Source: a virus. From it: 64,000 bases of DNA. Position numbers and translations under genes: made by a program. Location of the stretch: positions 1 through 64,000 of the IMG/VR virus record IMGVR_UViG_3300008120_000012. One strand, given 5' to 3'. Shown here one piece after another: positions 1 to 64,000 of the stretch (the first letter of the stretch is position 1; each line of letters starts with the position of its first letter). The notes below the pieces were generated by a model. That model was given only the letters and a program-made list of their open reading frames with translations, was not told the origin of the DNA and ran no database searches.

Positions 1-114
1 ATATAATATATTTCTTTTTCTTTATATATTTAAATTATACACATGGTTTTATAGTTTGTCAAGTTTTAGTGCTGTTGGTTAAATAACTTTTTAGTAACTT
101 TTGGAAATATATAA

Positions 115-123
115 TGTTATAAT
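115..123 (+). promoter_or_regulatory. Putative extended -10 promoter in the leader
   Basis: TGTTATAAT matches the extended -10 form (TGnTATAAT) seen before many genes in this window. No convincing -35 box is seen. A transcript from here would start near 130 and include the inverted repeat that follows. Confidence 0.4.
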
Positions 124-180
124 AAACTTGCTATTTCCCTGAGAAATACTACCCCTTGCTTCTTGGGGAAATAGTTTATT
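121..180 (+). other. Imperfect inverted repeat (hairpin) upstream of the first tail gene
   Basis: CTATTTCCC at 131-139 pairs with GGGAAATAG at 166-174. The stem extends by AATAAA/TTTATT after a short bulge on the left arm. A competing smaller stem is possible between CCCC at 152-155 and GGGG at 165-168. The T-rich 3' side (from 175) looks like a weak terminator or attenuator. The rest of 1-200 is AT-rich and holds no gene that I can see. Confidence 0.45.
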
Positions 181-183
181 TTA

Positions 184-192
184 TGGTATAAT
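184..192 (+). promoter_or_regulatory. Extended -10 promoter for a leaderless mRNA
   Basis: TGGTATAAT ends 8 bases before the ATG at 201, so transcription should begin at or next to the start codon. No Shine-Dalgarno sequence lies between the two. Confidence 0.55.
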
Positions 193-200
193 CATTTATT

Positions 201-593
201 ATGTCTTGCTCTTCCTGCCAAACAATTGAAAAATATGGTGCCGATCCATTAAATATACAATGGTCTGTGGTAAGAGGAGACTATTCTAGTATCCGTGTTG
301 AATTTTTAGAAAATGATGAAGTAACATATTATAGTACCACTGGCTGGTCTTATATTGCTACCGCCTATAATCCAGTAAATGATATTTCTTATACCCTGAC
401 AACAACTCCTGGTACTGGATATGTTGATATTATTGCTCAATCTACTATGACAGATGACTGGGGTGTAGGTAGCGCTCCAATCGTTGCTGAACTGTCCTTT
501 GACCTGCAGGTAACAAAGGCAGATTTAACAACATGGACTCCAATAATTGGTACAATATGTGTATTGAGTGATATAACGGGAGGAAGTTTATAA
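201..593 (+). CDS. Small tail-tip/fibre-associated beta-sandwich protein (130 aa)
   Basis: This is a small, beta-rich protein with no membrane segment and no signal peptide. After a short Cys-containing N-terminus (MSCSSC) comes VVRGDYSSIRVEF, which parallels YYRGDTLQFTI in the gene at 778-1122. Both proteins end in a similar SDIT/DDVT segment, so the two are probably paralogues. The RGD-plus-strand pattern resembles the beta-sandwich domains of BppU-N/LtfC-type phage tail-tip proteins; that family assignment is inference. The start is the ATG placed just after a TATAAT box. The stop overlaps the next ATG (TAATG), so it is the first gene of a fibre operon. Confidence 0.55.
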   Translation: MSCSSCQTIEKYGADPLNIQWSVVRGDYSSIRVEFLENDEVTYYSTTGWSYIATAYNPVNDISYTLTTTPGTGYVDIIAQSTMTDDWGVGSAPIVAELSFDLQVTKADLTTWTPIIGTICVLSDITGGSL

Positions 594-778
594 TGCCAAC
601 AGTAAAAGTTATTCCTATGCCAGGTCCTAACGGAACCTCTGTTATATCTTTTGTATCTGTTCCAGCAACTCCAACATCTACAGGATCGGTTGGACAAGTT
701 GCTAGAGATGCAACATACTTATATGTTTGTACAGCAACAAATACTTGGAAAAGAATTCCTTGGGGAGTGTGGTCATAA
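593..778 (+). CDS. Small fibre-associated protein (61 aa)
   Basis: A 61-residue protein translationally coupled at both ends by TAATG overlaps. After a Pro/Val-rich N-terminus it carries the pattern GxxGQVARDxxYLYVCTATNTWKR (residues about 31-53). This pattern is common in phage tail-fibre and tail-tip proteins, where it forms a compact beta motif. No enzymatic motif is present. Its place between two related beta-sandwich genes supports a virion role, but the exact position in the particle is unknown. Confidence 0.5.
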   Translation: MPTVKVIPMPGPNGTSVISFVSVPATPTSTGSVGQVARDATYLYVCTATNTWKRIPWGVWS

Positions 779-1122
779 TGGCATTTCCAGGTACATATAA
801 TTTTAACTATTATCGTGGTGATACTTTACAATTTACAATAACACCTAAAGATACTAATGGTGGCGCATTTTCATTAACTGGATATACTGCAGCATTTACA
901 GTTGCTAATCAAAGAGGAACTGGAGCAACTCAATATACTGGCACTACATCTATTAACACAACAACTAATACTATAACATGTACGCTACCAGCAGGAACTG
1001 GAAGAAACTTAGTTGGTGGCTCAACATATGTTTATGACGTTCAAATAACAAACGGTACTCTTATTTACACATTGCTAACAGGAAATATTGCTTCTACTGA
1101 CGATGTGACTGGAGCGGTTTAA
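778..1122 (+). CDS. Tail-tip/fibre beta-sandwich protein (114 aa), paralogue of the gene at 201
   Basis: I place the start at the ATG at 778, which overlaps the preceding stop (TAATG), not at an upstream in-frame ATG at 727 that would extend into the previous gene. The sequence begins MAFPGTYNFNYYRGDTLQF and continues with a FSLTGYTAAFTV segment, the usual layout of BppU-N/LtfC-like beta-sandwich domains in tail proteins. It aligns in outline with the protein at 201-593, which suggests an old tandem duplication around the 61-residue gene. It ends in an ATG overlap with the next gene. Confidence 0.55.
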   Translation: MAFPGTYNFNYYRGDTLQFTITPKDTNGGAFSLTGYTAAFTVANQRGTGATQYTGTTSINTTTNTITCTLPAGTGRNLVGGSTYVYDVQITNGTLIYTLLTGNIASTDDVTGAV

Positions 1123-1679
1123 TGACAACGCTTATAAGTGACGTAGAGTTAACAGTTTTTGGAGGACCAGATGTTGTAGACCTTTCTCTTGATTTTGGAG
1201 AGCAAGGAAAGCGTGGAAGTAAAATTTGGTCTGGTAATGGAAGCCCAGAAACTCAACTAGTTGGTCAAGAATTAGAGTTAAATGATATTTATCTTAATAC
1301 AAATCCATCCGATACTTATTATGGTTGGACATACCAATATGTTTTAGACGGAGTTAATCCTGTTTGGCAAAGAATTCTAAATCCTATTAAGCCAGACTTT
1401 TCAACTATAGCAACAACAACATTTACTGCAGGATCAACAACTATAAATGTTCCTGTTAGCAGTTTGACTACAAACAGTTCTCCAAGCATTTCAAGGTTTA
1501 TTGTAAGATACAGCATAGTGAATTCTAATCCAGTAGCATCTGGATTTACGTATTCTTTAACTGGATCTTATCCTAATCAAAATATAGCAATAGTGATTAA
1601 TGCAGTTTCATATTCTGGAGGTACCTGGTCAAATTTGACTGGTAGCCAAAATGTGCATCTGTATGTCACTTATAAGTAA
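1122..1679 (+). CDS. Minor tail/fibre protein (185 aa)
   Basis: An acidic N-terminal part is followed by a GKRGSKIWSGNG segment (residues about 29-40) and then a NDIYLNT...YGWTYQY...WQRI stretch. That is the pattern of a short repeat common in phage fibre and appendage proteins, where it closes a beta motif with a tryptophan. The C-terminal half (from about residue 100) is Ser/Thr/Asn-rich beta sequence. The gene is coupled to the one before it and is followed by a GGGGTG-containing Shine-Dalgarno for the next gene. No catalytic residues are seen. Confidence 0.5.
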   Translation: MTTLISDVELTVFGGPDVVDLSLDFGEQGKRGSKIWSGNGSPETQLVGQELELNDIYLNTNPSDTYYGWTYQYVLDGVNPVWQRILNPIKPDFSTIATTTFTAGSTTINVPVSSLTTNSSPSISRFIVRYSIVNSNPVASGFTYSLTGSYPNQNIAIVINAVSYSGGTWSNLTGSQNVHLYVTYK

Positions 1680-1692
1680 GGGGGTGTAGGAT

Positions 1693-3087
1693 ATGCCACA
1701 AATTGGTAGTGCATTAACTGGGTTAACACAGTTCAATGTTAATACTCAGATGCCTGCACTAACAGACAATGCAAATATTCAAGAAGCATTGCGTTTATAT
1801 CACTATGGTGCACCTTCAGGTACTGGAGTAGGTCAATATGATCCTACAAATACTGATCCAGTAAACCTTGTTAATCCATCAATAGCACATAGCCTATATA
1901 ATTTACAAACTCAGATAAGCAGCATTTCTGGATCACTTGGTGTACAAGCAGCAACATGGACATCTAAGGGTGCTTTGGTTTCTGCTACTGCTGCTGGAGC
2001 AGTTTCTGCATTAGTCCTACCTTCTCAATCAACTGCTAATGATGGATTTGTTTTAACTATTAACTACTCTGGTTCATCAACTGGTTTGGCTTGGGCATCT
2101 CCTCCAGTTACTCTTACTAATACTGTTACACTTACAAACAAAACTTTAACTGCTCCTAGAATTACATCTGCATCTCATATTGCAGACTCTAATGGTAATG
2201 AATTAATTATTTTCCCAACTGCTGTTGCTTCTGCTGTAAATGAAATTACTATTGCAAATGCTATTGCTACTGGAAAGCCTACTATTTCTGCTACAGGTGG
2301 AGATACAAACATTACTTTAAACCTTGTTTCAAAAGGAACAGGCACAGTCCAGGCTAACGGTGTTGATATTGATACAATTTCTGGTACCGCAACTTTAACA
2401 AACAAAACATTAACGTCTCCTACTATCAATACTCCTACAATTTCATCTCCTACCGTAACTCAACTTTATTTGTCTGACTCAGTTGTTATTTTTGAAGGAT
2501 CTAGTGCTGATGCAAATGAAACAACTTTAGGAGTAGTAAATCCAACAGCAGATAGAACAATTAATTTACCAGATGTTGATGGAACAGTTATTACTACTGG
2601 AAACTTAACTTCTATAACTGCCGTCGGAACAGTAACATCTGGAACATTCCCTGCTGCTAACTTAAGCGGAACTACTCTACCAGCAACGGTAGTATCTTCT
2701 TCACTAACCAGCGTTGGCACCCTTTCTTCTCTTTCAGTTTCTGGTGATCTTACTGTAAGTGGTAGGATGCTTGAGCGAATTTCTATAAATGCACAAACTG
2801 GAACATCGTATACAGTTATTGCTTCTGACGATAGCAAAATGATTGAAATGAATAATGCTTCTGCTAACACAATAACAGTTCCAAATCTTAGCACTATCCC
2901 AACAGGTGCAAAAATAAATATTGTTCAAACAGGAACAGGACAAACTACAATTGCTGCAGGAGCAAACGTAACTATTAATGGAACTCCTGGACTTAAGTTA
3001 AGAGCACAATGGTCTGGAGCAACCTTAATTAAAAGAAGCACAGGGGCAACGGACGTTTGGGTATTGCTAGGAGACCTTGTAGCATGA
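1693..3087 (+). CDS. Tail fibre protein with TLTNKTL repeats (464 aa)
   Basis: This is a long Thr/Ser/Ala-rich protein with the phage-fibre signature TLTNKTL at least twice (residues about 145 and 234), followed by SPTIN/SPTV-type spacers. These short repeats are typical of trimeric fibre shafts. The last 98 residues (367-464, DNA 2791-3084) form a separate domain containing MIEMNNASANTITVPNLS and NGTPGLKLRAQWS. The same domain closes the protein at 23354-24658. It begins after a GGGGTGTAGGAT Shine-Dalgarno region, and its stop overlaps the next start (ATGA). Likely role: receptor-binding fibre or fibre subunit. Confidence 0.7.
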   Translation: MPQIGSALTGLTQFNVNTQMPALTDNANIQEALRLYHYGAPSGTGVGQYDPTNTDPVNLVNPSIAHSLYNLQTQISSISGSLGVQAATWTSKGALVSATAAGAVSALVLPSQSTANDGFVLTINYSGSSTGLAWASPPVTLTNTVTLTNKTLTAPRITSASHIADSNGNELIIFPTAVASAVNEITIANAIATGKPTISATGGDTNITLNLVSKGTGTVQANGVDIDTISGTATLTNKTLTSPTINTPTISSPTVTQLYLSDSVVIFEGSSADANETTLGVVNPTADRTINLPDVDGTVITTGNLTSITAVGTVTSGTFPAANLSGTTLPATVVSSSLTSVGTLSSLSVSGDLTVSGRMLERISINAQTGTSYTVIASDDSKMIEMNNASANTITVPNLSTIPTGAKINIVQTGTGQTTIAAGANVTINGTPGLKLRAQWSGATLIKRSTGATDVWVLLGDLVA

Positions 3088-3764
3088 GTCCAATTATTCC
3101 AGCAGTTCCAGCATCTGGTGGCCATCAGCCAGGTACACCAACTGTAGGAACAGCAAGTGCTGGCAATGCTTCTGCAACAGTTGCTTTTACAGCGCCAGCA
3201 TATTTGGGAAAACCAACTGGAACAACTTATAGAGCAATAACTCAGCCAGTAGTTGTTAGAAGTACAACTGGAACAGTTGCAAACAATGTTCAAATCGGAT
3301 CTATATGGAGAGCAGATATTACTGGTATGTCTGCAGTTACAAACCTTTTTATTAATCAAGTAATTTCGGCAACAAACGGAACTGGATCTTTGGGCGCTGG
3401 TGTTGTTACAATTAAGGCTATTCCATCGTCTACCTCTCTTATTGTTGAGTCAACAGCAACAATGACAAATGGAACTATTACTAATATTTTAGGTGGAATT
3501 GTAGGTACTGGCTCAACATCTCCAGTTACTGTTAGCGGATTAACAAACGGAACAGCATATACTTTTAGACTTAACTTAGATAATACAGTTGTTCAATCTT
3601 TGCCAACAGGAGCAAGTAACTCTGTTACTCCAATTGCACCACCATTCTTCCCGCCATTCTTCCCGCCATTCTTCCCACCGTTCTTCCCACCGTTCTTCCC
3701 ACCATTCTTCCCACCGTTCTTCCCACCACCATACTTCTCATTCATCTGGGGCGCATCTCCTTAA
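3084..3764 (+). CDS. Fibre protein with FnIII-like part and C-terminal FFPP repeats (226 aa)
   Basis: The start chosen is the ATG at 3084 (ATGA overlap with the preceding stop); an upstream in-frame ATG at 3057 lies inside the previous gene. The N-terminal half has SGGHQPGTPTVGTASAGNAS, typical of a fibronectin type III-like edge. A segment containing ISATNGTGSLGAG (about residues 95-110) is shared with two places in the giant fibre at 14027-20317. A second FnIII-like strand pair (VSGLTNGTAYTFRL) follows. The C-terminus is a run of FFPP units encoded by 12-base tandem repeats, ending PPYFSFIWGASP. The PPYFSFIWG motif recurs in the protein at 52717-53532. Confidence 0.65.
   Translation: MSPIIPAVPASGGHQPGTPTVGTASAGNASATVAFTAPAYLGKPTGTTYRAITQPVVVRSTTGTVANNVQIGSIWRADITGMSAVTNLFINQVISATNGTGSLGAGVVTIKAIPSSTSLIVESTATMTNGTITNILGGIVGTGSTSPVTVSGLTNGTAYTFRLNLDNTVVQSLPTGASNSVTPIAPPFFPPFFPPFFPPFFPPFFPPFFPPFFPPPYFSFIWGASP
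3642..3725 (+). repeat. Seven 12-bp tandem repeats encoding (PFFP)n
   Basis: The unit CCATTCTTCCCG, with A/G variation at two positions, is repeated seven times in frame and encodes alternating PP and FF. The coding strand is almost pure pyrimidine, and its G+C content is well above the surroundings. The tract ends the gene at 3084-3764, directly before the oxygenase island. Confidence 0.9.
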
Positions 3765-3780
3765 AATATAAGTTGATGTA

Positions 3781-3789
3781 TGCTAGAAT
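3781..3789 (+). promoter_or_regulatory. Extended -10 promoter for a leaderless mRNA at the head of the accessory island
   Basis: TGCTAGAAT ends 7 bases before the ATG at 3797. No Shine-Dalgarno is seen, so the transcript should begin at the start codon. Confidence 0.55.
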
Positions 3790-3796
3790 TAAAATT

Positions 3797-4537
3797 ATGA
3801 ACAAATTATTTGATAGTTTTTATTTCCTGCATGTTCCAAAAACTGCTGGTAGATTTTTTACACATAATATTGTTGTTCCATTAGACAAAATACTTAAAGA
3901 GCACGGTATAGAAAATTTTTACGATAGAGAAACTTATGTTGCTCATAGGTTTTGGGCAGACTTTATAACAGATAAAACATATGTTACTAGTTTGTTCAGA
4001 GATCCGATCAAGCATGCAGTAAGTTTTTATTCTCATTATGCAATGTTAGATAGAGGTGCTCAAAGAACTATGCCAGTCGGAGCGATGCAATTTAATAAAA
4101 ACACCATGATGGATTGGTTTGAAAATAATAGTCATAGAATTGGGAATATGCAATCTAAAAACTTTTTGTTATCAGATTTAGGTGGTAAAGAATATGGATT
4201 TATGAATAGTGAAAAGGTAATTAATTGTGAAATATCAAAAGAAATAATGATTGAAAGATTACAAGATGTTTCGCTATTAATTAAATCTGAACAATTACAT
4301 CATCAAAATATACAAAATGTTTTTGATAAAATACTTCAAGATTTAAAAATACCACAGCATCAAATTAAACATAATATTCAGAAGGCATCAAATTATTGGA
4401 ACCCTGATTCAACAAGAATATACAAAAGTTTAGATAATACAGACAGGAATAGAATTTTAGAGTGGAATAATGTAGACGCAGAGGTTTACCATACAGAGTC
4501 TGTATTCTATAATATAAATACGAAAGTTAATCAATGA
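3797..4537 (+). CDS. Sulfotransferase-like protein (246 aa)
   Basis: The N-terminus has FLHVPKTAGRFF (residues 10-21), the 5'-phosphosulfate-binding loop of carbohydrate sulfotransferases of the Sulfotransfer_2 type. LFRDPIKHAVSFYSH (66-80) supplies the Arg and Ser expected for 3'-phosphate binding of PAPS (R68, S76). Expected reaction: transfer of sulfate from PAPS to a hydroxyl of a glycan or protein; the acceptor is unknown. The start at 3797 is preferred over an in-frame ATG at 3773 because TGCTAGAAT lies 7 bases upstream of it. The stop overlaps the next start (ATGA). It is the first gene of the island that follows the proline-rich fibre gene. Confidence 0.75.
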   Translation: MNKLFDSFYFLHVPKTAGRFFTHNIVVPLDKILKEHGIENFYDRETYVAHRFWADFITDKTYVTSLFRDPIKHAVSFYSHYAMLDRGAQRTMPVGAMQFNKNTMMDWFENNSHRIGNMQSKNFLLSDLGGKEYGFMNSEKVINCEISKEIMIERLQDVSLLIKSEQLHHQNIQNVFDKILQDLKIPQHQIKHNIQKASNYWNPDSTRIYKSLDNTDRNRILEWNNVDAEVYHTESVFYNINTKVNQ

Positions 4538-5034
4538 TAAAAGATATACAGTCAATAATTAATAATAATAAGATTATTTGGGAACAAAAAGAAACAAAAG
4601 AAGACTTGTTTCAATATAACTACTACATGCATTTTTTTTATTTATTTGATATTGATGAAAAATTATTTAAAGAAGGTAACAACTTTAAACTTGAAAAAAA
4701 TAAAAATCATGAAATTTGGAATTTAACAAATGAACTAATAAAAGAAATAGAATCTAAATATAATATGATTTCAGGTTCTGCATATTTTGTTAAATTAAAT
4801 CCACAACAATATCCTTTGCGTCAATACTATGAGTTTGAAGAATATGCAAGCATTATAAACAAATGTTATATTCCAATAATAACAAATTCTAATGCTTCAC
4901 TATGTGTTGATGATGAAATATATAACAATATCCCTGGTACAGAAACAATAGCACATAAAGAGCAGTTATCCTCATTGTATAATTTTGGAGAAACAGATAT
5001 TGTGTATTTAATTATTGATTTGATTGATAGATAA
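4534..5034 (+). CDS. Degenerate aspartyl/asparaginyl beta-hydroxylase-like protein (166 aa)
   Basis: The C-terminal half (residues about 105-166) contains YIPIITNSNASL, then a short acidic loop, then LSSLYNFGETDIVYLIIDLI. This follows the cupin core of the Asp/Asn beta-hydroxylase family. In that family the YN strand is normally preceded by an Fe-binding His, and an HxD pair lies before the IPxxTN strand. Here those positions appear to be Ser and YYE, so the metal site looks lost. The protein may therefore be a non-catalytic, perhaps binding or partner, protein. The family call rests on motif recall alone. It is translationally coupled to the sulfotransferase-like gene (ATGA). Confidence 0.45.
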   Translation: MIKDIQSIINNNKIIWEQKETKEDLFQYNYYMHFFYLFDIDEKLFKEGNNFKLEKNKNHEIWNLTNELIKEIESKYNMISGSAYFVKLNPQQYPLRQYYEFEEYASIINKCYIPIITNSNASLCVDDEIYNNIPGTETIAHKEQLSSLYNFGETDIVYLIIDLIDR

Positions 5035-5066
5035 AATAATTATAATACATAGGGTTAAAATTCAAG

Positions 5067-5095
5067 TTTACAGAACTGCTTAACTATGATATACT
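5067..5095 (+). promoter_or_regulatory. Promoter with -35 TTTACA and extended -10 TGATATACT
   Basis: The two hexamers (5067-5072 and 5090-5095) are separated by 17 bases, and a TG dinucleotide extends the -10. The transcript would carry a short leader with an AAAGGA Shine-Dalgarno before the GTG at 5119. Confidence 0.65.
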
Positions 5096-5118
5096 AAATA
5101 AAAAACAAAGGAAAATTT

Positions 5119-5913
5119 GTGATAAAAAAAATATCAGAAGCAGTTTCAAATTTAATTATTTTTAGATCCTTCCGTCCTTGGCTCAATAATGAGAGTAACT
5201 CTGTTCCCTTGCCAACTCATAAAACAATGCCAAAATGGTACAAAGATGCAGATAGATTTGCAATTCATCCAATCACAAAAGATTATTATAAGGCGACAAA
5301 AGAAGTGTGTCCATTTCCACGACAAGGCACAACGGATGACTATGGCAAAATACCAACTTGGAAAGCATGCCCAGCAATCATGGATGGTTTTATTACAGGG
5401 TATGTTCTAAGAACTCCATGTGATATTACATTTTTTAAAGACAAGTATGGGAAAATAGATGTTAGTGTTAGTGATGAGAAGCATAAAGATTTTTGTACAA
5501 GGAGACAGCCTATGCCACAGTTTGAGCATCCACAGGGCTACTATCAAGAACATTTTGCATGGATGCCAGACTGGGGTCTAGAAGTTCCAGAAGGATACAG
5601 TTGTTTATATATGACTCCAATGAATAGATTTGACTTACCATTTTTAAATACAACTGGTGTTGTAGATAATGATAGCGTTCATATATCTGGAAGTTTTCCA
5701 TTTTTTGTAATTAAAGATTGGGAGGGAACAATTCCAGCAGGGACTCCGTACATGCAAATACTTCCTTTTAAAAGAGAAGATTGGACACATGAGATAGAGA
5801 TCTTGCAGCAAAAAGAAATTTATGATAGAATGATGGACAACATAAAACTATATCGTCAGCCAGACGGTGGGGTTTATCAAAATGACATTTGGACAAGAAG
5901 AGAGTATAAATAA
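5119..5913 (+). CDS. Phage protein of unknown function, DUF6065-like layout (264 aa)
   Basis: The start is a GTG (5119) behind AAAGGA and a good promoter. The protein has no membrane segments. After a PTHKTMPKWYKDADRF segment it shows CPAIMDGFITGYVL (residues about 84-97), then a C-terminal block with PEGYSCLYMTPMNRFDLPF and IPAGTPYMQILPFKREDW. The order (substrate-like pocket strand, then an xPAGTPxxxxxP strand) matches the neighbour at 6571-7287, which looks like DUF6065, so the two are probably distant relatives. Function is unknown. Such proteins occur in phages beside 2OG oxygenase genes, as here. Confidence 0.5.
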   Translation: MIKKISEAVSNLIIFRSFRPWLNNESNSVPLPTHKTMPKWYKDADRFAIHPITKDYYKATKEVCPFPRQGTTDDYGKIPTWKACPAIMDGFITGYVLRTPCDITFFKDKYGKIDVSVSDEKHKDFCTRRQPMPQFEHPQGYYQEHFAWMPDWGLEVPEGYSCLYMTPMNRFDLPFLNTTGVVDNDSVHISGSFPFFVIKDWEGTIPAGTPYMQILPFKREDWTHEIEILQQKEIYDRMMDNIKLYRQPDGGVYQNDIWTRREYK

Positions 5914-5914
5914 A

Positions 5915-6571
5915 ATGCAAACATGGAGTGCTAAAGAAGATCTTGGCAATGGAATTTATTGCTATAGAGATGTAATTAAACCAGAATTTGATATTATTAA
6001 CATATTAGAAAAAAATCTTGGCGCTATTGATAGCGAAAATGTTTTTAAGTGGAGACCAGCATATGTTGGTTATCAACAATTAATTCCAAGTTATCGTGAT
6101 TGTGTTGATTTTAAGTTTAAAAAAGAAGATATTCAACATATAGATACAGAAGAGTCATTAATTTTTCAAGATATGTGGCAAAAGGTTTATGATGCACAGC
6201 GTGTCGCAGTTGATGATTATCGTAAAGATTTTAATATTATGGATTTAAAATATTGGGAAGCCTTTAATTTTATTAAATATGGCCCAGGACAACACTTCCA
6301 AGAACATCATGATCATGGCTATTCTTATAACTGTACAGTTTCATTGGTTGCCTATGTTAATGATGATTACGAAGGTGGAGAGTTGTATTTTAGATTACAA
6401 AAAATGAACATCAAGCCAAAGGCTGGAGATTTATATGTGTTCCCATCTAACTTTATGTATCCACATCGTGCAATGCCCGTTCATTCTGGAACAAAGTATT
6501 CAATTGTAACAATGTTAGACTATAATAAAAAGTTTCATACAAGAGAGATGTATGTAGAAGACACAGAATAA
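5915..6571 (+). CDS. Prolyl 4-hydroxylase-like 2OG/Fe(II) oxygenase, copy 1 (218 aa)
   Basis: A full P4H-type double-stranded beta-helix core is visible. The Fe ligands are the HxD in EHHDH (H131, D133) and the distal H184 in YPHRAMPV. K194 (SGTKYSI) is placed to bind the 2-oxoglutarate carboxylate. The linker YVNDDYEGGELYF (148-159) is the family signature. Expected chemistry is O2- and 2OG-dependent hydroxylation; the substrate is unknown. I start at the ATG at 5915, directly after the preceding stop, because an upstream ATG (5867) would overlap the neighbour by 47 bases. The stop overlaps the next ATG (TAATG). Confidence 0.85.
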   Translation: MQTWSAKEDLGNGIYCYRDVIKPEFDIINILEKNLGAIDSENVFKWRPAYVGYQQLIPSYRDCVDFKFKKEDIQHIDTEESLIFQDMWQKVYDAQRVAVDDYRKDFNIMDLKYWEAFNFIKYGPGQHFQEHHDHGYSYNCTVSLVAYVNDDYEGGELYFRLQKMNIKPKAGDLYVFPSNFMYPHRAMPVHSGTKYSIVTMLDYNKKFHTREMYVEDTE

Positions 6572-7287
6572 TGAAAGTATCTGTTTATAAAATACCAAAC
6601 CATCCAGTTAAAATAGAACAAACTCAAGTTCAGAGGAACTGGATGGATGATACTTATGACAGACACGCATATAAATGCTTTCCTGTATCTCTTGCTAACT
6701 CCATTGGCTGGTCTATATCTTTTTTAGAAGACATAGAGTTTGTTTGGGATGGTGTTGTAGATACAACTCAAGATCATGTTAAAATATTAAAATCACCACC
6801 GAATGTTTGTAACTTAGGTCGTGGAAATGCAACAATAAGTTTTAATAGTGGTTTATATTTTCGTACTGATGAAAATACATCTATTATTTCTATTGTCCCA
6901 CCAAATTATTTTATAGATGGCGCAACACCATTTACGTCAATAATGTCTACTTCATTTTATGATGAGGCTTTTCCAATTGCATGGAGAATAACTAGGTCAC
7001 ATCAAAATATTGTAATTCCTGCAGGCACTCCAGTTGCTACATTAATTCCAGTTTCACTTGAAAAACTTTCTTTGATTGAGTTAGAGGTATATGACAAAAC
7101 TTTTGATCCAGAGGCCCTGCAAGAAAAAAGGGAATACCTAGAAGAATGGAAAAAAATATCAGAGCAGGGCAAGTTTAGTAATTTTTATAGAGATGCTGTT
7201 GATCATAAAGGGCAAAGCATAGGCAGCCATGAAAAAAAGTCTTTACACTTAAAAATAACAGATTTAACTACAAAAAACGAGAGGTGA
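6571..7287 (+). CDS. DUF6065-family protein (238 aa)
   Basis: Residues 24-49 (WMDDTYDRHAYKCFPVSLAN followed by GWSISF) match my memory of the DUF6065 signature: W-M, then a C-x-P-x-x-x-A-N-x-x-G-W block. Later come a FRT segment (about residue 96) and a C-terminal IPAGTPVATLIPV strand. The tail is charged and helical. The family has no known activity. It is coupled by TAATG to the first oxygenase. Together with the gene at 5119 it gives two members of this family in one island, which suggests that they work with the oxygenases. Confidence 0.6.
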   Translation: MKVSVYKIPNHPVKIEQTQVQRNWMDDTYDRHAYKCFPVSLANSIGWSISFLEDIEFVWDGVVDTTQDHVKILKSPPNVCNLGRGNATISFNSGLYFRTDENTSIISIVPPNYFIDGATPFTSIMSTSFYDEAFPIAWRITRSHQNIVIPAGTPVATLIPVSLEKLSLIELEVYDKTFDPEALQEKREYLEEWKKISEQGKFSNFYRDAVDHKGQSIGSHEKKSLHLKITDLTTKNER

Positions 7288-7293
7288 TATAAT
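7286..7293 (+). promoter_or_regulatory. Extended -10 promoter before oxygenase copy 2
   Basis: TGATATAAT ends 6 bases before the ATG at 7300, which would give a leaderless or near-leaderless transcript. A GAGAGGTG sequence at 7279-7286 could also serve as a distant Shine-Dalgarno for read-through mRNA. Confidence 0.5.
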
Positions 7294-7299
7294 AATAAT

Positions 7300-8022
7300 A
7301 TGGAAATCACAAACAAGAATCACTTAGATAGAGTCGCAAAGTCTATTACGCCTTCTGGATTTTATGGAACTGGCAAAGACATGATTGTTGAACTTGAAAA
7401 CTTTATGACACAGGAAGAGATTGATTTTCTAGAAAATGCTGCAAAGTCTATAACTATTTGGGATGTTACAGAAAGTCATCAAAATGACAACGGTACTGTT
7501 ATTTATGATGCTAACTATTGGAAAGATAGAGTGGCAACTAGGTCTAGTCTAGATAAAAATGATCCCAGAATTGGTCCAGTAATTGAAGGCCTATTTAAAA
7601 AACTACAACCAATTATTGAAGACTTTTTTAAAGTTAAAGTTCAACCAACTGGACAAACAATTGTAAGATGGCTTCCTGGACAATTTCAAAAACCACATGC
7701 AGACAAAGAACTTCATGAGGGTCCTGATGCTGGACTGGCTAATGATTTTCCATACTATGATCTTTCAAGTTTATTTTACTTAAATGATGACTACGAGGGT
7801 GGAGAGTTATATTTCCCGTTGCAAGATGTTAAGTTTAAACCAAAAAAAGGTGCAGCATATTTTTTCCCAGGAGACATGAACTTTATCCATGGAGTTACAG
7901 AAATTAGAAATGGTATTAGATACACCTGTCCATTCTTTTGGACCATTTTAGAACATACTGGAGAAGTAAAGCCAAATCAAAATGAAAAGTACCACAGGAC
8001 ATTGTTGGATGGTGATAAATAA
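7300..8022 (+). CDS. Prolyl 4-hydroxylase-like 2OG/Fe(II) oxygenase, copy 2 (240 aa)
   Basis: The Fe ligands are H133 and D135 (PHADKE) and H197 (FIHGVTEIRNGIRY). R207 is positioned as the 2-oxoglutarate-binding base, where copy 1 has Lys. The YLNDDYEGGELYF signature is at residues 160-172. The N-terminal 120 residues differ from the other copies and probably set substrate choice. The start ATG at 7300 lies 6 bases after a TATAAT box. All expected catalytic residues are present, so it is likely active; the substrate is unknown. Confidence 0.85.
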   Translation: MEITNKNHLDRVAKSITPSGFYGTGKDMIVELENFMTQEEIDFLENAAKSITIWDVTESHQNDNGTVIYDANYWKDRVATRSSLDKNDPRIGPVIEGLFKKLQPIIEDFFKVKVQPTGQTIVRWLPGQFQKPHADKELHEGPDAGLANDFPYYDLSSLFYLNDDYEGGELYFPLQDVKFKPKKGAAYFFPGDMNFIHGVTEIRNGIRYTCPFFWTILEHTGEVKPNQNEKYHRTLLDGDK

Positions 8023-8024
8023 AT

Positions 8025-8765
8025 ATGAAAGAGATTAGATATTCAGAGGATATTTTAGTATATGAAGATTTTCTTACACCTGAAGAATGTCAAAAAATTA
8101 TTGATGTTTTAAATTTGCAGGTAAAGAATGAAACAATGCAATGGACACCTATAACATTTTACGAATCATATTCATCTAATTTACCAAAAGATAATGATCC
8201 AGAAATTTTAGAATGTGGTTTGCCAGGAACCTTTTTTTCAGATATTGAACAAAAGATTATAGAGATAACTGCAAAGATTCATAATAAAGATCCAAAACAG
8301 ATGTCTAAAATTGGATATCACACACAAAAATGGGAAAAGGGAGCATATGCTACTGTACATGCTGATAACTCATATAATGATGGAACTCCAAGTCCATTTG
8401 AAAGAAGTAGATATGCAACGTTTGTATATTTAAATGAAGATTTTGAAGGTGGGATATTAAATTTCCCAGAACGACAAATACAGATAAAACCTAAAACTGG
8501 GCTACTTGCTGCTTTTGCTGGAGATTACACAAATTTGCATGAAGTTACAATGATTACAAAAGGCACTAGATATACCTTGGGATCTTTTTGGGATGATAGG
8601 GACGCTGAAGACTATCCAGAAGAAGTAAGAAATAGATGGGAAGAAGAAATGAAAAAAATTAGAGAGTCTCAAGAAGAAACAAAGGCTGAATGGAAAGAGT
8701 TGTTAGACGAAGGATACAAGATTGATCCTATCGGAAATAAATACAAAGTGGAGGAACAAGCATGA
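8025..8765 (+). CDS. Prolyl 4-hydroxylase-like 2OG/Fe(II) oxygenase, copy 3 (246 aa)
   Basis: The Fe ligands are H112 and D114 (VHADNS) and H172 (NLHEVTMI), with R182 (KGTRYTLGSFW) for 2-oxoglutarate. The signature is the variant YLNEDFEGGILNF (135-147). A charged helical C-terminal extension of about 55 residues (from 190) follows the core and is not seen in copy 1. The start follows the previous stop by two bases, and the stop overlaps the next start (ATGA). The substrate is unknown. Confidence 0.85.
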   Translation: MKEIRYSEDILVYEDFLTPEECQKIIDVLNLQVKNETMQWTPITFYESYSSNLPKDNDPEILECGLPGTFFSDIEQKIIEITAKIHNKDPKQMSKIGYHTQKWEKGAYATVHADNSYNDGTPSPFERSRYATFVYLNEDFEGGILNFPERQIQIKPKTGLLAAFAGDYTNLHEVTMITKGTRYTLGSFWDDRDAEDYPEEVRNRWEEEMKKIRESQEETKAEWKELLDEGYKIDPIGNKYKVEEQA

Positions 8766-9532
8766 AGTTAGAGAAAAGGTTACATGAAAACATCTATTAC
8801 TATACAGATGTTTTGCCAGATCATGAAAAATTTCTTAATTTAATTTTAGAGACAGATGGTAATCCAGACATACAGCCAGTAATTCCATCATGGCAAAAGT
8901 GGCTTTCTAACTCAAATGACGGCTACTCCTTTGGTGGTAAAAAAGATATGCAGCCAAACAATTTGCACCTACTTTCTGGTGAAACAAAAGAGAAGGCAGA
9001 GTACATTGTTGACTCAATATTAGGTTCAATAAAAAAGGTTGCAGAGGCTTTCATACAAGATAGAGGGCTAGACATACCAAATCCAAACCTTTCTCCTTTT
9101 GCTGGAATAATGAAATATATTCCAGGATTAGAAATGGGTGCACATTTTGATGCACAGGCTGGAGATGAAAGTCTTTGGTGGTCTATTATAGTTTATGTAA
9201 ATGATAACTATGAGGGCGGAGAACTTTCTTGGATTCTTCATGATAAAGATCTAAGAGATCCACAGTACAGCCATTTGAAGCCACACTCAGATATTAATGA
9301 CCCTAGAAATGAGGAACTTGTTGACTTTTGGATTAAGCCAGTTGCAGGATCTGCATTGATCTTTCCATCTACTTTCCCATATCGTCATCAAGTACATTTA
9401 ATGAAGTCTGGTGATAAGTATATGTTCCCTGGTTTTATTTTTAAAGATGGATATGATCCATCAGATCCAGAATCTATTGAAAAATTTAATGGTGGCTCAA
9501 AGGTGGTAAAAAAGAGTCCATATGAACAATAA
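8762..9532 (+). CDS. Prolyl 4-hydroxylase-like 2OG/Fe(II) oxygenase, copy 4 (256 aa)
   Basis: The Fe ligands are H128 and D130 (GAHFDAQ) and H209 (YRHQVHLM), with K219 (SGDKYMF) for 2-oxoglutarate. The signature is YVNDNYEGGELSW (145-157). An insertion of about 30 residues (160-190, DKDLRDPQYSHLKPHSD and on) separates the signature from the distal half of the core and is peculiar to this copy. The gene overlaps both neighbours (ATGA upstream, 11 bases downstream), so it sits in one operon with them. Confidence 0.85.
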   Translation: MKLEKRLHENIYYYTDVLPDHEKFLNLILETDGNPDIQPVIPSWQKWLSNSNDGYSFGGKKDMQPNNLHLLSGETKEKAEYIVDSILGSIKKVAEAFIQDRGLDIPNPNLSPFAGIMKYIPGLEMGAHFDAQAGDESLWWSIIVYVNDNYEGGELSWILHDKDLRDPQYSHLKPHSDINDPRNEELVDFWIKPVAGSALIFPSTFPYRHQVHLMKSGDKYMFPGFIFKDGYDPSDPESIEKFNGGSKVVKKSPYEQ

Positions 9533-10334
9533 TTTTGATTATAGTAATGATTCTTATGATATAGAATTTTTACATCCCAAGGTTTGGTTATTTAAAAATG
9601 CCTTCAAGCATAGTAAAGAAATTATTGATTACTTTGAAAAAAACCATGAATGGAGAAAATGGGAAATTTTTGGTACAGAGTCCAAAATATCAACACCAGA
9701 AAAAACATATTCTAACTTTCCGACCAAAGAAGAATGGAAAAATGATATAGTTGATCATGTTAATAATGAATATGTAACAGAATTTTTGTGGGTATTTTAT
9801 AATACAACAAAATTGTTTTGTGAAAAATTAGATATTAAAAAGGATAACTGGATTTTTACAACAACTGAAATATCAAAATATTATGAAAATATGGGTGTAT
9901 CTAATGATGGCGCTATGAACTTTCATACTGATCATGAACAAGAAAAAGAATCTGAAGAAGGAATTAAATTTGGAACTGCTTGTTTAGTTTATTTAAATGA
10001 TGACTATGAAGGCGGAGAGATTGTTTTTAGAATATCAGATGATAGTTTTAGTAAGGTAGTTGATGAATTTTCCTATAAGCCAAAAACTGGCGATGTGTTA
10101 GTTTTTCCATCAGAACATCCGTTTTATCACGCAGTAAATGCAATTAAAAATAAACAAAAATATTTAATAAGACATTGGTGGAGACATTGGTACCAAGGCA
10201 GTCAAGAATTTATAGATCTAAAGAATAAGTTTATGTTAGAAAATAATCCAGAAGACTGGGAAAAATATTTAATAGATTATCGTAGATCAAAAAGAATTAA
10301 CATAGATACTATTATAAACCAATTACAAAAATGA
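9522..10334 (+). CDS. Prolyl 4-hydroxylase-like 2OG/Fe(II) oxygenase, copy 5 (270 aa)
   Basis: The Fe ligands are H135 and D137 (FHTDHEQ) and H203 (FYHAVNAI), with K213 (NKQKYLI) as 2-oxoglutarate ligand. The signature is YLNDDYEGGEIVF (157-169). It is the longest copy: an N-terminal domain of about 110 residues, plus a C-terminal basic and aromatic tail (RHWWRHWYQ, then a helical end). It starts inside the last 11 bases of copy 4 and ends in an ATGA overlap with the dehydrogenase-like gene. The substrate is unknown. Confidence 0.85.
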   Translation: MNNNFDYSNDSYDIEFLHPKVWLFKNAFKHSKEIIDYFEKNHEWRKWEIFGTESKISTPEKTYSNFPTKEEWKNDIVDHVNNEYVTEFLWVFYNTTKLFCEKLDIKKDNWIFTTTEISKYYENMGVSNDGAMNFHTDHEQEKESEEGIKFGTACLVYLNDDYEGGEIVFRISDDSFSKVVDEFSYKPKTGDVLVFPSEHPFYHAVNAIKNKQKYLIRHWWRHWYQGSQEFIDLKNKFMLENNPEDWEKYLIDYRRSKRINIDTIINQLQK

Positions 10335-11002
10335 TACTAAATAAAAAAGCCTTAGTTATTGGAGGAACCTCTAGCATATCCCATGAAATAATTGAAACAC
10401 TTAATAGCAACGGGTATTTTGTTGATTTAACTTATAATAATATAGAAAATTTTAAAAAAAGAAACATTTATTCTGATAAATATGTAAGTTGGCATTATTT
10501 AAACCTGCACGATCTTGATTGTATAAAAAATTTTATAAATACAAAAATAGAAAACTATTATTCTATTGTAGTTTTTATTTCAATGACGTCTCCTGGTAAT
10601 TTTATGGAAAATACTGAAGAAGAACTTGTTAATTTTTATGGCAAATATCTTGTTAATAATATGTTGATGTCAAAATATTTATTAAATAAAATTACTAATG
10701 ATGGTAAAATTATCTATATATCCTCTATTGCAGTTACTAAACCAGTTCCACAAATTAATTATGCAACTATAAAAGGTGCCCTACAGTCTTTTTACGTATC
10801 GCTATCAACCAATGTTAAACCAACACAGACTGTCATATCCATAATTCCAGGGCTAATATATGATACCCCCGCTTTTTATAGGTGTAGTTTGGACATGATA
10901 GACAATATAGATAACCTAGCAAAAAAACAAGAAATTGCTGATATAATAATTAACTGTAGTCCAAAAGATAATGGAACTCTCATTAGAGTAGGGAAAGACT
11001 AA
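10331..11002 (+). CDS. Short-chain dehydrogenase/reductase (223 aa)
   Basis: This is a classical SDR outline. The nucleotide-binding turn GGTSSIS (residues 11-17) departs from the usual GxxxGxG by having Ser in the final position. Catalytic Ser is S131 or S132 (YISSIAV), and the YxxxK pair is Y144/K148 (YATIKGA). Expected activity is NAD(P)-dependent oxidation or reduction of an alcohol/ketone, possibly on a sugar or on a product of the neighbouring hydroxylases; the substrate is not known. It is slightly shorter than typical SDRs (about 250 aa). It is coupled to copy 5 by ATGA. Confidence 0.75.
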   Translation: MILNKKALVIGGTSSISHEIIETLNSNGYFVDLTYNNIENFKKRNIYSDKYVSWHYLNLHDLDCIKNFINTKIENYYSIVVFISMTSPGNFMENTEEELVNFYGKYLVNNMLMSKYLLNKITNDGKIIYISSIAVTKPVPQINYATIKGALQSFYVSLSTNVKPTQTVISIIPGLIYDTPAFYRCSLDMIDNIDNLAKKQEIADIIINCSPKDNGTLIRVGKD

Positions 11003-11003
11003 T

Positions 11004-11465
11004 ATGGAGCAATTAAAAGTAGAGCATAGCGACATGGTTGATGACTATATAAGTCAGGTTAAAGATAAAACTGCTAATTCTTATATGCTAACAATTGCTA
11101 GAGACGGAGAAGAGCCAGTTAGAACTATTATATTTTATGATAATGCTATAGATGCTGCATTTGCTTATAATAAATATACAGACTGGGGTTTTGCAAGAAA
11201 ATTTTTAACTGTTAAATTATATGAACCATCTGGAAAAATAAATGAAAAAGTTCTTGTTAGAGATCAGGCTGGAGAATGTACCTTTATAAGACAGGACTAT
11301 ATAGATTTTGAAAATTTATTGTTTATTTATAAAGATAAAATTGAAAAAGATGTTTATGACTCTTTAGTATTTGATGTTATGAAAATTTTTGCTAAGGATA
11401 ATTGGAGGTTTAATCCAGAAAGATTTTTATTAGCATTAGGTGTAAATAAAAGGTTAGAACTATGA
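11004..11465 (+). CDS. Phage protein of unknown function (153 aa)
   Basis: I do not recognise this family. It is soluble, mixed alpha/beta and rich in Asp, Lys and Tyr. The central region reads as beta-strand/helix (RTIIFYDNAIDAAFAYNKY), followed by a strand pair (LTVKLYEPSGKI). The C-terminal third is helical. There is no signal peptide or transmembrane segment. It sits between the dehydrogenase and oxygenase copy 6 and overlaps the latter (ATGA), so it is co-translated with the island and may be an accessory protein to it. Confidence 0.5.
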   Translation: MEQLKVEHSDMVDDYISQVKDKTANSYMLTIARDGEEPVRTIIFYDNAIDAAFAYNKYTDWGFARKFLTVKLYEPSGKINEKVLVRDQAGECTFIRQDYIDFENLLFIYKDKIEKDVYDSLVFDVMKIFAKDNWRFNPERFLLALGVNKRLEL

Positions 11466-12082
11466 AATATGAGTTTTTAGAAAATAACATTGTTTACTTT
11501 GAATCTGTAATACAAAATGTTCAAGATATTATAGACACAATGGAAGGCTTATCAAATCCAGCAGTTACTGACTGGGAGGCATGGTATGCATATAATACAA
11601 CAACAAGATATGGCGATATAAAATACTTGTGCAAAAAAGAACTAATCGGTATTGAAGATAGAATTATTAAAGAAAAATCACAATTTGTTATTGAATCCTT
11701 AATTAATAATATGTGTGCTTGTATTGATAAATATGGAGAATTGTTTAATATTAATACAAATAAAATGATATTTGCTAAAGAAATTTTAAACAATGACTTC
11801 ACTAAGATTGGCATCTATAAATATTCTCAAAATGCAACCATGGGACCACATGTTGACTGGAATGATGACAATAATTATTTAGAATATACTATAGTTGTAT
11901 ATCTTAATGACGACTACGAAGGTGGAGAGTTGTACTTCAATGAATTTGATATTAAACTAAAGCCAAAGGCTGGTAGCATTGTTATGTATCCATCAGTTAA
12001 ACCATACACACACGAATCTTTAAAAGTGGTAAGTGGAAGAAAATGTTTGATTACTCATCATTGGAGAAATGATGAAATTTAA
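11462..12082 (+). CDS. Prolyl 4-hydroxylase-like 2OG/Fe(II) oxygenase, copy 6 (206 aa)
   Basis: The Fe ligands are H130 and D132 (GPHVDWN) and H184 (YTHESLKV), with K194 (SGRKCLI) for 2-oxoglutarate. The signature is YLNDDYEGGELYF (147-159). The C-terminal ITHHWRND resembles the IRHWWRHW end of copy 5, which suggests that copies 5 and 6 are closest to each other. It is compact, with no insertions. The next gene follows ten bases later behind an AAGGAG Shine-Dalgarno. Confidence 0.85.
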   Translation: MKYEFLENNIVYFESVIQNVQDIIDTMEGLSNPAVTDWEAWYAYNTTTRYGDIKYLCKKELIGIEDRIIKEKSQFVIESLINNMCACIDKYGELFNINTNKMIFAKEILNNDFTKIGIYKYSQNATMGPHVDWNDDNNYLEYTIVVYLNDDYEGGELYFNEFDIKLKPKAGSIVMYPSVKPYTHESLKVVSGRKCLITHHWRNDEI

Positions 12083-12091
12083 GGAGCCACT

Positions 12092-12760
12092 ATGGAATTA
12101 AAACCAATACAATCAACAACGTTAATGGATTATGAAAGTGGTCAAAATGTTGAAGTAAAGCAGTTTCAAGTAGAAGACTTAATTTTAAATCATGAATTTG
12201 CCACACCCCACGCAGGCTTTGCCCTTAGATTCAATAACGATAAAAAAGACGGTACCTTTTTAGAAATTGGTGCATGTCATTGGAAGCAGGGTAATAATAC
12301 ATATCTTTTAGAAAAAGAATTTAATTGGAAAGGTGTTGCTATTGATATAGTGAAACATTTTGCTGACGACTATAATATAAATAGATCAAGTCACTGTATA
12401 CATGGAGATGCTTTTTCATATAATTGGGATCAGTATTTAAGTGAAAACAATTTTCCAAAAAGAATAGATTATTTGCAAATAGATGTTGATAAAACACCAG
12501 ATTGGGCAAATTTATTTGCTTTGCTTAATGTTCCATTATCTAGATACAGATTTAATACAATTACTTTGGAGCATTGTGCAAATATGGATCCAAGACTAAT
12601 GAAAATGAGAGATTTACAAAGAGAGATTTTATTTTCTTATGGATACAGAATTGTTGCTGCTGGGTATGATGAGGATTGGTGGATAGATTCGCAACTAGGA
12701 ATTAGTGAGTCAGAATTTAATTCAATTTCTTATCAAGCATGGGCTAAAAAGTTTATTTAA
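12092..12760 (+). CDS. FkbM-like SAM-dependent methyltransferase (222 aa)
   Basis: Motif I is DGTFLEIGACHWKQGNNT (residues 53-70), close to the F(V/L)EIGA...G..NT...LE pattern of FkbM-family methyltransferases. AIDIV (83-87) carries the acidic residue (D85) expected to hold the SAM ribose. IDYLQIDVD (125-133) matches the later strand of that fold. Expected activity is O-methylation, often of a sugar hydroxyl; the acceptor is unknown. It has an AAGGAG Shine-Dalgarno. Its stop overlaps the stop of the opposite-strand gene by four bases, which marks the end of the + strand run of the island. Confidence 0.7.
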   Translation: MELKPIQSTTLMDYESGQNVEVKQFQVEDLILNHEFATPHAGFALRFNNDKKDGTFLEIGACHWKQGNNTYLLEKEFNWKGVAIDIVKHFADDYNINRSSHCIHGDAFSYNWDQYLSENNFPKRIDYLQIDVDKTPDWANLFALLNVPLSRYRFNTITLEHCANMDPRLMKMRDLQREILFSYGYRIVAAGYDEDWWIDSQLGISESEFNSISYQAWAKKFI

Positions 12761-13296
12761 AAATTTTTAATAAAACTTGTGTTTTCATTACCTTTTATAA
12801 AAATAGTAAACATATATCTAGTGCCAGTTTCTACTGGAAGGACAGAATGCCAATAGTCCCATTTATGAACTATAACAGATTTTGCTTTAGGTTTTATTTT
12901 ATAATCTAATTCTGGGTAATATAGTTCCCCACCTGTAAAATTATCATTAACATAAAAAACTGCTCCAAATACAATATTTGTATTGGTGCCAGATGGATCA
13001 AAATCTTGATGCTCACTCATATACATTCCATCTTTTAGTCTTTGTAAATCAATTACTTCTAAATATGAAGTATAGTTTTTAAAATATTTCATTAGTTTTT
13101 CTTCTAAACTTCTAAAAGTTGGTATTATTTCTGTTTTAAAATTATTAATATTATAGTTTCTTCCACCAACATCTTGCCATTCATTTTCAGAAACGTGATC
13201 TATAGCATCATTTAGCAATGCAATTTCTTCATTTGTAATAAAGTTTTCCAGTTCCCAGATATAATCATGGTGTTGTATTATATTTATATTATACAT
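12757..13296 (-). CDS. Prolyl 4-hydroxylase-like 2OG/Fe(II) oxygenase, copy 7 (179 aa, minus strand)
   Basis: The Fe ligands are H96 and D98 (SEHQDFD) and H150 (YWHSVLPV), with R160 (TGTRYMF) for 2-oxoglutarate. The signature is YVNDNFTGGELYY (115-127), the only copy with TGG in place of EGG. It is the shortest copy and the only one on the minus strand, with its own extended -10 promoter. A 13-bp inverted repeat spans its first codons and leader. Convergent with the methyltransferase gene; the stop codons overlap. Confidence 0.85.
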   Translation of the reverse strand: MYNINIIQHHDYIWELENFITNEEIALLNDAIDHVSENEWQDVGGRNYNINNFKTEIIPTFRSLEEKLMKYFKNYTSYLEVIDLQRLKDGMYMSEHQDFDPSGTNTNIVFGAVFYVNDNFTGGELYYPELDYKIKPKAKSVIVHKWDYWHSVLPVETGTRYMFTIFIKGNENTSFIKNF

Positions 13297-13307
13297 ATCT
13301 GGGAACT
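13250..13307. repeat. 13-bp inverted repeat spanning the start of oxygenase copy 7
   Basis: AGTTCCCAGATAT at 13250-13262 is the exact reverse complement of 13295-13307, with 32 bases between the arms. One arm lies in the 5' leader/start codon and the other in the coding region. In mRNA this would fold over the start codon. Confidence 0.75.
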
Positions 13308-13316
13308 AGTATATCA
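13308..13316 (-). promoter_or_regulatory. Extended -10 promoter for oxygenase copy 7
   Basis: On the minus strand, TGATATACT ends 11 bases before the ATG. The mRNA would have a leader of only a few bases and no Shine-Dalgarno is seen. Confidence 0.5.
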
Positions 13317-13321
13317 TTAGA

Positions 13322-13894
13322 TTACTTTGGAAATTTTTGCATCCATGTTTTTGTACGTGGCGTGATGCCTTTCCAGGCACTCCAATTTTTACCACCATTA
13401 CTCATGTGATACGCAATCTGAGCATTAACTACTGGATTCATTAACTCAGCAGTAAAATTTAAGCCATATTTTTCACGACGATCTGGACCAAGCATGCTTA
13501 TCATATTTATTTGGAATAGTCCAAAAGAACTGTCTCCAGTCTTAGCATTGCCATTAAAAGCCAATGGTCTGCCGTTGGACTCCTTTTTAGCAATAGCCCA
13601 AGCCTCAATAAGGTCCTTGCCCCTAAACCCAACTCCCTTTAGAAGTTCTTTAAGTTGCCTATCAGATAGATAGGTTGCATTTTGATATTTATGTAAAACG
13701 TTCATGTCCTTTTTTACCTTAAGTAATGATTTGGGCTTAGATACCAAAAAAACCGCCTTTGGGGCGGTAGATTCAGAAACAGCCTGTTTACTTAAGTTAT
13801 TTTCATCAGACAGAGCATTAGCCTTATTAGACACCAAAGTGAAAGTAAAGACAAATGCGAGTACCCCTATTAAAAATTTTTGATCATTCTTCAT
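13322..13894 (-). CDS. Secreted lysozyme-like transglycosylase, probable endolysin (190 aa)
   Basis: The start chosen is MKNDQKF, behind a perfect TAAGGAGG Shine-Dalgarno; an upstream in-frame start (13921) lies in the leader. The N-terminus is a signal peptide: Lys-containing n-region, hydrophobic residues 8-22, then ANA before LSDE (27/28 a possible cut). After a Lys/Ser linker, the lysozyme-like SLT domain runs from about residue 75 to the end, with catalytic Glu E105 (AIAKKESNGR), GDSSFGLFQIN (120-130) and NAQIAYHMS. Expected action is cleavage of peptidoglycan glycan strands outside the membrane. Signal peptide export would allow holin-independent delivery. It is on the minus strand with its own strong promoter. 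Confidence 0.75.
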   Translation of the reverse strand: MKNDQKFLIGVLAFVFTFTLVSNKANALSDENNLSKQAVSESTAPKAVFLVSKPKSLLKVKKDMNVLHKYQNATYLSDRQLKELLKGVGFRGKDLIEAWAIAKKESNGRPLAFNGNAKTGDSSFGLFQINMISMLGPDRREKYGLNFTAELMNPVVNAQIAYHMSNGGKNWSAWKGITPRTKTWMQKFPK

Positions 13895-13914
13895 AGTTTC
13901 CTCCTTAGAAAACA

Positions 13915-13953
13915 ATAACACCTTGTTAGGTGTCTATGAATAGTATAACACCT
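13915..13953. promoter_or_regulatory. Repeated ATAACACCT elements in the lysin promoter (possible operator)
   Basis: ATAACACCT occurs at 13915-13923 and again at 13945-13953, with AGGTGT in inverted orientation at 13928-13933. The second copy overlaps the minus-strand -10 box. The first copy and the inverted element can form a hairpin in the lysin leader. The arrangement fits a repressor or activator site; the binding protein is unknown. Confidence 0.45.
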
Positions 13954-13970
13954 AAAAATGTTATTGTCAA
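13942..13970 (-). promoter_or_regulatory. Strong promoter of the lysin gene
   Basis: On the minus strand the -35 is TTGACA (13965-13970) and the -10 is TATACT (13942-13947), with a 17-base spacer and an extended TG. This is the closest match to consensus in the window. Confidence 0.8.
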
Positions 13971-14008
13971 ATGGGCTTTTTAATAAAAAACTAAAAAATC
14001 TTTTAGCA

Positions 14009-14017
14009 TGCTATAAT
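14009..14017 (+). promoter_or_regulatory. Extended -10 promoter for the giant fibre gene (leaderless)
   Basis: TGCTATAAT ends 9 bases before the ATG at 14027. No Shine-Dalgarno is present between them. It is divergent from the lysin promoter. Confidence 0.55.
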
Positions 14018-14026
14018 AGAAACACT

Positions 14027-17000
14027 ATGGCATCAGGCTTAACTCCTATATATCTTATTCCATATCCACTCTCAAGTGATCCAGTTAACGTTCACGGAGA
14101 TGTTCAGTTATTGGCAGAACAATTAGAGGATGTATTATTTTTAAAGCCTGATAAAAATTTAAGCAATATATTTACACAATCAAATATTTTTAATGTTAAC
14201 TCTGCTACTGACGCAGTGCGAATAACTCAGTCTGGTGCTGGTAATGCCCTTGTTGTTGAGGATGCATCAAATCCAGATACCTCTGCATTTGTTATTGATA
14301 CAAATGGCAACGTAGCAATTGGAAAAACTACTGCCTCTGTAAAACTTGATGTGGTTGGTGCAGCAGCCATATCTGGAGCAGTAACGGGATTAACATTTAA
14401 TGGACTAACCCTAACTTCAGCAGCAACTGGGTTTACAATTGCTGGCGGTACTACAAGTAAAACACTTACTCTTAGTAATACTCTTACCTTAGCAGGTACA
14501 GATTCAACAACAATGACATTTCCATCTACAAGTCAAAACATTGTAGGTACTACAGCAACACAAACACTTACTAATAAATCTCTTTCTGATTCAACTACAT
14601 TTATTGTTGACGTTGCAGATGCTACAAAGAGATTACAGTTTGACATTGGTGGCACAACTAATATTACTGGTACCTTTGCAACAGCATTTACCACTGCAAA
14701 AACTGTAACATTCCAAGACGTTGCAGGTACTGTTTATGTATCAGGCGGAACAGATGTAACCTTAGCAGATGGTGGTACAAATGCATCTCTTACTGCTGTA
14801 AATGGTGGTGTAGTTTATTCAACTGCGTCTGCCCTTGCAATTTCTGCTGCTGGTAGTGCTGGTCAAATTTTAAGATCTGCAGGTGCTGCAGCCCCAACAT
14901 GGTCTACTGCAACTTATCCTGCTACAACTACTGCTAATCAAATTTTATATTCATCTGCAGCAAATACTATTGGTGAAATAACTACTGCAAATAACCAAGT
15001 TCTTGTTACAAATGGTTCTGGTGTTCCTGCATTTTCTGGTACCCTGCCTTCTGGTGTAACTGCTTCATCTCTTACTTCATTTGGCACATCTCCAACATTA
15101 ACAACACCTACAATTGATACGATAAACGTATCTGGTGCTTCAGTTGCTGCTGCTCTTTGGAATACAACTCTTACCACTGGCTCTATTTCAATGGGTGGAG
15201 CATTAACAACTGGTTCAGTAAACATTGCAAATGGCACTGCTCTTGCTGCTGGTTCAGTTAATATTGCTTCTGGTGCAGGTACTGGAAATAAGACTGTAAA
15301 TATTGGAACTTCTGCAACATCTGGAACTACTGCTATCACAATAGGATCAACCTCTGGAGCAACAAGCACCGTTGGAATTAATGGAGCAACAACAGTAACT
15401 GGAACACTTACCACAACAGGAAATGTTACAGTCGGAGGAGACTTAACTGTTAATGGAATTTTAACAAGTATTAATACTAACACTCTAACTGTTGATGATA
15501 AGAACTTAGAACTTGGTGGAGTTGTTGCTGAAGTAGTGTCCACAACTGGTACGGTTGGATCAATTACAGGAACTGGGCCTTGGACAGCAACTATAACTGG
15601 AATGACAGATACTGCTAATTTAGTAGTAGGATCTGCAATTACAGCAACAAATGGAGTGGGATCACTTGGAGCAGGCGGTACATACGTAGTTGCATCTATA
15701 GTTAGCCAAACATCAATTACTTATACCGCAACAGGAGGAACAACACCAGTTGCTGGTACTATTACAAATATTACAAGTGGTGGGCCAACTAATACAACAG
15801 CAGATGGTGGTGGTATAACATTAAAGGGAACAACAGATAAAACCATTACTTGGGATGCAGCAAATGGCAACTGGACATCAAATCAACCATGGAATATAAC
15901 TTCTGGCAATACATTTAAAATTAACAACGTATCAGTTCTTTCTAATACTTCAGTATTAGGTTTGACACCAACCATCAATGCAACAGGATATACACTTTCT
16001 GGCGGTACTACAGCAGTAGCAGTTACATTTGCTGGAGGTGCTGCTTATACTATTAGCGGTACAAATGGTCAGACTTACACATTGCCATCTTCTGGCGGTA
16101 CTGTTGCATTAAACCCAACTACAACTATTGGCGATATCATTTATGCATCAGCAACAGGAACACCTGGAACTTTAACACGTCTTGCAGGTAATACTGCTAC
16201 ACAGCCATCATTCCTAACATCAACTGGAAACGGTACTGCTAATACAACCACATCTTTTACATCCTCAACAGGTTCAGGAAACGTTGTATTGGCTACATCA
16301 CCAACTATTTCTGGTGGAAGCATTTCAGGTCTTACAACACTTGCTATTCGTGATACTTCAGCAGCATTTGACGTGACAATAGCAGCAACCTCTTCTCCAG
16401 CCTTGAGCGCAGGACGTGCTTTAACACTTAATATGCAAAATGCTGCAAGAACAATTTCTTTGGCTGGTAATATAACTGTTGGAGGTGCTTTAACTACAGC
16501 ATCGTCATTTACAACATCAGGTGCTTTTGCGTTAACACTTACTACTACAAATACAACAAATGCAACAATACCTGCAGGCACAGTAACACTTGTAGATCTT
16601 TCTACATCACAGGCTTTGACCAATAAAACAATTAGTGGTTTAACAGTTTCAACAACTACAGGAACATTAACAATACCTGCTGCTACTATCGCATTTTCTG
16701 GTGCTAATAATACAACTATTACTACAACTGGAGCAACTTCTGTTACATTGCCTACTTCAGGTACCTTGGCTGCAAACGTTACAACAACTATTGGTGATGT
16801 TATTTATGCATCTGCTACAGGTACACCAGGAACACTTGCAAGACTTGCAGGTAATACAGCAACTCAGCCAGCATTTTTAACATCAACTGGTAATGGAACT
16901 GCTAATACTACTACATCGTTTACTTCTTCAACAGGATCTGGAAATGTTGTTTTAGCAACTAGCCCAAGCATTGCTGGCGGTACTCATACAGGATTAACAT

Positions 17001-20000
17001 CACTTGGAATTAGAGATACATCTGCAGCCTTTGACGTAACTATTGCTGCTACATCATCAACAGCATTAACTGCAGGACGTACATTAACCATTGATATGGT
17101 AAACGCTGCTAGAACAATAAAATTAGCAGGAAACCTTGATATTGCAGGAACAGTAACTCATGCTGGAGCATTTACTCAAACATTTACAGCAACTGCAAAT
17201 ACAAGTTTAACACTGCCAACTAGCGGAACTTTAGCAATAAACCCAACTACTACAATTGGAGATATTATTTATGCGTCTGCTACAGGAACCCCAGGAACAC
17301 TTACACGTTTAGCAGGAAATATAACTGCTACAAAACAATTTTTGGTTCAAACTGGAAATGGCACAACATCTGCTGCGCCAGCATGGGGATCAATTGCAGA
17401 CGGGGATTTGCCATCAGCACTAACTGGAAAATCTTATAATGGTTTAACACTTACAAGCACAACTGGTACTTTTACTTTAACAAATGCTAAAACATTCTCA
17501 GTTCAAAATACTTTAACTTTGTCTGGTACTGATGGATCAACATTAAATATTGGAGCAGGAGGAACATTAGGTTCTGCAGCCTACACTGCTTCAACAGCAT
17601 ATATTTCTTCAACATTAATGACTGCTCTTGGAGATATGATTTATGGAGGAGCATCTGGAGCAGCAACAAGACTCGCAAATGCTGGAACAACCAACGGAAC
17701 TTATGTCTTACAGCAAACTGTTTCTGGTGGAGCAGCAGCAGCACCATCTTGGCTAGTAAGCACTGGCACTGGAAATAATGTTTTAGCAACTTCTCCAACA
17801 ATTACTACTCCAACTATTGATACAATCAACGTTTCAGGTGCAGCAATAGCAGCAGCACTTTGGAATACCACTTTAACAACTGGATCAATATCAATGGGTG
17901 GTGCGCTTACAACTGGCGGTATAAATATTGCTACTGGTACAGCATTTAATGGAACTGTTGCAATTGCTACAGGTGCTGGAACTGTAAATAAAACAATTAA
18001 TATTGGAACTTCTTCAACCTCTGGAACAACAGCAATTACCATAGGTTCTTCTTCTGGTGCTACAAGCACAATTGCTCTTAATGGTAATACAACAACAAGT
18101 GGTAATCTAACTGTTGGTGGAGACTTAACTGTAAACGGTACCTTAACAACTGTTAACTCAAATACAATTACTGTTGATGATAAAAATCTTGAACTTGGCT
18201 CAGTACCTTCTGCAACAGTTTCAACTACTGGCACAGTAGGTTCAATTACAGGCACAGGTCCTTGGACAGCCACAATTACTGGAATGTCATCTGTTGCTGG
18301 TCTAGTCGTTGGATCTGCTATATCCGCAACAAATGGAACTGGTTCTCTAGGCGCTGGAGGAACATATATAGTAGCGTCTATTGTAAGTAATACATCTATA
18401 ACCTATACAGCAACTGGTGGTACAACTCCAACTGCAGGAACAATAACAAATATAACTACAACTGGTGCAACAAATACAACTGCTAACGGTGGCGGTATAA
18501 CATTAAAGGGTGCTACTGATAAGAGCATAATTTGGGACAGTACAAATACAAACTGGACTTCTTCAGAGCATTGGAATCTTGCATCAAGCAAAGTTTTCAA
18601 AATTAATAACACCCAGGTTCTTTCTGCAACTGCAGTTCTTGGAATTACACCAAGCGCTCTAGCAACTGGTTTTTCAATTGCTGGAGGTACAACATCAAAG
18701 ACTTTAACTGTTTCAAATACTTTAACACTTTCTGGAACTGATGGAAGCACATTAAATATAGGTGCTGGAGGTACACTAGGATCAGCAGCATTTACTGCCT
18801 CTACAGCCTATGAGCCAGCAATTACTACTCTTGCTATATCAAAGGGTGGAACTGGAACTGGAACAGCCCCAACACAATGGGGAGTAATTTATGCAGCATC
18901 TACAACAGGATATGCTTCAACTGCTGCAGGTACTACAGGACAAGTTTTAACTGCTAATACTAGCGGTGCACCAACATGGTCAAATCAATCTTCATTGTCT
19001 GTAGGAACAGCAACTAATCTTTCTGGAACTACAGTTAACTCAATTCCTTATCAATCTGCATCTGGAACTACGTCATATATTTCTATAGGTTCAGCAAACC
19101 AGGTTCTAGCGGTTAATGGAACAGCAAATGGATATACATGGGTTTCACCATTTACTAATCCAATGACTACTCTTGGAGATATGGTTTATGGCGCTGCTTC
19201 TGGAACTTCTACAAGGCTTGCTAATGCTGGGACAACTAATGGAGTTTATATTTTACAAGAAACAGTTACTGGTGGTGCAGCAGGTGCACCTTCATGGTTA
19301 GCAACTACTGGTTCTGGCAACGTAGTACTTGCAACAAATCCATCACTTGCTGGTGCGACATTAACTGCACAACTTCAGTCTACACTTGCAAATAATACAG
19401 GAAATGGCGCAGGTCAAATTTATTTAAATGGTGCTACAGGCAATAGAATTGATTTTAATCAAAATGGTGTTGCTGGTCCATCATTTACAACCAGATCTGT
19501 TGGAACAAAAATTAATTTGTGGCCAAACGTAGGTGCGTCTACAGTTGATTTTGCAATAGGTATTGAAGCAAGCAATATGTGGTTTAGCGTTGATGGCGCT
19601 TCATCAGGATATAAGTGGTATGCAGGACAAACATTAATATCATCTCTTTCTGGTGCAGGTGCATTAACTGCAAACTCATTTGTTAAATCTGGTGGTACTT
19701 CAGCACAATACTTGATGGCAGATGGATCTGTTACAACTTCTGTAATTGCAGCAGCAGGAACTTTGACTGGAACTACTCTTGCATCAAATGTTGTATTTTC
19801 AAGCCTAACATCTTTGGGTACATTAACTTCTCTGTCAGTATCTGGATTGTCTACATTAAATTCAATTTCGGTTTCTGGAACTGCAACATTTTCTGCCTCT
19901 CCTACAGTGCCTTCCCCTACAAATAATACAGATGCAGTCAATAAGGCATATGTAGATTCAGTACTTGCAGGTGGTGTCCCTGCAATTATCCCACTTGATG

Positions 20001-20317
20001 ATATTAGTGTATATTTTGATGACACAGAAAATAGATTTTTACCAACACATCAGGGAGTGACTCAAAGTATTACAAATCCTTTGCGTCTACTTCTTACAAT
20101 TAATGGTATAATTCAATATGTGGACTTTCCAGAATATGTCTGGCAAAGCCCACTACCAAGAGAAGGATTTATGGTTGACAGCGAAGGATATCTGGCTTTC
20201 TCTGAGGCGGTACCAGCAGGATCTAGATTTGATGCTAGAATAATGCCAGGGCCAGCAACACAAACTGAAGGAAGGTCATATTCATTCAAAGCAGTGGATA
20301 TATTACTAGGAGGATAA
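14027..20317 (+). CDS. Giant repetitive tail fibre protein (2096 aa)
   Basis: I start at the ATG at 14027 (MASGLTPIYLIPYPL), 9 bases after TGCTATAAT; an in-frame ATG at 13958 lies upstream of that promoter. The protein is Thr/Ser/Ala/Gly-rich throughout, like a long beta-structured shaft. A block of about 280 residues beginning TIDTINVSGA occurs twice (DNA about 15109-15970 and 17812-18660). A block starting TTIGDxIYASATGTPGTL occurs three times (near 16120, 16783 and 17250). The C-terminus has DAVNKAYVDSVLAG, typical of fibre ends, then a domain with INGIIQYVDFPEYVW (about residues 2025-2040) and an AVPAGSRFDARIMPG strand, probably the tip or attachment region. Confidence 0.8.
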   Translation: MASGLTPIYLIPYPLSSDPVNVHGDVQLLAEQLEDVLFLKPDKNLSNIFTQSNIFNVNSATDAVRITQSGAGNALVVEDASNPDTSAFVIDTNGNVAIGKTTASVKLDVVGAAAISGAVTGLTFNGLTLTSAATGFTIAGGTTSKTLTLSNTLTLAGTDSTTMTFPSTSQNIVGTTATQTLTNKSLSDSTTFIVDVADATKRLQFDIGGTTNITGTFATAFTTAKTVTFQDVAGTVYVSGGTDVTLADGGTNASLTAVNGGVVYSTASALAISAAGSAGQILRSAGAAAPTWSTATYPATTTANQILYSSAANTIGEITTANNQVLVTNGSGVPAFSGTLPSGVTASSLTSFGTSPTLTTPTIDTINVSGASVAAALWNTTLTTGSISMGGALTTGSVNIANGTALAAGSVNIASGAGTGNKTVNIGTSATSGTTAITIGSTSGATSTVGINGATTVTGTLTTTGNVTVGGDLTVNGILTSINTNTLTVDDKNLELGGVVAEVVSTTGTVGSITGTGPWTATITGMTDTANLVVGSAITATNGVGSLGAGGTYVVASIVSQTSITYTATGGTTPVAGTITNITSGGPTNTTADGGGITLKGTTDKTITWDAANGNWTSNQPWNITSGNTFKINNVSVLSNTSVLGLTPTINATGYTLSGGTTAVAVTFAGGAAYTISGTNGQTYTLPSSGGTVALNPTTTIGDIIYASATGTPGTLTRLAGNTATQPSFLTSTGNGTANTTTSFTSSTGSGNVVLATSPTISGGSISGLTTLAIRDTSAAFDVTIAATSSPALSAGRALTLNMQNAARTISLAGNITVGGALTTASSFTTSGAFALTLTTTNTTNATIPAGTVTLVDLSTSQALTNKTISGLTVSTTTGTLTIPAATIAFSGANNTTITTTGATSVTLPTSGTLAANVTTTIGDVIYASATGTPGTLARLAGNTATQPAFLTSTGNGTANTTTSFTSSTGSGNVVLATSPSIAGGTHTGLTSLGIRDTSAAFDVTIAATSSTALTAGRTLTIDMVNAARTIKLAGNLDIAGTVTHAGAFTQTFTATANTSLTLPTSGTLAINPTTTIGDIIYASATGTPGTLTRLAGNITATKQFLVQTGNGTTSAAPAWGSIADGDLPSALTGKSYNGLTLTSTTGTFTLTNAKTFSVQNTLTLSGTDGSTLNIGAGGTLGSAAYTASTAYISSTLMTALGDMIYGGASGAATRLANAGTTNGTYVLQQTVSGGAAAAPSWLVSTGTGNNVLATSPTITTPTIDTINVSGAAIAAALWNTTLTTGSISMGGALTTGGINIATGTAFNGTVAIATGAGTVNKTINIGTSSTSGTTAITIGSSSGATSTIALNGNTTTSGNLTVGGDLTVNGTLTTVNSNTITVDDKNLELGSVPSATVSTTGTVGSITGTGPWTATITGMSSVAGLVVGSAISATNGTGSLGAGGTYIVASIVSNTSITYTATGGTTPTAGTITNITTTGATNTTANGGGITLKGATDKSIIWDSTNTNWTSSEHWNLASSKVFKINNTQVLSATAVLGITPSALATGFSIAGGTTSKTLTVSNTLTLSGTDGSTLNIGAGGTLGSAAFTASTAYEPAITTLAISKGGTGTGTAPTQWGVIYAASTTGYASTAAGTTGQVLTANTSGAPTWSNQSSLSVGTATNLSGTTVNSIPYQSASGTTSYISIGSANQVLAVNGTANGYTWVSPFTNPMTTLGDMVYGAASGTSTRLANAGTTNGVYILQETVTGGAAGAPSWLATTGSGNVVLATNPSLAGATLTAQLQSTLANNTGNGAGQIYLNGATGNRIDFNQNGVAGPSFTTRSVGTKINLWPNVGASTVDFAIGIEASNMWFSVDGASSGYKWYAGQTLISSLSGAGALTANSFVKSGGTSAQYLMADGSVTTSVIAAAGTLTGTTLASNVVFSSLTSLGTLTSLSVSGLSTLNSISVSGTATFSASPTVPSPTNNTDAVNKAYVDSVLAGGVPAIIPLDDISVYFDDTENRFLPTHQGVTQSITNPLRLLLTINGIIQYVDFPEYVWQSPLPREGFMVDSEGYLAFSEAVPAGSRFDARIMPGPATQTEGRSYSFKAVDILLGG
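15109..15970 (+). repeat. Giant fibre internal module, copy A
   Basis: Encodes TIDTINVSGASVAAALWNTT, then SGTTAITIGS, TVGGDLTVNG, VDDKNLELG, an ISATNGTGSLGAG-type segment and FKINNVSVLS, in the same order as copy B. Protein identity is high, while third codon positions differ widely. Confidence 0.75.
17812..18660 (+). repeat. Giant fibre internal module, copy B
   Basis: Same order of segments as copy A (TIDTINVSGAAIAAALWNTT to FKINNTQVLS). The sub-block around ATNGTGSLGAG is also shared with the fibre gene at 3084-3764. Confidence 0.75.
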
Positions 20318-20318
20318 A

Positions 20319-23300
20319 ATGGCAAGAAAAGTATTAACAGAAGGCGGATATACATTTACCGCTTCAACAAAAACGGTGGTAGTTAATAAATATATACCAC
20401 AAGAAAGTTTAATTTTAATTACCAACGTAACGAGAGGTCAGGTTATATTTAATTTTTCTGATCCGTCATTAAAAGCAACTTCCTATACAACCTCCTCTAC
20501 TGGTGCTAACGCTACAACTACCATTGTCCTCAACTATAACACTGCTGCAATGTCTAATACAGACAAATTATCTATCGTAATTGATGAGTATGTTGAGCAG
20601 ATGATTCCTGCTGAAACAATTCTTGATCCAGTAAATAAGATGCGTGTTTCTCAACCACAATCACTTATTGATACTGACTTTGAATATGGTCCACAGACTA
20701 CTAAATGGGAAAATATTTCTCTTGTAAACAATAGACCATTTGCTTATGATAACCAAGTGCCATTAACAAACGTAACAGCAATTACAATGTCTGCTGGTGC
20801 ACGTATTGTTACAGTTGCAACAACAACACCTCCAGCAGTTGGAACACCAATTATTGTTCGTGATACAAATCTACCTTTTGCTAACGGTAATTTTATTGTT
20901 GAAACAGTTTCTGCTGGTGTAAACTTTACCTATACAGCACGTTCTGTTAACTACACATCAATTACAGCATTATTTGATGCATCTAAAACAGTTGTATCTG
21001 CTGGAACACTTTATACTGGCGCAAGAATTGGTGGCAACGCAACACTTTCTGTAACTGGTACAGATTTAAGAGTTGGTGTTACAACGACTGTTCCTCATGG
21101 ACTAATGCCAGGAAATGAAATTGCAGTTCGTGGTATTACTGGAACTAATCCACCAAATGGTAATTTCTATGTAGCGCAGGTAACATCACCAACAGTATTT
21201 GCCTATTATGCAAACCCTGCAGTTGGTAATCCAGCATCTTTGACAGGTGCTGCTGAAATTTATGTAAGACCACAATCACAGGTTGTTCATAGACCATTTG
21301 ATGGTGGTGTTTTGTTTGGTACATATAGTTCTTCAAATAACGTATCTCAATCACGTCAAACACGACGTTATTTCCGTTACCAGTCTGGTAAAGGTTTACA
21401 AATGTCTTCAGGAACAATTCTAAGACCATATGCAACTGTAGATCAAATTACTTCATCTGGTACAACGGTAACAGTAACAACTCGTGAAGCACATGGCATG
21501 CAGCCAGGAGTTTCTATTACTGTTGCAGGTGCAACTGAAACAGCATACAATGGAACATTTACAGTTGTATCATGTCCAAGATTTAATACATTTACATATA
21601 CGGCACTATCTACTCCATCTGCATCACCTGCATCTGGAGATCCAGTAGTTTCTGTCAATTCATGGTTTGGTGCTAAAAATCGTTTAGGTGTTTTTGATCA
21701 GCAAAATGGTCTTTTCTGGGAATATGATGGACAAACTCTTTATGCAGTTCGTCGCTCTTCGGTATTTCAACTAGGTGGACGTATTTCTGTAAATGCTGGA
21801 TCAAATACGGTTACTCAAACAGATGCTACATTCCCAACAGGATTTGCAAAACAGTTGGTCGTAGGAGACTGGGTAGTAATTAGAGGGCAAGCATACAGAG
21901 TTATAGATATTGCATCTGATACATCTATGACAATTAGCCCATCATATCGTGGTGCATCTAACGTAACCTACGGAACTATGACAAAAATGGTTGAAACTCG
22001 TATTGCACAATCAGCATTTAATCTTGATAAATTAGATGGAACTGGTCCTTCTGGATATAATATTAATCTTTCTAGAATGCAAATGTTTTACATTGATTAC
22101 TCTTGGTATGGTGCAGGATTTATTCGTTGGGGAGTAAGAGGTCCTGAAGGTGACGTTATCTACTGTCACAAACTACCAAATAACAATGTTAACTCAGAAG
22201 CATATATGCGTTCAGGAAACCTTCCTGCTCGTTATGAAACAGTTAATGAATCGCCATATACTCAAACAACTGCAACAGTTGCATCTGGTGATACTACCAT
22301 TAACGTAAGAGATACATCGCTATTCCCATCAAGTGGTGTTCTTATCATTCGTAATGGCTCTACATATGAAGGTGTAAGTTATTCTGGTAAAACTGCAACA
22401 TCGTTTACTGGAGTAACTCGTACTGCTGCAGGATCAGCAGTAGGTGGAACTGCAACAACTTGGTCTTCTGGGTCTGTATCAGGAACAGTCACAACAGCAA
22501 CTGGTATTCAGGTTGGACAAAGAGTACATTCTTCAACTAACCCAAATCCAGTTCCAGAAGGAACTTTTGTTACAGCAGTTGCTGGATCTACAATTACATT
22601 AAATGAAGCGGTAACTATTGCTAACCCACAACTTATATTCTCATCAATTGGAGCAACAACAGCGCAGACATTTACATTCTCTGCAACTGCTCCAACTGTA
22701 GTAGAATTAGCATATCCAACATTTGCTCCAAGTATTTCTCACTGGGGTACTGCAGCAATTATGGATGGACGATTTGATGATGATAAGTCACTTGTCTTTA
22801 CATTTGGTACTACTACCGTGACAACAATTCCAGCAGGACAGTCATATGCACTTATGTCAATTCGTGTAGCACCTTCTGCTGATAACGGACAAATTGGTGC
22901 TTTTGGTGCTCGTGAAGTAGTAAACCGTATGCAGTTAAAACTAAACTCATTTGGTCTAACATTTACTGGAACAGCACAACCACTTCTAGTTACAGCAGTT
23001 CTTAATGGTACCCCTTCAACAGCAACGTCATGGACAAATGCTGTTGCTGGAGCAGCAATACAGAATTCATCTCTAGCACAGATTGCATCATATGCTGGTG
23101 GAACTACTACAGTATCTGGTGGTGAGGTTGCTGGAGGTTTCTTCGTACAGGGTACAGACCGTCTTGATCTAACTACCGTTCGTGATTTGGGTAACTCAAT
23201 TTTGGGTGGCGGTGGAACAGCAGCAAACTCTCAGATCTACCCTGATGGTCCAGACACAATGACAATTGTTGTACGTAATCTAGGTGCATCAAATGCAACA

Positions 23301-23339
23301 GTATTCGGACGACTAGGTTGGACTGAAGCACAGGCATAA
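20319..23339 (+). CDS. Large virion structural/adhesin-like protein (1006 aa)
   Basis: It begins behind an AGGAGG Shine-Dalgarno two bases after the giant fibre stop. It lacks the simple Thr/Ser composition of a shaft and looks like a string of beta domains. A unit of about 60 residues, with HG(L/M)xPGxxIxVxG, NGxFxV and FxYxA positions, occurs three times (DNA about 20770-20940, 21070-21225 and 21455-21620). A middle part contains MQMFYIDYSWYGAGFIRWG, a segment I associate with virion structural proteins of aquatic myo- and siphoviruses. The C-terminus is Gly/Asn-rich. Its position between fibre genes suggests a tail appendage or tip protein. No enzyme motif is seen. Confidence 0.6.
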   Translation: MARKVLTEGGYTFTASTKTVVVNKYIPQESLILITNVTRGQVIFNFSDPSLKATSYTTSSTGANATTTIVLNYNTAAMSNTDKLSIVIDEYVEQMIPAETILDPVNKMRVSQPQSLIDTDFEYGPQTTKWENISLVNNRPFAYDNQVPLTNVTAITMSAGARIVTVATTTPPAVGTPIIVRDTNLPFANGNFIVETVSAGVNFTYTARSVNYTSITALFDASKTVVSAGTLYTGARIGGNATLSVTGTDLRVGVTTTVPHGLMPGNEIAVRGITGTNPPNGNFYVAQVTSPTVFAYYANPAVGNPASLTGAAEIYVRPQSQVVHRPFDGGVLFGTYSSSNNVSQSRQTRRYFRYQSGKGLQMSSGTILRPYATVDQITSSGTTVTVTTREAHGMQPGVSITVAGATETAYNGTFTVVSCPRFNTFTYTALSTPSASPASGDPVVSVNSWFGAKNRLGVFDQQNGLFWEYDGQTLYAVRRSSVFQLGGRISVNAGSNTVTQTDATFPTGFAKQLVVGDWVVIRGQAYRVIDIASDTSMTISPSYRGASNVTYGTMTKMVETRIAQSAFNLDKLDGTGPSGYNINLSRMQMFYIDYSWYGAGFIRWGVRGPEGDVIYCHKLPNNNVNSEAYMRSGNLPARYETVNESPYTQTTATVASGDTTINVRDTSLFPSSGVLIIRNGSTYEGVSYSGKTATSFTGVTRTAAGSAVGGTATTWSSGSVSGTVTTATGIQVGQRVHSSTNPNPVPEGTFVTAVAGSTITLNEAVTIANPQLIFSSIGATTAQTFTFSATAPTVVELAYPTFAPSISHWGTAAIMDGRFDDDKSLVFTFGTTTVTTIPAGQSYALMSIRVAPSADNGQIGAFGAREVVNRMQLKLNSFGLTFTGTAQPLLVTAVLNGTPSTATSWTNAVAGAAIQNSSLAQIASYAGGTTTVSGGEVAGGFFVQGTDRLDLTTVRDLGNSILGGGGTAANSQIYPDGPDTMTIVVRNLGASNATVFGRLGWTEAQA

Positions 23340-23353
23340 TGAAGGAGGAATAA

Positions 23354-24658
23354 ATGCCTCTTACTAAAGAGCAAACAAGGTATACGTCTACTAACGATAC
23401 TGTATTTCTTCCTACAGTAGCAGTTGATAACGATTTTGGTGTTCGTGGAAATGCTGTTTTTAGTGGCTCTGCCACTTTTACAAATGGTTTAACTTCAACT
23501 AGTGTATTCACCATTGACAGAGTTGGTGGCTCTAATCCAAACTTTATAATGCAGGGTGCAGGTGAGCAAACATTTAGATTTTATAATACTGCTACTTCTG
23601 GATCAACTCGTGTATCATGGAAAATGGCTAATCGCAACAATCCAGATTGGACTTGGATTTGGTATACAGATTCTTTAGATAATGGAACAAACGATATAAC
23701 ATTACAAAATCGTACAAGTGTAGCATTAAGAGTTGATACAAACGCCAATATTGGTATTGGAATAACTAATCCAAAAGTAAGACTACAAACATCATCTGCT
23801 ACTACATCACCTTCTCCAACACTTGGAACTGCTTCTGGAGCATTATATATAAGTAATAATGATACAGCCTACGGTTTATTATCTGGAGTTGCTGCTACTG
23901 GAGATGCTTGGCTACAAGTTCAAAGAACAGATGGCACTGCAACTGCTTATAATTTACTTTTACAGCCTTCAGGAGGCAGTGTTGGCATTTCAATGACTCC
24001 AACATTTAGACTTGATGTAACTGGAGCAGCATTAGGGGCAACATCAGGAAATCAATCACAAATATTCAGATTAACATCAACTTCTGCAAACGTTGATAAT
24101 TTAGAATTTACAAATACAAGAACAGCAAATGGTTCTGATTGGACAACTGCTGGTTATAGATTACAACAAAAAGTTGATGCTACATGGATGGCATATATTC
24201 AATTCAATGGAAGTGCTGGATCAAACCAGGGTGGTTTATCGTTTGGTACTGGAACTACAACAACTTCTGCAATAAGCGTTTTAGAACGTTTAAGAATAGC
24301 AACTGATGGGCGTATTACTGGATTAAACTCAGCCATTCTAGATATTCCATATGTAACTAATGCACAAACAGCAGCCTCTTATTCTGTACAGGCATCAGAT
24401 TCTGGAAAAATCATAGAAATGAACAACGCTGGAGCAAATACTGTAACTGTTCCAAATCTCAGCACAGTTGCTACTGGTGCTCAAATTACTATTATTCAAA
24501 CTGGTGCGGGGCAAACAACGGTAGCAGCAGGAGCCAGCGTTACTATAAATGGTACCCCAGGATTAAAATTACGTACTCAATGGTCTACAGCAACATTAAT
24601 TAAAAGAACTACTGGCGCTACAGATGTTTGGATTTTGACTGGCGATTTGGTAGCATAA
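23354..24658 (+). CDS. Tail fibre-like protein sharing its C-terminal domain with the 1693 fibre (434 aa)
   Basis: An AAGGAGGA Shine-Dalgarno precedes the ATG. The N-terminal half has NDFGVRGNAVFSGSATFTNG, a fibre-shaft style sequence, followed by a region with LRVDTNANIGIGITNPKVRL, a motif common before the knobs of phage fibres and in collar proteins. The final 98 residues (337-434) duplicate the end of the protein at 1693-3087, including MNNAGANTVTVPNLSTVA and TINGTPGLKLRTQWS. Such a shared end may be a trimerisation or attachment domain. Likely a receptor-contacting or accessory fibre. Confidence 0.65.
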   Translation: MPLTKEQTRYTSTNDTVFLPTVAVDNDFGVRGNAVFSGSATFTNGLTSTSVFTIDRVGGSNPNFIMQGAGEQTFRFYNTATSGSTRVSWKMANRNNPDWTWIWYTDSLDNGTNDITLQNRTSVALRVDTNANIGIGITNPKVRLQTSSATTSPSPTLGTASGALYISNNDTAYGLLSGVAATGDAWLQVQRTDGTATAYNLLLQPSGGSVGISMTPTFRLDVTGAALGATSGNQSQIFRLTSTSANVDNLEFTNTRTANGSDWTTAGYRLQQKVDATWMAYIQFNGSAGSNQGGLSFGTGTTTTSAISVLERLRIATDGRITGLNSAILDIPYVTNAQTAASYSVQASDSGKIIEMNNAGANTVTVPNLSTVATGAQITIIQTGAGQTTVAAGASVTINGTPGLKLRTQWSTATLIKRTTGATDVWILTGDLVA

Positions 24659-24675
24659 GACTTTTATGCTATACT
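24647..24675 (+). promoter_or_regulatory. Promoter with -35 TTGGTA and extended -10 TGCTATACT
   Basis: The -35 (24647-24652) overlaps the end of the preceding fibre gene. The spacer to the -10 (24670-24675) is 17 bases. It drives the small helical protein at 24707, which has a good AAGGAG Shine-Dalgarno. Confidence 0.6.
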
Positions 24676-24706
24676 ATAAATAGAGTAACTAACAAAAGGA
24701 GAAAAA

Positions 24707-24937
24707 ATGTCAATTGACTTTGATTCAGTACTCACAAATGAACAAAAGGCTGAGATTTTGCAGCAGAGAATTACTCAGTTTGCTGCAGAGGCATATCAGC
24801 ATTCGCTTAATCTAAAAACAGCAGAGACTCTTGATCAAGGAGATCAGGTAGAGCAAATCAAGAAGAATCTAGAAATTCTTGAGGCTGCTATTAAAGTTCA
24901 TAAGGATGAATTGAGTGCTTTGCCTAAAGCAGAGTAA
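24707..24937 (+). CDS. Small helical/coiled-coil protein of unknown function (76 aa)
   Basis: The whole protein reads as two or three amphipathic helices rich in Glu, Lys, Gln and Leu (EQKAEILQQRITQFAAEAY; VEQIKKNLEILEAAIKVHKD). It could form a coiled coil. It has its own promoter, an AAGGAG Shine-Dalgarno and a strong terminator directly after it, so it is probably expressed as a separate, abundant transcript. It follows the fibre genes, so a virion or fibre-assembly role is possible but unproven. Confidence 0.5.
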   Translation: MSIDFDSVLTNEQKAEILQQRITQFAAEAYQHSLNLKTAETLDQGDQVEQIKKNLEILEAAIKVHKDELSALPKAE

Positions 24938-24972
24938 TCATATATTCTAAAATACAGAACTTATAAAAACTT

Positions 24973-25012
24973 AAAGTCCTACACCTACACTAAAGGTGTA
25001 GGCTTTTTGTTT
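24973..25012 (+). terminator. Rho-independent terminator
   Basis: CCTACACC (24978-24985) pairs with GGTGTAGG (24995-25002) around a 9-base loop, flanked by AAAG...CTTTTTGTTT. It separates the fibre unit from the ribonucleotide reductase gene. Confidence 0.85.
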
Positions 25013-25016
25013 GAAC

Positions 25017-25045
25017 TTGAAATTGATAAAATTTAGTGATATACT
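25017..25045 (+). promoter_or_regulatory. Promoter of the ribonucleotide reductase gene
   Basis: -35 TTGAAA (25017-25022) and -10 TATACT (25040-25045) with a 17-base spacer and an extended TG. The leader of about 60 bases shows no riboswitch fold that I can recognise (no clear cobalamin element). Confidence 0.7.
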
Positions 25046-25114
25046 TAGACAGTACTTTGAAAAAGTTAAAGTACTCTATTATAAAATTCAACTTTGAAAG
25101 GCAGTGCTTTAAAT

Positions 25115-27145
25115 ATGTCAGATTTCTTTTCTTTTCGTCTATTAGACGATTTTGTTTCTAAATACGAGGATGTTCAGGCTCCATTTGGTTTTATGGATGC
25201 TGGAGGTAACTCTTTAGGAGAGATTACATTTATTAGAACATACTCTCGCATGAAGGAGGATGGAACAAAAGAAAAATGGCATGAAGTTTGTCGTCGTGTA
25301 ATTGAAGGTATGTATTCGGTTCAAAAGAACCATGCTAAAGAAAATCGTTTGCCTTGGAATGATAATAAGGCTCAGAAGTCTGCACAAGAGGCTTTTGATC
25401 GTATGTTTAATTTGAAGTGGACACCACCAGGACGTGGCCTATGGGCTTTCGGTACCCCCATGACTATGGAGAAGCGTAACTCAGCATCTCTTCAAAACTG
25501 TGCAATGGTATCCACAAAAGACTTAGATAAAAATGATCCAGGTGCATTATTTGCATGGGTAATGGATGCATTAATGTTGGGTATTGGAGTAGGATTTGAT
25601 ACTGTTGGACAAGATAAAAAGTTTTTAATTTATGCCCCAACTGAACCAGAAATAACATATGATATTCCAGATACTCGTGAAGGCTGGGTAGAGTCTGTAA
25701 GGATGCTTTTAAATTCATACCTTCGTCCTAATCAAAATATTCAGTTGTTCAACTATGACCTTATCCGCCCTCTAGGAGCACCCATAAAAGGCTTTGGAGG
25801 CGTTGCAAGCGGTCCACAGCCACTTATTGATCTCCATACACGGATTCGTAAAGTTATTGGCTCTAGGGCTGGAGAAACGCTTGATTCTCGTGCAATTGTA
25901 GACATCATTAATCTAATTGGAACATGCGTTGTTTCTGGAAATGTTCGTCGTTCTGCAACACTTGCTCTAGGTGGAGCAGAAGATAAAGATTTTATGAATC
26001 TTAAAAATGCAGAGGTATTCCCAGATCGCAACTCATATGATCCAGAAAATCCAGGATGGGCTTGGATGTCTAATAACTCTATTGCTGCTGAAGTAGGAAC
26101 AAGATATGAAGACTATGTTGATCTTATTGCTGACAATGGAGAGCCAGGATTTATTTGGCTTGATGTTGCTCGTAACTATGGTCGTCTTGCAGATCCAGCA
26201 GATGGAAAAGATTATCGTGTTATGGGATTCAACCCTTGTGCGGAGCAGCCATTGGAGTCATACGAATTATGTACACTTGTAGAAGTACATTTAAATCGTC
26301 ATGAATCCAAGGAGGACTTCCTCAAGACGTTGAAGTTTGCATATCTTTATGGAAAGACTGTAACTTTGATGCCAACACACTGGCAGCAAACAAACGGAAT
26401 TATGCAACGTAATCGCCGTATTGGAACATCTCTAACTGGCATTGCATCGTTTGCTGATCAAAAGGGGTTGCCTACAGTTCGTGAATGGATGGATGAAGGT
26501 TACAAAACAATTCGTAAATACGATCACTCATATTCTGAGTGGCTATGTGTTCGTGAATCAATTCGTGTAACAACTGTTAAGCCATCAGGTTCTGTGTCTA
26601 TTCTTTCTGGCGCCACCCCTGGAGTTCACTGGGCACCAGGAGGAGATTACTTCCTTCGTGCTATTCGCTTTGGCGAAACAGATCCAATGCTTCATTTATT
26701 TAAAGCAGCAGGGTATAAGATTGAAAAAGATCTAGTATCTGCAAATACACAGGTCGTATACTTTCCAGTACACTCTGGACATCCAAGATCTGAAAAAGAT
26801 GTAACATTATTTGAAAAGATTGGCCTTGCTGCTACAGCACAGAAGTATTGGTCTGACAATGGTGTTTCTGTAACATTATCTTTTGATAAAGAAACTGAAA
26901 CAAAAAATATTGCTCCAGCACTACATATGTATGAAGGACAGTTAAAGGCAGTTTCATTCTTGCCTATGGGAAATCATACTTATCCGCAGCAGCCTTATAC
27001 TCAAATTACAAAAGAAGAGTACGAGTCCTACATTGGTCAAATATCAAAGATTAACTTTGATGCTATTTACAACGGTGTAGAAAATCTAGAGGCTCAGGGA
27101 GAAATGTATTGCACAACAGATGCCTGTGAGATTAAAATAAAATAA
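25115..27145 (+). CDS. nrdJ: Adenosylcobalamin-dependent (class II) ribonucleotide triphosphate reductase (676 aa)
   Basis: It reduces ribonucleotides to deoxyribonucleotides with coenzyme B12 as radical source. The monomeric RTPR family shows C129 (LQNCAMVS) and C386 (ELCTLVEV) as the redox pair, N373-P-C375-A-E377 with the thiyl radical Cys, and C666/C671 (CTTDAC) as the C-terminal shuttle pair. KPSGSVSILSGATPG is the later nucleotide-loop motif. All key residues are present. It is a little shorter than the Lactobacillus enzyme (about 740 aa). I start at ATG 25115; an upstream TTG (25094) is less likely. It supplies dNTPs for the phage replisome at the right end of the window and depends on host B12. 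Confidence 0.92.
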   Translation: MSDFFSFRLLDDFVSKYEDVQAPFGFMDAGGNSLGEITFIRTYSRMKEDGTKEKWHEVCRRVIEGMYSVQKNHAKENRLPWNDNKAQKSAQEAFDRMFNLKWTPPGRGLWAFGTPMTMEKRNSASLQNCAMVSTKDLDKNDPGALFAWVMDALMLGIGVGFDTVGQDKKFLIYAPTEPEITYDIPDTREGWVESVRMLLNSYLRPNQNIQLFNYDLIRPLGAPIKGFGGVASGPQPLIDLHTRIRKVIGSRAGETLDSRAIVDIINLIGTCVVSGNVRRSATLALGGAEDKDFMNLKNAEVFPDRNSYDPENPGWAWMSNNSIAAEVGTRYEDYVDLIADNGEPGFIWLDVARNYGRLADPADGKDYRVMGFNPCAEQPLESYELCTLVEVHLNRHESKEDFLKTLKFAYLYGKTVTLMPTHWQQTNGIMQRNRRIGTSLTGIASFADQKGLPTVREWMDEGYKTIRKYDHSYSEWLCVRESIRVTTVKPSGSVSILSGATPGVHWAPGGDYFLRAIRFGETDPMLHLFKAAGYKIEKDLVSANTQVVYFPVHSGHPRSEKDVTLFEKIGLAATAQKYWSDNGVSVTLSFDKETETKNIAPALHMYEGQLKAVSFLPMGNHTYPQQPYTQITKEEYESYIGQISKINFDAIYNGVENLEAQGEMYCTTDACEIKIK

Positions 27146-27154
27146 AACGGCTAT

Positions 27155-27162
27155 GGTAAAAT
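27155..27162 (+). promoter_or_regulatory. Extended -10 promoter before the 1275-residue virion protein gene
   Basis: TGGTAAAAT lies directly after the reductase gene. The short leader carries an AGGAG Shine-Dalgarno before the ATG at 27178. Confidence 0.4.
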
Positions 27163-27177
27163 AGTGTAGGAGATACT

Positions 27178-30100
27178 ATGACTGTTTTATCAAATCTATA
27201 CGTAGAAAAAGTAATTGCAGAACATCCAATTGCCGTATGGATGCTCAATGAGCAGGTAGACTATATCTCTTTAATTACTGATTCAAATAGGCAAATATAT
27301 ACTGGTGGGCAATGGACAGTTACAGGTGCAACCGCCACATTGGAAAGTAGTCCACCAGCAGAAGTTCCTTTTTCTAATTCAGTAACTACAAAAATATCTG
27401 GAGCAGTTAACGTAACTGCAACTATAACAAATGCTGTCGGAGATGGAACTCAAATAACATATACTGCAGCAAATACTTTTTCTGCTGGCCAACTAGTTGA
27501 TATTACTGGGCTAACTATTACTAGTGGTGCAAGTTTAAATTTATCAAATGCAATAATTGCTACAGCATCATCAACTCAGTTTACTGTTCTTAGTCAAACA
27601 ATAGGAACTGCGACATTACAAAACGGTTTGGCAAAAAGACGCATAGTTGGTAAAAGCGTATTTGCATTGCCAACGGCATCTATGGATTCATCTCTATCCA
27701 ACTTTTGTATTTCTGGTTATTTGTATGTTGATGGTGGATTCGTAGATTCATTTGCTTTTGGATATCAGTACGATGACTCAGTTAGTGGTTTAACCTATTA
27801 TGTTGAAGAAATAATTGATATAAATGCTTTTAATGTTGATCAATGGATACATTTTGCAAAAACTTTTGAGCAACCACCTGTAGGATCAACAAATGTTAAA
27901 ATGATGTTTAGAACCATAAATAGCAATGCAGGATCTGCTGGAGATTATGATTTTTATATAAATGGCTTAAGTTTAGGACAATGGTCTGAAGATTTTACAC
28001 ACATATCTTTGGGCACAACTGGTTCAACAATTTCATCATCAATTGATTTACCAAGCACATTAAAAGTTATTGATGCCCCAGCATATGGTTCAAGTTCAAA
28101 GACGGGATATTATGTTGTAGGAGATGCAAAACCATTTGCAAAAAACTTTGGAGTCCCGTTAGTTTATGGTTCTTCTAATGTAACAAAGATATATCCAAAT
28201 GTAGTTGGGGGAACCACTTACCCATCTTTAATTTTTCCAGGATATGGGTTTTTAAATCAATCTGGAAAATATAATGAATATACTGCTGAGATGTGGATAT
28301 CTGTTAACTCAGATGCATCAACTCCACGAAGAATTTTTGGTCCAATTTCTGGAACAGATGGTCTTTATATAGAAGGTGGATTTTTAACTTTTGTTATAGG
28401 TAAAAAATTTGCATCATACTTTGTTGGCGAGTGGTATCGTCCAATGCTTATTCATGTTAGACTAATTCGTGATAATGTTACTGTACTTGTAAATGGAGAA
28501 GAAGTTATTAATATTCCTTTTATAGATTCAGACGTATCATATCCAAGTGAATTTAATGGCGTTAAAAATAGAAACTGGTTAGGCTTTTATGCCTATGCAG
28601 ATACTCAACCATTTAGCGTAGATTCTTTTGCTCTTTATTCATACCCAGTCCCAAATGAAGTTGCAAAGAGAAGGTTTGTTTGGGGCCAAGGCGTAACCCC
28701 ACCAGAACTACAAAATTCATTTTTAAATTCTACAACAGCATACGCAGATTATAGTTTTTCTGATTATGCAGTAAATTATAACTATCCAAATTTTGCAAAT
28801 TTTAGACAGGGATATTACAGCAATGTATTGGCAAATACTACATCTCTTGAGTTGCCAGAATATAGTTTGCCAACATTTTATTTAGGATCTAAAAATCAAC
28901 AGACTTGGTATGACAATATGCAAACTGCAGAGTCTGCTTTTACAGATAAAGCATTTTGGTTCAGGCCAGACGTTTCTTGGAACTCTGAAACATGTTATAT
29001 ATATTTTGACAAACTTGCTACATTAAATGATAACGTAGAATCATTTTATGGATTATTTGAATTAACCAATACTGCAATAAACAATCAAGTATTAATTAAA
29101 GCAATTAATAATATTACTAATGACTATTTACTTGTTAAGGTTGATGGAGCAACATTAAAATATATTGTAAATATTTCTGGAGTAGAAACAATACTAAAAA
29201 CAGATACATTAACAATAAACACTAAGTTTGTTGCAGGTATAAACCTAACAAATTTTGCAAAGCAAAACGTACTTGGAATAAATAAATTGTTGTCTGATCA
29301 GTTTAATGTTTCTGTTTATTTAGGGGGAGACACAACTAATACCTTTACTGGATACATTTACAAATTCGGATTTGATGCCTTATACAATAATAATAAAGTT
29401 AAAGCACTTTATAATGATAATGGCATTTTCTTATACTCTAATTCTTCTAATATTTTATCTCACACATCAAACTATACTTTAGTACCTATTCAAAAATATG
29501 GAACATTTTTTGCTGATATAGCAATAGCGGGGTATTGGGAAGACTACGTTCCATTGTCATATTTTGCTAAATATGTAAGAGACTATGAAGAAGAGCAGCA
29601 TTACGATTTAGATCAAATACAGTTCAATGTTGACTATCCAGAACCAATAGAAACTAGCGCAATAGAGTCAGTATCCTCTTGGTCGTATCAGGATTTATTA
29701 AATGAATTTAGTAACCCAGATATATTGACATATGAAGACTTGGCAAACTCATATTATACAACTTGGGATGATTATGAAGATATGTCTCAAAACTCTATTA
29801 AGTATTATTACTACGATACGTCTACTGCTAGTGTAAGAACATTTGTATCTTTTCAAAAAATTATTAATGGGGCTAATGAAAATTTAGTTAATTTTACAAA
29901 CTTTGACGTTCCAAGAGTAAGCGGAGTCTTAGATACTGATGCAGTTACCACGCCTTGGGAAGATACTGCTTTTGAGGTAGTAGATGGAACTATTATTTAT
30001 CCACCTAAAAAATATAATGATTTAACTGATGTAGACTTTAATGATCTAGCATTGGTATCACATATAGAATTTAAGATTGATGGAATAATCCACAATCCAA

Positions 30101-31005
30101 TAAGGCTTAGAGACTTAGAGTTGGCGTCTCAAGTATATGAAAGAACCAGTCTTACAGAGATTGGTACAAAATATGGTGTACCAATTTTCCCATATCACAA
30201 AACTGGTTTGTTTTATGACTATAAGGGAGAAAACCCAATTGAAGTCTATAAAGACTCAACCCCACATCTATTCTTAACACGACATAGTGGATGGAGAATG
30301 AAGGGAGAATTTTCTCCTAACCTTGACCGTGGTATTTTGATACCAGTAAACAAAGAAAAAGAATTAAACTTTAATATCAGTTCTTTACAACTATGGGTTA
30401 AATTTGCAGGTTTAGAATTCCCTAATGTTGAAATGAGAGTCTTTAGTATTTCACATAAAAACGGAGATTTTGATTTTTATTTAGTTGGTGATAGTAGTAC
30501 CCAACGAGGATATATTTATGCAAAAAATAGAGAAACGGATGCCATAGAAACATCATTCCAGTATCATATAAATGGTCAACTTGTGGATAGTCCATATCTA
30601 ATAAATGAAGAGTGGTACTGTCTTGGTATAGCATTTACTGAACTTGTTGACTTTTCTGAGTACTCTGGATTTATTTCTTTGAATGGCCCAATGACATATA
30701 ATAACGTATCCTTCTCTGTTGCAACAAACCTAGAGTTGGAGCAAAGAGTTACAAACAATTCATGGTCTGCTGTTAGTGCATCTGGAACATGGGATTATTG
30801 GGAAAATTCATTTATTTGGGATAACGTATTTATTTTAGATGTGTCAAATGTTTACGATATTGACCCATCGGATATCTATGCTAGATATGTTGGAACAAAT
30901 AAGATTATTTTTGATGACTCTACAGAAGGTATTTTGGTAGATCCAGAGAAGTTTAAGATATTTGGCGACGTAGGTTGGTCAACTGCTGTCAAAACTCCAG
31001 TATAA
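27178..31005 (+). CDS. Large virion protein with jelly-roll-like segments (1275 aa)
   Basis: The start AEHPIAVWMLNE (residues about 15-26) is a pattern I associate with LamG/concanavalin-like phage tail or capsid-fibre proteins. Several later parts read as jelly-roll strands (MWISVNSDAS, LLVKVDGATLKYIVN, LQLWVKFAGLEFPNVEMRVF). Near the N-terminus (27421-27600) there is one copy of the beta unit also seen at 20319-23339 and 53532-55052. No catalytic motif was found. It lies upstream of the portal, behind its own promoter and an AGGAG Shine-Dalgarno. A surface-binding appendage is the likely role, but the site in the virion is not known. Confidence 0.55.
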   Translation: MTVLSNLYVEKVIAEHPIAVWMLNEQVDYISLITDSNRQIYTGGQWTVTGATATLESSPPAEVPFSNSVTTKISGAVNVTATITNAVGDGTQITYTAANTFSAGQLVDITGLTITSGASLNLSNAIIATASSTQFTVLSQTIGTATLQNGLAKRRIVGKSVFALPTASMDSSLSNFCISGYLYVDGGFVDSFAFGYQYDDSVSGLTYYVEEIIDINAFNVDQWIHFAKTFEQPPVGSTNVKMMFRTINSNAGSAGDYDFYINGLSLGQWSEDFTHISLGTTGSTISSSIDLPSTLKVIDAPAYGSSSKTGYYVVGDAKPFAKNFGVPLVYGSSNVTKIYPNVVGGTTYPSLIFPGYGFLNQSGKYNEYTAEMWISVNSDASTPRRIFGPISGTDGLYIEGGFLTFVIGKKFASYFVGEWYRPMLIHVRLIRDNVTVLVNGEEVINIPFIDSDVSYPSEFNGVKNRNWLGFYAYADTQPFSVDSFALYSYPVPNEVAKRRFVWGQGVTPPELQNSFLNSTTAYADYSFSDYAVNYNYPNFANFRQGYYSNVLANTTSLELPEYSLPTFYLGSKNQQTWYDNMQTAESAFTDKAFWFRPDVSWNSETCYIYFDKLATLNDNVESFYGLFELTNTAINNQVLIKAINNITNDYLLVKVDGATLKYIVNISGVETILKTDTLTINTKFVAGINLTNFAKQNVLGINKLLSDQFNVSVYLGGDTTNTFTGYIYKFGFDALYNNNKVKALYNDNGIFLYSNSSNILSHTSNYTLVPIQKYGTFFADIAIAGYWEDYVPLSYFAKYVRDYEEEQHYDLDQIQFNVDYPEPIETSAIESVSSWSYQDLLNEFSNPDILTYEDLANSYYTTWDDYEDMSQNSIKYYYYDTSTASVRTFVSFQKIINGANENLVNFTNFDVPRVSGVLDTDAVTTPWEDTAFEVVDGTIIYPPKKYNDLTDVDFNDLALVSHIEFKIDGIIHNPIRLRDLELASQVYERTSLTEIGTKYGVPIFPYHKTGLFYDYKGENPIEVYKDSTPHLFLTRHSGWRMKGEFSPNLDRGILIPVNKEKELNFNISSLQLWVKFAGLEFPNVEMRVFSISHKNGDFDFYLVGDSSTQRGYIYAKNRETDAIETSFQYHINGQLVDSPYLINEEWYCLGIAFTELVDFSEYSGFISLNGPMTYNNVSFSVATNLELEQRVTNNSWSAVSASGTWDYWENSFIWDNVFILDVSNVYDIDPSDIYARYVGTNKIIFDDSTEGILVDPEKFKIFGDVGWSTAVKTPV

Positions 31006-31007
31006 TC

Positions 31008-31016
31008 TGATATACT
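31008..31016 (+). promoter_or_regulatory. Extended -10 promoter at the head of the capsid genes (leaderless)
   Basis: TGATATACT ends 1 base before an ATG at 31018 and 7 bases before a second in-frame ATG at 31024. Transcription start at the second ATG fits the spacing seen for other leaderless genes here. Confidence 0.5.
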
Positions 31017-31023
31017 TATGGTT

Positions 31024-31431
31024 ATGGATATGGACAAAAACCCTTTAATCAACCCCAAAACTGGTAAGCCTATTGTAGGAAATGTTCGTCGTCAGGTCAT
31101 TGATAAGCATTATGACTGGGGTCTTTATGTATACAAAAAGGCTGATGGTAGATGGTTTACTGATGGAAATGGTTCTGTTTTGAATATTCCTTCTAATAAA
31201 GGTGATGTTAATCAAATTAATAAATTAAAAGAAGCAGCCATGTATTATGGTGATCCTGGTGATGGTAAGGCTGTTTTTGTTCCTGGACTAAACAGGGTAT
31301 CAGAAGAAGAGTATTCTGAGCAGGTAGAAAGATTGAGATCTGGTTTAATTCCATCAATGAACGACCTGGGAGCATGGAAAGCAGCACAAGATACAGTAGA
31401 CAAATATGGAAAAGGTGTTTTAGATGAGTGA
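31024..31431 (+). CDS. Conserved phage protein upstream of portal, unknown function (135 aa)
   Basis: I choose the ATG at 31024 (MDMDKNP), because the ATG at 31018 lies only one base after the -10 box. The protein is soluble and mixed. It opens with a short Pro/Gly-rich region and VRRQVIDKHYDWGLYVYKK, then a DGRWFTDGNGSVLNI beta turn, and ends in a helical segment with GLIPSMNDLGAWKAAQDTV. I recall similar proteins before the portal genes of actinobacteriophages, without known function. It overlaps the portal gene by eight bases, so a head-assembly role is reasonable. Confidence 0.55.
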   Translation: MDMDKNPLINPKTGKPIVGNVRRQVIDKHYDWGLYVYKKADGRWFTDGNGSVLNIPSNKGDVNQINKLKEAAMYYGDPGDGKAVFVPGLNRVSEEEYSEQVERLRSGLIPSMNDLGAWKAAQDTVDKYGKGVLDE

Positions 31432-33064
31432 AGATTTTGAATATGAGTATGTTAGTGCATCACTAAACACTCAATCGGAAAAAGAAAATATTTTTAAAAA
31501 GAGTGACCCATTTAATCAAGATTGGGAAAGTTTAAAAAATCTTTTAAACATAGAACAAAATTTTAAAAGACGAACTGCTAGAAATGTAAGCAAGGCAGTT
31601 GAAACTTATAGTTCTGCAATTGTTACACAATCTCCAGCACCTACAGAATCTTATTTAGCATCTGCTAGAGCATCTCAAGTAGGAGATGGTGCTGGCTCAA
31701 AAACCATTAATCCAGGAACTGTTTATAGAAACGGTTATGGAATTTTTGATGTAATTACGCCTCCATATAATTTATATGAACTTGCTAACTTTTATGATAC
31801 TTCTTTTGCTAACCATGCTGCTATTGATGCTAAGGTAGAAAATGTTGTAGGTCTTGGATATCGTTTTGAAATGAATTCAAAAACCATGATGAAGTTATCA
31901 TCAGCAACTGATGAGGCTGCTGTAGAAAGAGCAAGAAAAAGAATTGAAAGACTTAAAATTGAAACAAAAGACTGGCTAGAAAGTTTAAACTCTGATGAGA
32001 GTTTTACTGACATTATGGAAAAGATATATACAGATGTTCAGGCAACTGGAAATGGCTACATGGAAATTGGACGTAAAGTTAATGGAGAAATTGGTTACAT
32101 AGGACATATACCATCAACAACTGTTCGTGTGCGTCGTCTTCGTGATGGATTTGTTCAGATCATAGGACCAAGTTTGGTTTACTTCCGTAACTTTGGTGCA
32201 AAGAATAAGAATCCATTGACAGCAGATCCTAGACCAAACGAAATTATACATTTCAAGGAATACTCACCACTAAACACTTATTATGGTGTACCAGATATTA
32301 TTGCTGCTCTGCCTTCATTAATTGGAGATCAATTGGCTTCTCAATATAACATTGATTATTTTGAAAACAAAGCAGTTCCAAGATATATAATTACTCTAAA
32401 AGGTGCAAAACTTTCTCCTGATGCAGAAGATAAGATGTTTAGATTTTTACAGACTGGACTTAAATCTCAGTCACACAGAACTCTTTATATTCCACTGCCT
32501 GGAGACACAGAGTCATCTAAAGTAGAATTTAATATGGAGCCAATTGAAAACGGTATTCAAGAAGGCTCTTTCAAAGAATATCGTAAGCAAAACCGTGATG
32601 ATATTTTGGTAGCACACCAAGTTCCAATATCTAAACTAGGTGGTCAGGATTCTGGAATTGCTTCAGCGCTTGCACAGGATAGAACTTTTAAAGAGCAAGT
32701 TGCAAGGCCAGAGCAACATAAAATAGAAAAAATGTTAGCAAAGGTAATTCAAGAATATACAGACATTATTGAGTTAAAGTTTAATGAACTCACTTTGACT
32801 GATGAAATAGCACAATCACAAATTCTTGAAAGATATGTCAAAAATCAAATTATGCTTCCAAATGAGGCTCGTGAGATTTTAGATCTGCCACAAGTGCCTC
32901 ATGGAGATGAACCACTAGAATTAACTGCTAGAGCATCAGCAGACTCTAATGCCAATAATGCAAAAAATAGAGCAAGGGATGCAGAAAGAGTTAATAACTC
33001 TTCCGATTCACCAGCAACACTATCTGGTAGAAATCCAAAGGGAGAGGGAAGATCTTCTCAATAG
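31424..33064 (+). CDS. Portal protein (546 aa)
   Basis: The portal forms the dodecameric ring at the capsid vertex through which DNA passes. The sequence follows the PBSX/HK97-type portal plan: an N-terminal DVITPPYNLYELANFYDTS region, a wing with TGNGYMEIGRKVNGEIGYI (residues about 206-224), then IHFKEYSPLNTYYGVPDI and a long helix (LASQYNIDYFENKAVPRYI) as in the stem/crown. HQVPISKLGG (about 399-408) lies before the basic, disordered C-terminal tail (RNPKGEGRSSQ). It is coupled to the preceding gene and followed by the protease gene, in canonical order. The terminase genes that normally come before it are not in this window. Confidence 0.88.
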   Translation: MSEDFEYEYVSASLNTQSEKENIFKKSDPFNQDWESLKNLLNIEQNFKRRTARNVSKAVETYSSAIVTQSPAPTESYLASARASQVGDGAGSKTINPGTVYRNGYGIFDVITPPYNLYELANFYDTSFANHAAIDAKVENVVGLGYRFEMNSKTMMKLSSATDEAAVERARKRIERLKIETKDWLESLNSDESFTDIMEKIYTDVQATGNGYMEIGRKVNGEIGYIGHIPSTTVRVRRLRDGFVQIIGPSLVYFRNFGAKNKNPLTADPRPNEIIHFKEYSPLNTYYGVPDIIAALPSLIGDQLASQYNIDYFENKAVPRYIITLKGAKLSPDAEDKMFRFLQTGLKSQSHRTLYIPLPGDTESSKVEFNMEPIENGIQEGSFKEYRKQNRDDILVAHQVPISKLGGQDSGIASALAQDRTFKEQVARPEQHKIEKMLAKVIQEYTDIIELKFNELTLTDEIAQSQILERYVKNQIMLPNEAREILDLPQVPHGDEPLELTARASADSNANNAKNRARDAERVNNSSDSPATLSGRNPKGEGRSSQ

Positions 33065-33095
33065 TTGAGATGTTCAATAAAATGTTTGATATAAT
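33065..33095 (+). promoter_or_regulatory. Promoter of the protease-scaffold gene (leaderless)
   Basis: Extended -10 TGATATAAT (33087-33095) ends 9 bases before the ATG at 33105. TTGAGA at 33065-33070 may act as a -35 with a long 19-base spacer. Confidence 0.5.
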
Positions 33096-33104
33096 AGGAT
33101 TGCT

Positions 33105-34427
33105 ATGAATATACAAAAAGCACACTGGACGACCTCACAGGAAAACGTACGTATATCAATGCCTTTTAGCAAGGTTGATACTGAGCGTCGCATAGTCTCT
33201 GGTTTTGCAACATTAGATAATGTTGATAAACAAAACGACATTGTTACTACAGAAGCAAGCGTTGCTGCATTTAAAAACTTTAGAGGTAATATTCGTGAAA
33301 TGCATCAGCCAACTGCAGTAGGAAAGATGGTATCTTTTAAAGAAGACCGTTACTTTGATCCTAGCAGCAAAAAGTTTTATTCTGGAGTTTTTGTTTCAGC
33401 ATATATTTCAAAGGGTGCACAAGATGCATGGGAAAAAGTCCTTGATGGAACATATACTGGTTTTTCAATTGGTGGTAACATCAAGTCTTGGGACGATGCG
33501 TTTAATGAAGAGTTAAACAAGAGCATAAGAATTATTAAAGATTATGATTTATTTGAGTTGTCTTTAGTAGACAGCCCAGCAAATCAATTTGCAAGTATTG
33601 TTTCAATTGAAAAAGCCGATGGCCAAACTGTATTAAAAGGTTCTGCTACAGAAGTAGAATTAGAAAACGTTTTTTGGGATTCAGAATCTGGAATTGTTGT
33701 AGTTTCTGAACAAGAGTCAGCAGTAAGTCCAGCAACAGGAAAAGAAATGAAGAATATCGGCTTCGTTGAAAAAAGCGATAAAGAAAATACCGATATGTTA
33801 AAGTTCTTAGTTGATAGTGCTAAAGGCATTAAGACAATTAAGATGACAAAGGAGGTAATTCCAATGACAGAAGATACTAACGTAGAGGCAGTAGTAGAAG
33901 ATACTCCTGTAGTTACTGAAGAATCAAACGTTGAGATTGCTCCAGAGGCTCCAGCAGATGCTCCAGCAGATGCTTCTGCAGAAGAAGCGGTTGTTGAAGA
34001 GTCTGAATCATCTGCAGAGGTTGTAGAAACAACTGAAGCAGAAAAGAGCATTGATACTGTAAATCCAGAAGAGGCTATCGTCAAAGCCGTTGCAGATATC
34101 AAAGACTCTCTTAATAATGCCTTTGGCGATCTAACAGCAACAATCAAATCAATTAATGATCAAGTTGCTGAACTAACAAAATCAATAGCAGGTGTAACTC
34201 AAGATGTAACATCTGTTAATTCAAAAGTTGTTTCTGTTGCAGATGAGGTTGCAACAATTAAGAATGACTTTAATGAGTTTGGAAAGCGAGTAGATAAGGT
34301 AGAATCCGATACTGCTTTCCGCAAGTCTGGCGATCTTGGCGAGATCGTGCAGGAATTGGCAGAACAGCCAGTTCAAAAATCCCTATGGGGCGGTCGTTTC
34401 CTCAAATCAACCGACCTATTTAATTAA
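33105..34427 (+). CDS. Prohead protease fused to a scaffold domain (440 aa)
   Basis: Residues 15-170 form an HK97/U35-type prohead protease. H67 (MHQP) is the probable catalytic His, S121 in TGFSIGG the probable nucleophile, and E151 with the LSLVDSPANQ motif closes the site. From about residue 215 the protein becomes a helical scaffold. An acidic Ala/Glu/Val linker (about 260-310) is followed by a coiled coil with heptad spacing (ADIKDSLNNAFGDLTATIKS; VAEVATIKNDF-like repeats) and a basic C-terminal end (SLWGGRFLKS), probably the capsid-binding clamp. The fusion would cleave itself out after shell assembly. It lies directly before the capsid gene. Confidence 0.8.
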   Translation: MNIQKAHWTTSQENVRISMPFSKVDTERRIVSGFATLDNVDKQNDIVTTEASVAAFKNFRGNIREMHQPTAVGKMVSFKEDRYFDPSSKKFYSGVFVSAYISKGAQDAWEKVLDGTYTGFSIGGNIKSWDDAFNEELNKSIRIIKDYDLFELSLVDSPANQFASIVSIEKADGQTVLKGSATEVELENVFWDSESGIVVVSEQESAVSPATGKEMKNIGFVEKSDKENTDMLKFLVDSAKGIKTIKMTKEVIPMTEDTNVEAVVEDTPVVTEESNVEIAPEAPADAPADASAEEAVVEESESSAEVVETTEAEKSIDTVNPEEAIVKAVADIKDSLNNAFGDLTATIKSINDQVAELTKSIAGVTQDVTSVNSKVVSVADEVATIKNDFNEFGKRVDKVESDTAFRKSGDLGEIVQELAEQPVQKSLWGGRFLKSTDLFN

Positions 34428-34452
34428 TAAAATCACTTAGGAGGTGAAATAT

Positions 34453-35580
34453 ATGTCGGAACAGAACAACACAGAGATTGTAAAGAACTATCCAGGTTCA
34501 ACTTCACCAGCAGGTCAATTGAACTCTGAAGGATCATTCGCTTCAGGCGGAATCGGTTCAGTTACAACTCCAGCAGGCGGTATCCTTGGAAACACACCAA
34601 CAGCAAACATGGGTGTTACCACAGGACCAAACGCAGTAAACCCAACTGGTACACTAGGAGGTATCCTATTGCCAGAGCAGGCTCGTCGTTTCATTGACTA
34701 CGTGTGGGATGCAACAGTTCTCGCCCAGGATGGTCGTAAGGTTACTATGAGAGCCAATACGATTGAACTTGAGAAGGTCAACGTTGGTGAGCGTGTTATT
34801 CGTGCAGCAGCGCAAGGTTCAAATAACTACACAAACGCTGGTGCTACATTCACTAAGGTAGAACTAACAACCAAGAAGATTCGTCTTGATTGGGAAGTAT
34901 CTACTGAAGCACTTGAAGACAATATTGAAGGAGGTGCTCTAGAAGATCACATCGTACGCTTGATGACCAATGCATTTGCTAATGACATTGAAGATCTAGC
35001 GATTAACGGTGATGGTACAACTGGAGATTTCCTTTCAATTATGAATGGTTTCGTAAACCGTGTAAAGACTGCTGGTTCAGGAGCACACGAGTCAATCGTG
35101 ACTGTTACAAGCAACCAGTGGACAACTGATGTAATGCAGAACATTATCTTGGCAATGCCACGTAAGTATCGTGCACTTAAGAGCAATCTTAAGTTCTATG
35201 CAGGTACTGACGCATTCCAGGGAATTATCAAGCATAACGGTACACTTGCTGATGCAGTAGCAGAAGCATTTGCTTATCGTCCATCAGGCACACCAGCAAA
35301 CCGTCAAGCATATCTTGATGGTTCAGGACAAACTTTCGGTGGAGCACGTACAACACGTGTTCTCGGAATTGATGTTCAGGAAGTTCCTTACTATCCTGCA
35401 GGCTATGTAGATCTTACATTCCCTCAGAACCGTGTATGGGGTTTCCAGCGTGACATCACTGTAAACCGTGAGTACAAGCCAAAGAAGGACACAATTGAAT
35501 ACACAGTATTCGTCCGATTCGGCGTACAATGGGAAGAACTTGATGCAGTTGCTTACGCAGATGCAGCAGCAGAATCCTAA
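34453..35580 (+). CDS. Major capsid protein, HK97-like (375 aa)
   Basis: The start is the ATG at 34453 behind TTAGGAGGTGA; an in-frame GTG at 34444 lies inside that Shine-Dalgarno. The first 70 residues are Gly/Pro/Ser-rich and probably disordered. The HK97-fold core begins near LPEQARRFIDYVWDATVL, followed by an E-loop/N-arm region and DWEVSTEALEDNIEGGALED, with AINGDGTT typical of the P-domain. The C-terminal part ends in an FVRFGVQWEELDAVAY strand. Codon use is more G+C-rich and regular (GGT, CGT) than in the neighbours, as expected for a very highly expressed gene. A strong terminator follows. Confidence 0.9.
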   Translation: MSEQNNTEIVKNYPGSTSPAGQLNSEGSFASGGIGSVTTPAGGILGNTPTANMGVTTGPNAVNPTGTLGGILLPEQARRFIDYVWDATVLAQDGRKVTMRANTIELEKVNVGERVIRAAAQGSNNYTNAGATFTKVELTTKKIRLDWEVSTEALEDNIEGGALEDHIVRLMTNAFANDIEDLAINGDGTTGDFLSIMNGFVNRVKTAGSGAHESIVTVTSNQWTTDVMQNIILAMPRKYRALKSNLKFYAGTDAFQGIIKHNGTLADAVAEAFAYRPSGTPANRQAYLDGSGQTFGGARTTRVLGIDVQEVPYYPAGYVDLTFPQNRVWGFQRDITVNREYKPKKDTIEYTVFVRFGVQWEELDAVAYADAAAES

Positions 35581-35604
35581 AAAATAGTTCTTAAATGAAC
35601 CCTT

Positions 35605-35642
35605 GAGGGGGAGGTAGTGTAACAACTGCCTCCCCTTTCAAC
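35605..35642 (+). terminator. Rho-independent terminator after the capsid gene
   Basis: GGGGAGGTAGT (35608-35618) pairs with ACTGCCTCCCC (35625-35635), with one G-T wobble and a 6-base loop, followed by TTTCAACTTT. Probably partial, since neck genes lie downstream. Confidence 0.8.
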
Positions 35643-35658
35643 TTTATAAGGAGAATAA

Positions 35659-35904
35659 ATGTCATATTCAGATACAAACCCAAATGAAACACTAAATGCA
35701 CAAGGCGCAGTAGCAATAAATAGTGTTGGCGGTGTAATTATTATGGGACCAAGCGGATTGATCACTCAGCATAATGCGTTGGGTAATATTAATGGAGATG
35801 TAATATTTGGAGATACAACAGGTCCTAACGCTGTAAATCCATCTGGTACTCCATCTGGTGGAAAAAATCCACAACAAAATAATTTTATAAGTTATATAAG
35901 ATAA
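35659..35904 (+). CDS. Small protein copying the N-terminal region of the major capsid protein (81 aa)
   Basis: It begins behind TAAGGAGA, after the capsid terminator. It is Gly/Asn/Ser-rich with no hydrophobic helix. Residues about 52-67 (DTTGPNAVNPSGTPSGG) match TTGPNAVNPTGTLGG at residues 54-68 of the major capsid protein. Both are followed by a hydrophobic FIxYxx (FISYIR here, FIDYVWD in the capsid), after which this protein stops. It therefore looks like a free copy of the capsid N-terminal arm. Possible roles: decoration or capping of the capsid, or regulating assembly. There is no known family that I recognise. Confidence 0.55.
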   Translation: MSYSDTNPNETLNAQGAVAINSVGGVIIMGPSGLITQHNALGNINGDVIFGDTTGPNAVNPSGTPSGGKNPQQNNFISYIR

Positions 35905-35910
35905 GCATTC

Positions 35911-35919
35911 TGGTATAAT
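35911..35919 (+). promoter_or_regulatory. Extended -10 promoter for the neck gene cluster
   Basis: TGGTATAAT is followed by a short leader with CAGGAGG before the ATG at 35939. It would restore transcription after the capsid terminator. Confidence 0.55.
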
Positions 35920-35938
35920 AAACGCAGGAGGATTTTTA

Positions 35939-36157
35939 ATGTCAAAGTCAAAAGTAGAAAAAACAACTAATAGCCCAGCAGCAGATGACAAGGTAGCACT
36001 TTATTCTCAAAAGAATTTATTTTGGAATGAAGTAGGAACTCTTAAAATTGGCTACAATATTGTCAATTCAGAAAATGCTGAAAAGTGGTTAAGGCATAAG
36101 GCTGTTAGAATTGCAACTCCAGACGAGGTGGCGAAGGCGTATAGCCAAAACAAATGA
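35939..36157 (+). CDS. Small conserved head-region protein (72 aa)
   Basis: A Lys/Ser-rich N-terminus is followed by a compact domain: LFWNEVGTLKIGYNIVNSE, then a helix (NAEKWLRHKAVRIATPDEVAK). The pattern resembles small proteins after the capsid gene in actinobacteriophages that have no assigned role. It overlaps the next gene by ATGA, so it is co-translated with the head-tail adaptor. Confidence 0.55.
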   Translation: MSKSKVEKTTNSPAADDKVALYSQKNLFWNEVGTLKIGYNIVNSENAEKWLRHKAVRIATPDEVAKAYSQNK

Positions 36158-37113
36158 TAGTTAGAAGAGTGCCCCCATACCCAATTGATATTACCTATAC
36201 GGTCCCTGAGCCAAATACTGAATATTATTTTACAATTGAAAACTCTCCAAAAACCATTGAGGCAAATGAAACATTAACATCAGATGCCAACTCTAAAATA
36301 ACATATACATTAACTGGAGACTTTGTTAAGTATGATCAAGACTATGCAGTTTTAGTTTATGATAGCCCAGAGGACGATACTGGAGATGTCGTAGTACAGG
36401 ATATATTAAATGTAATTAGACCGTATGTTGATGTTAGAGATCTTGTCTCTACCGCTTCAGAAATTGCAGAGTATGAGGAGTATGAACTTCTTGCTAGAAC
36501 ATTAATTAATAGCATTGTCGGACCAAAAGGATTTTTATTTGAAAAGAGTATATTAGAGGTTACTGGACAAGGAACTGACTATTTACCACTATGGGATCTA
36601 GCCTATAAGATTTTACAAGTATATGAAAACTCAGAATTAGTATATGATTCAACTCAAGACCCACCATACCTTGGTGAGTATACATATGGAATAACACAGG
36701 ATAGAACTGCAATATATAAAGATGCTGGTGGAATATATGATCGTTCAGAAAAAAAGCCATTAAGGTTTAGACCAAGTGCTTCAGATTCTTTTAATGCCTA
36801 TACATCTTTAGATACACCAGAGTTTAGTGCACCAAATAATACAGTTATGTTTCCAGAAGGATGGGACTATGTAATTATTTATGAAACAGGTCATCGTGTT
36901 ATACCAAATGACATTCGTGACGCTACTATCAGATTAATGGATGACATTCGTTGTGGGAAATTAGAATATTTTAAGAGATCCATTGATTCATATCAAACAG
37001 ATCAATTTAATATAAAGTGGGATCCAAGACATCTTGATGGAACTGGAAACCTTTTTGTTGACAAGGCATTAGAAAAATATACAACAACATTACCTAAGCC
37101 ATGGGTGATTTAA
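36154..37113 (+). CDS. Head-tail adaptor (gp6/gp15-like), with a beta N-terminal domain (319 aa)
   Basis: The N-terminal 90 residues are a beta domain (TIENSPKTIEANETLTSDAN). A helical domain follows (VVQDILNVIRPYVDVRDLVS; ELLARTLINSIVG), the usual plan of adaptor proteins that bind under the portal. A later block (RVIPNDIRDATIRLMDDIRCG) is helical and matches the C-terminal helix of such adaptors. It is the first neck gene after the capsid and is tightly packed with the next three. The extra N-terminal beta domain makes it longer than the minimal family (about 100-150 aa). Confidence 0.65.
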   Translation: MIVRRVPPYPIDITYTVPEPNTEYYFTIENSPKTIEANETLTSDANSKITYTLTGDFVKYDQDYAVLVYDSPEDDTGDVVVQDILNVIRPYVDVRDLVSTASEIAEYEEYELLARTLINSIVGPKGFLFEKSILEVTGQGTDYLPLWDLAYKILQVYENSELVYDSTQDPPYLGEYTYGITQDRTAIYKDAGGIYDRSEKKPLRFRPSASDSFNAYTSLDTPEFSAPNNTVMFPEGWDYVIIYETGHRVIPNDIRDATIRLMDDIRCGKLEYFKRSIDSYQTDQFNIKWDPRHLDGTGNLFVDKALEKYTTTLPKPWVI

Positions 37114-37578
37114 ATGAGCGCATACCTATCATCTGGTAACTGCAATGAAACTGATCTATATTTTCCAATGACAGCAGATTTATATTATCCAATAATTTCT
37201 CAAGGTTCTTATGGTGAAGTAAAAAAAGACTGGGTTTTTGATAGAAAGATTGCTCTTAATGCTATGCCTTTTTCAAGAAAAGGTACTGGAGAAATAGCCC
37301 CCGCAGTATTTTTACAATATAAAGATATGTTAGTTGGCAGAACAAAAGGTGACATAAGAGTAACATCAAACAACAACACAGAGGCATTGACAAATATTTT
37401 AATTACAAATATTTCAAGTGCTTCTGGTGAATTAATATATAAAGAAAGTGCTGGCCCTAGATCTGGTCGTGGAACTATATATGAAATTGCATCTTATGAT
37501 CCTCATTTTGCTCCTTATGGCGATATAGACTATTATTCTTTTACTATACGTAGATCTGAGAACCAGGCGGCTCAATAA
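37114..37578 (+). CDS. Head closure/stopper-like protein (154 aa)
   Basis: A beta-barrel type protein with an N-terminal hydrophobic/aromatic stretch (DLYFPMTADLYYPIISQGSY) and a KKDWVFDRKIALNAMPFS strand. It ends in YYSFTIRRSE. Length, beta pattern and place directly after the adaptor match head-completion (stopper) proteins. It begins at the adaptor's stop and ends with a TAATG overlap into the next gene. The assignment rests mainly on position. Confidence 0.5.
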   Translation: MSAYLSSGNCNETDLYFPMTADLYYPIISQGSYGEVKKDWVFDRKIALNAMPFSRKGTGEIAPAVFLQYKDMLVGRTKGDIRVTSNNNTEALTNILITNISSASGELIYKESAGPRSGRGTIYEIASYDPHFAPYGDIDYYSFTIRRSENQAAQ

Positions 37579-38255
37579 TGAGAGTAACGCTTGACTATAA
37601 TAAGTTTAATGCTATGATGAATAATGTTATAGGATACTCTACTGGATTTTTAGATGGTATTAATCAAGGCAAGACAATTTTTTTAAAAAACTTAGCAGAT
37701 GGAACAATAGAGACATTACGAAGATATATTGATGCTAACGCTAGAATGAATCCAGATGCCTTGCATCACGTATATGAATGGTATCGTGTAGGAAATGCAG
37801 ATGCAAGACTTTTTAATATTAACTCTGTAGTACGTGGAACTGGCATATCTATTAATTCAACATTTAGGCAGTCTTCATCAATTTCTAGAGATTCAAAAGA
37901 ACCTTTTTATAACAAGGCAAGAATTATGGAGAAAGGTATTCCAATTACTATTAAGCCAAAAGAAAGTAGCGTTTTGGTTTTTGAAGAAAGTGGAGAAACA
38001 GTATTTACTAAAAATGAAATTGTAATTAATAATCCTGGAGGAAATAAAGTTAGAGGATCCTTTGAAAAAGTTATTGATCAATTTTTTACAATTTATTTTT
38101 CACAAGCATTTTTAAAGTCTTGCGGTATTATGGACTATTTAGAAAACCCTAGGGCATATAAAGATAACTTCGCAGTTGGAGCAAAGACTGGAAGCAGTGC
38201 TGGCAAATCAACTGGGTATAAATGGATTATTAATGCAAAAGTTGAGGTAGAATAA
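37578..38255 (+). CDS. Neck protein, HK97 gp10-like (225 aa)
   Basis: The N-terminal helix (TGFLDGINQGKTIFLKNLAD), with a following helical and Arg-rich part and then a beta domain, resembles gp10/tail-completion-type neck proteins, in which a helix is followed by a beta-sandwich. The middle SSVLVFEESGETVFTKNEIVIN is a beta hairpin. It lies between the stopper-like and tail terminator-like genes, as in HK97-type neck gene order. TAATG coupling upstream. The exact role is inferred from the order. Confidence 0.5.
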   Translation: MRVTLDYNKFNAMMNNVIGYSTGFLDGINQGKTIFLKNLADGTIETLRRYIDANARMNPDALHHVYEWYRVGNADARLFNINSVVRGTGISINSTFRQSSSISRDSKEPFYNKARIMEKGIPITIKPKESSVLVFEESGETVFTKNEIVINNPGGNKVRGSFEKVIDQFFTIYFSQAFLKSCGIMDYLENPRAYKDNFAVGAKTGSSAGKSTGYKWIINAKVEVE

Positions 38256-38259
38256 GAAC

Positions 38260-38799
38260 ATGGCTACAGTAACAGATCTTCCATATCCACCAAAGTGGGT
38301 GAATAAGTTTATTTTTCAAGAGTTAGCAAAATATGATGATATTGGAGTTAGTGCTATATCTCAACTAGTTCCTATATTTGCAACTAGCCCAATTAATACA
38401 GAAGAAATATATAAAAATGTTATACAGGCAACTAATATCTCTGAGCCATTAGTAATCATATATGACAGACTTATCACATTTAGACCCAGTGTATTTTATC
38501 CCCATAAACGAGAGCAATTAATATATTATTTATATAGTACTAGTTTGGCCAACGTCAATAATGCTAATATTGTTATTTCTCAATTATTAGACAGAGAAGA
38601 TGCATCTGCTCAGGACATGAATACTTGGTGCACCCTTAATAAAGGCTCTGAAAATTATAATGTATATTTTCATAATACTAAAGTTTATCAGGCTCAAGAG
38701 GCAAGGGATGTCCTTGACCTTGCTTCTGCTAGAACCATATTCGTAAATAAACTCATAATAGAGTACGACTACCACACAAATTCCACCTCATATTTGTAA
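38260..38799 (+). CDS. Tail terminator-like protein (179 aa)
   Basis: An alpha/beta protein with FIFQELAKYDDIGVSAISQL near the start and IIYDRLITFRPSVFYPHKRE, followed by YYLYSTSL, a helix with NIVISQLLDREDA, and a C-terminal VNKLIIEYDYHTNS strand. Tail terminators have this helix, sheet, helix order and lie just before the tail tube gene, as here. It is the last gene before a promoter region. Family assignment is mostly by position and length. Confidence 0.5.
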   Translation: MATVTDLPYPPKWVNKFIFQELAKYDDIGVSAISQLVPIFATSPINTEEIYKNVIQATNISEPLVIIYDRLITFRPSVFYPHKREQLIYYLYSTSLANVNNANIVISQLLDREDASAQDMNTWCTLNKGSENYNVYFHNTKVYQAQEARDVLDLASARTIFVNKLIIEYDYHTNSTSYL

Positions 38800-38808
38800 T
38801 AAAAAGGC

Positions 38809-38817
38809 TGTTATAAT
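38809..38817 (+). promoter_or_regulatory. Extended -10 promoter of the tail tube gene
   Basis: TGTTATAAT opens a leader of about 55 bases that ends in AAGAAGAGGTGA before the ATG at 38880. I see no strong hairpin in the leader. Confidence 0.55.
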
Positions 38818-38879
38818 TGTCTTGAGGAAACACAAACGCCGTACAACTTAATAAAAAACTAAAAAGAAGAGGTGATATT

Positions 38880-39527
38880 ATGCCATATACTCGTGGTAAT
38901 AATCAAAATATTATCGTCGGTGCAGCAGCGTTCTTTATTGCTGACACAACACTGACTCCAGGCACACTTCCATCGTTGTCAGCAGGTTCTGCAGCAACAC
39001 AGTCTTTCCGTGAGACTTTGACAGCAAATGCATCGTATGACAACGTAGGTTACACAATGAATGGTCTTGAGTTACAGTTCCAACCAAATTTTGGTGAGGT
39101 TCAGGTAGATCAGGTTCTTGACGTTGCTAAACTTTACAAGCAAGGTATGACAGTTAGCCTAAGAACTGCTTTTGCAGAGGCTACTCTAGAAAATCTTTTG
39201 ATTGCTTTGGCTTATGGAAGTTCTAAACTAACAGGTACCAAGAACAGCGCAGCAGGTCAAGCACTTGATCTTTCTGCAGGAGATCTTGGAGAATGTCCAG
39301 TTGAGCGTGGAATCATTGCAGTAGGTCCAGGAACTGGAGATTGCGATGACTCAAATCGTATTGAGCGTGTTTACGCTGCATACCGTGCACTTTCAATTGA
39401 AAATGTAACTGTATCAGCAAAACGTGATGCCCCATCTATGTTTGAGGTATCATTCCGCTTGCTACCTGAAGATACTTCAGGTTCATATGGAAAGATAATT
39501 GACCGTACTTGGACAATTACTTCCTGA
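38880..39527 (+). CDS. Major tail tube protein (215 aa)
   Basis: The protein is regular and beta-rich: NQNIIVGAAAFFIADTTLTP, then a strand and turn region LELQFQPNFGEVQVDQVLDV (residues about 64-83), and a C-terminal strand series ending in SMFEVSFRLLPEDTSGSYGK. This is the fold pattern of HK97/lambda-type tube proteins in long-tailed phages. Codon use is G+C-richer and more uniform than the neighbours, like the capsid gene, which fits high expression. It has its own promoter and terminator. Following genes are the tail-assembly chaperones and tape measure, as expected. Confidence 0.75.
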   Translation: MPYTRGNNQNIIVGAAAFFIADTTLTPGTLPSLSAGSAATQSFRETLTANASYDNVGYTMNGLELQFQPNFGEVQVDQVLDVAKLYKQGMTVSLRTAFAEATLENLLIALAYGSSKLTGTKNSAAGQALDLSAGDLGECPVERGIIAVGPGTGDCDDSNRIERVYAAYRALSIENVTVSAKRDAPSMFEVSFRLLPEDTSGSYGKIIDRTWTITS

Positions 39528-39545
39528 TAATTTAATACAATAAGA

Positions 39546-39583
39546 AACAACAGGCCCGTCTTTTTAGACGGGTCTTGTTGCTT
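39546..39583 (+). terminator. Rho-independent terminator after the tail tube gene
   Basis: CCCGTCT (39555-39561) pairs with AGACGGG (39566-39572) around a short T loop; the stem extends through AACAA/TTGTT. A T-rich stretch follows. It isolates the abundant tube transcript. Confidence 0.8.
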
Positions 39584-39585
39584 TA

Positions 39586-39594
39586 TGATAGAAT
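39586..39594 (+). promoter_or_regulatory. Extended -10 promoter for a leaderless mRNA of the first chaperone gene
   Basis: TGATAGAAT ends 7 bases before the ATG at 39602, directly after the tube terminator. No Shine-Dalgarno is present. Confidence 0.55.
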
Positions 39595-39601
39595 ATAAAA
39601 T

Positions 39602-40306
39602 ATGGCAACTGAAATTTATAAAATAGAAAATGTACAAACTATTGATGGTTTGAATATTGAAATACATCCATTAAAAATAAAATATATGAGACAGTTTATG
39701 GATCGTTTTTATGACATAGGAGACAACATGTCAGAAGAACAAATGATAGATATTTTATGTGACTGTGTAAGAATTTCAATGAAACAGTATGCTCCTCAAT
39801 TTTCTAAAAGCATAGAAGATGTTCAAGATAATTTTGATATAAAAACTGTATATGATATTTTAGATTTTGCTGCAGGTATAAAAATAAATAGAGAAAAGAA
39901 AAAAGAAGAGGTTCAAAGTAACTCTAACTCAGAGAGTTTGTCATGGAAAGATCTTGATTTGGTTAAATTAGAAACAGAAATTTTTCTATTAGGTATATGG
40001 AAAAGTTACGATGAACTAGAAACATCTATTTCAATACAAGAACTATTTGCCACAATCTCCTCCAGCAGAGAATTAGACTATGAAGAAAAAAGATTTTTGG
40101 CTGCAATTCAAGGAGTTAAATTAGACGGGGACCCACAGGATGAAGGCAGAAAGAAGTGGGAAGACATGAAGGCAAGAGTCTTTAGTGGTGGCGCAACAAA
40201 TGACAGCAAAGATATTTTGGCTTTACAAGGATACAATGCTCAAAAACTAGGTTTTGGTATTGGGATGGGCATAGATTACGAAGACCTAAGAACTCCTTCT
40301 AGTTAA
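39602..40306 (+). CDS. Tail-assembly chaperone, long form (234 aa)
   Basis: The N-terminal 95 residues form a domain with IHPLKIKYMRQFMDRF and helical blocks (MIDILCDCVRISMKQYAP; TVYDILDFAAGI) that aligns along its length with the separate 104-residue protein at 40358. A Lys/Glu linker (residues 96-105) leads to a second domain (LETEIFLLGIWKSYDELETS; YEEKRFLAAIQGVKLDG), which resembles the T-domain of long chaperones. Long-tailed phages usually make short and long chaperones from one gene by frameshift. Here the long form is encoded as one continuous gene. It guides tape measure/tube assembly. The role is inferred from position. Confidence 0.65.
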   Translation: MATEIYKIENVQTIDGLNIEIHPLKIKYMRQFMDRFYDIGDNMSEEQMIDILCDCVRISMKQYAPQFSKSIEDVQDNFDIKTVYDILDFAAGIKINREKKKEEVQSNSNSESLSWKDLDLVKLETEIFLLGIWKSYDELETSISIQELFATISSSRELDYEEKRFLAAIQGVKLDGDPQDEGRKKWEDMKARVFSGGATNDSKDILALQGYNAQKLGFGIGMGIDYEDLRTPSS

Positions 40307-40322
40307 TAAAAATATCTTATTA

Positions 40323-40331
40323 TGCTATAAT
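40323..40331 (+). promoter_or_regulatory. Extended -10 promoter for the short chaperone and tape measure
   Basis: TGCTATAAT precedes a leader with a perfect palindrome CCTAATTAGG (40340-40349) that overlaps the TAGGAGG Shine-Dalgarno before the ATG at 40358. Confidence 0.55.
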
Positions 40332-40357
40332 TGACTTAACCTAATTAGGAGGAAATA

Positions 40358-40672
40358 ATGTCAACAACCACATACGAAGCACAAACGCTTACGCTTATGG
40401 ACGGTACAGAGGTTACTGTAAGACCTCTAAAGATATCACTACTTCGCCAATTTACCAAAAAGTTTGAGGGTATTGGTGATGTTCAAGAAGATAATGATAA
40501 GTCTATGGATCTTCTTCTTGAGTGTGTAGCAATCGCTATGCAACAATACAAGCCAGAATTGGCAGATGTAAAGAAACTGGAAGAGATTATAGATCTTCCA
40601 ACGGTCTATAAAGTAATTGAGGCTGCCTCTGGTGTTCCAATTACTGACTTGGGCCAACCAAAAATTGCATAA
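40358..40672 (+). CDS. Tail-assembly chaperone, short form (104 aa)
   Basis: It is a paralogue of residues 1-95 of the preceding gene. Shared features in order: VRPLKISLLRQFTKKFEGIG, a MDLLLECVAIAMQQY helix, and TVYKVIEAASGVPI at the end. It ends just where the long form enters its linker, so it matches the G-type (short) product of other phages. It has its own promoter and Shine-Dalgarno. The tape measure gene follows 16 bases later, as expected for a chaperone. Confidence 0.65.
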   Translation: MSTTTYEAQTLTLMDGTEVTVRPLKISLLRQFTKKFEGIGDVQEDNDKSMDLLLECVAIAMQQYKPELADVKKLEEIIDLPTVYKVIEAASGVPITDLGQPKIA

Positions 40673-40688
40673 GTAAAGAGGTGAATAG

Positions 40689-43600
40689 ATGGCTGACGTA
40701 AATGCTAATATTGGCGTAAATATAGATACGTCCAATGCGTTGGCTCAGATTAAAAATCTTCAGAGACAGTTATCTGAATTCTATACCTCAATATCAAGAT
40801 CAAGCGCAACTGCTGCATTAGCACAGCGTGATCTGCAGAGAAATCTTGTCAATAGTATAAACTCTCTTGGCGGTTTCTCTGCAGAGTTGCGTACGATTAA
40901 AACTACAGCAGAATCTTTTACTAACTCATTAGAAAAAAATAAGTTCTCAATGCGGGAATATTTCCGCTATGCAGCAGCATCTACAAAAACATTCAGCAGA
41001 GTTTTTTCTTCAGAATTTGACACAATAAATAAAGTTGCAGAAGATAATGTAAAGAGACTACAGACACAATATATTAAACTTGGTCGTGATGCCAATGGAG
41101 CAATGAAGGCAATTGCTGTTATCCCTACCGAACTTAATATGAAGGACTTTTCTGTACAGACTCAAATGGCATCACAAAGACAGGCTATATTTAATCAATT
41201 AATTAAACAAGGCTCTACAAACCTTCTAAACTTTGGTAAGAATACTCAGTGGGCTGGTCGTCAGTTGATGGTTGGTTTTACTATCCCATTAACATTATTG
41301 GGTAATGTTGCAGCAAAAACATTTATGGAAATGGAAACTGCTGCTATTAAATTTAAAAAAGTGTATGGAGATATGTTTACTCCAGCAGCAGAAACACAAG
41401 CAGCATTAGATAATGTAAAGGAACTAGGTGTTGCATTTACAAGATATGGAATTGCTGTTAAGGATACTGTTTCTCTTGCTGCAGATGCAGCAGCAGCAGG
41501 TTTCCAAGGCTTAGATCTACAGAGACAGGTTACAGAAGCAACAAGGCTACAGGTACTTGGTCAGATTGATCAACAGAAGGCTCTTGAAACTACAATATCA
41601 TTACAAAATGCTTTCCAGATGTCTTCAGAAGACTTGTCTGATTCTATTAACTTTTTAAACGCAGTTGAAAACCAGACAGTCGTTTCTCTTGACGATATTA
41701 CAACCGCTATTCCAAAGGCAGCGCCAGTTGTTAAGCAATTAGGTGGTAGCGTTAAAGACTTAGCATTCTTTATGGCTGCTATGAAAGAAGGCGGTATTAA
41801 TGCATCAGAGGGTGCTAACGCATTAAAGTCTGGTCTTGCATCTCTTATTAATCCAACAGATAAAGCAAGAGAGATGATGGCAGGATTTGGCATTGATATT
41901 GATGCGATAGTAAATAAAAATGCTGGCAATGTAAAACAAACAGTTATAGAGTTTGCTATGGCATTAGATAATCTTTCTGATCTAAATCGTCAAAGAGCAA
42001 TTGAACAACTATTTGGTAAGTTCCAGTTAGCACGTCTATCTACATTATTTGAAAACGTTACAAGGTCTGGAAATCAAGCATCACGTGTTCTTGATTTAGC
42101 AACAGCGTCTACTGGTGATCTTGCAGCAATGGCTGATAAAGAATTAGGAATGACAGCCGAATCGGCAATGAATAAATTCCGTGCATCTGTTGAGCAACTA
42201 AAACTAGCACTTGTTCCAGTAGGAGAAGTATTTTTACAAACAGTTACACCAATTGTTGATGTTGTTTCTAATGTTTTAGATGCTTTTAATGATTTGTCTC
42301 CAGGAGTTAAAAAAGCAATAACTGTAATGACAGTAGCAATTGGTGGTATTGGACCAGTTGCACTTATGACATTTGGTTTGCTAAATAACGGCATTGCCAA
42401 TGCTATTAAATTATTTACAACTCTTCGTAATGGATACTTAAGACTTACAGGCCAATCTCAAATTTTAGGTGAACAGACTCAACTATTAACAACAGAGCAA
42501 CAGAATGCTGCAGCAGTAGCACACTCTTTAGATCAATCTCATGCTAGATTAACGCAAACATTTAATGTTGAAAAAGCAGCGCTTGATGGATTAGTAGGTG
42601 CTTATGCTAGAGCAACTACTGCTGCTCAAAATTTCATAATTCAAAATCCAGGCATGATGCTTCCTGGAAGAATGCCTAAGAGATATGCAAAGGGTGTTTC
42701 ATTAGTTCCAGGATCAGGTAGTGGCGATACAGTACCAGCAATGCTTGAACCAGGCGAGGCAGTCATTCCAAAGGCAATGGCAAAGAAATATGCACCACTA
42801 ATTAATGCAATGGTTGCTGGAAACATTCCAGGATATAGAAAAGGACTGGGTACTGGAACCGCAGTTGATATTCCAGGAGGATATGCAGCAGCACACTTTG
42901 GTGGAAGTTCATACAGAAGTGGTTCTGAACTTTTACAGATGGTGGAAGGACTTGATACGGCTTTTGCAAGACAAATTCGTACAATGGTTGCAGAAGTAGA
43001 AAATGGATTAGACAGAGTATTTACTGTATTTAGTAATGAAGTTGTCTCTATGTCTACAGAATTAAACAGAGCAGTTGGAAAAACGGGAAGTGGAAAGAGG
43101 GCTTCTGTAGACTTAGCAAGAACAGAATTAACAACTGGGGCATATGCACAAACTAGAGATATTGAACTACAAAGACAGTTAGAAGCAGCAGGAGTTTCTA
43201 TTGAAGATATTAGACAAATTAATAAAAAAATCACTGAAGAAATAACAACTGGATTTGGTAGATTAGGAGATATTACAGAAGTAACAGCAGAAGACCTTGA
43301 TAAGTTGATCGGTGATGCATATAAGGCAGTAGCAAAAACAGATGCAAGAGTTGATCAAGCATATAAGAATATGCAAAATATTACTACAGTAACCAATCCG
43401 CTAAATGATTCTAGAATTGCCGTTACAAATGATCCATATACCAAGGCAAGAAAATCAGGAAAATATTATGGCGGAATGACTAGAATGGTCGGAGAAGGTA
43501 ATGTTCCATATCAAGCAAATGCTAGATTTAAAATCAGTAATGCAATGGCGGGTTCTTTGGGGCTTTCATCACAAGATGCTGCTGCTATTTATAATAAATT

Positions 43601-46600
43601 CTCTAATGAAGTTAAAGTTAGATTAGCATCACTAAGAAAAGATATAACTGCATTTACTGTAGAATTTGAAAAGCAAGCAGAACTAGCAGGAATAAAAACT
43701 GGAAATGCTTACAAGGTTGGATTAGATAAAAACTTAAGAGATGTCTATGTAGAGTCTCGTCAACGTCAAAGTCCACACCCAATGGCATCAAAAGATGGAA
43801 CTGATGATGGTAATGCATACGAAACAGCAAGACAAAACGCTATCAAACAAAGACGAGTAGCAACATCACCTGGAGGAACAGTTGGTCCAGGGGGAGTTAT
43901 TATTCCACCAATGCCACCAGTAATTCCTGGCGGAGCAGAAGGCCCTATGTATGGACCAAGAAAGCCAACTTTTGTAGATAAAACTTTTGGTAGATTTAGA
44001 GGAAGATTTGGCGGAATGGCCTCTAATCCAGCAGTAGGAATGGCTGCGTCTACTGCATTCTTCGCAGCATCAATGATGCCAGGTAAGGTTGGAGAAGTTG
44101 CACAGAAGGCAATGCCAGCAGTATTTGGACTACAAGCATTGCAGATGGCGCTAAAACTTCCAATTCCGCATATCAAGGCATTTGCTGCAGTAGCACTTGC
44201 TGGTGTGGGTATATTTAAGTTAGTAAATTCTCAACTAGAAAAAAGTAGGTTGGCAATTGAAGGCTTAGGTGATGCTGCTACATTAACATCAGATAAAGCA
44301 AAAACACTTGGTAATTTCTTTGGAGTAGCACCACAAAGCACAAGACTAGAGCGTAGTGCGCTAGGTTCTGGCAGATCTGTAATGGTAGACTCACAAACAA
44401 GAACACAACTTGATGCATTACGTGCAGACGAAGGGTTTAAAAAAGATTTTGCAAAAGACATTCAATCGTTAAAAAATGCAAGTTCAAAGCAAGCAGAATT
44501 AGTTTTAAATAGTTTAGCAATACAACTAAAAGGAAAAGGTTTTGCTAAAGAGCAAATAGATTTAATTATTAAAGCATTACAAGAAGAATCTGGTAAGACA
44601 AATCTAAAAATATCTTTTGCTGATATAGATTTATCAACAGCAGAAGGTCAGGCAAAACTAAAGCAAAGCGTAACTGCTCTAACGAGGAGTTTTGGTAAAG
44701 AGTTCAAAAAAGGTTATGAATCAGAAACAAAAACAGCAGTTAGTGGTGCTACTGGAGAGATAGTAACTTGGACTGAAGAGAAACTATCAAAGGGTTTAAA
44801 GAAGAGTGTTTCAACTGCCTCTAAGGCTATTGCTGGTATGTTTAATGGATTGTCTGGACAATTGGAAAATGGATCTATTAGTTTAGATCAATTTAATCAA
44901 GGTTTTGACTCTATTATTCAGTCAATCCAAAGCATGCCACAACCTCAAAGTGCATTATTAATGCAAAACATATTTAAAAATATGCCTGGAGATATTGCTA
45001 AGGCTGCAGGAGAAATAAAGAATTTTTCAACTCAAGCATTACTTGCCAAAGCAGCATTACTTGGTGTTGAAACTATTACAAAAACAATGATAAATGCATT
45101 AAAAACTGCAGAAACAAGTTCTGATGGAGGAGCGCAAAGAGCAGCAACTCGTGTTAAAGCAAAGATCAAAAAAGACACTGATGCTGTTGCAGCAGGCATG
45201 AAAGCAATGGCTGAAGCAGCAAAGAAGGCTTTTGGAGATCTTGGTGGCGCAGGTACTGGAGAAGATAGTCCATTTGTAAAACTAAAGAAACAATTACAAG
45301 AAGCAATAACCAATGCTCAAAATTCTTCTAGAGCATTTAATCTAATGCGTCAAAATGGTGTGGGCATTGCAGAAGCACTTGAACTATCTAAAGATCCATT
45401 ATTAGCAATGGTATTAGCAACTACTAAATCTAAAAAAGAATTTAATACAATATTAAAACTAATTAGAGAAATGAACAAGGAGACAGAAAAGGGTGCATTG
45501 AAGAATTTCTTGCAAGGTCTAAAAGCAAAAAATAATTTAACAGAAGAATTTACAAAGGTTATGCCATTGCTACAAAAAATGGGATTAAAGTCTGAAGAGA
45601 TAATGGATATTCTTAATAATGCTGATGTAGCAAGAGGACTTATAAATGGTCTTAACCAAGCAAAAGATAAGGCAGCATTCTTAAAAAATTATATTGATGA
45701 AATTGTTAGGGAAAGAACTTTAAGAATCAATATAGAAATGAATACTGTTGAAGGTAAGGTCAATAAAGTAACTTCAATTGCTGGTGCTCAAATTAGATCT
45801 CTTGATGCTAGAGCAGCAGTAATACGCCGTGCAGCGCAAACTGGAAGTTATGGTGGAGATTTTTCTAAATTAAGTGGACTAAATGCAGAACAGATGGCAA
45901 AACTAAGCAAGATTAATCTTGGAGCATCTCAGGCAGCAGTAACTGCTGCTAGAAATCAAGTTACACAACAACAGAGTATTATTGCTGGCATACAAAGTCA
46001 AATAAATGCAAAACAACATCTTATTTCTTTAAATAATGCCTTGATAGACAAGCAACAGCAAGAGATTGATAAGATTGATAAGTTAATAGATAAAGAACAA
46101 GAAAGATTAAAGGCAGCAGAAGAATATGTTAAGTTAAACTTTGATGAACCATTGCAAAAACTAAATGATGAATCAAATGTTCTATCAAATAGGCTTTCTC
46201 AGATTGAGCGTCAAGAAAAAGCAATTAATGAACAGTATGATAAACAGCAAAAAGCAATGGAGGAAATGAATAAACTCAATGAAGAGGCTATTCAACAAGG
46301 TAAAACAAGAATTAGTATTGCTGATGCTTTAAGTCAGGGAGATATTTCTGCAGCAGCACAGGGTGTTCAAGATTTAAGATCTCAGCAAGCAGAGTCTCAG
46401 TCTGGTGCTATGCAGGCTGCCATGGATGCTGCTCGTCAGCAGGCACTTGGATCAATTGCTGTTGACGGAATGACAAGGGCACAGATTGAAGAAAGACAAT
46501 ATCAGATACAGCAAGAGTCATTTAAACTTGAGCAGGCTAAGGCAGAATATATTCGTAACACAGTTCTTCCAATTCAAAAAGAAATTGAAAGATTGGAAGC

Positions 46601-47657
46601 ATCTAAGATTCCATTCCAAAATGAAATTAATAGATTAACTGAGGCTAATGCTGCAATTCAAAGAGAGATAGAAGATATACAAAATAATCAACTATATGCT
46701 GCAGAACAAACACTTGATAAGTTAGAAGGTCAATTAGATGCAGCAGAAGACAAACTTGCAGCAGATGAAGCAATTGTTGAAGAGATTATTAAGCAACTAG
46801 AAGAGTCTGGCAAAACAAAAGAAGAATGGGAAAAGATTGTTGAAGAAGCAGAGGCAGCATTGGCTAAGTTTAATGCAATCCAGGCATCACTAGAAGCAGG
46901 AGAGAATGCTGCAGCAGGAATAAAGGCTATCTTAGACTCTATTAATGGAATGGTTTATACAGTAACCATTGTACAAAATGTAGTTACAGTAGGCGGAACT
47001 GTGGGCTCAACTGGTTCAAGTGGTTCAACTAGTTCAAGTGGTTCAACTGTTACAGGAACAACAACTGTTGATGGAAGAACTGTTGTAACTGGTACAAGCA
47101 CTACAGAAGATGCTCACCTATCGGCACTTGCTGGAGCATCAACAGTTAATGGAACAAAGGTAGTTGATGGTCGTACAGTAATTACTGGTACAAGTTCTAG
47201 TGGTTCAGACATATATCCAAGTTATAGTGTATATGGTGCATTTAGCGCTAAAAAATACGGTGGAAAAATTTTAAAGAGAGCAATTGGCGGTATTGTTCCA
47301 GGTATTGGATTATCTGACAAAGTTCCAACATTATTAACTCCAGGAGAATTTGTAATAAATAAAGCATCTGCTCAGGCCTTTGGCCCAATGCTTGAATCTA
47401 TTAATCAAATGCAATATCCACAAATGGCTACTAATAGAGGTTTAAGAACTGCAACACAAAAGGCTGCAGACATTGCTTTACAGAATTCAGTTGCATTATC
47501 TAAGGGAGGATACAGCGACAATAGTTCTGAGGTGTATAATTATAAGGTAGATGTTAATGTTATGGGTTCTAGCAGTAATCCAGATGAAATAGCAAATGCT
47601 GTTATGAACAAAATTAGGCAGTTAGAATCTACAACATTAAGAGGTAGGAGAGTATAA
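40689..47657 (+). CDS. Tape measure protein (2322 aa)
   Basis: The longest gene in the window, behind AAGAGGTGA. The N-terminal 600 residues are long helices with GxxIxLTxxPLTLLGNVAAK-like membrane-active segments. The typical loop motif (VPxxLxPGExVI) appears twice: VPAMLEPGEAVIPK (about residue 678) and VPTLLTPGEFVINK (about residue 2209). Between them lie helical coiled coils, including a strong one around residues 1770-1890 (EQEKLEKLEAKE-like heptads). Near the C-terminus, Gly/Ser/Thr linkers contain two copies of VDGRTVxTGTS. At roughly 0.15 nm per residue, the tail would be about 350 nm. It fixes tail length and aids DNA entry. Confidence 0.9.
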   Translation: MADVNANIGVNIDTSNALAQIKNLQRQLSEFYTSISRSSATAALAQRDLQRNLVNSINSLGGFSAELRTIKTTAESFTNSLEKNKFSMREYFRYAAASTKTFSRVFSSEFDTINKVAEDNVKRLQTQYIKLGRDANGAMKAIAVIPTELNMKDFSVQTQMASQRQAIFNQLIKQGSTNLLNFGKNTQWAGRQLMVGFTIPLTLLGNVAAKTFMEMETAAIKFKKVYGDMFTPAAETQAALDNVKELGVAFTRYGIAVKDTVSLAADAAAAGFQGLDLQRQVTEATRLQVLGQIDQQKALETTISLQNAFQMSSEDLSDSINFLNAVENQTVVSLDDITTAIPKAAPVVKQLGGSVKDLAFFMAAMKEGGINASEGANALKSGLASLINPTDKAREMMAGFGIDIDAIVNKNAGNVKQTVIEFAMALDNLSDLNRQRAIEQLFGKFQLARLSTLFENVTRSGNQASRVLDLATASTGDLAAMADKELGMTAESAMNKFRASVEQLKLALVPVGEVFLQTVTPIVDVVSNVLDAFNDLSPGVKKAITVMTVAIGGIGPVALMTFGLLNNGIANAIKLFTTLRNGYLRLTGQSQILGEQTQLLTTEQQNAAAVAHSLDQSHARLTQTFNVEKAALDGLVGAYARATTAAQNFIIQNPGMMLPGRMPKRYAKGVSLVPGSGSGDTVPAMLEPGEAVIPKAMAKKYAPLINAMVAGNIPGYRKGLGTGTAVDIPGGYAAAHFGGSSYRSGSELLQMVEGLDTAFARQIRTMVAEVENGLDRVFTVFSNEVVSMSTELNRAVGKTGSGKRASVDLARTELTTGAYAQTRDIELQRQLEAAGVSIEDIRQINKKITEEITTGFGRLGDITEVTAEDLDKLIGDAYKAVAKTDARVDQAYKNMQNITTVTNPLNDSRIAVTNDPYTKARKSGKYYGGMTRMVGEGNVPYQANARFKISNAMAGSLGLSSQDAAAIYNKFSNEVKVRLASLRKDITAFTVEFEKQAELAGIKTGNAYKVGLDKNLRDVYVESRQRQSPHPMASKDGTDDGNAYETARQNAIKQRRVATSPGGTVGPGGVIIPPMPPVIPGGAEGPMYGPRKPTFVDKTFGRFRGRFGGMASNPAVGMAASTAFFAASMMPGKVGEVAQKAMPAVFGLQALQMALKLPIPHIKAFAAVALAGVGIFKLVNSQLEKSRLAIEGLGDAATLTSDKAKTLGNFFGVAPQSTRLERSALGSGRSVMVDSQTRTQLDALRADEGFKKDFAKDIQSLKNASSKQAELVLNSLAIQLKGKGFAKEQIDLIIKALQEESGKTNLKISFADIDLSTAEGQAKLKQSVTALTRSFGKEFKKGYESETKTAVSGATGEIVTWTEEKLSKGLKKSVSTASKAIAGMFNGLSGQLENGSISLDQFNQGFDSIIQSIQSMPQPQSALLMQNIFKNMPGDIAKAAGEIKNFSTQALLAKAALLGVETITKTMINALKTAETSSDGGAQRAATRVKAKIKKDTDAVAAGMKAMAEAAKKAFGDLGGAGTGEDSPFVKLKKQLQEAITNAQNSSRAFNLMRQNGVGIAEALELSKDPLLAMVLATTKSKKEFNTILKLIREMNKETEKGALKNFLQGLKAKNNLTEEFTKVMPLLQKMGLKSEEIMDILNNADVARGLINGLNQAKDKAAFLKNYIDEIVRERTLRINIEMNTVEGKVNKVTSIAGAQIRSLDARAAVIRRAAQTGSYGGDFSKLSGLNAEQMAKLSKINLGASQAAVTAARNQVTQQQSIIAGIQSQINAKQHLISLNNALIDKQQQEIDKIDKLIDKEQERLKAAEEYVKLNFDEPLQKLNDESNVLSNRLSQIERQEKAINEQYDKQQKAMEEMNKLNEEAIQQGKTRISIADALSQGDISAAAQGVQDLRSQQAESQSGAMQAAMDAARQQALGSIAVDGMTRAQIEERQYQIQQESFKLEQAKAEYIRNTVLPIQKEIERLEASKIPFQNEINRLTEANAAIQREIEDIQNNQLYAAEQTLDKLEGQLDAAEDKLAADEAIVEEIIKQLEESGKTKEEWEKIVEEAEAALAKFNAIQASLEAGENAAAGIKAILDSINGMVYTVTIVQNVVTVGGTVGSTGSSGSTSSSGSTVTGTTTVDGRTVVTGTSTTEDAHLSALAGASTVNGTKVVDGRTVITGTSSSGSDIYPSYSVYGAFSAKKYGGKILKRAIGGIVPGIGLSDKVPTLLTPGEFVINKASAQAFGPMLESINQMQYPQMATNRGLRTATQKAADIALQNSVALSKGGYSDNSSEVYNYKVDVNVMGSSSNPDEIANAVMNKIRQLESTTLRGRRV

Positions 47658-48307
47658 TGGCTTCATCGGCATATATGACTGGCAGAAAAAGGTATGCTAG
47701 ACCACAAGCAATGCTTTGGTCTGATACGCCTGGAACTATATCAAATGGCATATATGTTCCATCAGGATATGAAAAAGGTTCTGATTTAACTAGCATTACC
47801 ACAGAAGATTATTTTATAGTGTTGTCTGATCACAACCGTTCTCCTATTAATATATCAACACAAAGATTAGAACAAAGACGAAGAATGATCAATGGAACAA
47901 TGCGTTCTTATCATATAGCAGATAAAATAGCAATATCAACTGACTGGAATAATTTACCATCAAGATCGTACAAACTAAATCCATCTTTTAATCAAATTAC
48001 TGGAAAGTCTGCATATGACCATGGCTATGGTTCTTTTACTGGATCAGAATCAGAATATACTGCTGATGGAGGTGCAGGCGGAGTAGAACTACTTGATTGG
48101 TATGAAAATCATAAAGATCCGTTCTGGGTATTTTTATCATATGATAAATATAATAATTTTGGAGATGACAATCCCGCTAGATTACATTTAGCAGAATACA
48201 GCCAGGTAGTACAAATGTACATTGCTGGATTTAACTATAGCGTTGTAAAGCGTGGCGGGAATAATATGGATTTGTGGAACATAAGTGTTTCACTAGAAGA
48301 GGTTTAA
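47657..48307 (+). CDS. Distal tail-like minor tail protein (216 aa)
   Basis: It is coupled by TAATG to the tape measure gene, the usual place of a distal tail protein. The fold reads as beta-rich with aromatic residues: YMTGRKRYARPQAMLWSDTP, ITTEDYFIVLSDHNRSPINI, and a C-terminal YIAGFNYSVVKRGGNNMDLW that ends in ISVSLEEV, typical of an edge strand in a tail hub. No enzyme motif. The next gene starts with GTG two bases after this stop. Confidence 0.6.
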   Translation: MASSAYMTGRKRYARPQAMLWSDTPGTISNGIYVPSGYEKGSDLTSITTEDYFIVLSDHNRSPINISTQRLEQRRRMINGTMRSYHIADKIAISTDWNNLPSRSYKLNPSFNQITGKSAYDHGYGSFTGSESEYTADGGAGGVELLDWYENHKDPFWVFLSYDKYNNFGDDNPARLHLAEYSQVVQMYIAGFNYSVVKRGGNNMDLWNISVSLEEV

Positions 48308-48308
48308 T

Positions 48309-51300
48309 GTGTGGCAAAATGATGAATTAAAAAATCATTTAGAAACATCTTTTACTGTTCAGTCTCAAACTGCAGTAGTTGCTGAATGGAATATGAACGT
48401 TCCTGGTAATATTTTTAAAATGGGTAATTATAGATATCGTAAAAATGATTCTACTTCTGATTATTTTAAAATTCCAAACTTTTTTGATCCACTTGATGAA
48501 AGTAATCATTATACCAATGCAACTGATTCAGATGTTGTTATAGAAAGTGGATTAGAAACAGATACAGTAACTCCATTATTGTTTACGTATACTAAAGAGT
48601 TAGAAAAATTATACTATTCCCTAGAAGATTGTTTTAAACCATACAGGCCAAGATCAGGAATTAACAAGGCATCATTTTTTAATAATAAATATTTTTCTCA
48701 TCCAAATCAAGATATGTATTTAAGACCAAGATATTATATGCCACACCGAGATGACCAATTTAAGTATTGGAGATCTTACAGAACCGAAAGTTTAGCATTA
48801 GAAGATGGATACGTAACTATACAAAGTAATAGTATCCCAATCCCATTGACTAGCGATAATAGCAACAAAGAGTACGGTATATCAAAATATGATAACGCTA
48901 ATGGTATATATTCAATTGACGATGCTTGTCCTTTCGTTGTTTATAAAGAGTCAGTTCCAGCAAATAGAATTATATGCAAAGTACAAACTAACATTGGAGA
49001 TATAAATCTTGGACCGTTTAAAAAAGATGGAGAAATTTTAAATGATCCATTTTATGGTCAAGAAAATGCAACAACTCCTGTAAGATTTACTATTCAATAT
49101 TTAAGTGAATATAATGAGTGGATAGATGCCTATTCATTTAATGAAGATTCGCTAAGGGATGATAATACTGATATTTTTAATAGTGACGGGTATCTAAGTT
49201 TACAGTATGGGCTAGAAGTTCCAGATGCTTTTAAAGATAACTTTATTCTTGTAGGAACATCTACATCTGCTTCATCACTACCAACAAACAATGTAAAGGG
49301 ATATGCCTATTTAGTTAAAAGTACATCTTCTAGTCTTGGTATTTTGTATATTTGGAATGGCTCTGGATATTCTCAATTTACTCCAAAGTACAGTTGGAAA
49401 ATTGGAACTGACGGTGTATATGAAAATACACAATTTGTTACTGATTTTACAAATCCAGATTATTTTATAGATAGCAATGTTTTTGGTAAAATATTTAGAG
49501 AGTTTGTTTTTATTAAAGGTCTTAGAGTTGTTGTAGAAACAATGAATGTTCCAAATGTACCATTTGAATTAATTGAACTATCTCCTAGACTAGTAGCAGA
49601 TATGACTAATAAAACTATTAGTTTTTCAACTAGTAAAGTTTTATCTGATTTGGGAAATTCGTCTATACCCGTAGGAAATTTGCTGGCATCTACTGGGTCC
49701 ATATCTATTTTTGACAATGATAGTTCTTTCAATGAAAATAATATTTGGGATGGAAATGAAGGAAGTATAATAGCAAAATATTTTGATAAAACAATTAAGT
49801 TCAATATATACGAGGTTATCAGAGAAGTAAATGATGTTAACTATTACATTCCAATAAAAACTTTGTACACTGAGGGAATGCCACAAACAAACGCTATAGA
49901 TGGCAACATAAGTTTTGCATTACGAGATTTTTATTTTTATTTTGAATCAGTTAAGGCTCCAGAAATATTAATAACAGAAGCATCTTTAAGTCAGGCAGTG
50001 GCTATTCTTTTAGACCATATTGGTTTTTCTAATTACATTTTTAAAAGACTTTCTAATGAAAAAGATCCTATAATTCCATACTTTTTTGTTGCTCCAGAAC
50101 AAAACGTTGCAGAAGTTTTAAGACAACTTGCAATATCTACACAATCAGCAATGTATTTTGATGAATACAATAATTTTGTAGTTGTTAGTAAAAATTATTT
50201 ATTAGATGAAACTGACGAAAGGCCAGTAGACATTGTGTTATATGGATCTAATAATTCATCAGAAGTTGGTATAAACAAAAACGTATACCCAAACAAACTT
50301 TCTAATATTATAGGAATATCTTCTCAAAACAAAAAAATATATAATGATGGTAATATTACATATACTGAAAGATATATTCAAAGATCTTATGGAAGTATTA
50401 AACAATCTCAAATGGTTGACCAAGATAAAACTTTTATATATAAACCAGTTTTGTTATGGGAAGTTTCTGGATCTGCTAAAACAAAAACGGCAAATAATGA
50501 AATGCAGTCAACATATGTATTGAGCGCATTACCATTAAACTCTGATCTTGATAATAATCCACCAAGTGTAGTTAATAATATTTTGATTAATAATACTATT
50601 GATTTTGGAGAAAATGTATATTGGCTTGGAAGATATCAAGGATACTTCTATGCTGCTGGAGAAATAATTAGATTTGATGCAGTTCAATATAATATACCAG
50701 GGGTGGGCAATGAATGGATAACCAGTGGTTTAGAGTATCAAAAATATTTTTCACAACTGCCATTTAATGGAAAGATGTATCCTACTGGATTAGTAAGAAT
50801 ATACGCAGAGCCATATTATGAAACAATTAATGGCAATACTGTGTTAAAAAACGGCGAGGTAGCACAACACGGCAGAGAACAATTTGGAACTACTATACAA
50901 TATCATAATGCTGGATTAGATAGTTATTGGTCAAGCAATGATTATGTTCAGGGTTGCGATATGCAATCAGAGTTACTGTATACAACAAAAATTGACCCTA
51001 CACTTCCTGCAGTTACCAATGGTGTTGCTGGTCTAAATAAAAGTAAAGCAGAAAAATCAAAAAGAAATGGTATTATTAAAAACTTATTTGCAACTTCATA
51101 TGCAACTGAAACAGATGTACCATTATTAAAAACTACTCAAACTGGAACAATACAATCTTCCGCTCTTGTTTTTAATGGACCTATATTTGAAGCCACAGAA
51201 AAATCAAGGGACTTTGTTTCATATGTTTGGAAAGAGTTAGACAGGCCTTTTAAATGTTTTGGAACAAGAATGAGAATTATTGGAAGAATTGAATCTAACG

Positions 51301-52712
51301 GAGAATCAAATCAAACACCAGTAGGATCAACTACATATTTTAATATAACTGGCATAGATCCAACAAAAACAGTTACGCTGGGTGGAGGCTCTGGAGGTAT
51401 TTGTCTTGTTAATCCAACAACAAATCAGGGTTATTACTTTGAAATTGCAGCCCTGACATCTTCTAATTTAAATAAATATTTAAATACAAACTCAAGTGGT
51501 GAGGCAACTAACAATCTAGACAACATTTTATTTTATAAGGTGCAAAGAAATTCTAGCACTGGAAGGGCAGTACCAGTAAAACTATGGGGCGGTATAGGAA
51601 ATATACTAGTTGACAGTGGTGAGTTTACTGGACAGTATAGAGTAGTTAATGAAAAAAATCCTACAGTATATGATTTAACAATAGAGTATATGGATATAAA
51701 TTCTAACAGAAGAGTGTTTTATTTATATATTAATAATAAATTAGTTCAAGTTGTTACTGACACATCTCCTATACCAATTACTGGAAATCAGGTTGGACTC
51801 TTTGTGCGTGGCTCAACAAAAATTATGTTTGAAAATATTTATGCACTTGGACAAAATTACTCTCAAAATTCTTCATTCCCAACTGGAATTCCAATCTCTA
51901 AAGTTTTTGGTGATGATGATGGAGAGATTAATGCAAATGAGTCTTTGAGTAAATATGCTATGAGTGGTATTATACAAAAAACATACATGAAAGGCATTAT
52001 GCCGATGTGTATGCCAGTATATGATATTTTTTATGATGAATTTGGTACTATTATGAGAGAGGCATCTTATTTTAAAGTTAAATATGATAAAGCATATCCA
52101 GCATTATATGCAAAAATAGCAGCAACTTTTAATAGGTTAAAGGGCTATGTTATCTCTGGTTTTATGGCAGAATCATACGGTGCAGAATTTTTAGTATTTA
52201 ACGCTACAGATACTACAATTAGTTTAGATGAAACAAGTGGCAACTATTTAAGAATTCAAGGCATAACATTTACGCAAGATACCACTCATACTTTAACAGT
52301 AGATGAGTATTATAAAAAACGAGGTAACTTGTCTGACCCTGAATTAAAGGGAAATGTATTGGTAACATCACCACAAAGATTTATTGATGAATATGATTCT
52401 ATTCGTGTTAGCAGAATACAATATGGAAGAAATGAATTTACATTACAAGGTGTATATATTCAAGATCAAGACACGGCAGAGGATATACTAGGTTGGGTTA
52501 TTGGCAAAACATCTAAGCCTAAAAAAACTATCGGTATGGAAATATTCTCTATACCAACGCTTCAATTAGGAGATATAATTAATATTGATTATAAGACAGC
52601 AGATGGTGTTGATGTTATTTCTGACTCCAGCACAAGGTATGTTGTATATCAAATTGATTATGGTAAAAGTGTTGATGGCCCAATAATGTCTTTATATGCG
52701 GTGGAGGTGTAA
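48309..52712 (+). CDS. Large minor tail protein, tail hub/baseplate type (1467 aa)
   Basis: The start is a GTG at 48309, immediately after the stop of the previous gene. The N-terminus (FTVQSQTAVVAEWNMNVPGN) and the YYSLEDCFKPYRPRSGINKA segment (residues about 100-119) recall the large minor tail proteins of actinobacteriophages. The central part holds SISIFDNDSSFNENNIWDGN-type hub strands and a long FEATEKSRDFVSYVWKELDR region with a LamG-like tail (KVQRNSSTGRAVPVKLWGGI). Size and position (after the distal tail-like gene) fit a tail-associated hub protein that contacts the host. No peptidase or muramidase motif was recognised. Confidence 0.7.
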   Translation: MWQNDELKNHLETSFTVQSQTAVVAEWNMNVPGNIFKMGNYRYRKNDSTSDYFKIPNFFDPLDESNHYTNATDSDVVIESGLETDTVTPLLFTYTKELEKLYYSLEDCFKPYRPRSGINKASFFNNKYFSHPNQDMYLRPRYYMPHRDDQFKYWRSYRTESLALEDGYVTIQSNSIPIPLTSDNSNKEYGISKYDNANGIYSIDDACPFVVYKESVPANRIICKVQTNIGDINLGPFKKDGEILNDPFYGQENATTPVRFTIQYLSEYNEWIDAYSFNEDSLRDDNTDIFNSDGYLSLQYGLEVPDAFKDNFILVGTSTSASSLPTNNVKGYAYLVKSTSSSLGILYIWNGSGYSQFTPKYSWKIGTDGVYENTQFVTDFTNPDYFIDSNVFGKIFREFVFIKGLRVVVETMNVPNVPFELIELSPRLVADMTNKTISFSTSKVLSDLGNSSIPVGNLLASTGSISIFDNDSSFNENNIWDGNEGSIIAKYFDKTIKFNIYEVIREVNDVNYYIPIKTLYTEGMPQTNAIDGNISFALRDFYFYFESVKAPEILITEASLSQAVAILLDHIGFSNYIFKRLSNEKDPIIPYFFVAPEQNVAEVLRQLAISTQSAMYFDEYNNFVVVSKNYLLDETDERPVDIVLYGSNNSSEVGINKNVYPNKLSNIIGISSQNKKIYNDGNITYTERYIQRSYGSIKQSQMVDQDKTFIYKPVLLWEVSGSAKTKTANNEMQSTYVLSALPLNSDLDNNPPSVVNNILINNTIDFGENVYWLGRYQGYFYAAGEIIRFDAVQYNIPGVGNEWITSGLEYQKYFSQLPFNGKMYPTGLVRIYAEPYYETINGNTVLKNGEVAQHGREQFGTTIQYHNAGLDSYWSSNDYVQGCDMQSELLYTTKIDPTLPAVTNGVAGLNKSKAEKSKRNGIIKNLFATSYATETDVPLLKTTQTGTIQSSALVFNGPIFEATEKSRDFVSYVWKELDRPFKCFGTRMRIIGRIESNGESNQTPVGSTTYFNITGIDPTKTVTLGGGSGGICLVNPTTNQGYYFEIAALTSSNLNKYLNTNSSGEATNNLDNILFYKVQRNSSTGRAVPVKLWGGIGNILVDSGEFTGQYRVVNEKNPTVYDLTIEYMDINSNRRVFYLYINNKLVQVVTDTSPIPITGNQVGLFVRGSTKIMFENIYALGQNYSQNSSFPTGIPISKVFGDDDGEINANESLSKYAMSGIIQKTYMKGIMPMCMPVYDIFYDEFGTIMREASYFKVKYDKAYPALYAKIAATFNRLKGYVISGFMAESYGAEFLVFNATDTTISLDETSGNYLRIQGITFTQDTTHTLTVDEYYKKRGNLSDPELKGNVLVTSPQRFIDEYDSIRVSRIQYGRNEFTLQGVYIQDQDTAEDILGWVIGKTSKPKKTIGMEIFSIPTLQLGDIINIDYKTADGVDVISDSSTRYVVYQIDYGKSVDGPIMSLYAVEV

Positions 52713-52716
52713 AACT

Positions 52717-53532
52717 ATGGCAATGAGTGCATCAGAATGGGATGACTTAAATAGTATGCTCCCTGCAGAAGACCAAATGTCTTATCAAGATTATTTGGCT
52801 TCAGTTACTCCAGCATCAGATCCAAACGCAGATACTTTTAGTCCATCATTCACTGACTACTGGTCTAATTCTGGAGACTATTGGATGGCCATGGGTGATA
52901 AATATGCTGCAGAGGCTGCTGCTGCTACGCCATACATTGCACCGCCATACTTTTCATTTATTTGGGGTGGCGCTCCAAGAGAAACGCCTCCTGCTGAGCC
53001 GTACGTTCCTCCATACGTTCCGCCATACGTTGCTCCATATGTCCCTCCATATGTTCCTCCATATTTCCCCTCAACTCCTCCACCCCCTCCACCCCCTCCA
53101 CCGCCTCCACCACCTGTAAAAACGGCTACTCCTCAATATGTACTATTTGATGATGACGAAGTTCCTATTGATGCTATAGTAGATCTTTTATTTGAAGATA
53201 TTGGTGGACAAGAATTATTGTTAACAGGTAGATTTGATACTATTAATGGAATAGATGTTGCATATCAGCCAATCGCTAATCTTGGTATTATTAATGAAGA
53301 ATACAACCCAAACAATATTATTAGGTTACAAAATACATCTGATAAATTCTTTGCAAACTATACAATTAAATTATCAGAAAGAATACCAGTGGTAGGCAAT
53401 GGTCCAAATGGCGATAATGTTTACTTAGATTCTAGTGGTAATCTTGTAATTGAATTTGTTAATCTTCAAAATGATGAGCAGGTTGAGGTTCAGGTTACAT
53501 TAAATGGTACAATATATGAGATAGGAATATAA
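52717..53532 (+). CDS. Minor tail protein with YVPP/polyproline linker and PPYFSFIWG motif (271 aa)
   Basis: The start is ATG 52717 behind GTGGAGGTG; an in-frame ATG at 52696 is inside the previous gene. The N-terminal 85 residues are acidic. Then come PPYFSFIWGGAP (about residues 79-90), a YVPP/YVAPYVPP repeat encoded by 12-base units, and a run of eleven or more prolines. The C-terminal domain (from about 150) is beta-rich (YVLFDDDEVPIDAIVDLLFE; ENDEQVEVQVTLNG-like end). PPYFSFIWG and the repeat design recur in the protein at 3084-3764. Likely an appendage whose linker sets a gap between two domains. Confidence 0.6.
   Translation: MAMSASEWDDLNSMLPAEDQMSYQDYLASVTPASDPNADTFSPSFTDYWSNSGDYWMAMGDKYAAEAAAATPYIAPPYFSFIWGGAPRETPPAEPYVPPYVPPYVAPYVPPYVPPYFPSTPPPPPPPPPPPPPVKTATPQYVLFDDDEVPIDAIVDLLFEDIGGQELLLTGRFDTINGIDVAYQPIANLGIINEEYNPNNIIRLQNTSDKFFANYTIKLSERIPVVGNGPNGDNVYLDSSGNLVIEFVNLQNDEQVEVQVTLNGTIYEIGI
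52999..53116 (+). repeat. 12-bp tandem repeats encoding YVPP, followed by a polyproline tract
   Basis: Six units of the type CCATACGTTCCT lie at 52999-53070. A CCTCCACCCCCT-rich stretch follows to about 53116 and encodes only Pro. The coding strand is C/T-rich like the repeats at 3642-3725. Confidence 0.85.
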
Positions 53533-55052
53533 TGATAACAGAAACTGGCAAAGAGATTATTGCAAAGTATTTGATGGGTTTAACCCCAGCATATGCTTCG
53601 TATATTGCTATAGGCTGTGGGGCTAAACCAAGACCAAATGTAACTCAAATAACAGGAGTTTCTTCTTCTGGTACCACCATCACCTGTGCATCTACAAGCG
53701 GCCTTTGGGTGGGTGCAATTTTGTCACAAGTTACTGTTGGGACTGGAGTTTTAGCAACCAATACTGCGGTAGTAACAATAATCAGTGGAACACAGTTTAC
53801 AGTAGATCAAGCACCAACAACTCCACTATCTTCAGCAACAGTTTCAATAAAAACTGATAATAGAAAAACTGTTTTAGATTTTGAAACACTTCGTATTCCT
53901 ATTTCATCAAGAGGGTATATCAATGATAATGGTATAAATAAAATTGTATTTACTGGCGAATTGCCAACAGAAGAAAGGTATGAGATTTCAGAAATAGCAA
54001 TTTATTCAGCAGGGTCTAATCCTTCTGCAGCATCCTTTGATAGCAGAGCGTTATTTACATTCACTGACGCTGAAAACTGGCAATACAATGATGGAACAAC
54101 TCTTTCTGCTCCTACATCCATACTTAGTTCATTAACAGATGGATCAAACAATATAACATCAGTAGCAAATGCAATTCAGACTACAGCAAATAACACAGCA
54201 TTTTTAAATGCAACAAGAGCGGGAAGATATGAAAGATGTAGATATTTTAATAATGTTATTATGTTGCGTGGAAATACTTCACATCTAAGTTCAAACACTG
54301 GTGTATTTACTGTAGGATCTAATCCAAAACTGTTGCAACTAACTGGACAAACATTTAATTTTAGTCAAAACTCTCCATCAGATTTAATTAAGATTGCATT
54401 TTCTATTGTAAATGTTACTGGAGGATCTGGTTTAAGCCCAGACAAGGCAAGAGTGCTTATTGAATTTAGTAACACAGATGGAACTCAGTATGCTCGTTTT
54501 AACGGAGAAGCACTAAATTCAACTTTTAATTTTAATACTAATAGATATATGGTTGTTAAAAAAAGATTAGATGAATTAACATACTCTGCAACGTTTTCAT
54601 GGCAGGCAATGTCAATAGTTAAAATTTATGTTAGTGCTTTATATAATTTAACAATTACAAACAAGGCTGCCGATACAACATATGTTACATTAACCACATC
54701 CTCAGCACATAACCTGAGTGCAGGAGATAATGTCCTTGTTGCTGGAATTGACTCAAGATGTAATGGCCAATTTGTAGTTTTTGATACACCAACACCAACT
54801 ACTTTTAGATATGCTAATGCTGGAACTACTCTTTCTTCAACTGCTGTTTCTCCCAACGTTGTAATTGAAGCATCTTTATCATCATATTTTATTGCCTTAG
54901 ATGCAATAAGATTTGATAATGTTGGAACCATTAATCCATTATATGGAATGACTGGTTATAGTATTGTACAAAATTCTGATGCAGCAACAGTTGTTAAATC
55001 TTCTAACTCAAACAACTATGTAGAGTTTAGAGTTGTAGTGGATGTGACCTGA
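53532..55052 (+). CDS. Minor tail/baseplate protein (506 aa)
   Basis: The N-terminus (ETGKEIIAKYLMGLTPAYAS) resembles the start of phage baseplate or tail proteins that begin with a helical docking segment. A NRKTVLDFETLRIPISSRGY segment and an LPTEERYEISEIAIYSAGSN strand follow. Near the end (DNA 54645-54825) there is one copy of the HxLSAGDNVLVAGID, NGQFVVFD, FRYANA-type beta unit that also occurs in the large virion proteins at 20319 and 27178. A similar, weaker unit lies near the N-terminus. TAATG and TGATG overlaps couple it to both neighbours. Confidence 0.6.
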   Translation: MITETGKEIIAKYLMGLTPAYASYIAIGCGAKPRPNVTQITGVSSSGTTITCASTSGLWVGAILSQVTVGTGVLATNTAVVTIISGTQFTVDQAPTTPLSSATVSIKTDNRKTVLDFETLRIPISSRGYINDNGINKIVFTGELPTEERYEISEIAIYSAGSNPSAASFDSRALFTFTDAENWQYNDGTTLSAPTSILSSLTDGSNNITSVANAIQTTANNTAFLNATRAGRYERCRYFNNVIMLRGNTSHLSSNTGVFTVGSNPKLLQLTGQTFNFSQNSPSDLIKIAFSIVNVTGGSGLSPDKARVLIEFSNTDGTQYARFNGEALNSTFNFNTNRYMVVKKRLDELTYSATFSWQAMSIVKIYVSALYNLTITNKAADTTYVTLTTSSAHNLSAGDNVLVAGIDSRCNGQFVVFDTPTPTTFRYANAGTTLSSTAVSPNVVIEASLSSYFIALDAIRFDNVGTINPLYGMTGYSIVQNSDAATVVKSSNSNNYVEFRVVVDVT

Positions 55053-55519
55053 TGGCTGATTCTAATATTAAAAAAGTTGTAATAAACAAAATAGATTTAC
55101 CACCTATTGATGCAAATAACTTTTCTTATAATATACGATATCGTTTAATATCAGAAGATAAAAACAGAACTTCTCATTGGTCTAGAATACATAATATTGA
55201 TGCTACAGATCAGGCACCAGGAACATTTTTTGATTATTCTTATTTTAAAGAAGTAGTGAGTACTGGAACAGGCACCACCACGGCAATAAGATTAAACTGG
55301 ATAGTTCCAACAACTTATGCTGGAAGTACATTTGATATTTTTGTTAAAAGAAATGCTGGGGCATACTCTTATTATGCAACATCATTTACAAATAATTATG
55401 TTATTTTAAGAGAGTCCACAGAGACAAGTATTACTATTTTAGTTCAAATGCCCACATATCCCAAGGTACAGACAGCATCTGCTAAACTATTTGAAACAGT
55501 TGCAATAACTGTACCTTAA
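55052..55519 (+). CDS. Small minor tail protein with an FnIII-like fold (155 aa)
   Basis: It begins DSNIKKVVINKIDLPPIDAN and continues with a beta pattern NYNIRYRLISEDKNRTSHWS and IRLNWIVPTTYAGSTFDIF. The FnIII-like RYRLISEDxxRTSHWS style is common in phage tail-tip proteins. It ends with YVILRESTETSITILVQMP. TGATG coupling to the preceding gene. No enzymatic feature. A virion tip or fibre-connector role is inferred. Confidence 0.5.
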   Translation: MADSNIKKVVINKIDLPPIDANNFSYNIRYRLISEDKNRTSHWSRIHNIDATDQAPGTFFDYSYFKEVVSTGTGTTTAIRLNWIVPTTYAGSTFDIFVKRNAGAYSYYATSFTNNYVILRESTETSITILVQMPTYPKVQTASAKLFETVAITVP

Positions 55520-55528
55520 TGATATAAT
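55520..55528 (+). promoter_or_regulatory. Extended -10 promoter before the last tail gene
   Basis: TGATATAAT and an overlapping second TATAAT are followed by AGGAGG before the ATG at 55544, leaving only a short leader. Confidence 0.5.
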
Positions 55529-55543
55529 ATAATAGGAGGAATA

Positions 55544-55987
55544 ATGGCAAAAGTACCGCTACCAGAAAGAGGGCAACCGCTAGATGTTGCATATCTATAT
55601 AAAATTACTAGTGCGATAAATCAATTATCAGACTCAGTTTCCTCTGCTACTTATAACTATACTACTATTGATACAGTATCATCAGGAAAACAAAATATTA
55701 AAACATCAGAAGCCAGAGTAATTGGTGGCTTTATTACAGTTTCTATTGATAGTACCGTTACTGCATCTCAAACAAAATCTTTTACATATACATTTCCAAG
55801 TGATTTTAAGTATACCCCAATAGTTACTGCATCGCCAGTTAACAGTGGAAAGACCACAGCAGGAGAAAATGTTACAGTAGTTCTTACAGACATTACAAGG
55901 TCAAGTGTAACTGGTTTCGTTAGATATAACGCAAACGGTCAGGTATCAACTATTGTTAATTTAATTATCATTGGAATACCTAATTAA
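55544..55987 (+). CDS. Small minor tail protein (147 aa)
   Basis: A short N-terminal helix (LDVAYLYKITSAINQLSDSV) is followed by a beta domain with SEARVIGGFITVSIDSTVTA, FKYTPIVTASPVNS and VTGFVRYNANGQVSTIV. The plan (helix, then H-type beta domain) is that of small tail-appendage or collar proteins that form a trimer. AGGAGG Shine-Dalgarno. TAATG overlap with the next gene, although that gene is of another class, so this is the boundary from tail to regulation. Confidence 0.5.
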   Translation: MAKVPLPERGQPLDVAYLYKITSAINQLSDSVSSATYNYTTIDTVSSGKQNIKTSEARVIGGFITVSIDSTVTASQTKSFTYTFPSDFKYTPIVTASPVNSGKTTAGENVTVVLTDITRSSVTGFVRYNANGQVSTIVNLIIIGIPN

Positions 55988-56178
55988 TGTTAAAGTGCAA
56001 TAGATGCAATGGGAGGATGTTTGTTGACAGACAATATACAACAGTAGATCACGTTGAGATTTATTGTATTATATGTGGATCAAGAACTTTTTTTCATCCA
56101 CCGTCTGAATCTCCAAAAGGATTATGGATACTGCAAAAGGAAAAATTCAGAGCCAAGCATATAATAATGCCCCTGTAG
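55987..56178 (+). CDS. Small zinc-ribbon protein (63 aa)
   Basis: Two CxxC pairs, C4/C7 (CNRC) and C27/C30 (CIIC), form a treble-clef/zinc-ribbon site, with a strand and turn between them (MFVDRQYTTVDHVEIY). Such small proteins often bind nucleic acid or RNA polymerase; the target is unknown. The C-terminal end is basic. It overlaps the following MerR-like gene by 55 bases, unusual even for a phage, which points to coupled expression of two regulators. Confidence 0.6.
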   Translation: MLKCNRCNGRMFVDRQYTTVDHVEIYCIICGSRTFFHPPSESPKGLWILQKEKFRAKHIIMPL

Positions 56179-56666
56179 TTAAAGGAAATAAAAAAGTTTG
56201 GTTTCTTAATAATGATTTAGTTAGACCTCATCATTATAATCGGGCAAATGGTATAGTAACAGTTTATAATATAAATAAAGATAGATTAGAAACTTGTTTG
56301 CTTTCTGATTTTAAAAAAAATAGAGAGAAGGCTTACACTGTTGGAGAAACTGCAGAACTAATTAATCGTCATAAAAAATATATACCAGATTTAATAAAGC
56401 GTGGTGTTATTCCCCCACCAGTAGGATCTTCAAAAGATGGCAAGCGGGGATTTCAAATAAGATGTTATTATTCAGAGTCGCAAGTTAAGCAGATTCGTGA
56501 TATACTGGCAAGTATCCATATTGGACAGCCAAGAAAAGATGGGTTGGTAACAAATAATATGACACCAAGTCCACAAGAGTTGACAAGAAGAATGGGTCAG
56601 GGTATACTTACATATACAAAAACTGAAGATGGTAGATTTATTCCAGTCTGGAATGAATCAATATAA
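56124..56666 (+). CDS. MerR/winged-helix-like DNA-binding protein (180 aa)
   Basis: After an N-terminal 60-residue beta part (VWFLNNDLVRPHHYNRANGI) comes a MerR-type helix-turn-helix at residues 70-127: AYTVGETAELINRHKKYIPD, then IKRGVIPPP and a wing with GKRGFQIRCYYSE, then VKQIRDILASI. The expected role is a transcriptional regulator or a DNA-end/replication factor. The start is the only ATG that keeps the N-terminal part. It overlaps the zinc-ribbon gene. There is no effector domain, so it is unlike metal- or drug-sensing MerR regulators. Confidence 0.6.
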   Translation: MDTAKGKIQSQAYNNAPVVKGNKKVWFLNNDLVRPHHYNRANGIVTVYNINKDRLETCLLSDFKKNREKAYTVGETAELINRHKKYIPDLIKRGVIPPPVGSSKDGKRGFQIRCYYSESQVKQIRDILASIHIGQPRKDGLVTNNMTPSPQELTRRMGQGILTYTKTEDGRFIPVWNESI

Positions 56667-56672
56667 TATAAT
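56662..56672 (+). promoter_or_regulatory. Tandem TATAAT boxes before the replication genes
   Basis: Two overlapping TATAAT hexamers (56662-56667 and 56667-56672) lie just before a TTGGAGGGG Shine-Dalgarno and the ATG at 56684. No extended TG is present. Confidence 0.35.
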
Positions 56673-56683
56673 TTGGAGGGGTA

Positions 56684-56893
56684 ATGGAATCAAACGATAC
56701 AACAAAAGTATCTGTTACATTGGGATATACGCTTAATCTTGGAAACTTTCAGTCACTAAGATTAGATTTAGGCGTTGTAGATTCAAAGCGTGATGGAGAA
56801 AATACAGATCAGGCTTTTGAGCGTGTTTATAAATTTGTTGAAGACAAATTGTCATCAAAGATATCAGAAGCAAAAACTGAACTAGAAGAATAA
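56684..56893 (+). CDS. Small conserved phage protein of unknown function (69 aa)
   Basis: A beta hairpin (KVSVTLGYTLNLGNFQSLRL) with a DLGVVDSKRDGENTD loop is followed by a C-terminal helix rich in Glu and Lys (AFERVYKFVEDKLSSKISEA). I do not recognise the family. It is the first gene of the replication operon, with a strong TTGGAGGGG Shine-Dalgarno, and overlaps the next start (TAATG), so it may assist the helicase or primase. Confidence 0.45.
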   Translation: MESNDTTKVSVTLGYTLNLGNFQSLRLDLGVVDSKRDGENTDQAFERVYKFVEDKLSSKISEAKTELEE

Positions 56894-57201
56894 TGGCTGA
56901 TCGTAAGGACCGCATGGCACTTCTTAGCCGATATAATAAATATCATTTGCAACGATATGAAAAAAAGGCTAATTTAAATCTTAATGTAGAGCAGTGGGCT
57001 GCTGATGCACTGGTTGAGTCATATGGCTTGCCTATTTGTTATGATATTTTAGAATACTACTTTAAGGTAAGTCAGACACCATCGTGGAACTTTTTTGCTT
57101 ACAATGCAGAAAAAATATTACAGGCTAAAGAAGACAGAGAGCAAGACAATAAAGAGAGGGCAGAAAGAAGAGAGATGGCTAGGAAGTGGTTAAGTGAATA
57201 A
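56893..57201 (+). CDS. Small helical protein directly upstream of the helicase; candidate loader (102 aa)
   Basis: An all-helical, charged protein: MALLSRYNKYHLQRYEKKAN, then VEQWAADALVESYGLPICYD, a helix and an acidic/basic tail of Arg, Glu and Lys (EDREQDNKERAERREMAR). It overlaps the helicase start by eight bases. Small helical proteins at this position are often helicase loaders or partner proteins, but no motif proves it here, so the role is inferred from position. Confidence 0.45.
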   Translation: MADRKDRMALLSRYNKYHLQRYEKKANLNLNVEQWAADALVESYGLPICYDILEYYFKVSQTPSWNFFAYNAEKILQAKEDREQDNKERAERREMARKWLSE

Positions 57202-58420
57202 TGTAGAGTCAAAGGTTATTTCAGCCCTATTAAAAGATAAGCAGATTCATGTTTTGCTACAAGCCAACATAGATGGTATCTTACGAACACACAGTGATAT
57301 CTGGAATTTTATAAAAAGATATTTTGAAACTAATAGTACCGTTCCTCCAGTATCTTTGGTAATAGAAAAATTCAGAGACTTTCAACCAGCAGAAGAGGTT
57401 GGCTCAACCAAACACCATTTAGAAGAGTTGCAAGCAGAATACCTAAATGATAGTTTGAAAGATATATTAAGAAGTGCTGCAACAGAAATTCAAAGTGGTC
57501 AAAGTGTTGTTGCATTAGATCAACTAATTACAAAGACATCCGAATTAAAGAAAAATACATCTGTAATTCGTGATATTGATGTAACAGATCTTGAATCTGC
57601 TGTTGCGTATTTTGAGCAAGTTAAAAAACAACAAGAGGCTGGTATTGTTGGAATCAAGACTGGTCTACCAGGATTTGATAACTATCTTCCTGCAGGGATT
57701 ATGCCAGGTCAACTTGGAGTGTTTCTAGCATATCCAGGTATTGGTAAATCATGGTTAGCACTTTACTTTGCTGTTCAAGCATGGAAGCAGGGCAAGAGTC
57801 CTATGGTTATTTCACTTGAAATGTCAGAGACAGAAGTGCGTAATCGTGTTTATACAATCATGGGGGAAGGCTTATGGTCACATCGTAAAATATCAAATGG
57901 TGATATTGAAATTGATATGCTTAAGAAGTGGCACAAAGATAGACTAGAGGGCAAGCCAGAATTTCATATTATTTCAAATGATAGCGGTGGAGAAATTAAT
58001 CCATCAGTATTACGTGGAAAGATAGATCAATACAAGCCAGACTTTGTAATCGTTGACTACCTTCAGTTAATGGCTCCTAATCAGAAGTCAGATAATGAAA
58101 CGGTACGAATGAAGAACCTTTCACGAGAACTTAAACTTATGGCTATTGGTGAAGAAGTTCCTATTATTGCTATTTCATCTGCTACTCCAGATGATGTTAA
58201 TGATCTTAGTACAGTGCCAACTTTAGGACAAACTGCTTGGTCAAGACAGATTGCTTATGATGCTGACTGGGTAATGGCTTTGGGTCGTGCTACAAATAGT
58301 GATATTATAGAATGTGCTTTTCGTAAAAACCGTAATGGTTTTATGGGAGAATTCTTGGTTCAAGTAGATTTTGATAGAGGCTACTATAAATATAAGGATT
58401 ACGAAGATAAGCAGTTATAA
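57194..58420 (+). CDS. DnaB-type replicative helicase (408 aa)
   Basis: The start is a GTG at 57194, inside the end of the gene before it. The N-terminal 125 residues are helical, as in DnaB. The RecA-like core follows. Walker A is YPGIGKS (residues 180-186), ISLEMS follows (DnaB motif H1a), and PDFVIVDYLQLM is Walker B (about 279-290). ISSATPDDV holds the polar position that in most DnaB helicases is SQ, so it is atypical. The C-terminal end (FRKNRNGFMGEFLVQVDFDR) has the Arg finger-like RKNRNG motif. It unwinds DNA ahead of the DnaE polymerase. Confidence 0.88.
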   Translation: MNNVESKVISALLKDKQIHVLLQANIDGILRTHSDIWNFIKRYFETNSTVPPVSLVIEKFRDFQPAEEVGSTKHHLEELQAEYLNDSLKDILRSAATEIQSGQSVVALDQLITKTSELKKNTSVIRDIDVTDLESAVAYFEQVKKQQEAGIVGIKTGLPGFDNYLPAGIMPGQLGVFLAYPGIGKSWLALYFAVQAWKQGKSPMVISLEMSETEVRNRVYTIMGEGLWSHRKISNGDIEIDMLKKWHKDRLEGKPEFHIISNDSGGEINPSVLRGKIDQYKPDFVIVDYLQLMAPNQKSDNETVRMKNLSRELKLMAIGEEVPIIAISSATPDDVNDLSTVPTLGQTAWSRQIAYDADWVMALGRATNSDIIECAFRKNRNGFMGEFLVQVDFDRGYYKYKDYEDKQL

Positions 58421-58421
58421 T
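58416..58421 (+). promoter_or_regulatory. TATAAT box before the 108-aa gene
   Basis: TATAAT overlaps the helicase stop and ends 5 bases before the GTG at 58427. It could yield a leaderless mRNA, but lacks the extended TG. Confidence 0.3.
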
Positions 58422-58426
58422 ATGGT

Positions 58427-58753
58427 GTGGAAAAAATACATCATAGAGCCATAAAAAAATTTAATATAGATGGAATCATCCATGATGATAAATTGTTGGT
58501 AAGACTAAAAAATGAATATGTAAGATTATTAACAACACAAATGAAACTTAAAGGATATGTGCCAAGGTATGACATTGACATGGATTTCACATTAGACTAT
58601 AATGAGAATAAGCAATATTTTGAATTTGAATTAACATTATATGGAGTATATGTAGGAAAGCGAAAGGCAGAATGGATACAAGGAATAGATGGTCAAAAGG
58701 TGATTTATACACCGACCAACAAGTTAAACGAGTCATCAACGGTTCAGGCGTAG
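58427..58753 (+). CDS. Small protein of unknown function between helicase and primase (108 aa)
   Basis: The start is a GTG at 58427; an ATG six bases upstream leads to a 10-codon dead frame. The protein is alpha/beta: an N-terminal basic helix, a helix LVRLKNEYVRLLTTQMKLKG, then alternating strands (DIDMDFTLDYNENKQYFEFE; LTLYGVYVGKRKAEW). I do not recognise the family. Its last 82 bases overlap the primase gene in another frame, so expression of the two is linked. Confidence 0.5.
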   Translation: MEKIHHRAIKKFNIDGIIHDDKLLVRLKNEYVRLLTTQMKLKGYVPRYDIDMDFTLDYNENKQYFEFELTLYGVYVGKRKAEWIQGIDGQKVIYTPTNKLNESSTVQA

Positions 58754-59616
58754 ATATAGAAAAAGAGGTTGACTCTGACTATATTATTTTTTGTCCATAT
58801 CATAATAATCATCGCACCCCTGCTGGAGAAATATCAAAGACTTCTGGAATGTTCTTTTGTTTTTCCTGTCAAATATCAAAAACATTAGTAGAGTTTGTTA
58901 TGGATGTTTCTAAAAGAACTTATTTTGAAGCAACAAGATTTATTAAAAGTAAAGAGCAGCAACAAAATATTGAAACTATAATTAATAAAGAATTGCATGT
59001 GTTGCCAACCTATGTTGAATATGATGTAGAATTAATTAGTCGTTTAAATCAACAAGCCATTAATTCAGAAGTTGCTATTGAATATTTAAAGTCAAGGAAA
59101 ATTAATAAAGAGTCTATTTCAGTATTTGCATTGGGCTATTCTGAAAAACAAAATATGATTACAATTCCTGTTCACAGTCCAGACGGAATATGTGTAGGCT
59201 TTGTTGGTAGATCTATTGCTGGTAAAGATTTTAAGAATAGTGTTGGTTTACCAAAATCTAAAGTTTTATTTAATTTACATAGAGTTAAAAATTCTAGTAC
59301 AGTTTATGTGGTAGAGTCATCATTTGATGCAATAAGACTAACTCAGGCTGGACTTCCTTCAGTTGCAACCTTGGGTGCCAATGTATCAAAAACACAAACA
59401 GATTTGCTTCAAAAATACTTTAACAGTATTGTTGTTATTCCAGATAACGATGAAGCAGGAATCAACATGAGAGAAAAAATAACTGATCGTCTAGGCTCAC
59501 ATGTTGATGTAATTAAACTAGATGATAAATATAAAGACGTAGGAGACATGAGTGATGATGAAATCAAAAATCTGGAATTTAGATTTGACAAGTCAATCAT
59601 GTCTATGCTAAACTAA
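58672..59616 (+). CDS. DnaG-type DNA primase (314 aa)
   Basis: The N-terminal zinc site is C41, H44, C63, C66 (CPYH...CFSC), the DnaG-type template-sensing ribbon. After a helical linker, the TOPRIM catalytic core shows E215 (VYVVESSFDA) and D258/D260 (VVIPDNDEAG), the metal-binding residues for primer synthesis. NMITIPVHSPDGICVGFVGR (161-180) is the strand pair before it. It is shorter than bacterial DnaG (about 600 aa) and lacks the helicase-binding C-terminal domain. The ATG at 58672 is the only start codon upstream of the zinc site in this frame, so an 82-base overlap with the preceding gene is required. Confidence 0.85.
   Translation: MDTRNRWSKGDLYTDQQVKRVINGSGVDIEKEVDSDYIIFCPYHNNHRTPAGEISKTSGMFFCFSCQISKTLVEFVMDVSKRTYFEATRFIKSKEQQQNIETIINKELHVLPTYVEYDVELISRLNQQAINSEVAIEYLKSRKINKESISVFALGYSEKQNMITIPVHSPDGICVGFVGRSIAGKDFKNSVGLPKSKVLFNLHRVKNSSTVYVVESSFDAIRLTQAGLPSVATLGANVSKTQTDLLQKYFNSIVVIPDNDEAGINMREKITDRLGSHVDVIKLDDKYKDVGDMSDDEIKNLEFRFDKSIMSMLN
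59606..59614 (+). promoter_or_regulatory. Extended -10 promoter of the SSB gene
   Basis: TGCTAAACT at the end of the primase gene is followed by a short A-rich leader with AAGGAG before the ATG at 59637. It fits separate, stronger expression of the ssDNA-binding protein. Confidence 0.5.
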
Positions 59617-59636
59617 AGAAAACAAGGAGAAAAACA

Positions 59637-60290
59637 ATGAGCGTAGTAAAGGGATTAAAAAATATCAACGCCCTGCTTGATAAGCCAAAATCAGAATCAT
59701 CAGGCATCAAGGTCCGTTGGGTAAAACTAGCGGATGGTCAATCTGCAAAAATTCGTTTTATTGAAGAGTTAGATGTTGACTCTGCAAATTATAATGAAGG
59801 TCGTGGATTGGCTGTAGTAATTTCTGAACATACAAATCCAAAAGACTATAAGCGTAAGGCTGCATGCACTATGGAGTCAATGGGAAGATGCTTTGGCTGC
59901 GAAATGGCTCGTAAGGAGCCTAAGAGTGGCTGGAGAGCACGTCTTCGTTTTTATTGCAATGTGCTAGTTGATGATGGACTTGAGTCTCCATATGTTGCAG
60001 TGTGGTCACAAGGTATTAGCAAGCAGTCTGCTTTTAATACTATTCGTGAATATGCACTTGAAACAGGAAGCATCTCAAATCTTGTTTGGAAACTAAAGCG
60101 TAATGGACAAGGAACAGAGACAAACTATACTCTTATTCCAAGTGCACCAGATTCAGAACCATTTAAATGGGAAAATGTTGAATCATTCAACCTAGAAAAG
60201 GTTGTTCGTGAAATACCATATCCAGAGCAAGAAGCATTCTACTTTGGATTTGATACACCTTCTGTTACATCAACGAATGTTGAATGGTAA
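59637..60290 (+). CDS. gp32-like single-stranded DNA-binding protein (217 aa)
   Basis: The protein has the T4 gp32 plan: a basic N-terminus, then an OB-fold core with a zinc site formed by H65, C77, C85 and C88 (SEHTN...CTMESMGRCFGC), the same H-C-C-C order as gp32. KSGWRARLRFYCNVLVDDG (about 96-114) and SPYVAVWSQG strands follow. The C-terminal part is acidic (ENVESFNLEKVVRE), as expected for partner binding. It protects ssDNA at the fork and probably interacts with the adjacent primase and polymerase. AAGGAG Shine-Dalgarno and its own promoter. Confidence 0.75.
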   Translation: MSVVKGLKNINALLDKPKSESSGIKVRWVKLADGQSAKIRFIEELDVDSANYNEGRGLAVVISEHTNPKDYKRKAACTMESMGRCFGCEMARKEPKSGWRARLRFYCNVLVDDGLESPYVAVWSQGISKQSAFNTIREYALETGSISNLVWKLKRNGQGTETNYTLIPSAPDSEPFKWENVESFNLEKVVREIPYPEQEAFYFGFDTPSVTSTNVEW

Positions 60291-60293
60291 TAG

Positions 60294-63200
60294 ATGAATT
60301 ACGTTGGCTTACATGTCCATACACACTATTCATTAATGGATGGTGTTGCTACTCCAGAAGAATACGTGAACCGTGCAGTTGATCTTGGTATGCAAGCAAT
60401 TGCTATCACAGATCATGGTACTTTATCTGGGCATAGGGAACTGCATCGTATTGCAAAAGCAAAGGGCATTAAGCCAATTCTTGGCGTAGAAGGCTATATG
60501 ACAAGCAATCGCTTTGACAACAGGGCGAAGGCAGATAGAACAGATCCATTAGATCAAAACTATCATCATATAGTTCTTCTCGCTAAAAACAAAATAGGAC
60601 TAGAAAATCTCAATAAGATTAATGAGATTGCTTGGACTGAAGGATTTTTTAGTAAGCCAAGGTTTGACTTTGAAACACTTGCTAAATACAAAGATGGCAT
60701 TATCGTAACATCTGCATGTCTTAGTGGCTGGATTGCAAAGGCTGTAGAGTTAGATGAGTTAGCAACAGCAAAAAAGCATGTTTCATGGTTTAAAGAACAA
60801 TTTGGTGACGATTATTATATTGAAGTGATGCCACACAATCCACCAGAAGTTAACAAGGGATTAATAGAACTTGCTAAAGCAATGGGTGTAAAAGTTGTTG
60901 TAACACCAGACTGCCATCATCTTGATGAATCACAAAAAGAAATACAAGAATTAATGTTAATTCTTAATACCCATGCTAAGTTACAAAAAGATGTTAATTA
61001 TGATAAGTCTTTAAAGCATAAAAATATGATGGATAGATTAGACTACCTTTATGGTGCAGATAGACAAATGTCTTTCCGTTCTTTTGATATTCACCTTCTT
61101 TCATATGAAGAAATGAAAGAGGCTATGGCAAAGCAGGGTATTGATAATGAAGAAATGTTTAATAGTACTAATGAGATTGCCAGTAAGGTAGAAGACTATG
61201 ATGTTAAAGATGGTCTAAACCTTTTGCCTGTTCAGTATAAAGATCCAGACAAGCAGTTATACGAATTGGCCTATGAAGGACTAAAAACAAAAGGATTAGA
61301 CACGAATCCAATTTATGTAGACAGACTTGAAGAAGAAATGCAAATTATTAGTGCTAAAAAGTTTAGCCCATACTTTCTTGTTGTTCGTAACATGATTAAC
61401 TGGGCAAAGAAGGAAGGAATTATGGTTGGTCCAGGCCGTGGATCTTCTGCTGGTTCTTTGCTTTGCTACTCACTTGGAATTACTGATATTGATCCAATTG
61501 AACATAATCTTCTATTCTTCCGATTTATTAATCCAGAGCGTAATGACTTTCCAGATATTGATACAGATATTCAGGACTCTCGTCGTGATGAGGTAAAGGA
61601 TTATCTAGTTAGACAATATCGCCATGTTGCTTCTATTGCTACGTTTTTAGAGTTTAAAGACAAAGGTGTAGTAAGAGATGTTGCTCGTGCACTAAACATC
61701 CCATTAATGGATGTAAATAAGGTATTAAAACTAGTAGATACTTGGGATGAATTCTGTACATCAAAAACTACAGAATGGTTTAGAGATAAGTATCCAGAAT
61801 TAGTTAGATATGGAGAACAATTACGTGGTCGCATTAGAGGTACTGGTATACACGCTGCTGGCGTTGTCACTAGTAAAGATCCTATTTTTAGGTACGCACC
61901 GATGGAAACACGCTCTGCTCCAGGTAGCGATGATCGTATTCCTGTTGTGGCAGTTGACATGGAAGAGGCTGAAAAGATTGGTCTCATTAAGATAGATGCT
62001 CTTGGATTAAAGACTTTAAGTGTTATCAAAGATACGCTTGATATTATTAAAGAACGATATGACAAAAATATAAATCTATTAGAAATAGACATGGAAGACA
62101 AAAATGTATATCAAATGTTATCTGAGGGATATACAAAGGGTGTGTTCCAATGTGAAGCAACTCCATATACAAACCTACTGGTTAAAATGGGAGTAAAAAA
62201 TTTAGACGAGTTGGCTGCATCAAATGCACTAGTTCGTCCAGGTGCCATGAATACTATTGGAAAAGATTATATTGCTCGTAAGCATGGTAAAGAAAATGTT
62301 AATTATTTGCATCAAATCATGAAACCAATAACACAAGATACATATGGGTGTATCCTATACCAAGAGCAGGTTATGCAGGCTTGCGTACAACTCGGCGGTA
62401 TGACAATGGCAGAGGCTGATAAGGTGCGTAAAATTATTGGTAAGAAGAAGGATGCAAAAGAGTTTAATGCGTTTCAAGATCAGTTTGTCAAGGGTGCTTC
62501 TGTATACATTAGTCCTAATGCTGCGCTTGATTTATGGCATGACTTTGAAGCGCATGCGGGTTATTCGTTTAACAAGTCGCATGCCGTTGCTTACAGTACT
62601 CTCTCGTATTGGACGGCGTGGCTAAAATATCATTACCCACTAGAGTTTATGTACTCACTATTGAAAAATGAAAAGGATAAAGATGCACGAACTGAATATC
62701 TTATTGAAGCGAAAAGAATGGGGATTAGCATTAAACTACCTCACATTAACGATTCGGATATTGATTTTAAAATTGAGGGTAAGGGTATTCGGTTCGGACT
62801 CTCCGCAATCAAATTTATCTCTGATAAGATTGCAGAACGATATATATCGGCACGACCTTTTAACTCTTATGCAGAAGTTGAAGAGTTCACATTCACTAAA
62901 GGAAATGGTGTAAATAGTCGTGCACTGCAATCAATGAATGCGGTTGGCGCACTAGTGTTTCACGATAACCCAAGGAACGATGAAAAGATTCGTGAAAATT
63001 TGTATGAATATTTAAATCTTCCAGAGTTTAATTTAACAGTTCCTTCTCATTATCATGCATTTATTACAGATACCTGTGACTTTGAAGAAAAGGGTTCTTA
63101 CATTTTGATGGGAATGGCTAAATCAATTAAAAGATCCAAGGGTTGGTCAAGAGTAGAGATACTTGATAAGACAGGTAGTGTTGGTATCTTTGATGAAGAG

Positions 63201-63566
63201 CAAACTACTATTGAAACAGGTACAACATATATTATTTTAGCAAATGATAACAGGATAGTTTCTGCAGTACCACTTGATCAAATTAATAATTCAGGTAATG
63301 CACTTATTAAATTTTTAAACTATCGTATGCTACCATATACAGAAGATGAAATGTTTGTTGTATCATTTAAGCCAAGAATTACTAAGGCTGGTAAAAAGAT
63401 GGCATCGCTTACACTAGCAGATACATCAAGAGAGTTACATTCTATTACAGTATTTCCAACTCAGTTTGCAAAGGCTTATATGAAAATAGAAGAGGGTAGC
63501 GCATATAAATTTAGTTTTGGAAAAACCAAAGATGGAACAGTTATATTGGAGGATATACATGTTTGA
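60294..63566 (+). CDS. dnaE: DnaE-type DNA polymerase III alpha subunit (1090 aa)
   Basis: A family C polymerase. The N-terminal PHP domain starts HVHTHYSLMDG (residues 7-17), with AITDHGTL (36-43) and TPDCHHLD metal motifs, so a proofreading exonuclease may be present. In the palm, PGRGSSAGSLL (about 380-390) precedes the metal-binding D421-I-D423-T-D425, and KIDALGL carries the third Asp (D568). GTGIHAAGVV and AGYSFNKSHAVAYS are the finger/beta-binding motifs. The C-terminal OB-fold begins near ILMGMAKSI. Length is close to bacterial DnaE (about 1160). It is a phage replicase, four bases after the SSB gene and next to helicase and primase. Confidence 0.92.
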   Translation: MNYVGLHVHTHYSLMDGVATPEEYVNRAVDLGMQAIAITDHGTLSGHRELHRIAKAKGIKPILGVEGYMTSNRFDNRAKADRTDPLDQNYHHIVLLAKNKIGLENLNKINEIAWTEGFFSKPRFDFETLAKYKDGIIVTSACLSGWIAKAVELDELATAKKHVSWFKEQFGDDYYIEVMPHNPPEVNKGLIELAKAMGVKVVVTPDCHHLDESQKEIQELMLILNTHAKLQKDVNYDKSLKHKNMMDRLDYLYGADRQMSFRSFDIHLLSYEEMKEAMAKQGIDNEEMFNSTNEIASKVEDYDVKDGLNLLPVQYKDPDKQLYELAYEGLKTKGLDTNPIYVDRLEEEMQIISAKKFSPYFLVVRNMINWAKKEGIMVGPGRGSSAGSLLCYSLGITDIDPIEHNLLFFRFINPERNDFPDIDTDIQDSRRDEVKDYLVRQYRHVASIATFLEFKDKGVVRDVARALNIPLMDVNKVLKLVDTWDEFCTSKTTEWFRDKYPELVRYGEQLRGRIRGTGIHAAGVVTSKDPIFRYAPMETRSAPGSDDRIPVVAVDMEEAEKIGLIKIDALGLKTLSVIKDTLDIIKERYDKNINLLEIDMEDKNVYQMLSEGYTKGVFQCEATPYTNLLVKMGVKNLDELAASNALVRPGAMNTIGKDYIARKHGKENVNYLHQIMKPITQDTYGCILYQEQVMQACVQLGGMTMAEADKVRKIIGKKKDAKEFNAFQDQFVKGASVYISPNAALDLWHDFEAHAGYSFNKSHAVAYSTLSYWTAWLKYHYPLEFMYSLLKNEKDKDARTEYLIEAKRMGISIKLPHINDSDIDFKIEGKGIRFGLSAIKFISDKIAERYISARPFNSYAEVEEFTFTKGNGVNSRALQSMNAVGALVFHDNPRNDEKIRENLYEYLNLPEFNLTVPSHYHAFITDTCDFEEKGSYILMGMAKSIKRSKGWSRVEILDKTGSVGIFDEEQTTIETGTTYIILANDNRIVSAVPLDQINNSGNALIKFLNYRMLPYTEDEMFVVSFKPRITKAGKKMASLTLADTSRELHSITVFPTQFAKAYMKIEEGSAYKFSFGKTKDGTVILEDIHV

Positions 63567-63876
63567 TGATTTAGCAGAACAAATACACAAGAATGCAGTT
63601 GATAAAGGATTTTGGGATAGAACCGTAGACCCAATTTTTGTTGCAAAGCAAATGATGATGATTGTTTCTGAAGTTGTGGAGGCGATGGAGTCTCTTCGTA
63701 AAGAAATGGATCCAGATCAAATGTCAGATGAATTTGCAGATATTATTATTCGCACTCTTGATCTTTATGCAGGGATGGTTGAGGCAGGGTATATGACAAA
63801 ATCTCTTGACTATGCTATTAAAGAAAAGATGGAGCGTAATACACACAGACCAAAGAAGCATGGGGTAAGATTCTAA
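63559..63876 (+). CDS. MazG-like nucleotide pyrophosphohydrolase (105 aa)
   Basis: The start is the ATG at 63559 behind TTGGAGGATAT, inside the end of the polymerase gene; an in-frame ATG at 63517 lies too far into it. The MazG metal site is E38xxE41 (SEVVEAME) and E58xxD61 (DEFADIII), the four-helix pattern of all-alpha NTP pyrophosphatases. It is likely to hydrolyse dNTPs or ppGpp-like nucleotides and so to tune the nucleotide pool or the stringent response in the infected cell. The C-terminus is basic. It overlaps the next gene (TAATG). Confidence 0.8.
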   Translation: MFDDLAEQIHKNAVDKGFWDRTVDPIFVAKQMMMIVSEVVEAMESLRKEMDPDQMSDEFADIIIRTLDLYAGMVEAGYMTKSLDYAIKEKMERNTHRPKKHGVRF

Positions 63877-64000
63877 TGACAGTAACAATAGAAGATGTAT
63901 TAGCACAGTTAAATCCTAAACTAAGAAAAAGTATTTTAGTTGGAGACGAGGTGCCAAAGACTGAGTATGCAAAAACTCCTAGTCATGGCCTTAATCGTGC
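63876..64000 (+). CDS. RecA/UvsX-like recombinase, N-terminal fragment (cut by the window end)
   Basis: Only the first 41 residues are present (TAATG overlap with MazG). The helical N-terminus (VTIEDVLAQLNPKLRKSILV) is followed by GDEVPKTEY and TPSHGLNR, which matches the segment before the Walker A motif in RecA- and UvsX-like recombinases (TxSxGLNxALGGG-type). Its place after replication genes fits a recombination/replication-restart ATPase. The rest lies beyond the window, so the ATP-binding motif cannot be checked. Confidence 0.55.
   Translation, partial: MTVTIEDVLAQLNPKLRKSILVGDEVPKTEYAKTPSHGLNR

Follow-up and report, generated by a model that had tools for sequence, protein, structure and literature searches.

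What would an aquatic phage do with seven prolyl-4-hydroxylase-like oxygenases encoded side by side, and on which molecule would they act? The question is raised by an uncultured aquatic phage, IMG/VR virus record IMGVR_UViG_3300008120_000012, of which positions 1-64,000 form the window, that is, the whole 64,000-nucleotide stretch analysed here. The phage sequence has no DNA-level match in INPHARED. A sequence-only reading had described seven separate oxygenase genes, six on the plus and one on the minus strand, and all seven are open reading frames so placed. Its interval, 5915-13296, began downstream of the probable substrate gene at 3084-3764. The features are:

3084-3764, plus strand: fibre-like protein of 226 aa, the proposed substrate (longest ORF start at 3057)
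3773-4537, plus strand: sulfotransferase-like gene with an HVPKTAG motif seen by eye
4534-5034, plus strand: protein of 166 aa that resembles Asp/Asn beta-hydroxylase below threshold
5119-5913, plus strand: DUF6065-type protein A (phrog_7084)
5915-6571, plus strand: oxygenase g1, P4H-like 2OG-Fe(II), core clade 1 (PF13640)
6571-7287, plus strand: DUF6065 protein B, core (PF19541)
7300-8022, plus strand: oxygenase g2, core clade 2 (PF13640)
8025-8765, plus strand: oxygenase g3, accessory (PF13640), orthologues in 48 loci
8762-9532, plus strand: oxygenase g4, accessory (PF13640), insertion before the distal His
9522-10334, plus strand: oxygenase g5, accessory (PF13640), best other relative 39% identical, HTD site conserved
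10331-11002, plus strand: short-chain dehydrogenase (SDR), profile match 3e-11
11004-11465, plus strand: 153-aa protein, no family assigned, present in 21 loci of the set
11462-12082, plus strand: oxygenase g6, accessory, window-specific (PF13640)
12092-12760, plus strand: FkbM-like methyltransferase-like protein, below the Pfam cut-off, in 19 loci
12757-13296, minus strand: oxygenase g7, accessory (PF13640)
52696-53532, plus strand: second proline-rich virion-region protein, by direct reading

Judged from their sequences and, for g1, from a structure model, the seven proteins are P4H-like 2OG-Fe(II) oxygenases with predicted peptidyl-proline hydroxylation. In a profile search all score above the curated Pfam threshold for PF13640, with E-values from 9e-16 to 8e-8, and alignment and direct reading bear out the earlier claim of a full HxD...H iron site with a Lys or Arg in every copy. 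In g1-g7 order the HxD motifs are HHD, HAD, HAD, HFD, HTD, HVD and HQD, each followed by a distal His; the 2-oxoglutarate residue is Lys in g1, g4, g5 and g6 and Arg in g2, g3 and g7. The g5 motif was shifted by the aligner, HTD being present by direct reading. Across relatives the four active-site residues are complete in 753 of 774 oxygenases, and five readable cases among the 21 exceptions (g5 included) are alignment shifts with HTD intact. The signature YxNDxYEGGExxF had been ascribed to every copy; it is exact in g1, g2, g5 and g6 only, with variants in g3 (YLNEDFEGGILNF), g4 (...ELSW) and g7 (YVNDNFTGGELYY). Pairwise identity of the other copies to g1 is 22-30%. The phylogeny proposed earlier as a check between tandem duplication and separate capture returned separate old clades for g1-g7; recent tandem duplication is out, the paralogues being 23-31% identical and their clades common to other phages.

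The best solved relatives by sequence profile are all protein hydroxylases: P3H1 (6e-12), then the Chlorella-virus enzyme vCPH (5e-11), with B. anthracis P4H, PHD2 and an algal P4H further down. The predicted model of g1 (pLDDT 87, pTM 0.85) has a double-stranded beta-helix fold nearest to protein prolyl hydroxylases, as the structural check suggested earlier had anticipated; g2-g7 were compared by sequence. Its best match is vCPH (4e-9), followed by Pseudomonas P4H in complex with EF-Tu (1.3e-8), and it also matches algal P4H with (Ser-Pro)5.

The number seven is not what sets this locus apart. Eighty relatives of g1 in IMG/VR have 2-10 of these oxygenase genes, arranged around two DUF6065-type genes in a conserved order (2OG, DUF6065A, g1, DUF6065B, g2, further 2OG genes); the island is not unique. 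Because the clustered arrangement recurs in these 80 relatives, the island is far beyond chance, and the suggestion of a dedicated modification system stands, in the form of a conserved cassette of protein-hydroxylase type. Its accessory content varies, and only two of the seven enzymes, the g1 and g2 types, are universal in it. The assumption that an aquatic phage commonly has one or two genes of this kind was also too low: T4-like cyanophages, whose 2OG-Fe(II) oxygenases (PHROG 61, 81, 274, 2297 and 3531) belong to the same Pfam family, have 7-9 copies per genome (PF13640 matches: P-SSM2 9, ACG-2014f 8, S-H9-1 7, S-T4 7). Those copies differ in being scattered, in no single cassette and without PPFF, and the ones sampled fall outside the g1 and g2 clades. 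The distinctive feature is instead the clustering of the oxygenases together with an upstream PPFF gene.

That gene, 3084-3764, encodes a protein ending in (PPFF)7 PPPYFSFIWG, with the array at 3639-3722 and repeat units that differ solely at third codon positions of Pro. Its fn3 match is weak (E 0.05), and a relative gives 8e-10. The protein at 52696-53532, with PPYV repeats, poly-Pro and the same PPYFSFIWG motif, is a possible second substrate. Every g1-type cassette with 3 kb or more of upstream DNA (39 of 39) has a Pro-aromatic array; conversely, each of the 60 arrays with 5 kb downstream is followed by an oxygenase on its own strand, no more than 3 kb away. PPFF-coding DNA was also scanned for independently, giving 50 viral records for comparison with 22 controls. 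PF13640 occurs in 43 of the 50 (41 with two or more copies, 37 with five or more) against 1 of 22 controls, none of them multi-copy (Fisher 3e-11, a value that overstates independence, the viral samples being mutually related and often fragments). The oxygenase is absent from 7 of the 50, some of which, but not all, are short fragments. PF19541 was found in 38 of the 43 oxygenase-positive records and 0 of 22 controls. The two core clades travel together: in 48 testable loci of the scan they co-occur in 39 and neither is ever alone, and among the 108 PP-array loci whose downstream DNA is long enough, both are present in 99, a single one in none and neither in nine, where adjacency alone would cause array and cassette to be lost together from fragments. 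Several virus lineages are represented, with capsid identity of 77-82%, 40-44% or none detectable. Within 257 Gb of prokaryote genomes, true long arrays lie on only four contigs; the three with flanks all adjoin these oxygenases, as none of 22 chance matches does.

Since unrelated phages share this pairing, the PPFF repeat is probably the target of the enzymes. We put at roughly 60% the probability that the island supplies the enzymes of a virion-protein hydroxylation module whose substrate is the (PPFF)n fibre. During assembly, the 2OG-Fe(II) enzymes of the cassette would hydroxylate the fibre, drawing on O2, Fe(II) and 2-oxoglutarate, most likely on the array prolines. The core of the module would be the fibre with its PPFF array together with the two hydroxylases of g1 and g2 type and DUF6065 protein B. 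Additional hydroxylation sites, or further groups on the hydroxyls, may come from g3-g7, the SDR and the sulfotransferase-like and FkbM-like genes. The result would be a rigid, polar rod, rich in hydroxyproline and serving adhesion, an idea akin to mussel-foot or extensin proteins. The earlier proposal of seven substrates finds no support, since the enzymes are linked to a single repetitive protein whose many prolines are equivalent, and the g1 and g2 types alone are universal. Collagen was rejected as a general substrate: no Gly-X-Y collagen-like substrate lies near the cassette in the window, and Gly-X-Y arrays occur in only 26 of 201 loci (13 in g1-set loci), PP-aromatic arrays being found instead.

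Some observations count against this module. Because cyanophages carry 7-9 PF13640 genes without PPFF, such enzymes have other substrates too, and the DUF6065 core partner, whose fold may be dUTPase-like, has no evident part in protein hydroxylation. The peptides that P4Hs are known to act on are collagen-like or of Ser-Pro/poly-Pro type, a set that does not include PPFF. Amino-acid analysis of PBCV-1 particles reportedly showed no hydroxyproline despite the P4H of that virus (a reference entry in PMC7019647).

Among the alternatives, it is unlikely, though worth keeping in mind, that the target of the cassette is some glycan or other small molecule, such as polysaccharide on the host surface or sugar on the virion, its oxygenases acting on sugars or lipids with the SDR, FkbM-like and sulfotransferase-like genes. 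Those three lie inside the island, one relative has a weak PHROG match to galactose-3-O-sulfotransferase, and glycosyltransferase-like, FkbM-like and carbamoyltransferase-like genes were seen by eye at 76-89 kb of the genome. However, such partners vary, whereas the PP array, the pair of core oxygenases and DUF6065B hardly vary in occurrence, and the nearest structures are protein hydroxylases.

We give a rather low probability to the tail-fibre region being a cargo hot spot in which the oxygenases merely adjoin the PPFF gene. The cassette does lie among tail fibre genes with variable accessory content, and related near-full-size phages lack both array and cassette. However, one contractile-tailed PPFF phage, with a sheath, a baseplate and other, unrelated head families, nevertheless has enzymes that group with the g1 and g2 clades. 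The pairing also persists in contigs binned in bacterial genomes, the core clades are never single beside an array, and random phages lack both families. A T4-like origin of the PPFF phages was rejected, with gp23 in 0 of 50, a negative that is weak alone since the gp23 family was also in 0 control genomes.

Hydroxylation of host proteins (EF-Tu, ribosomal proteins) to redirect the host is improbable: the match of the g1 model to the EF-Tu complex favours it, but the PPFF link and the location in a structural-gene region would go unexplained. Least probable is nucleotide or DNA base modification, with oxygenases acting on bases and DUF6065 as a dUTPase-like nucleotide enzyme; the best Foldseek matches of the DUF6065B model (pLDDT 75) are dUTPase and dCTP deaminase (E 6e-4, query TM 0.3-0.4), a weak match suggesting a dUTPase-like beta-roll, halovirus relatives of DUF6065A adjoin thymidylate synthase, and g2 has a sub-threshold TET/JBP match (Tet_JBP profile, 14.9 bits, E 0.016, cut-off 34.9), but PF13640/P4H fits all seven better than TET, the PHROG names 'DNA endonuclease V' and 'ferrochelatase' are misannotated 2OG domains (the endonuclease labels trace to cyanophage 2OG proteins annotated denV), and PPFF is again left unexplained.

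The hydroxylation module has partial precedents. We know of no PPFF substrate for algal and plant P4Hs, eukaryotic secretory enzymes that share the fold (3gze with (Ser-Pro)5) and act on proline-rich repeats of hydroxyproline-rich cell-wall proteins, not collagen. The viral collagen prolyl hydroxylase (vCPH) of Paramecium bursaria Chlorella virus 1, nearest to g1 in fold and second-best by sequence profile, likewise comes from a virus and has a structural protein of repetitive sequence as its proposed target. It is, however, a single algal-virus enzyme for collagen-like/poly-Pro peptides, whereas the phage module has several enzymes, (PPFF)n rather than Gly-X-Y, DUF6065 partners and tailed phages as carriers. 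Mimivirus also modifies a repetitive viral protein with its own enzymes (PMC9546862), differing in using a lysyl hydroxylase/glycosyltransferase on collagen, in an unrelated host and arrangement.

Few auxiliary genes of aquatic phages are commoner than those for prolyl hydroxylases, and the enzyme-linked repeat protein offers a concrete substrate candidate. P4HA is among abundant Baltic Sea viral genes, its viral use described as one that 'remains cryptic', and the passage on it proposes no substrate, repeat protein or cassette (PMC9301287). Our literature search found no paper linking phage hydroxylases with PPFF repeats and none mentioning DUF6065. We would give even odds that several tailed-phage lineages build a hydroxylated, possibly further decorated Pro-aromatic fibre by means of a transferable module that joins the PPFF protein to two prolyl hydroxylases as core enzymes, to a partner of putative dUTPase fold and to a variable set of accessory oxygenases. 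If true, this would explain why so many aquatic phages carry prolyl-hydroxylase-like enzymes and give their abundant P4H genes a first substrate class. Phage assembly would then include protein modification dependent on O2 and 2-oxoglutarate, the adhesion of virions would require O2 and iron, and hydroxylated proline-rich materials would become accessible on a bacterial scale through the PPFF system.

The capsid is 44% identical to those of Streptomyces phages, which hints at an Actinomycetota host, but no tRNA was found in the phage sequence and no WhiB-like gene was noticed by eye in the genome. A search for an RNA element in window positions 1-25000 found none.

As for the remaining cassette genes, two DUF6065-type genes had been named. 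The one at 6571-7287 is a Pfam match (PF19541, 8e-34), while 5119-5913, which adjoins g1 in 81 loci, falls below that cut-off and is linked by phrog_7084 (1.6e-32) and a weak profile-profile match to DUF6065 (E 1e-4). The FkbM-like similarity at 12092-12760 is there, yet sub-threshold (E 0.079). At 3773-4537 the motif was confirmed by eye and the family was not, with no Pfam, PHROG or convincing PDB match; resembling genes with HIPRTSG or HIPKTAG lie among the oxygenases of two other phages, and a sulfotransferase identity is weakly suggested. The 4534-5034 protein has no obvious HxD and sits where relatives have an additional oxygenase. The SDR was correctly recognised, and an SDR-like family other than the window's sits in the cassette of 29 loci.

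The seven open reading frames that the sequence-only reading described as prolyl-4-hydroxylase-like oxygenases (g1 to g7) all match PF13640, and each has a complete HxD...H and Lys/Arg site as that reading had claimed. The YxNDxYEGGExxF signature that it assigned to every copy occurs as an exact string in only four of the seven, and of its labels for flanking genes only those of one DUF6065 gene and the SDR lie above curated cut-offs; for sulfotransferase and FkbM the labelling is weak. In a tree, g1 to g7 fall into distinct clades, each common to other phages, and are therefore not recent duplicates.

A scan of IMG/VR with g1 (5915-6571, +) as query found 566 encoded relatives, and the best 80 loci among them carry 2-10 oxygenases each, most commonly seven. 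The gene order is steady: an oxygenase, DUF6065A (5119-5913, + in the window), g1, DUF6065B (6571-7287, +), g2 and further oxygenases, in many cases with an SDR or FkbM-like gene. DUF6065A adjoins g1 in 81 loci and DUF6065B in 82. The window island is a conserved cassette. Clustering at 55% identity places g1-type enzymes in 109 loci, g2-type in 110 and g3-type in 48, with g4-g7 nearly private to the window phage. Accessory oxygenases differ from one phage to another, as fibre tips do.

Directly before the cassette, all 39 relatives with enough upstream sequence have a fibre-like gene whose product carries long PPFF/PFF/PPYF arrays at its end; fn3 domains are frequent in these proteins (in locus L325 with E 8e-10). 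In the window this is:
3084-3764, fibre-like array protein, with seven PPFF units at 3639-3722

Between these seven units the DNA varies solely in the third base of Pro codons, the pattern that conservation of the protein sequence would produce. The median gap from an array to the next same-strand oxygenase downstream is ∼590 bases. Some array frames have Hint/intein-like C-termini (L120, L132, L163, L176 and L204; e.g. ...WYFAGNILTHNK), which suggests autoprocessing of the repeat protein. A second PP-aromatic array, resembling window 52696-53532, lies far from the cassette in L144, L169 and records G013, G025, G030 and G080.

IMG/VR was also scanned for PPFF-coding DNA alone, giving a sample of 50 records; all counts from it apply among the matches listed. 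Every match lay in an open frame containing the repeat. PF13640 was present in 43 of the 50 records (at least two copies in 41, at least five in 37) and absent from seven; among 22 control records of at least 30 kb picked by a Walker-A pattern, one had a single copy. PF19541, the DUF6065B family, occurred in 38 of the 43 oxygenase-positive records and in none of the 22 controls. At the 48 loci with 5 kb downstream, both core clades (g1-type and g2-type) were found in 39, neither in nine and only one in none. A scan of 257 Gb of contigs from prokaryotes yielded only four true long arrays, which may lie on viral contigs within MAGs; the three with flanking DNA all carried cassette-type oxygenases.

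The economical reading of this link is that the cassette enzymes would hydroxylate the PPFF array of the virion fibre, a candidate substrate. One may speculate that each enzyme of the core pair serves one proline of each PP pair, or that the two perform 3- and 4-hydroxylation. However, many cyanophage PF13640 genes reside in genomes without PPFF, the seven PPFF records lack oxygenases, and the sampled viruses are related to one another. Prolyl hydroxylation by virus-encoded enzymes has been proposed for chlorella virus proteins; a chlorovirus review cites an unpublished analysis in which hydroxyproline was not found in chlorovirus particles (PMC7019647). A Baltic Sea study includes P4H in its list of abundant auxiliary genes of viruses and terms its use cryptic (PMC9301287). 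In the literature searched, which took in a minority of subscription papers and preprints, no publication brings PPFF repeats together with multiple P4H-like enzymes and DUF6065.

The nearest solved relatives of the oxygenases are protein hydroxylases (P3H1, chlorovirus vCPH, bacterial P4H, PHD2 and algal P4H). The predicted structure of g1 (pLDDT 87) matches vCPH best and, soon after, complexes of P4H with EF-Tu or (Ser-Pro)5. The DUF6065B model, of lower confidence, best matches dUTPase and dCTP deaminase folds; the protein is possibly a trimeric scaffold or a nucleotide enzyme. Relatives of DUF6065A in haloarchaeal tailed viruses, such as HSTV-2 gene 40 (L088), adjoin thymidylate synthase and DNA polymerase, with no oxygenases there. 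Some PF13640 matches in P-SSM2 (PSSM2_163, L291) and ACG-2014f (AIX30397.1, L290) overlap genes labelled denV (DNA endonuclease V) and ferrochelatase, and the phrog_274, 2297 and 3531 labels seem to derive from such annotations.

The window covers bases 1-64000 of a 94,591-base IMG/VR virus record and comes from a tailed phage, with the following genes:
portal, phrog_12
capsid, phrog_1623/phrog_10
probable tape measure, 2,322 aa
DnaB-like helicase, primase and DNA polymerase, from reading of the sequence
terminase-like and RecA-like genes, beyond the window in the last 30 kb of the record

Its capsid shares up to 44% identity with StarPlatinum-type Streptomyces phages, a hint that the host may be an actinobacterium. 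Identity to this capsid among PPFF records is 77-82%, 40-44% or undetectable; the array and enzymes occur in more than one phage lineage. The full record of G030, in which the window capsid is undetectable, encodes a sheath, a baseplate and portal and head proteins of different families, and G030 is a contractile-tailed phage. Despite the unrelated head families, its enzymes adjoining the array cluster with the g1 and g2 clades. Within the window's capsid lineage, relatives of at least 80 kb have both array and cassette (two) or neither (three), and in smaller fragments the two mostly co-occur or are lacking together, a pattern confounded by physical linkage.

A secreted Ala-rich protein with nearly identical signal peptides (MKSFKKIALAMVAAMTLG...) is encoded in L090 (7261-8397; record 70261-71397) and L330 (13424-14617). 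These phages belong to different capsid groups, and the shared protein may point to a common host clade. Outside the window (L090/L091), SGNH-hydrolase-like genes with the motif GCSYTWGSG and NodU-type carbamoyltransferase-like and IMP dehydrogenase-like genes were seen by eye, together at record 75756-78127, 85503-86513 and 92708-93664; they are putative further modification genes. Directly behind the capsid gene, a fragment at 35671-35907 with an internal TAA is 46% identical to major capsid protein residues 19-90, and may represent either a partial duplication that has decayed or a small gene related to the capsid gene.
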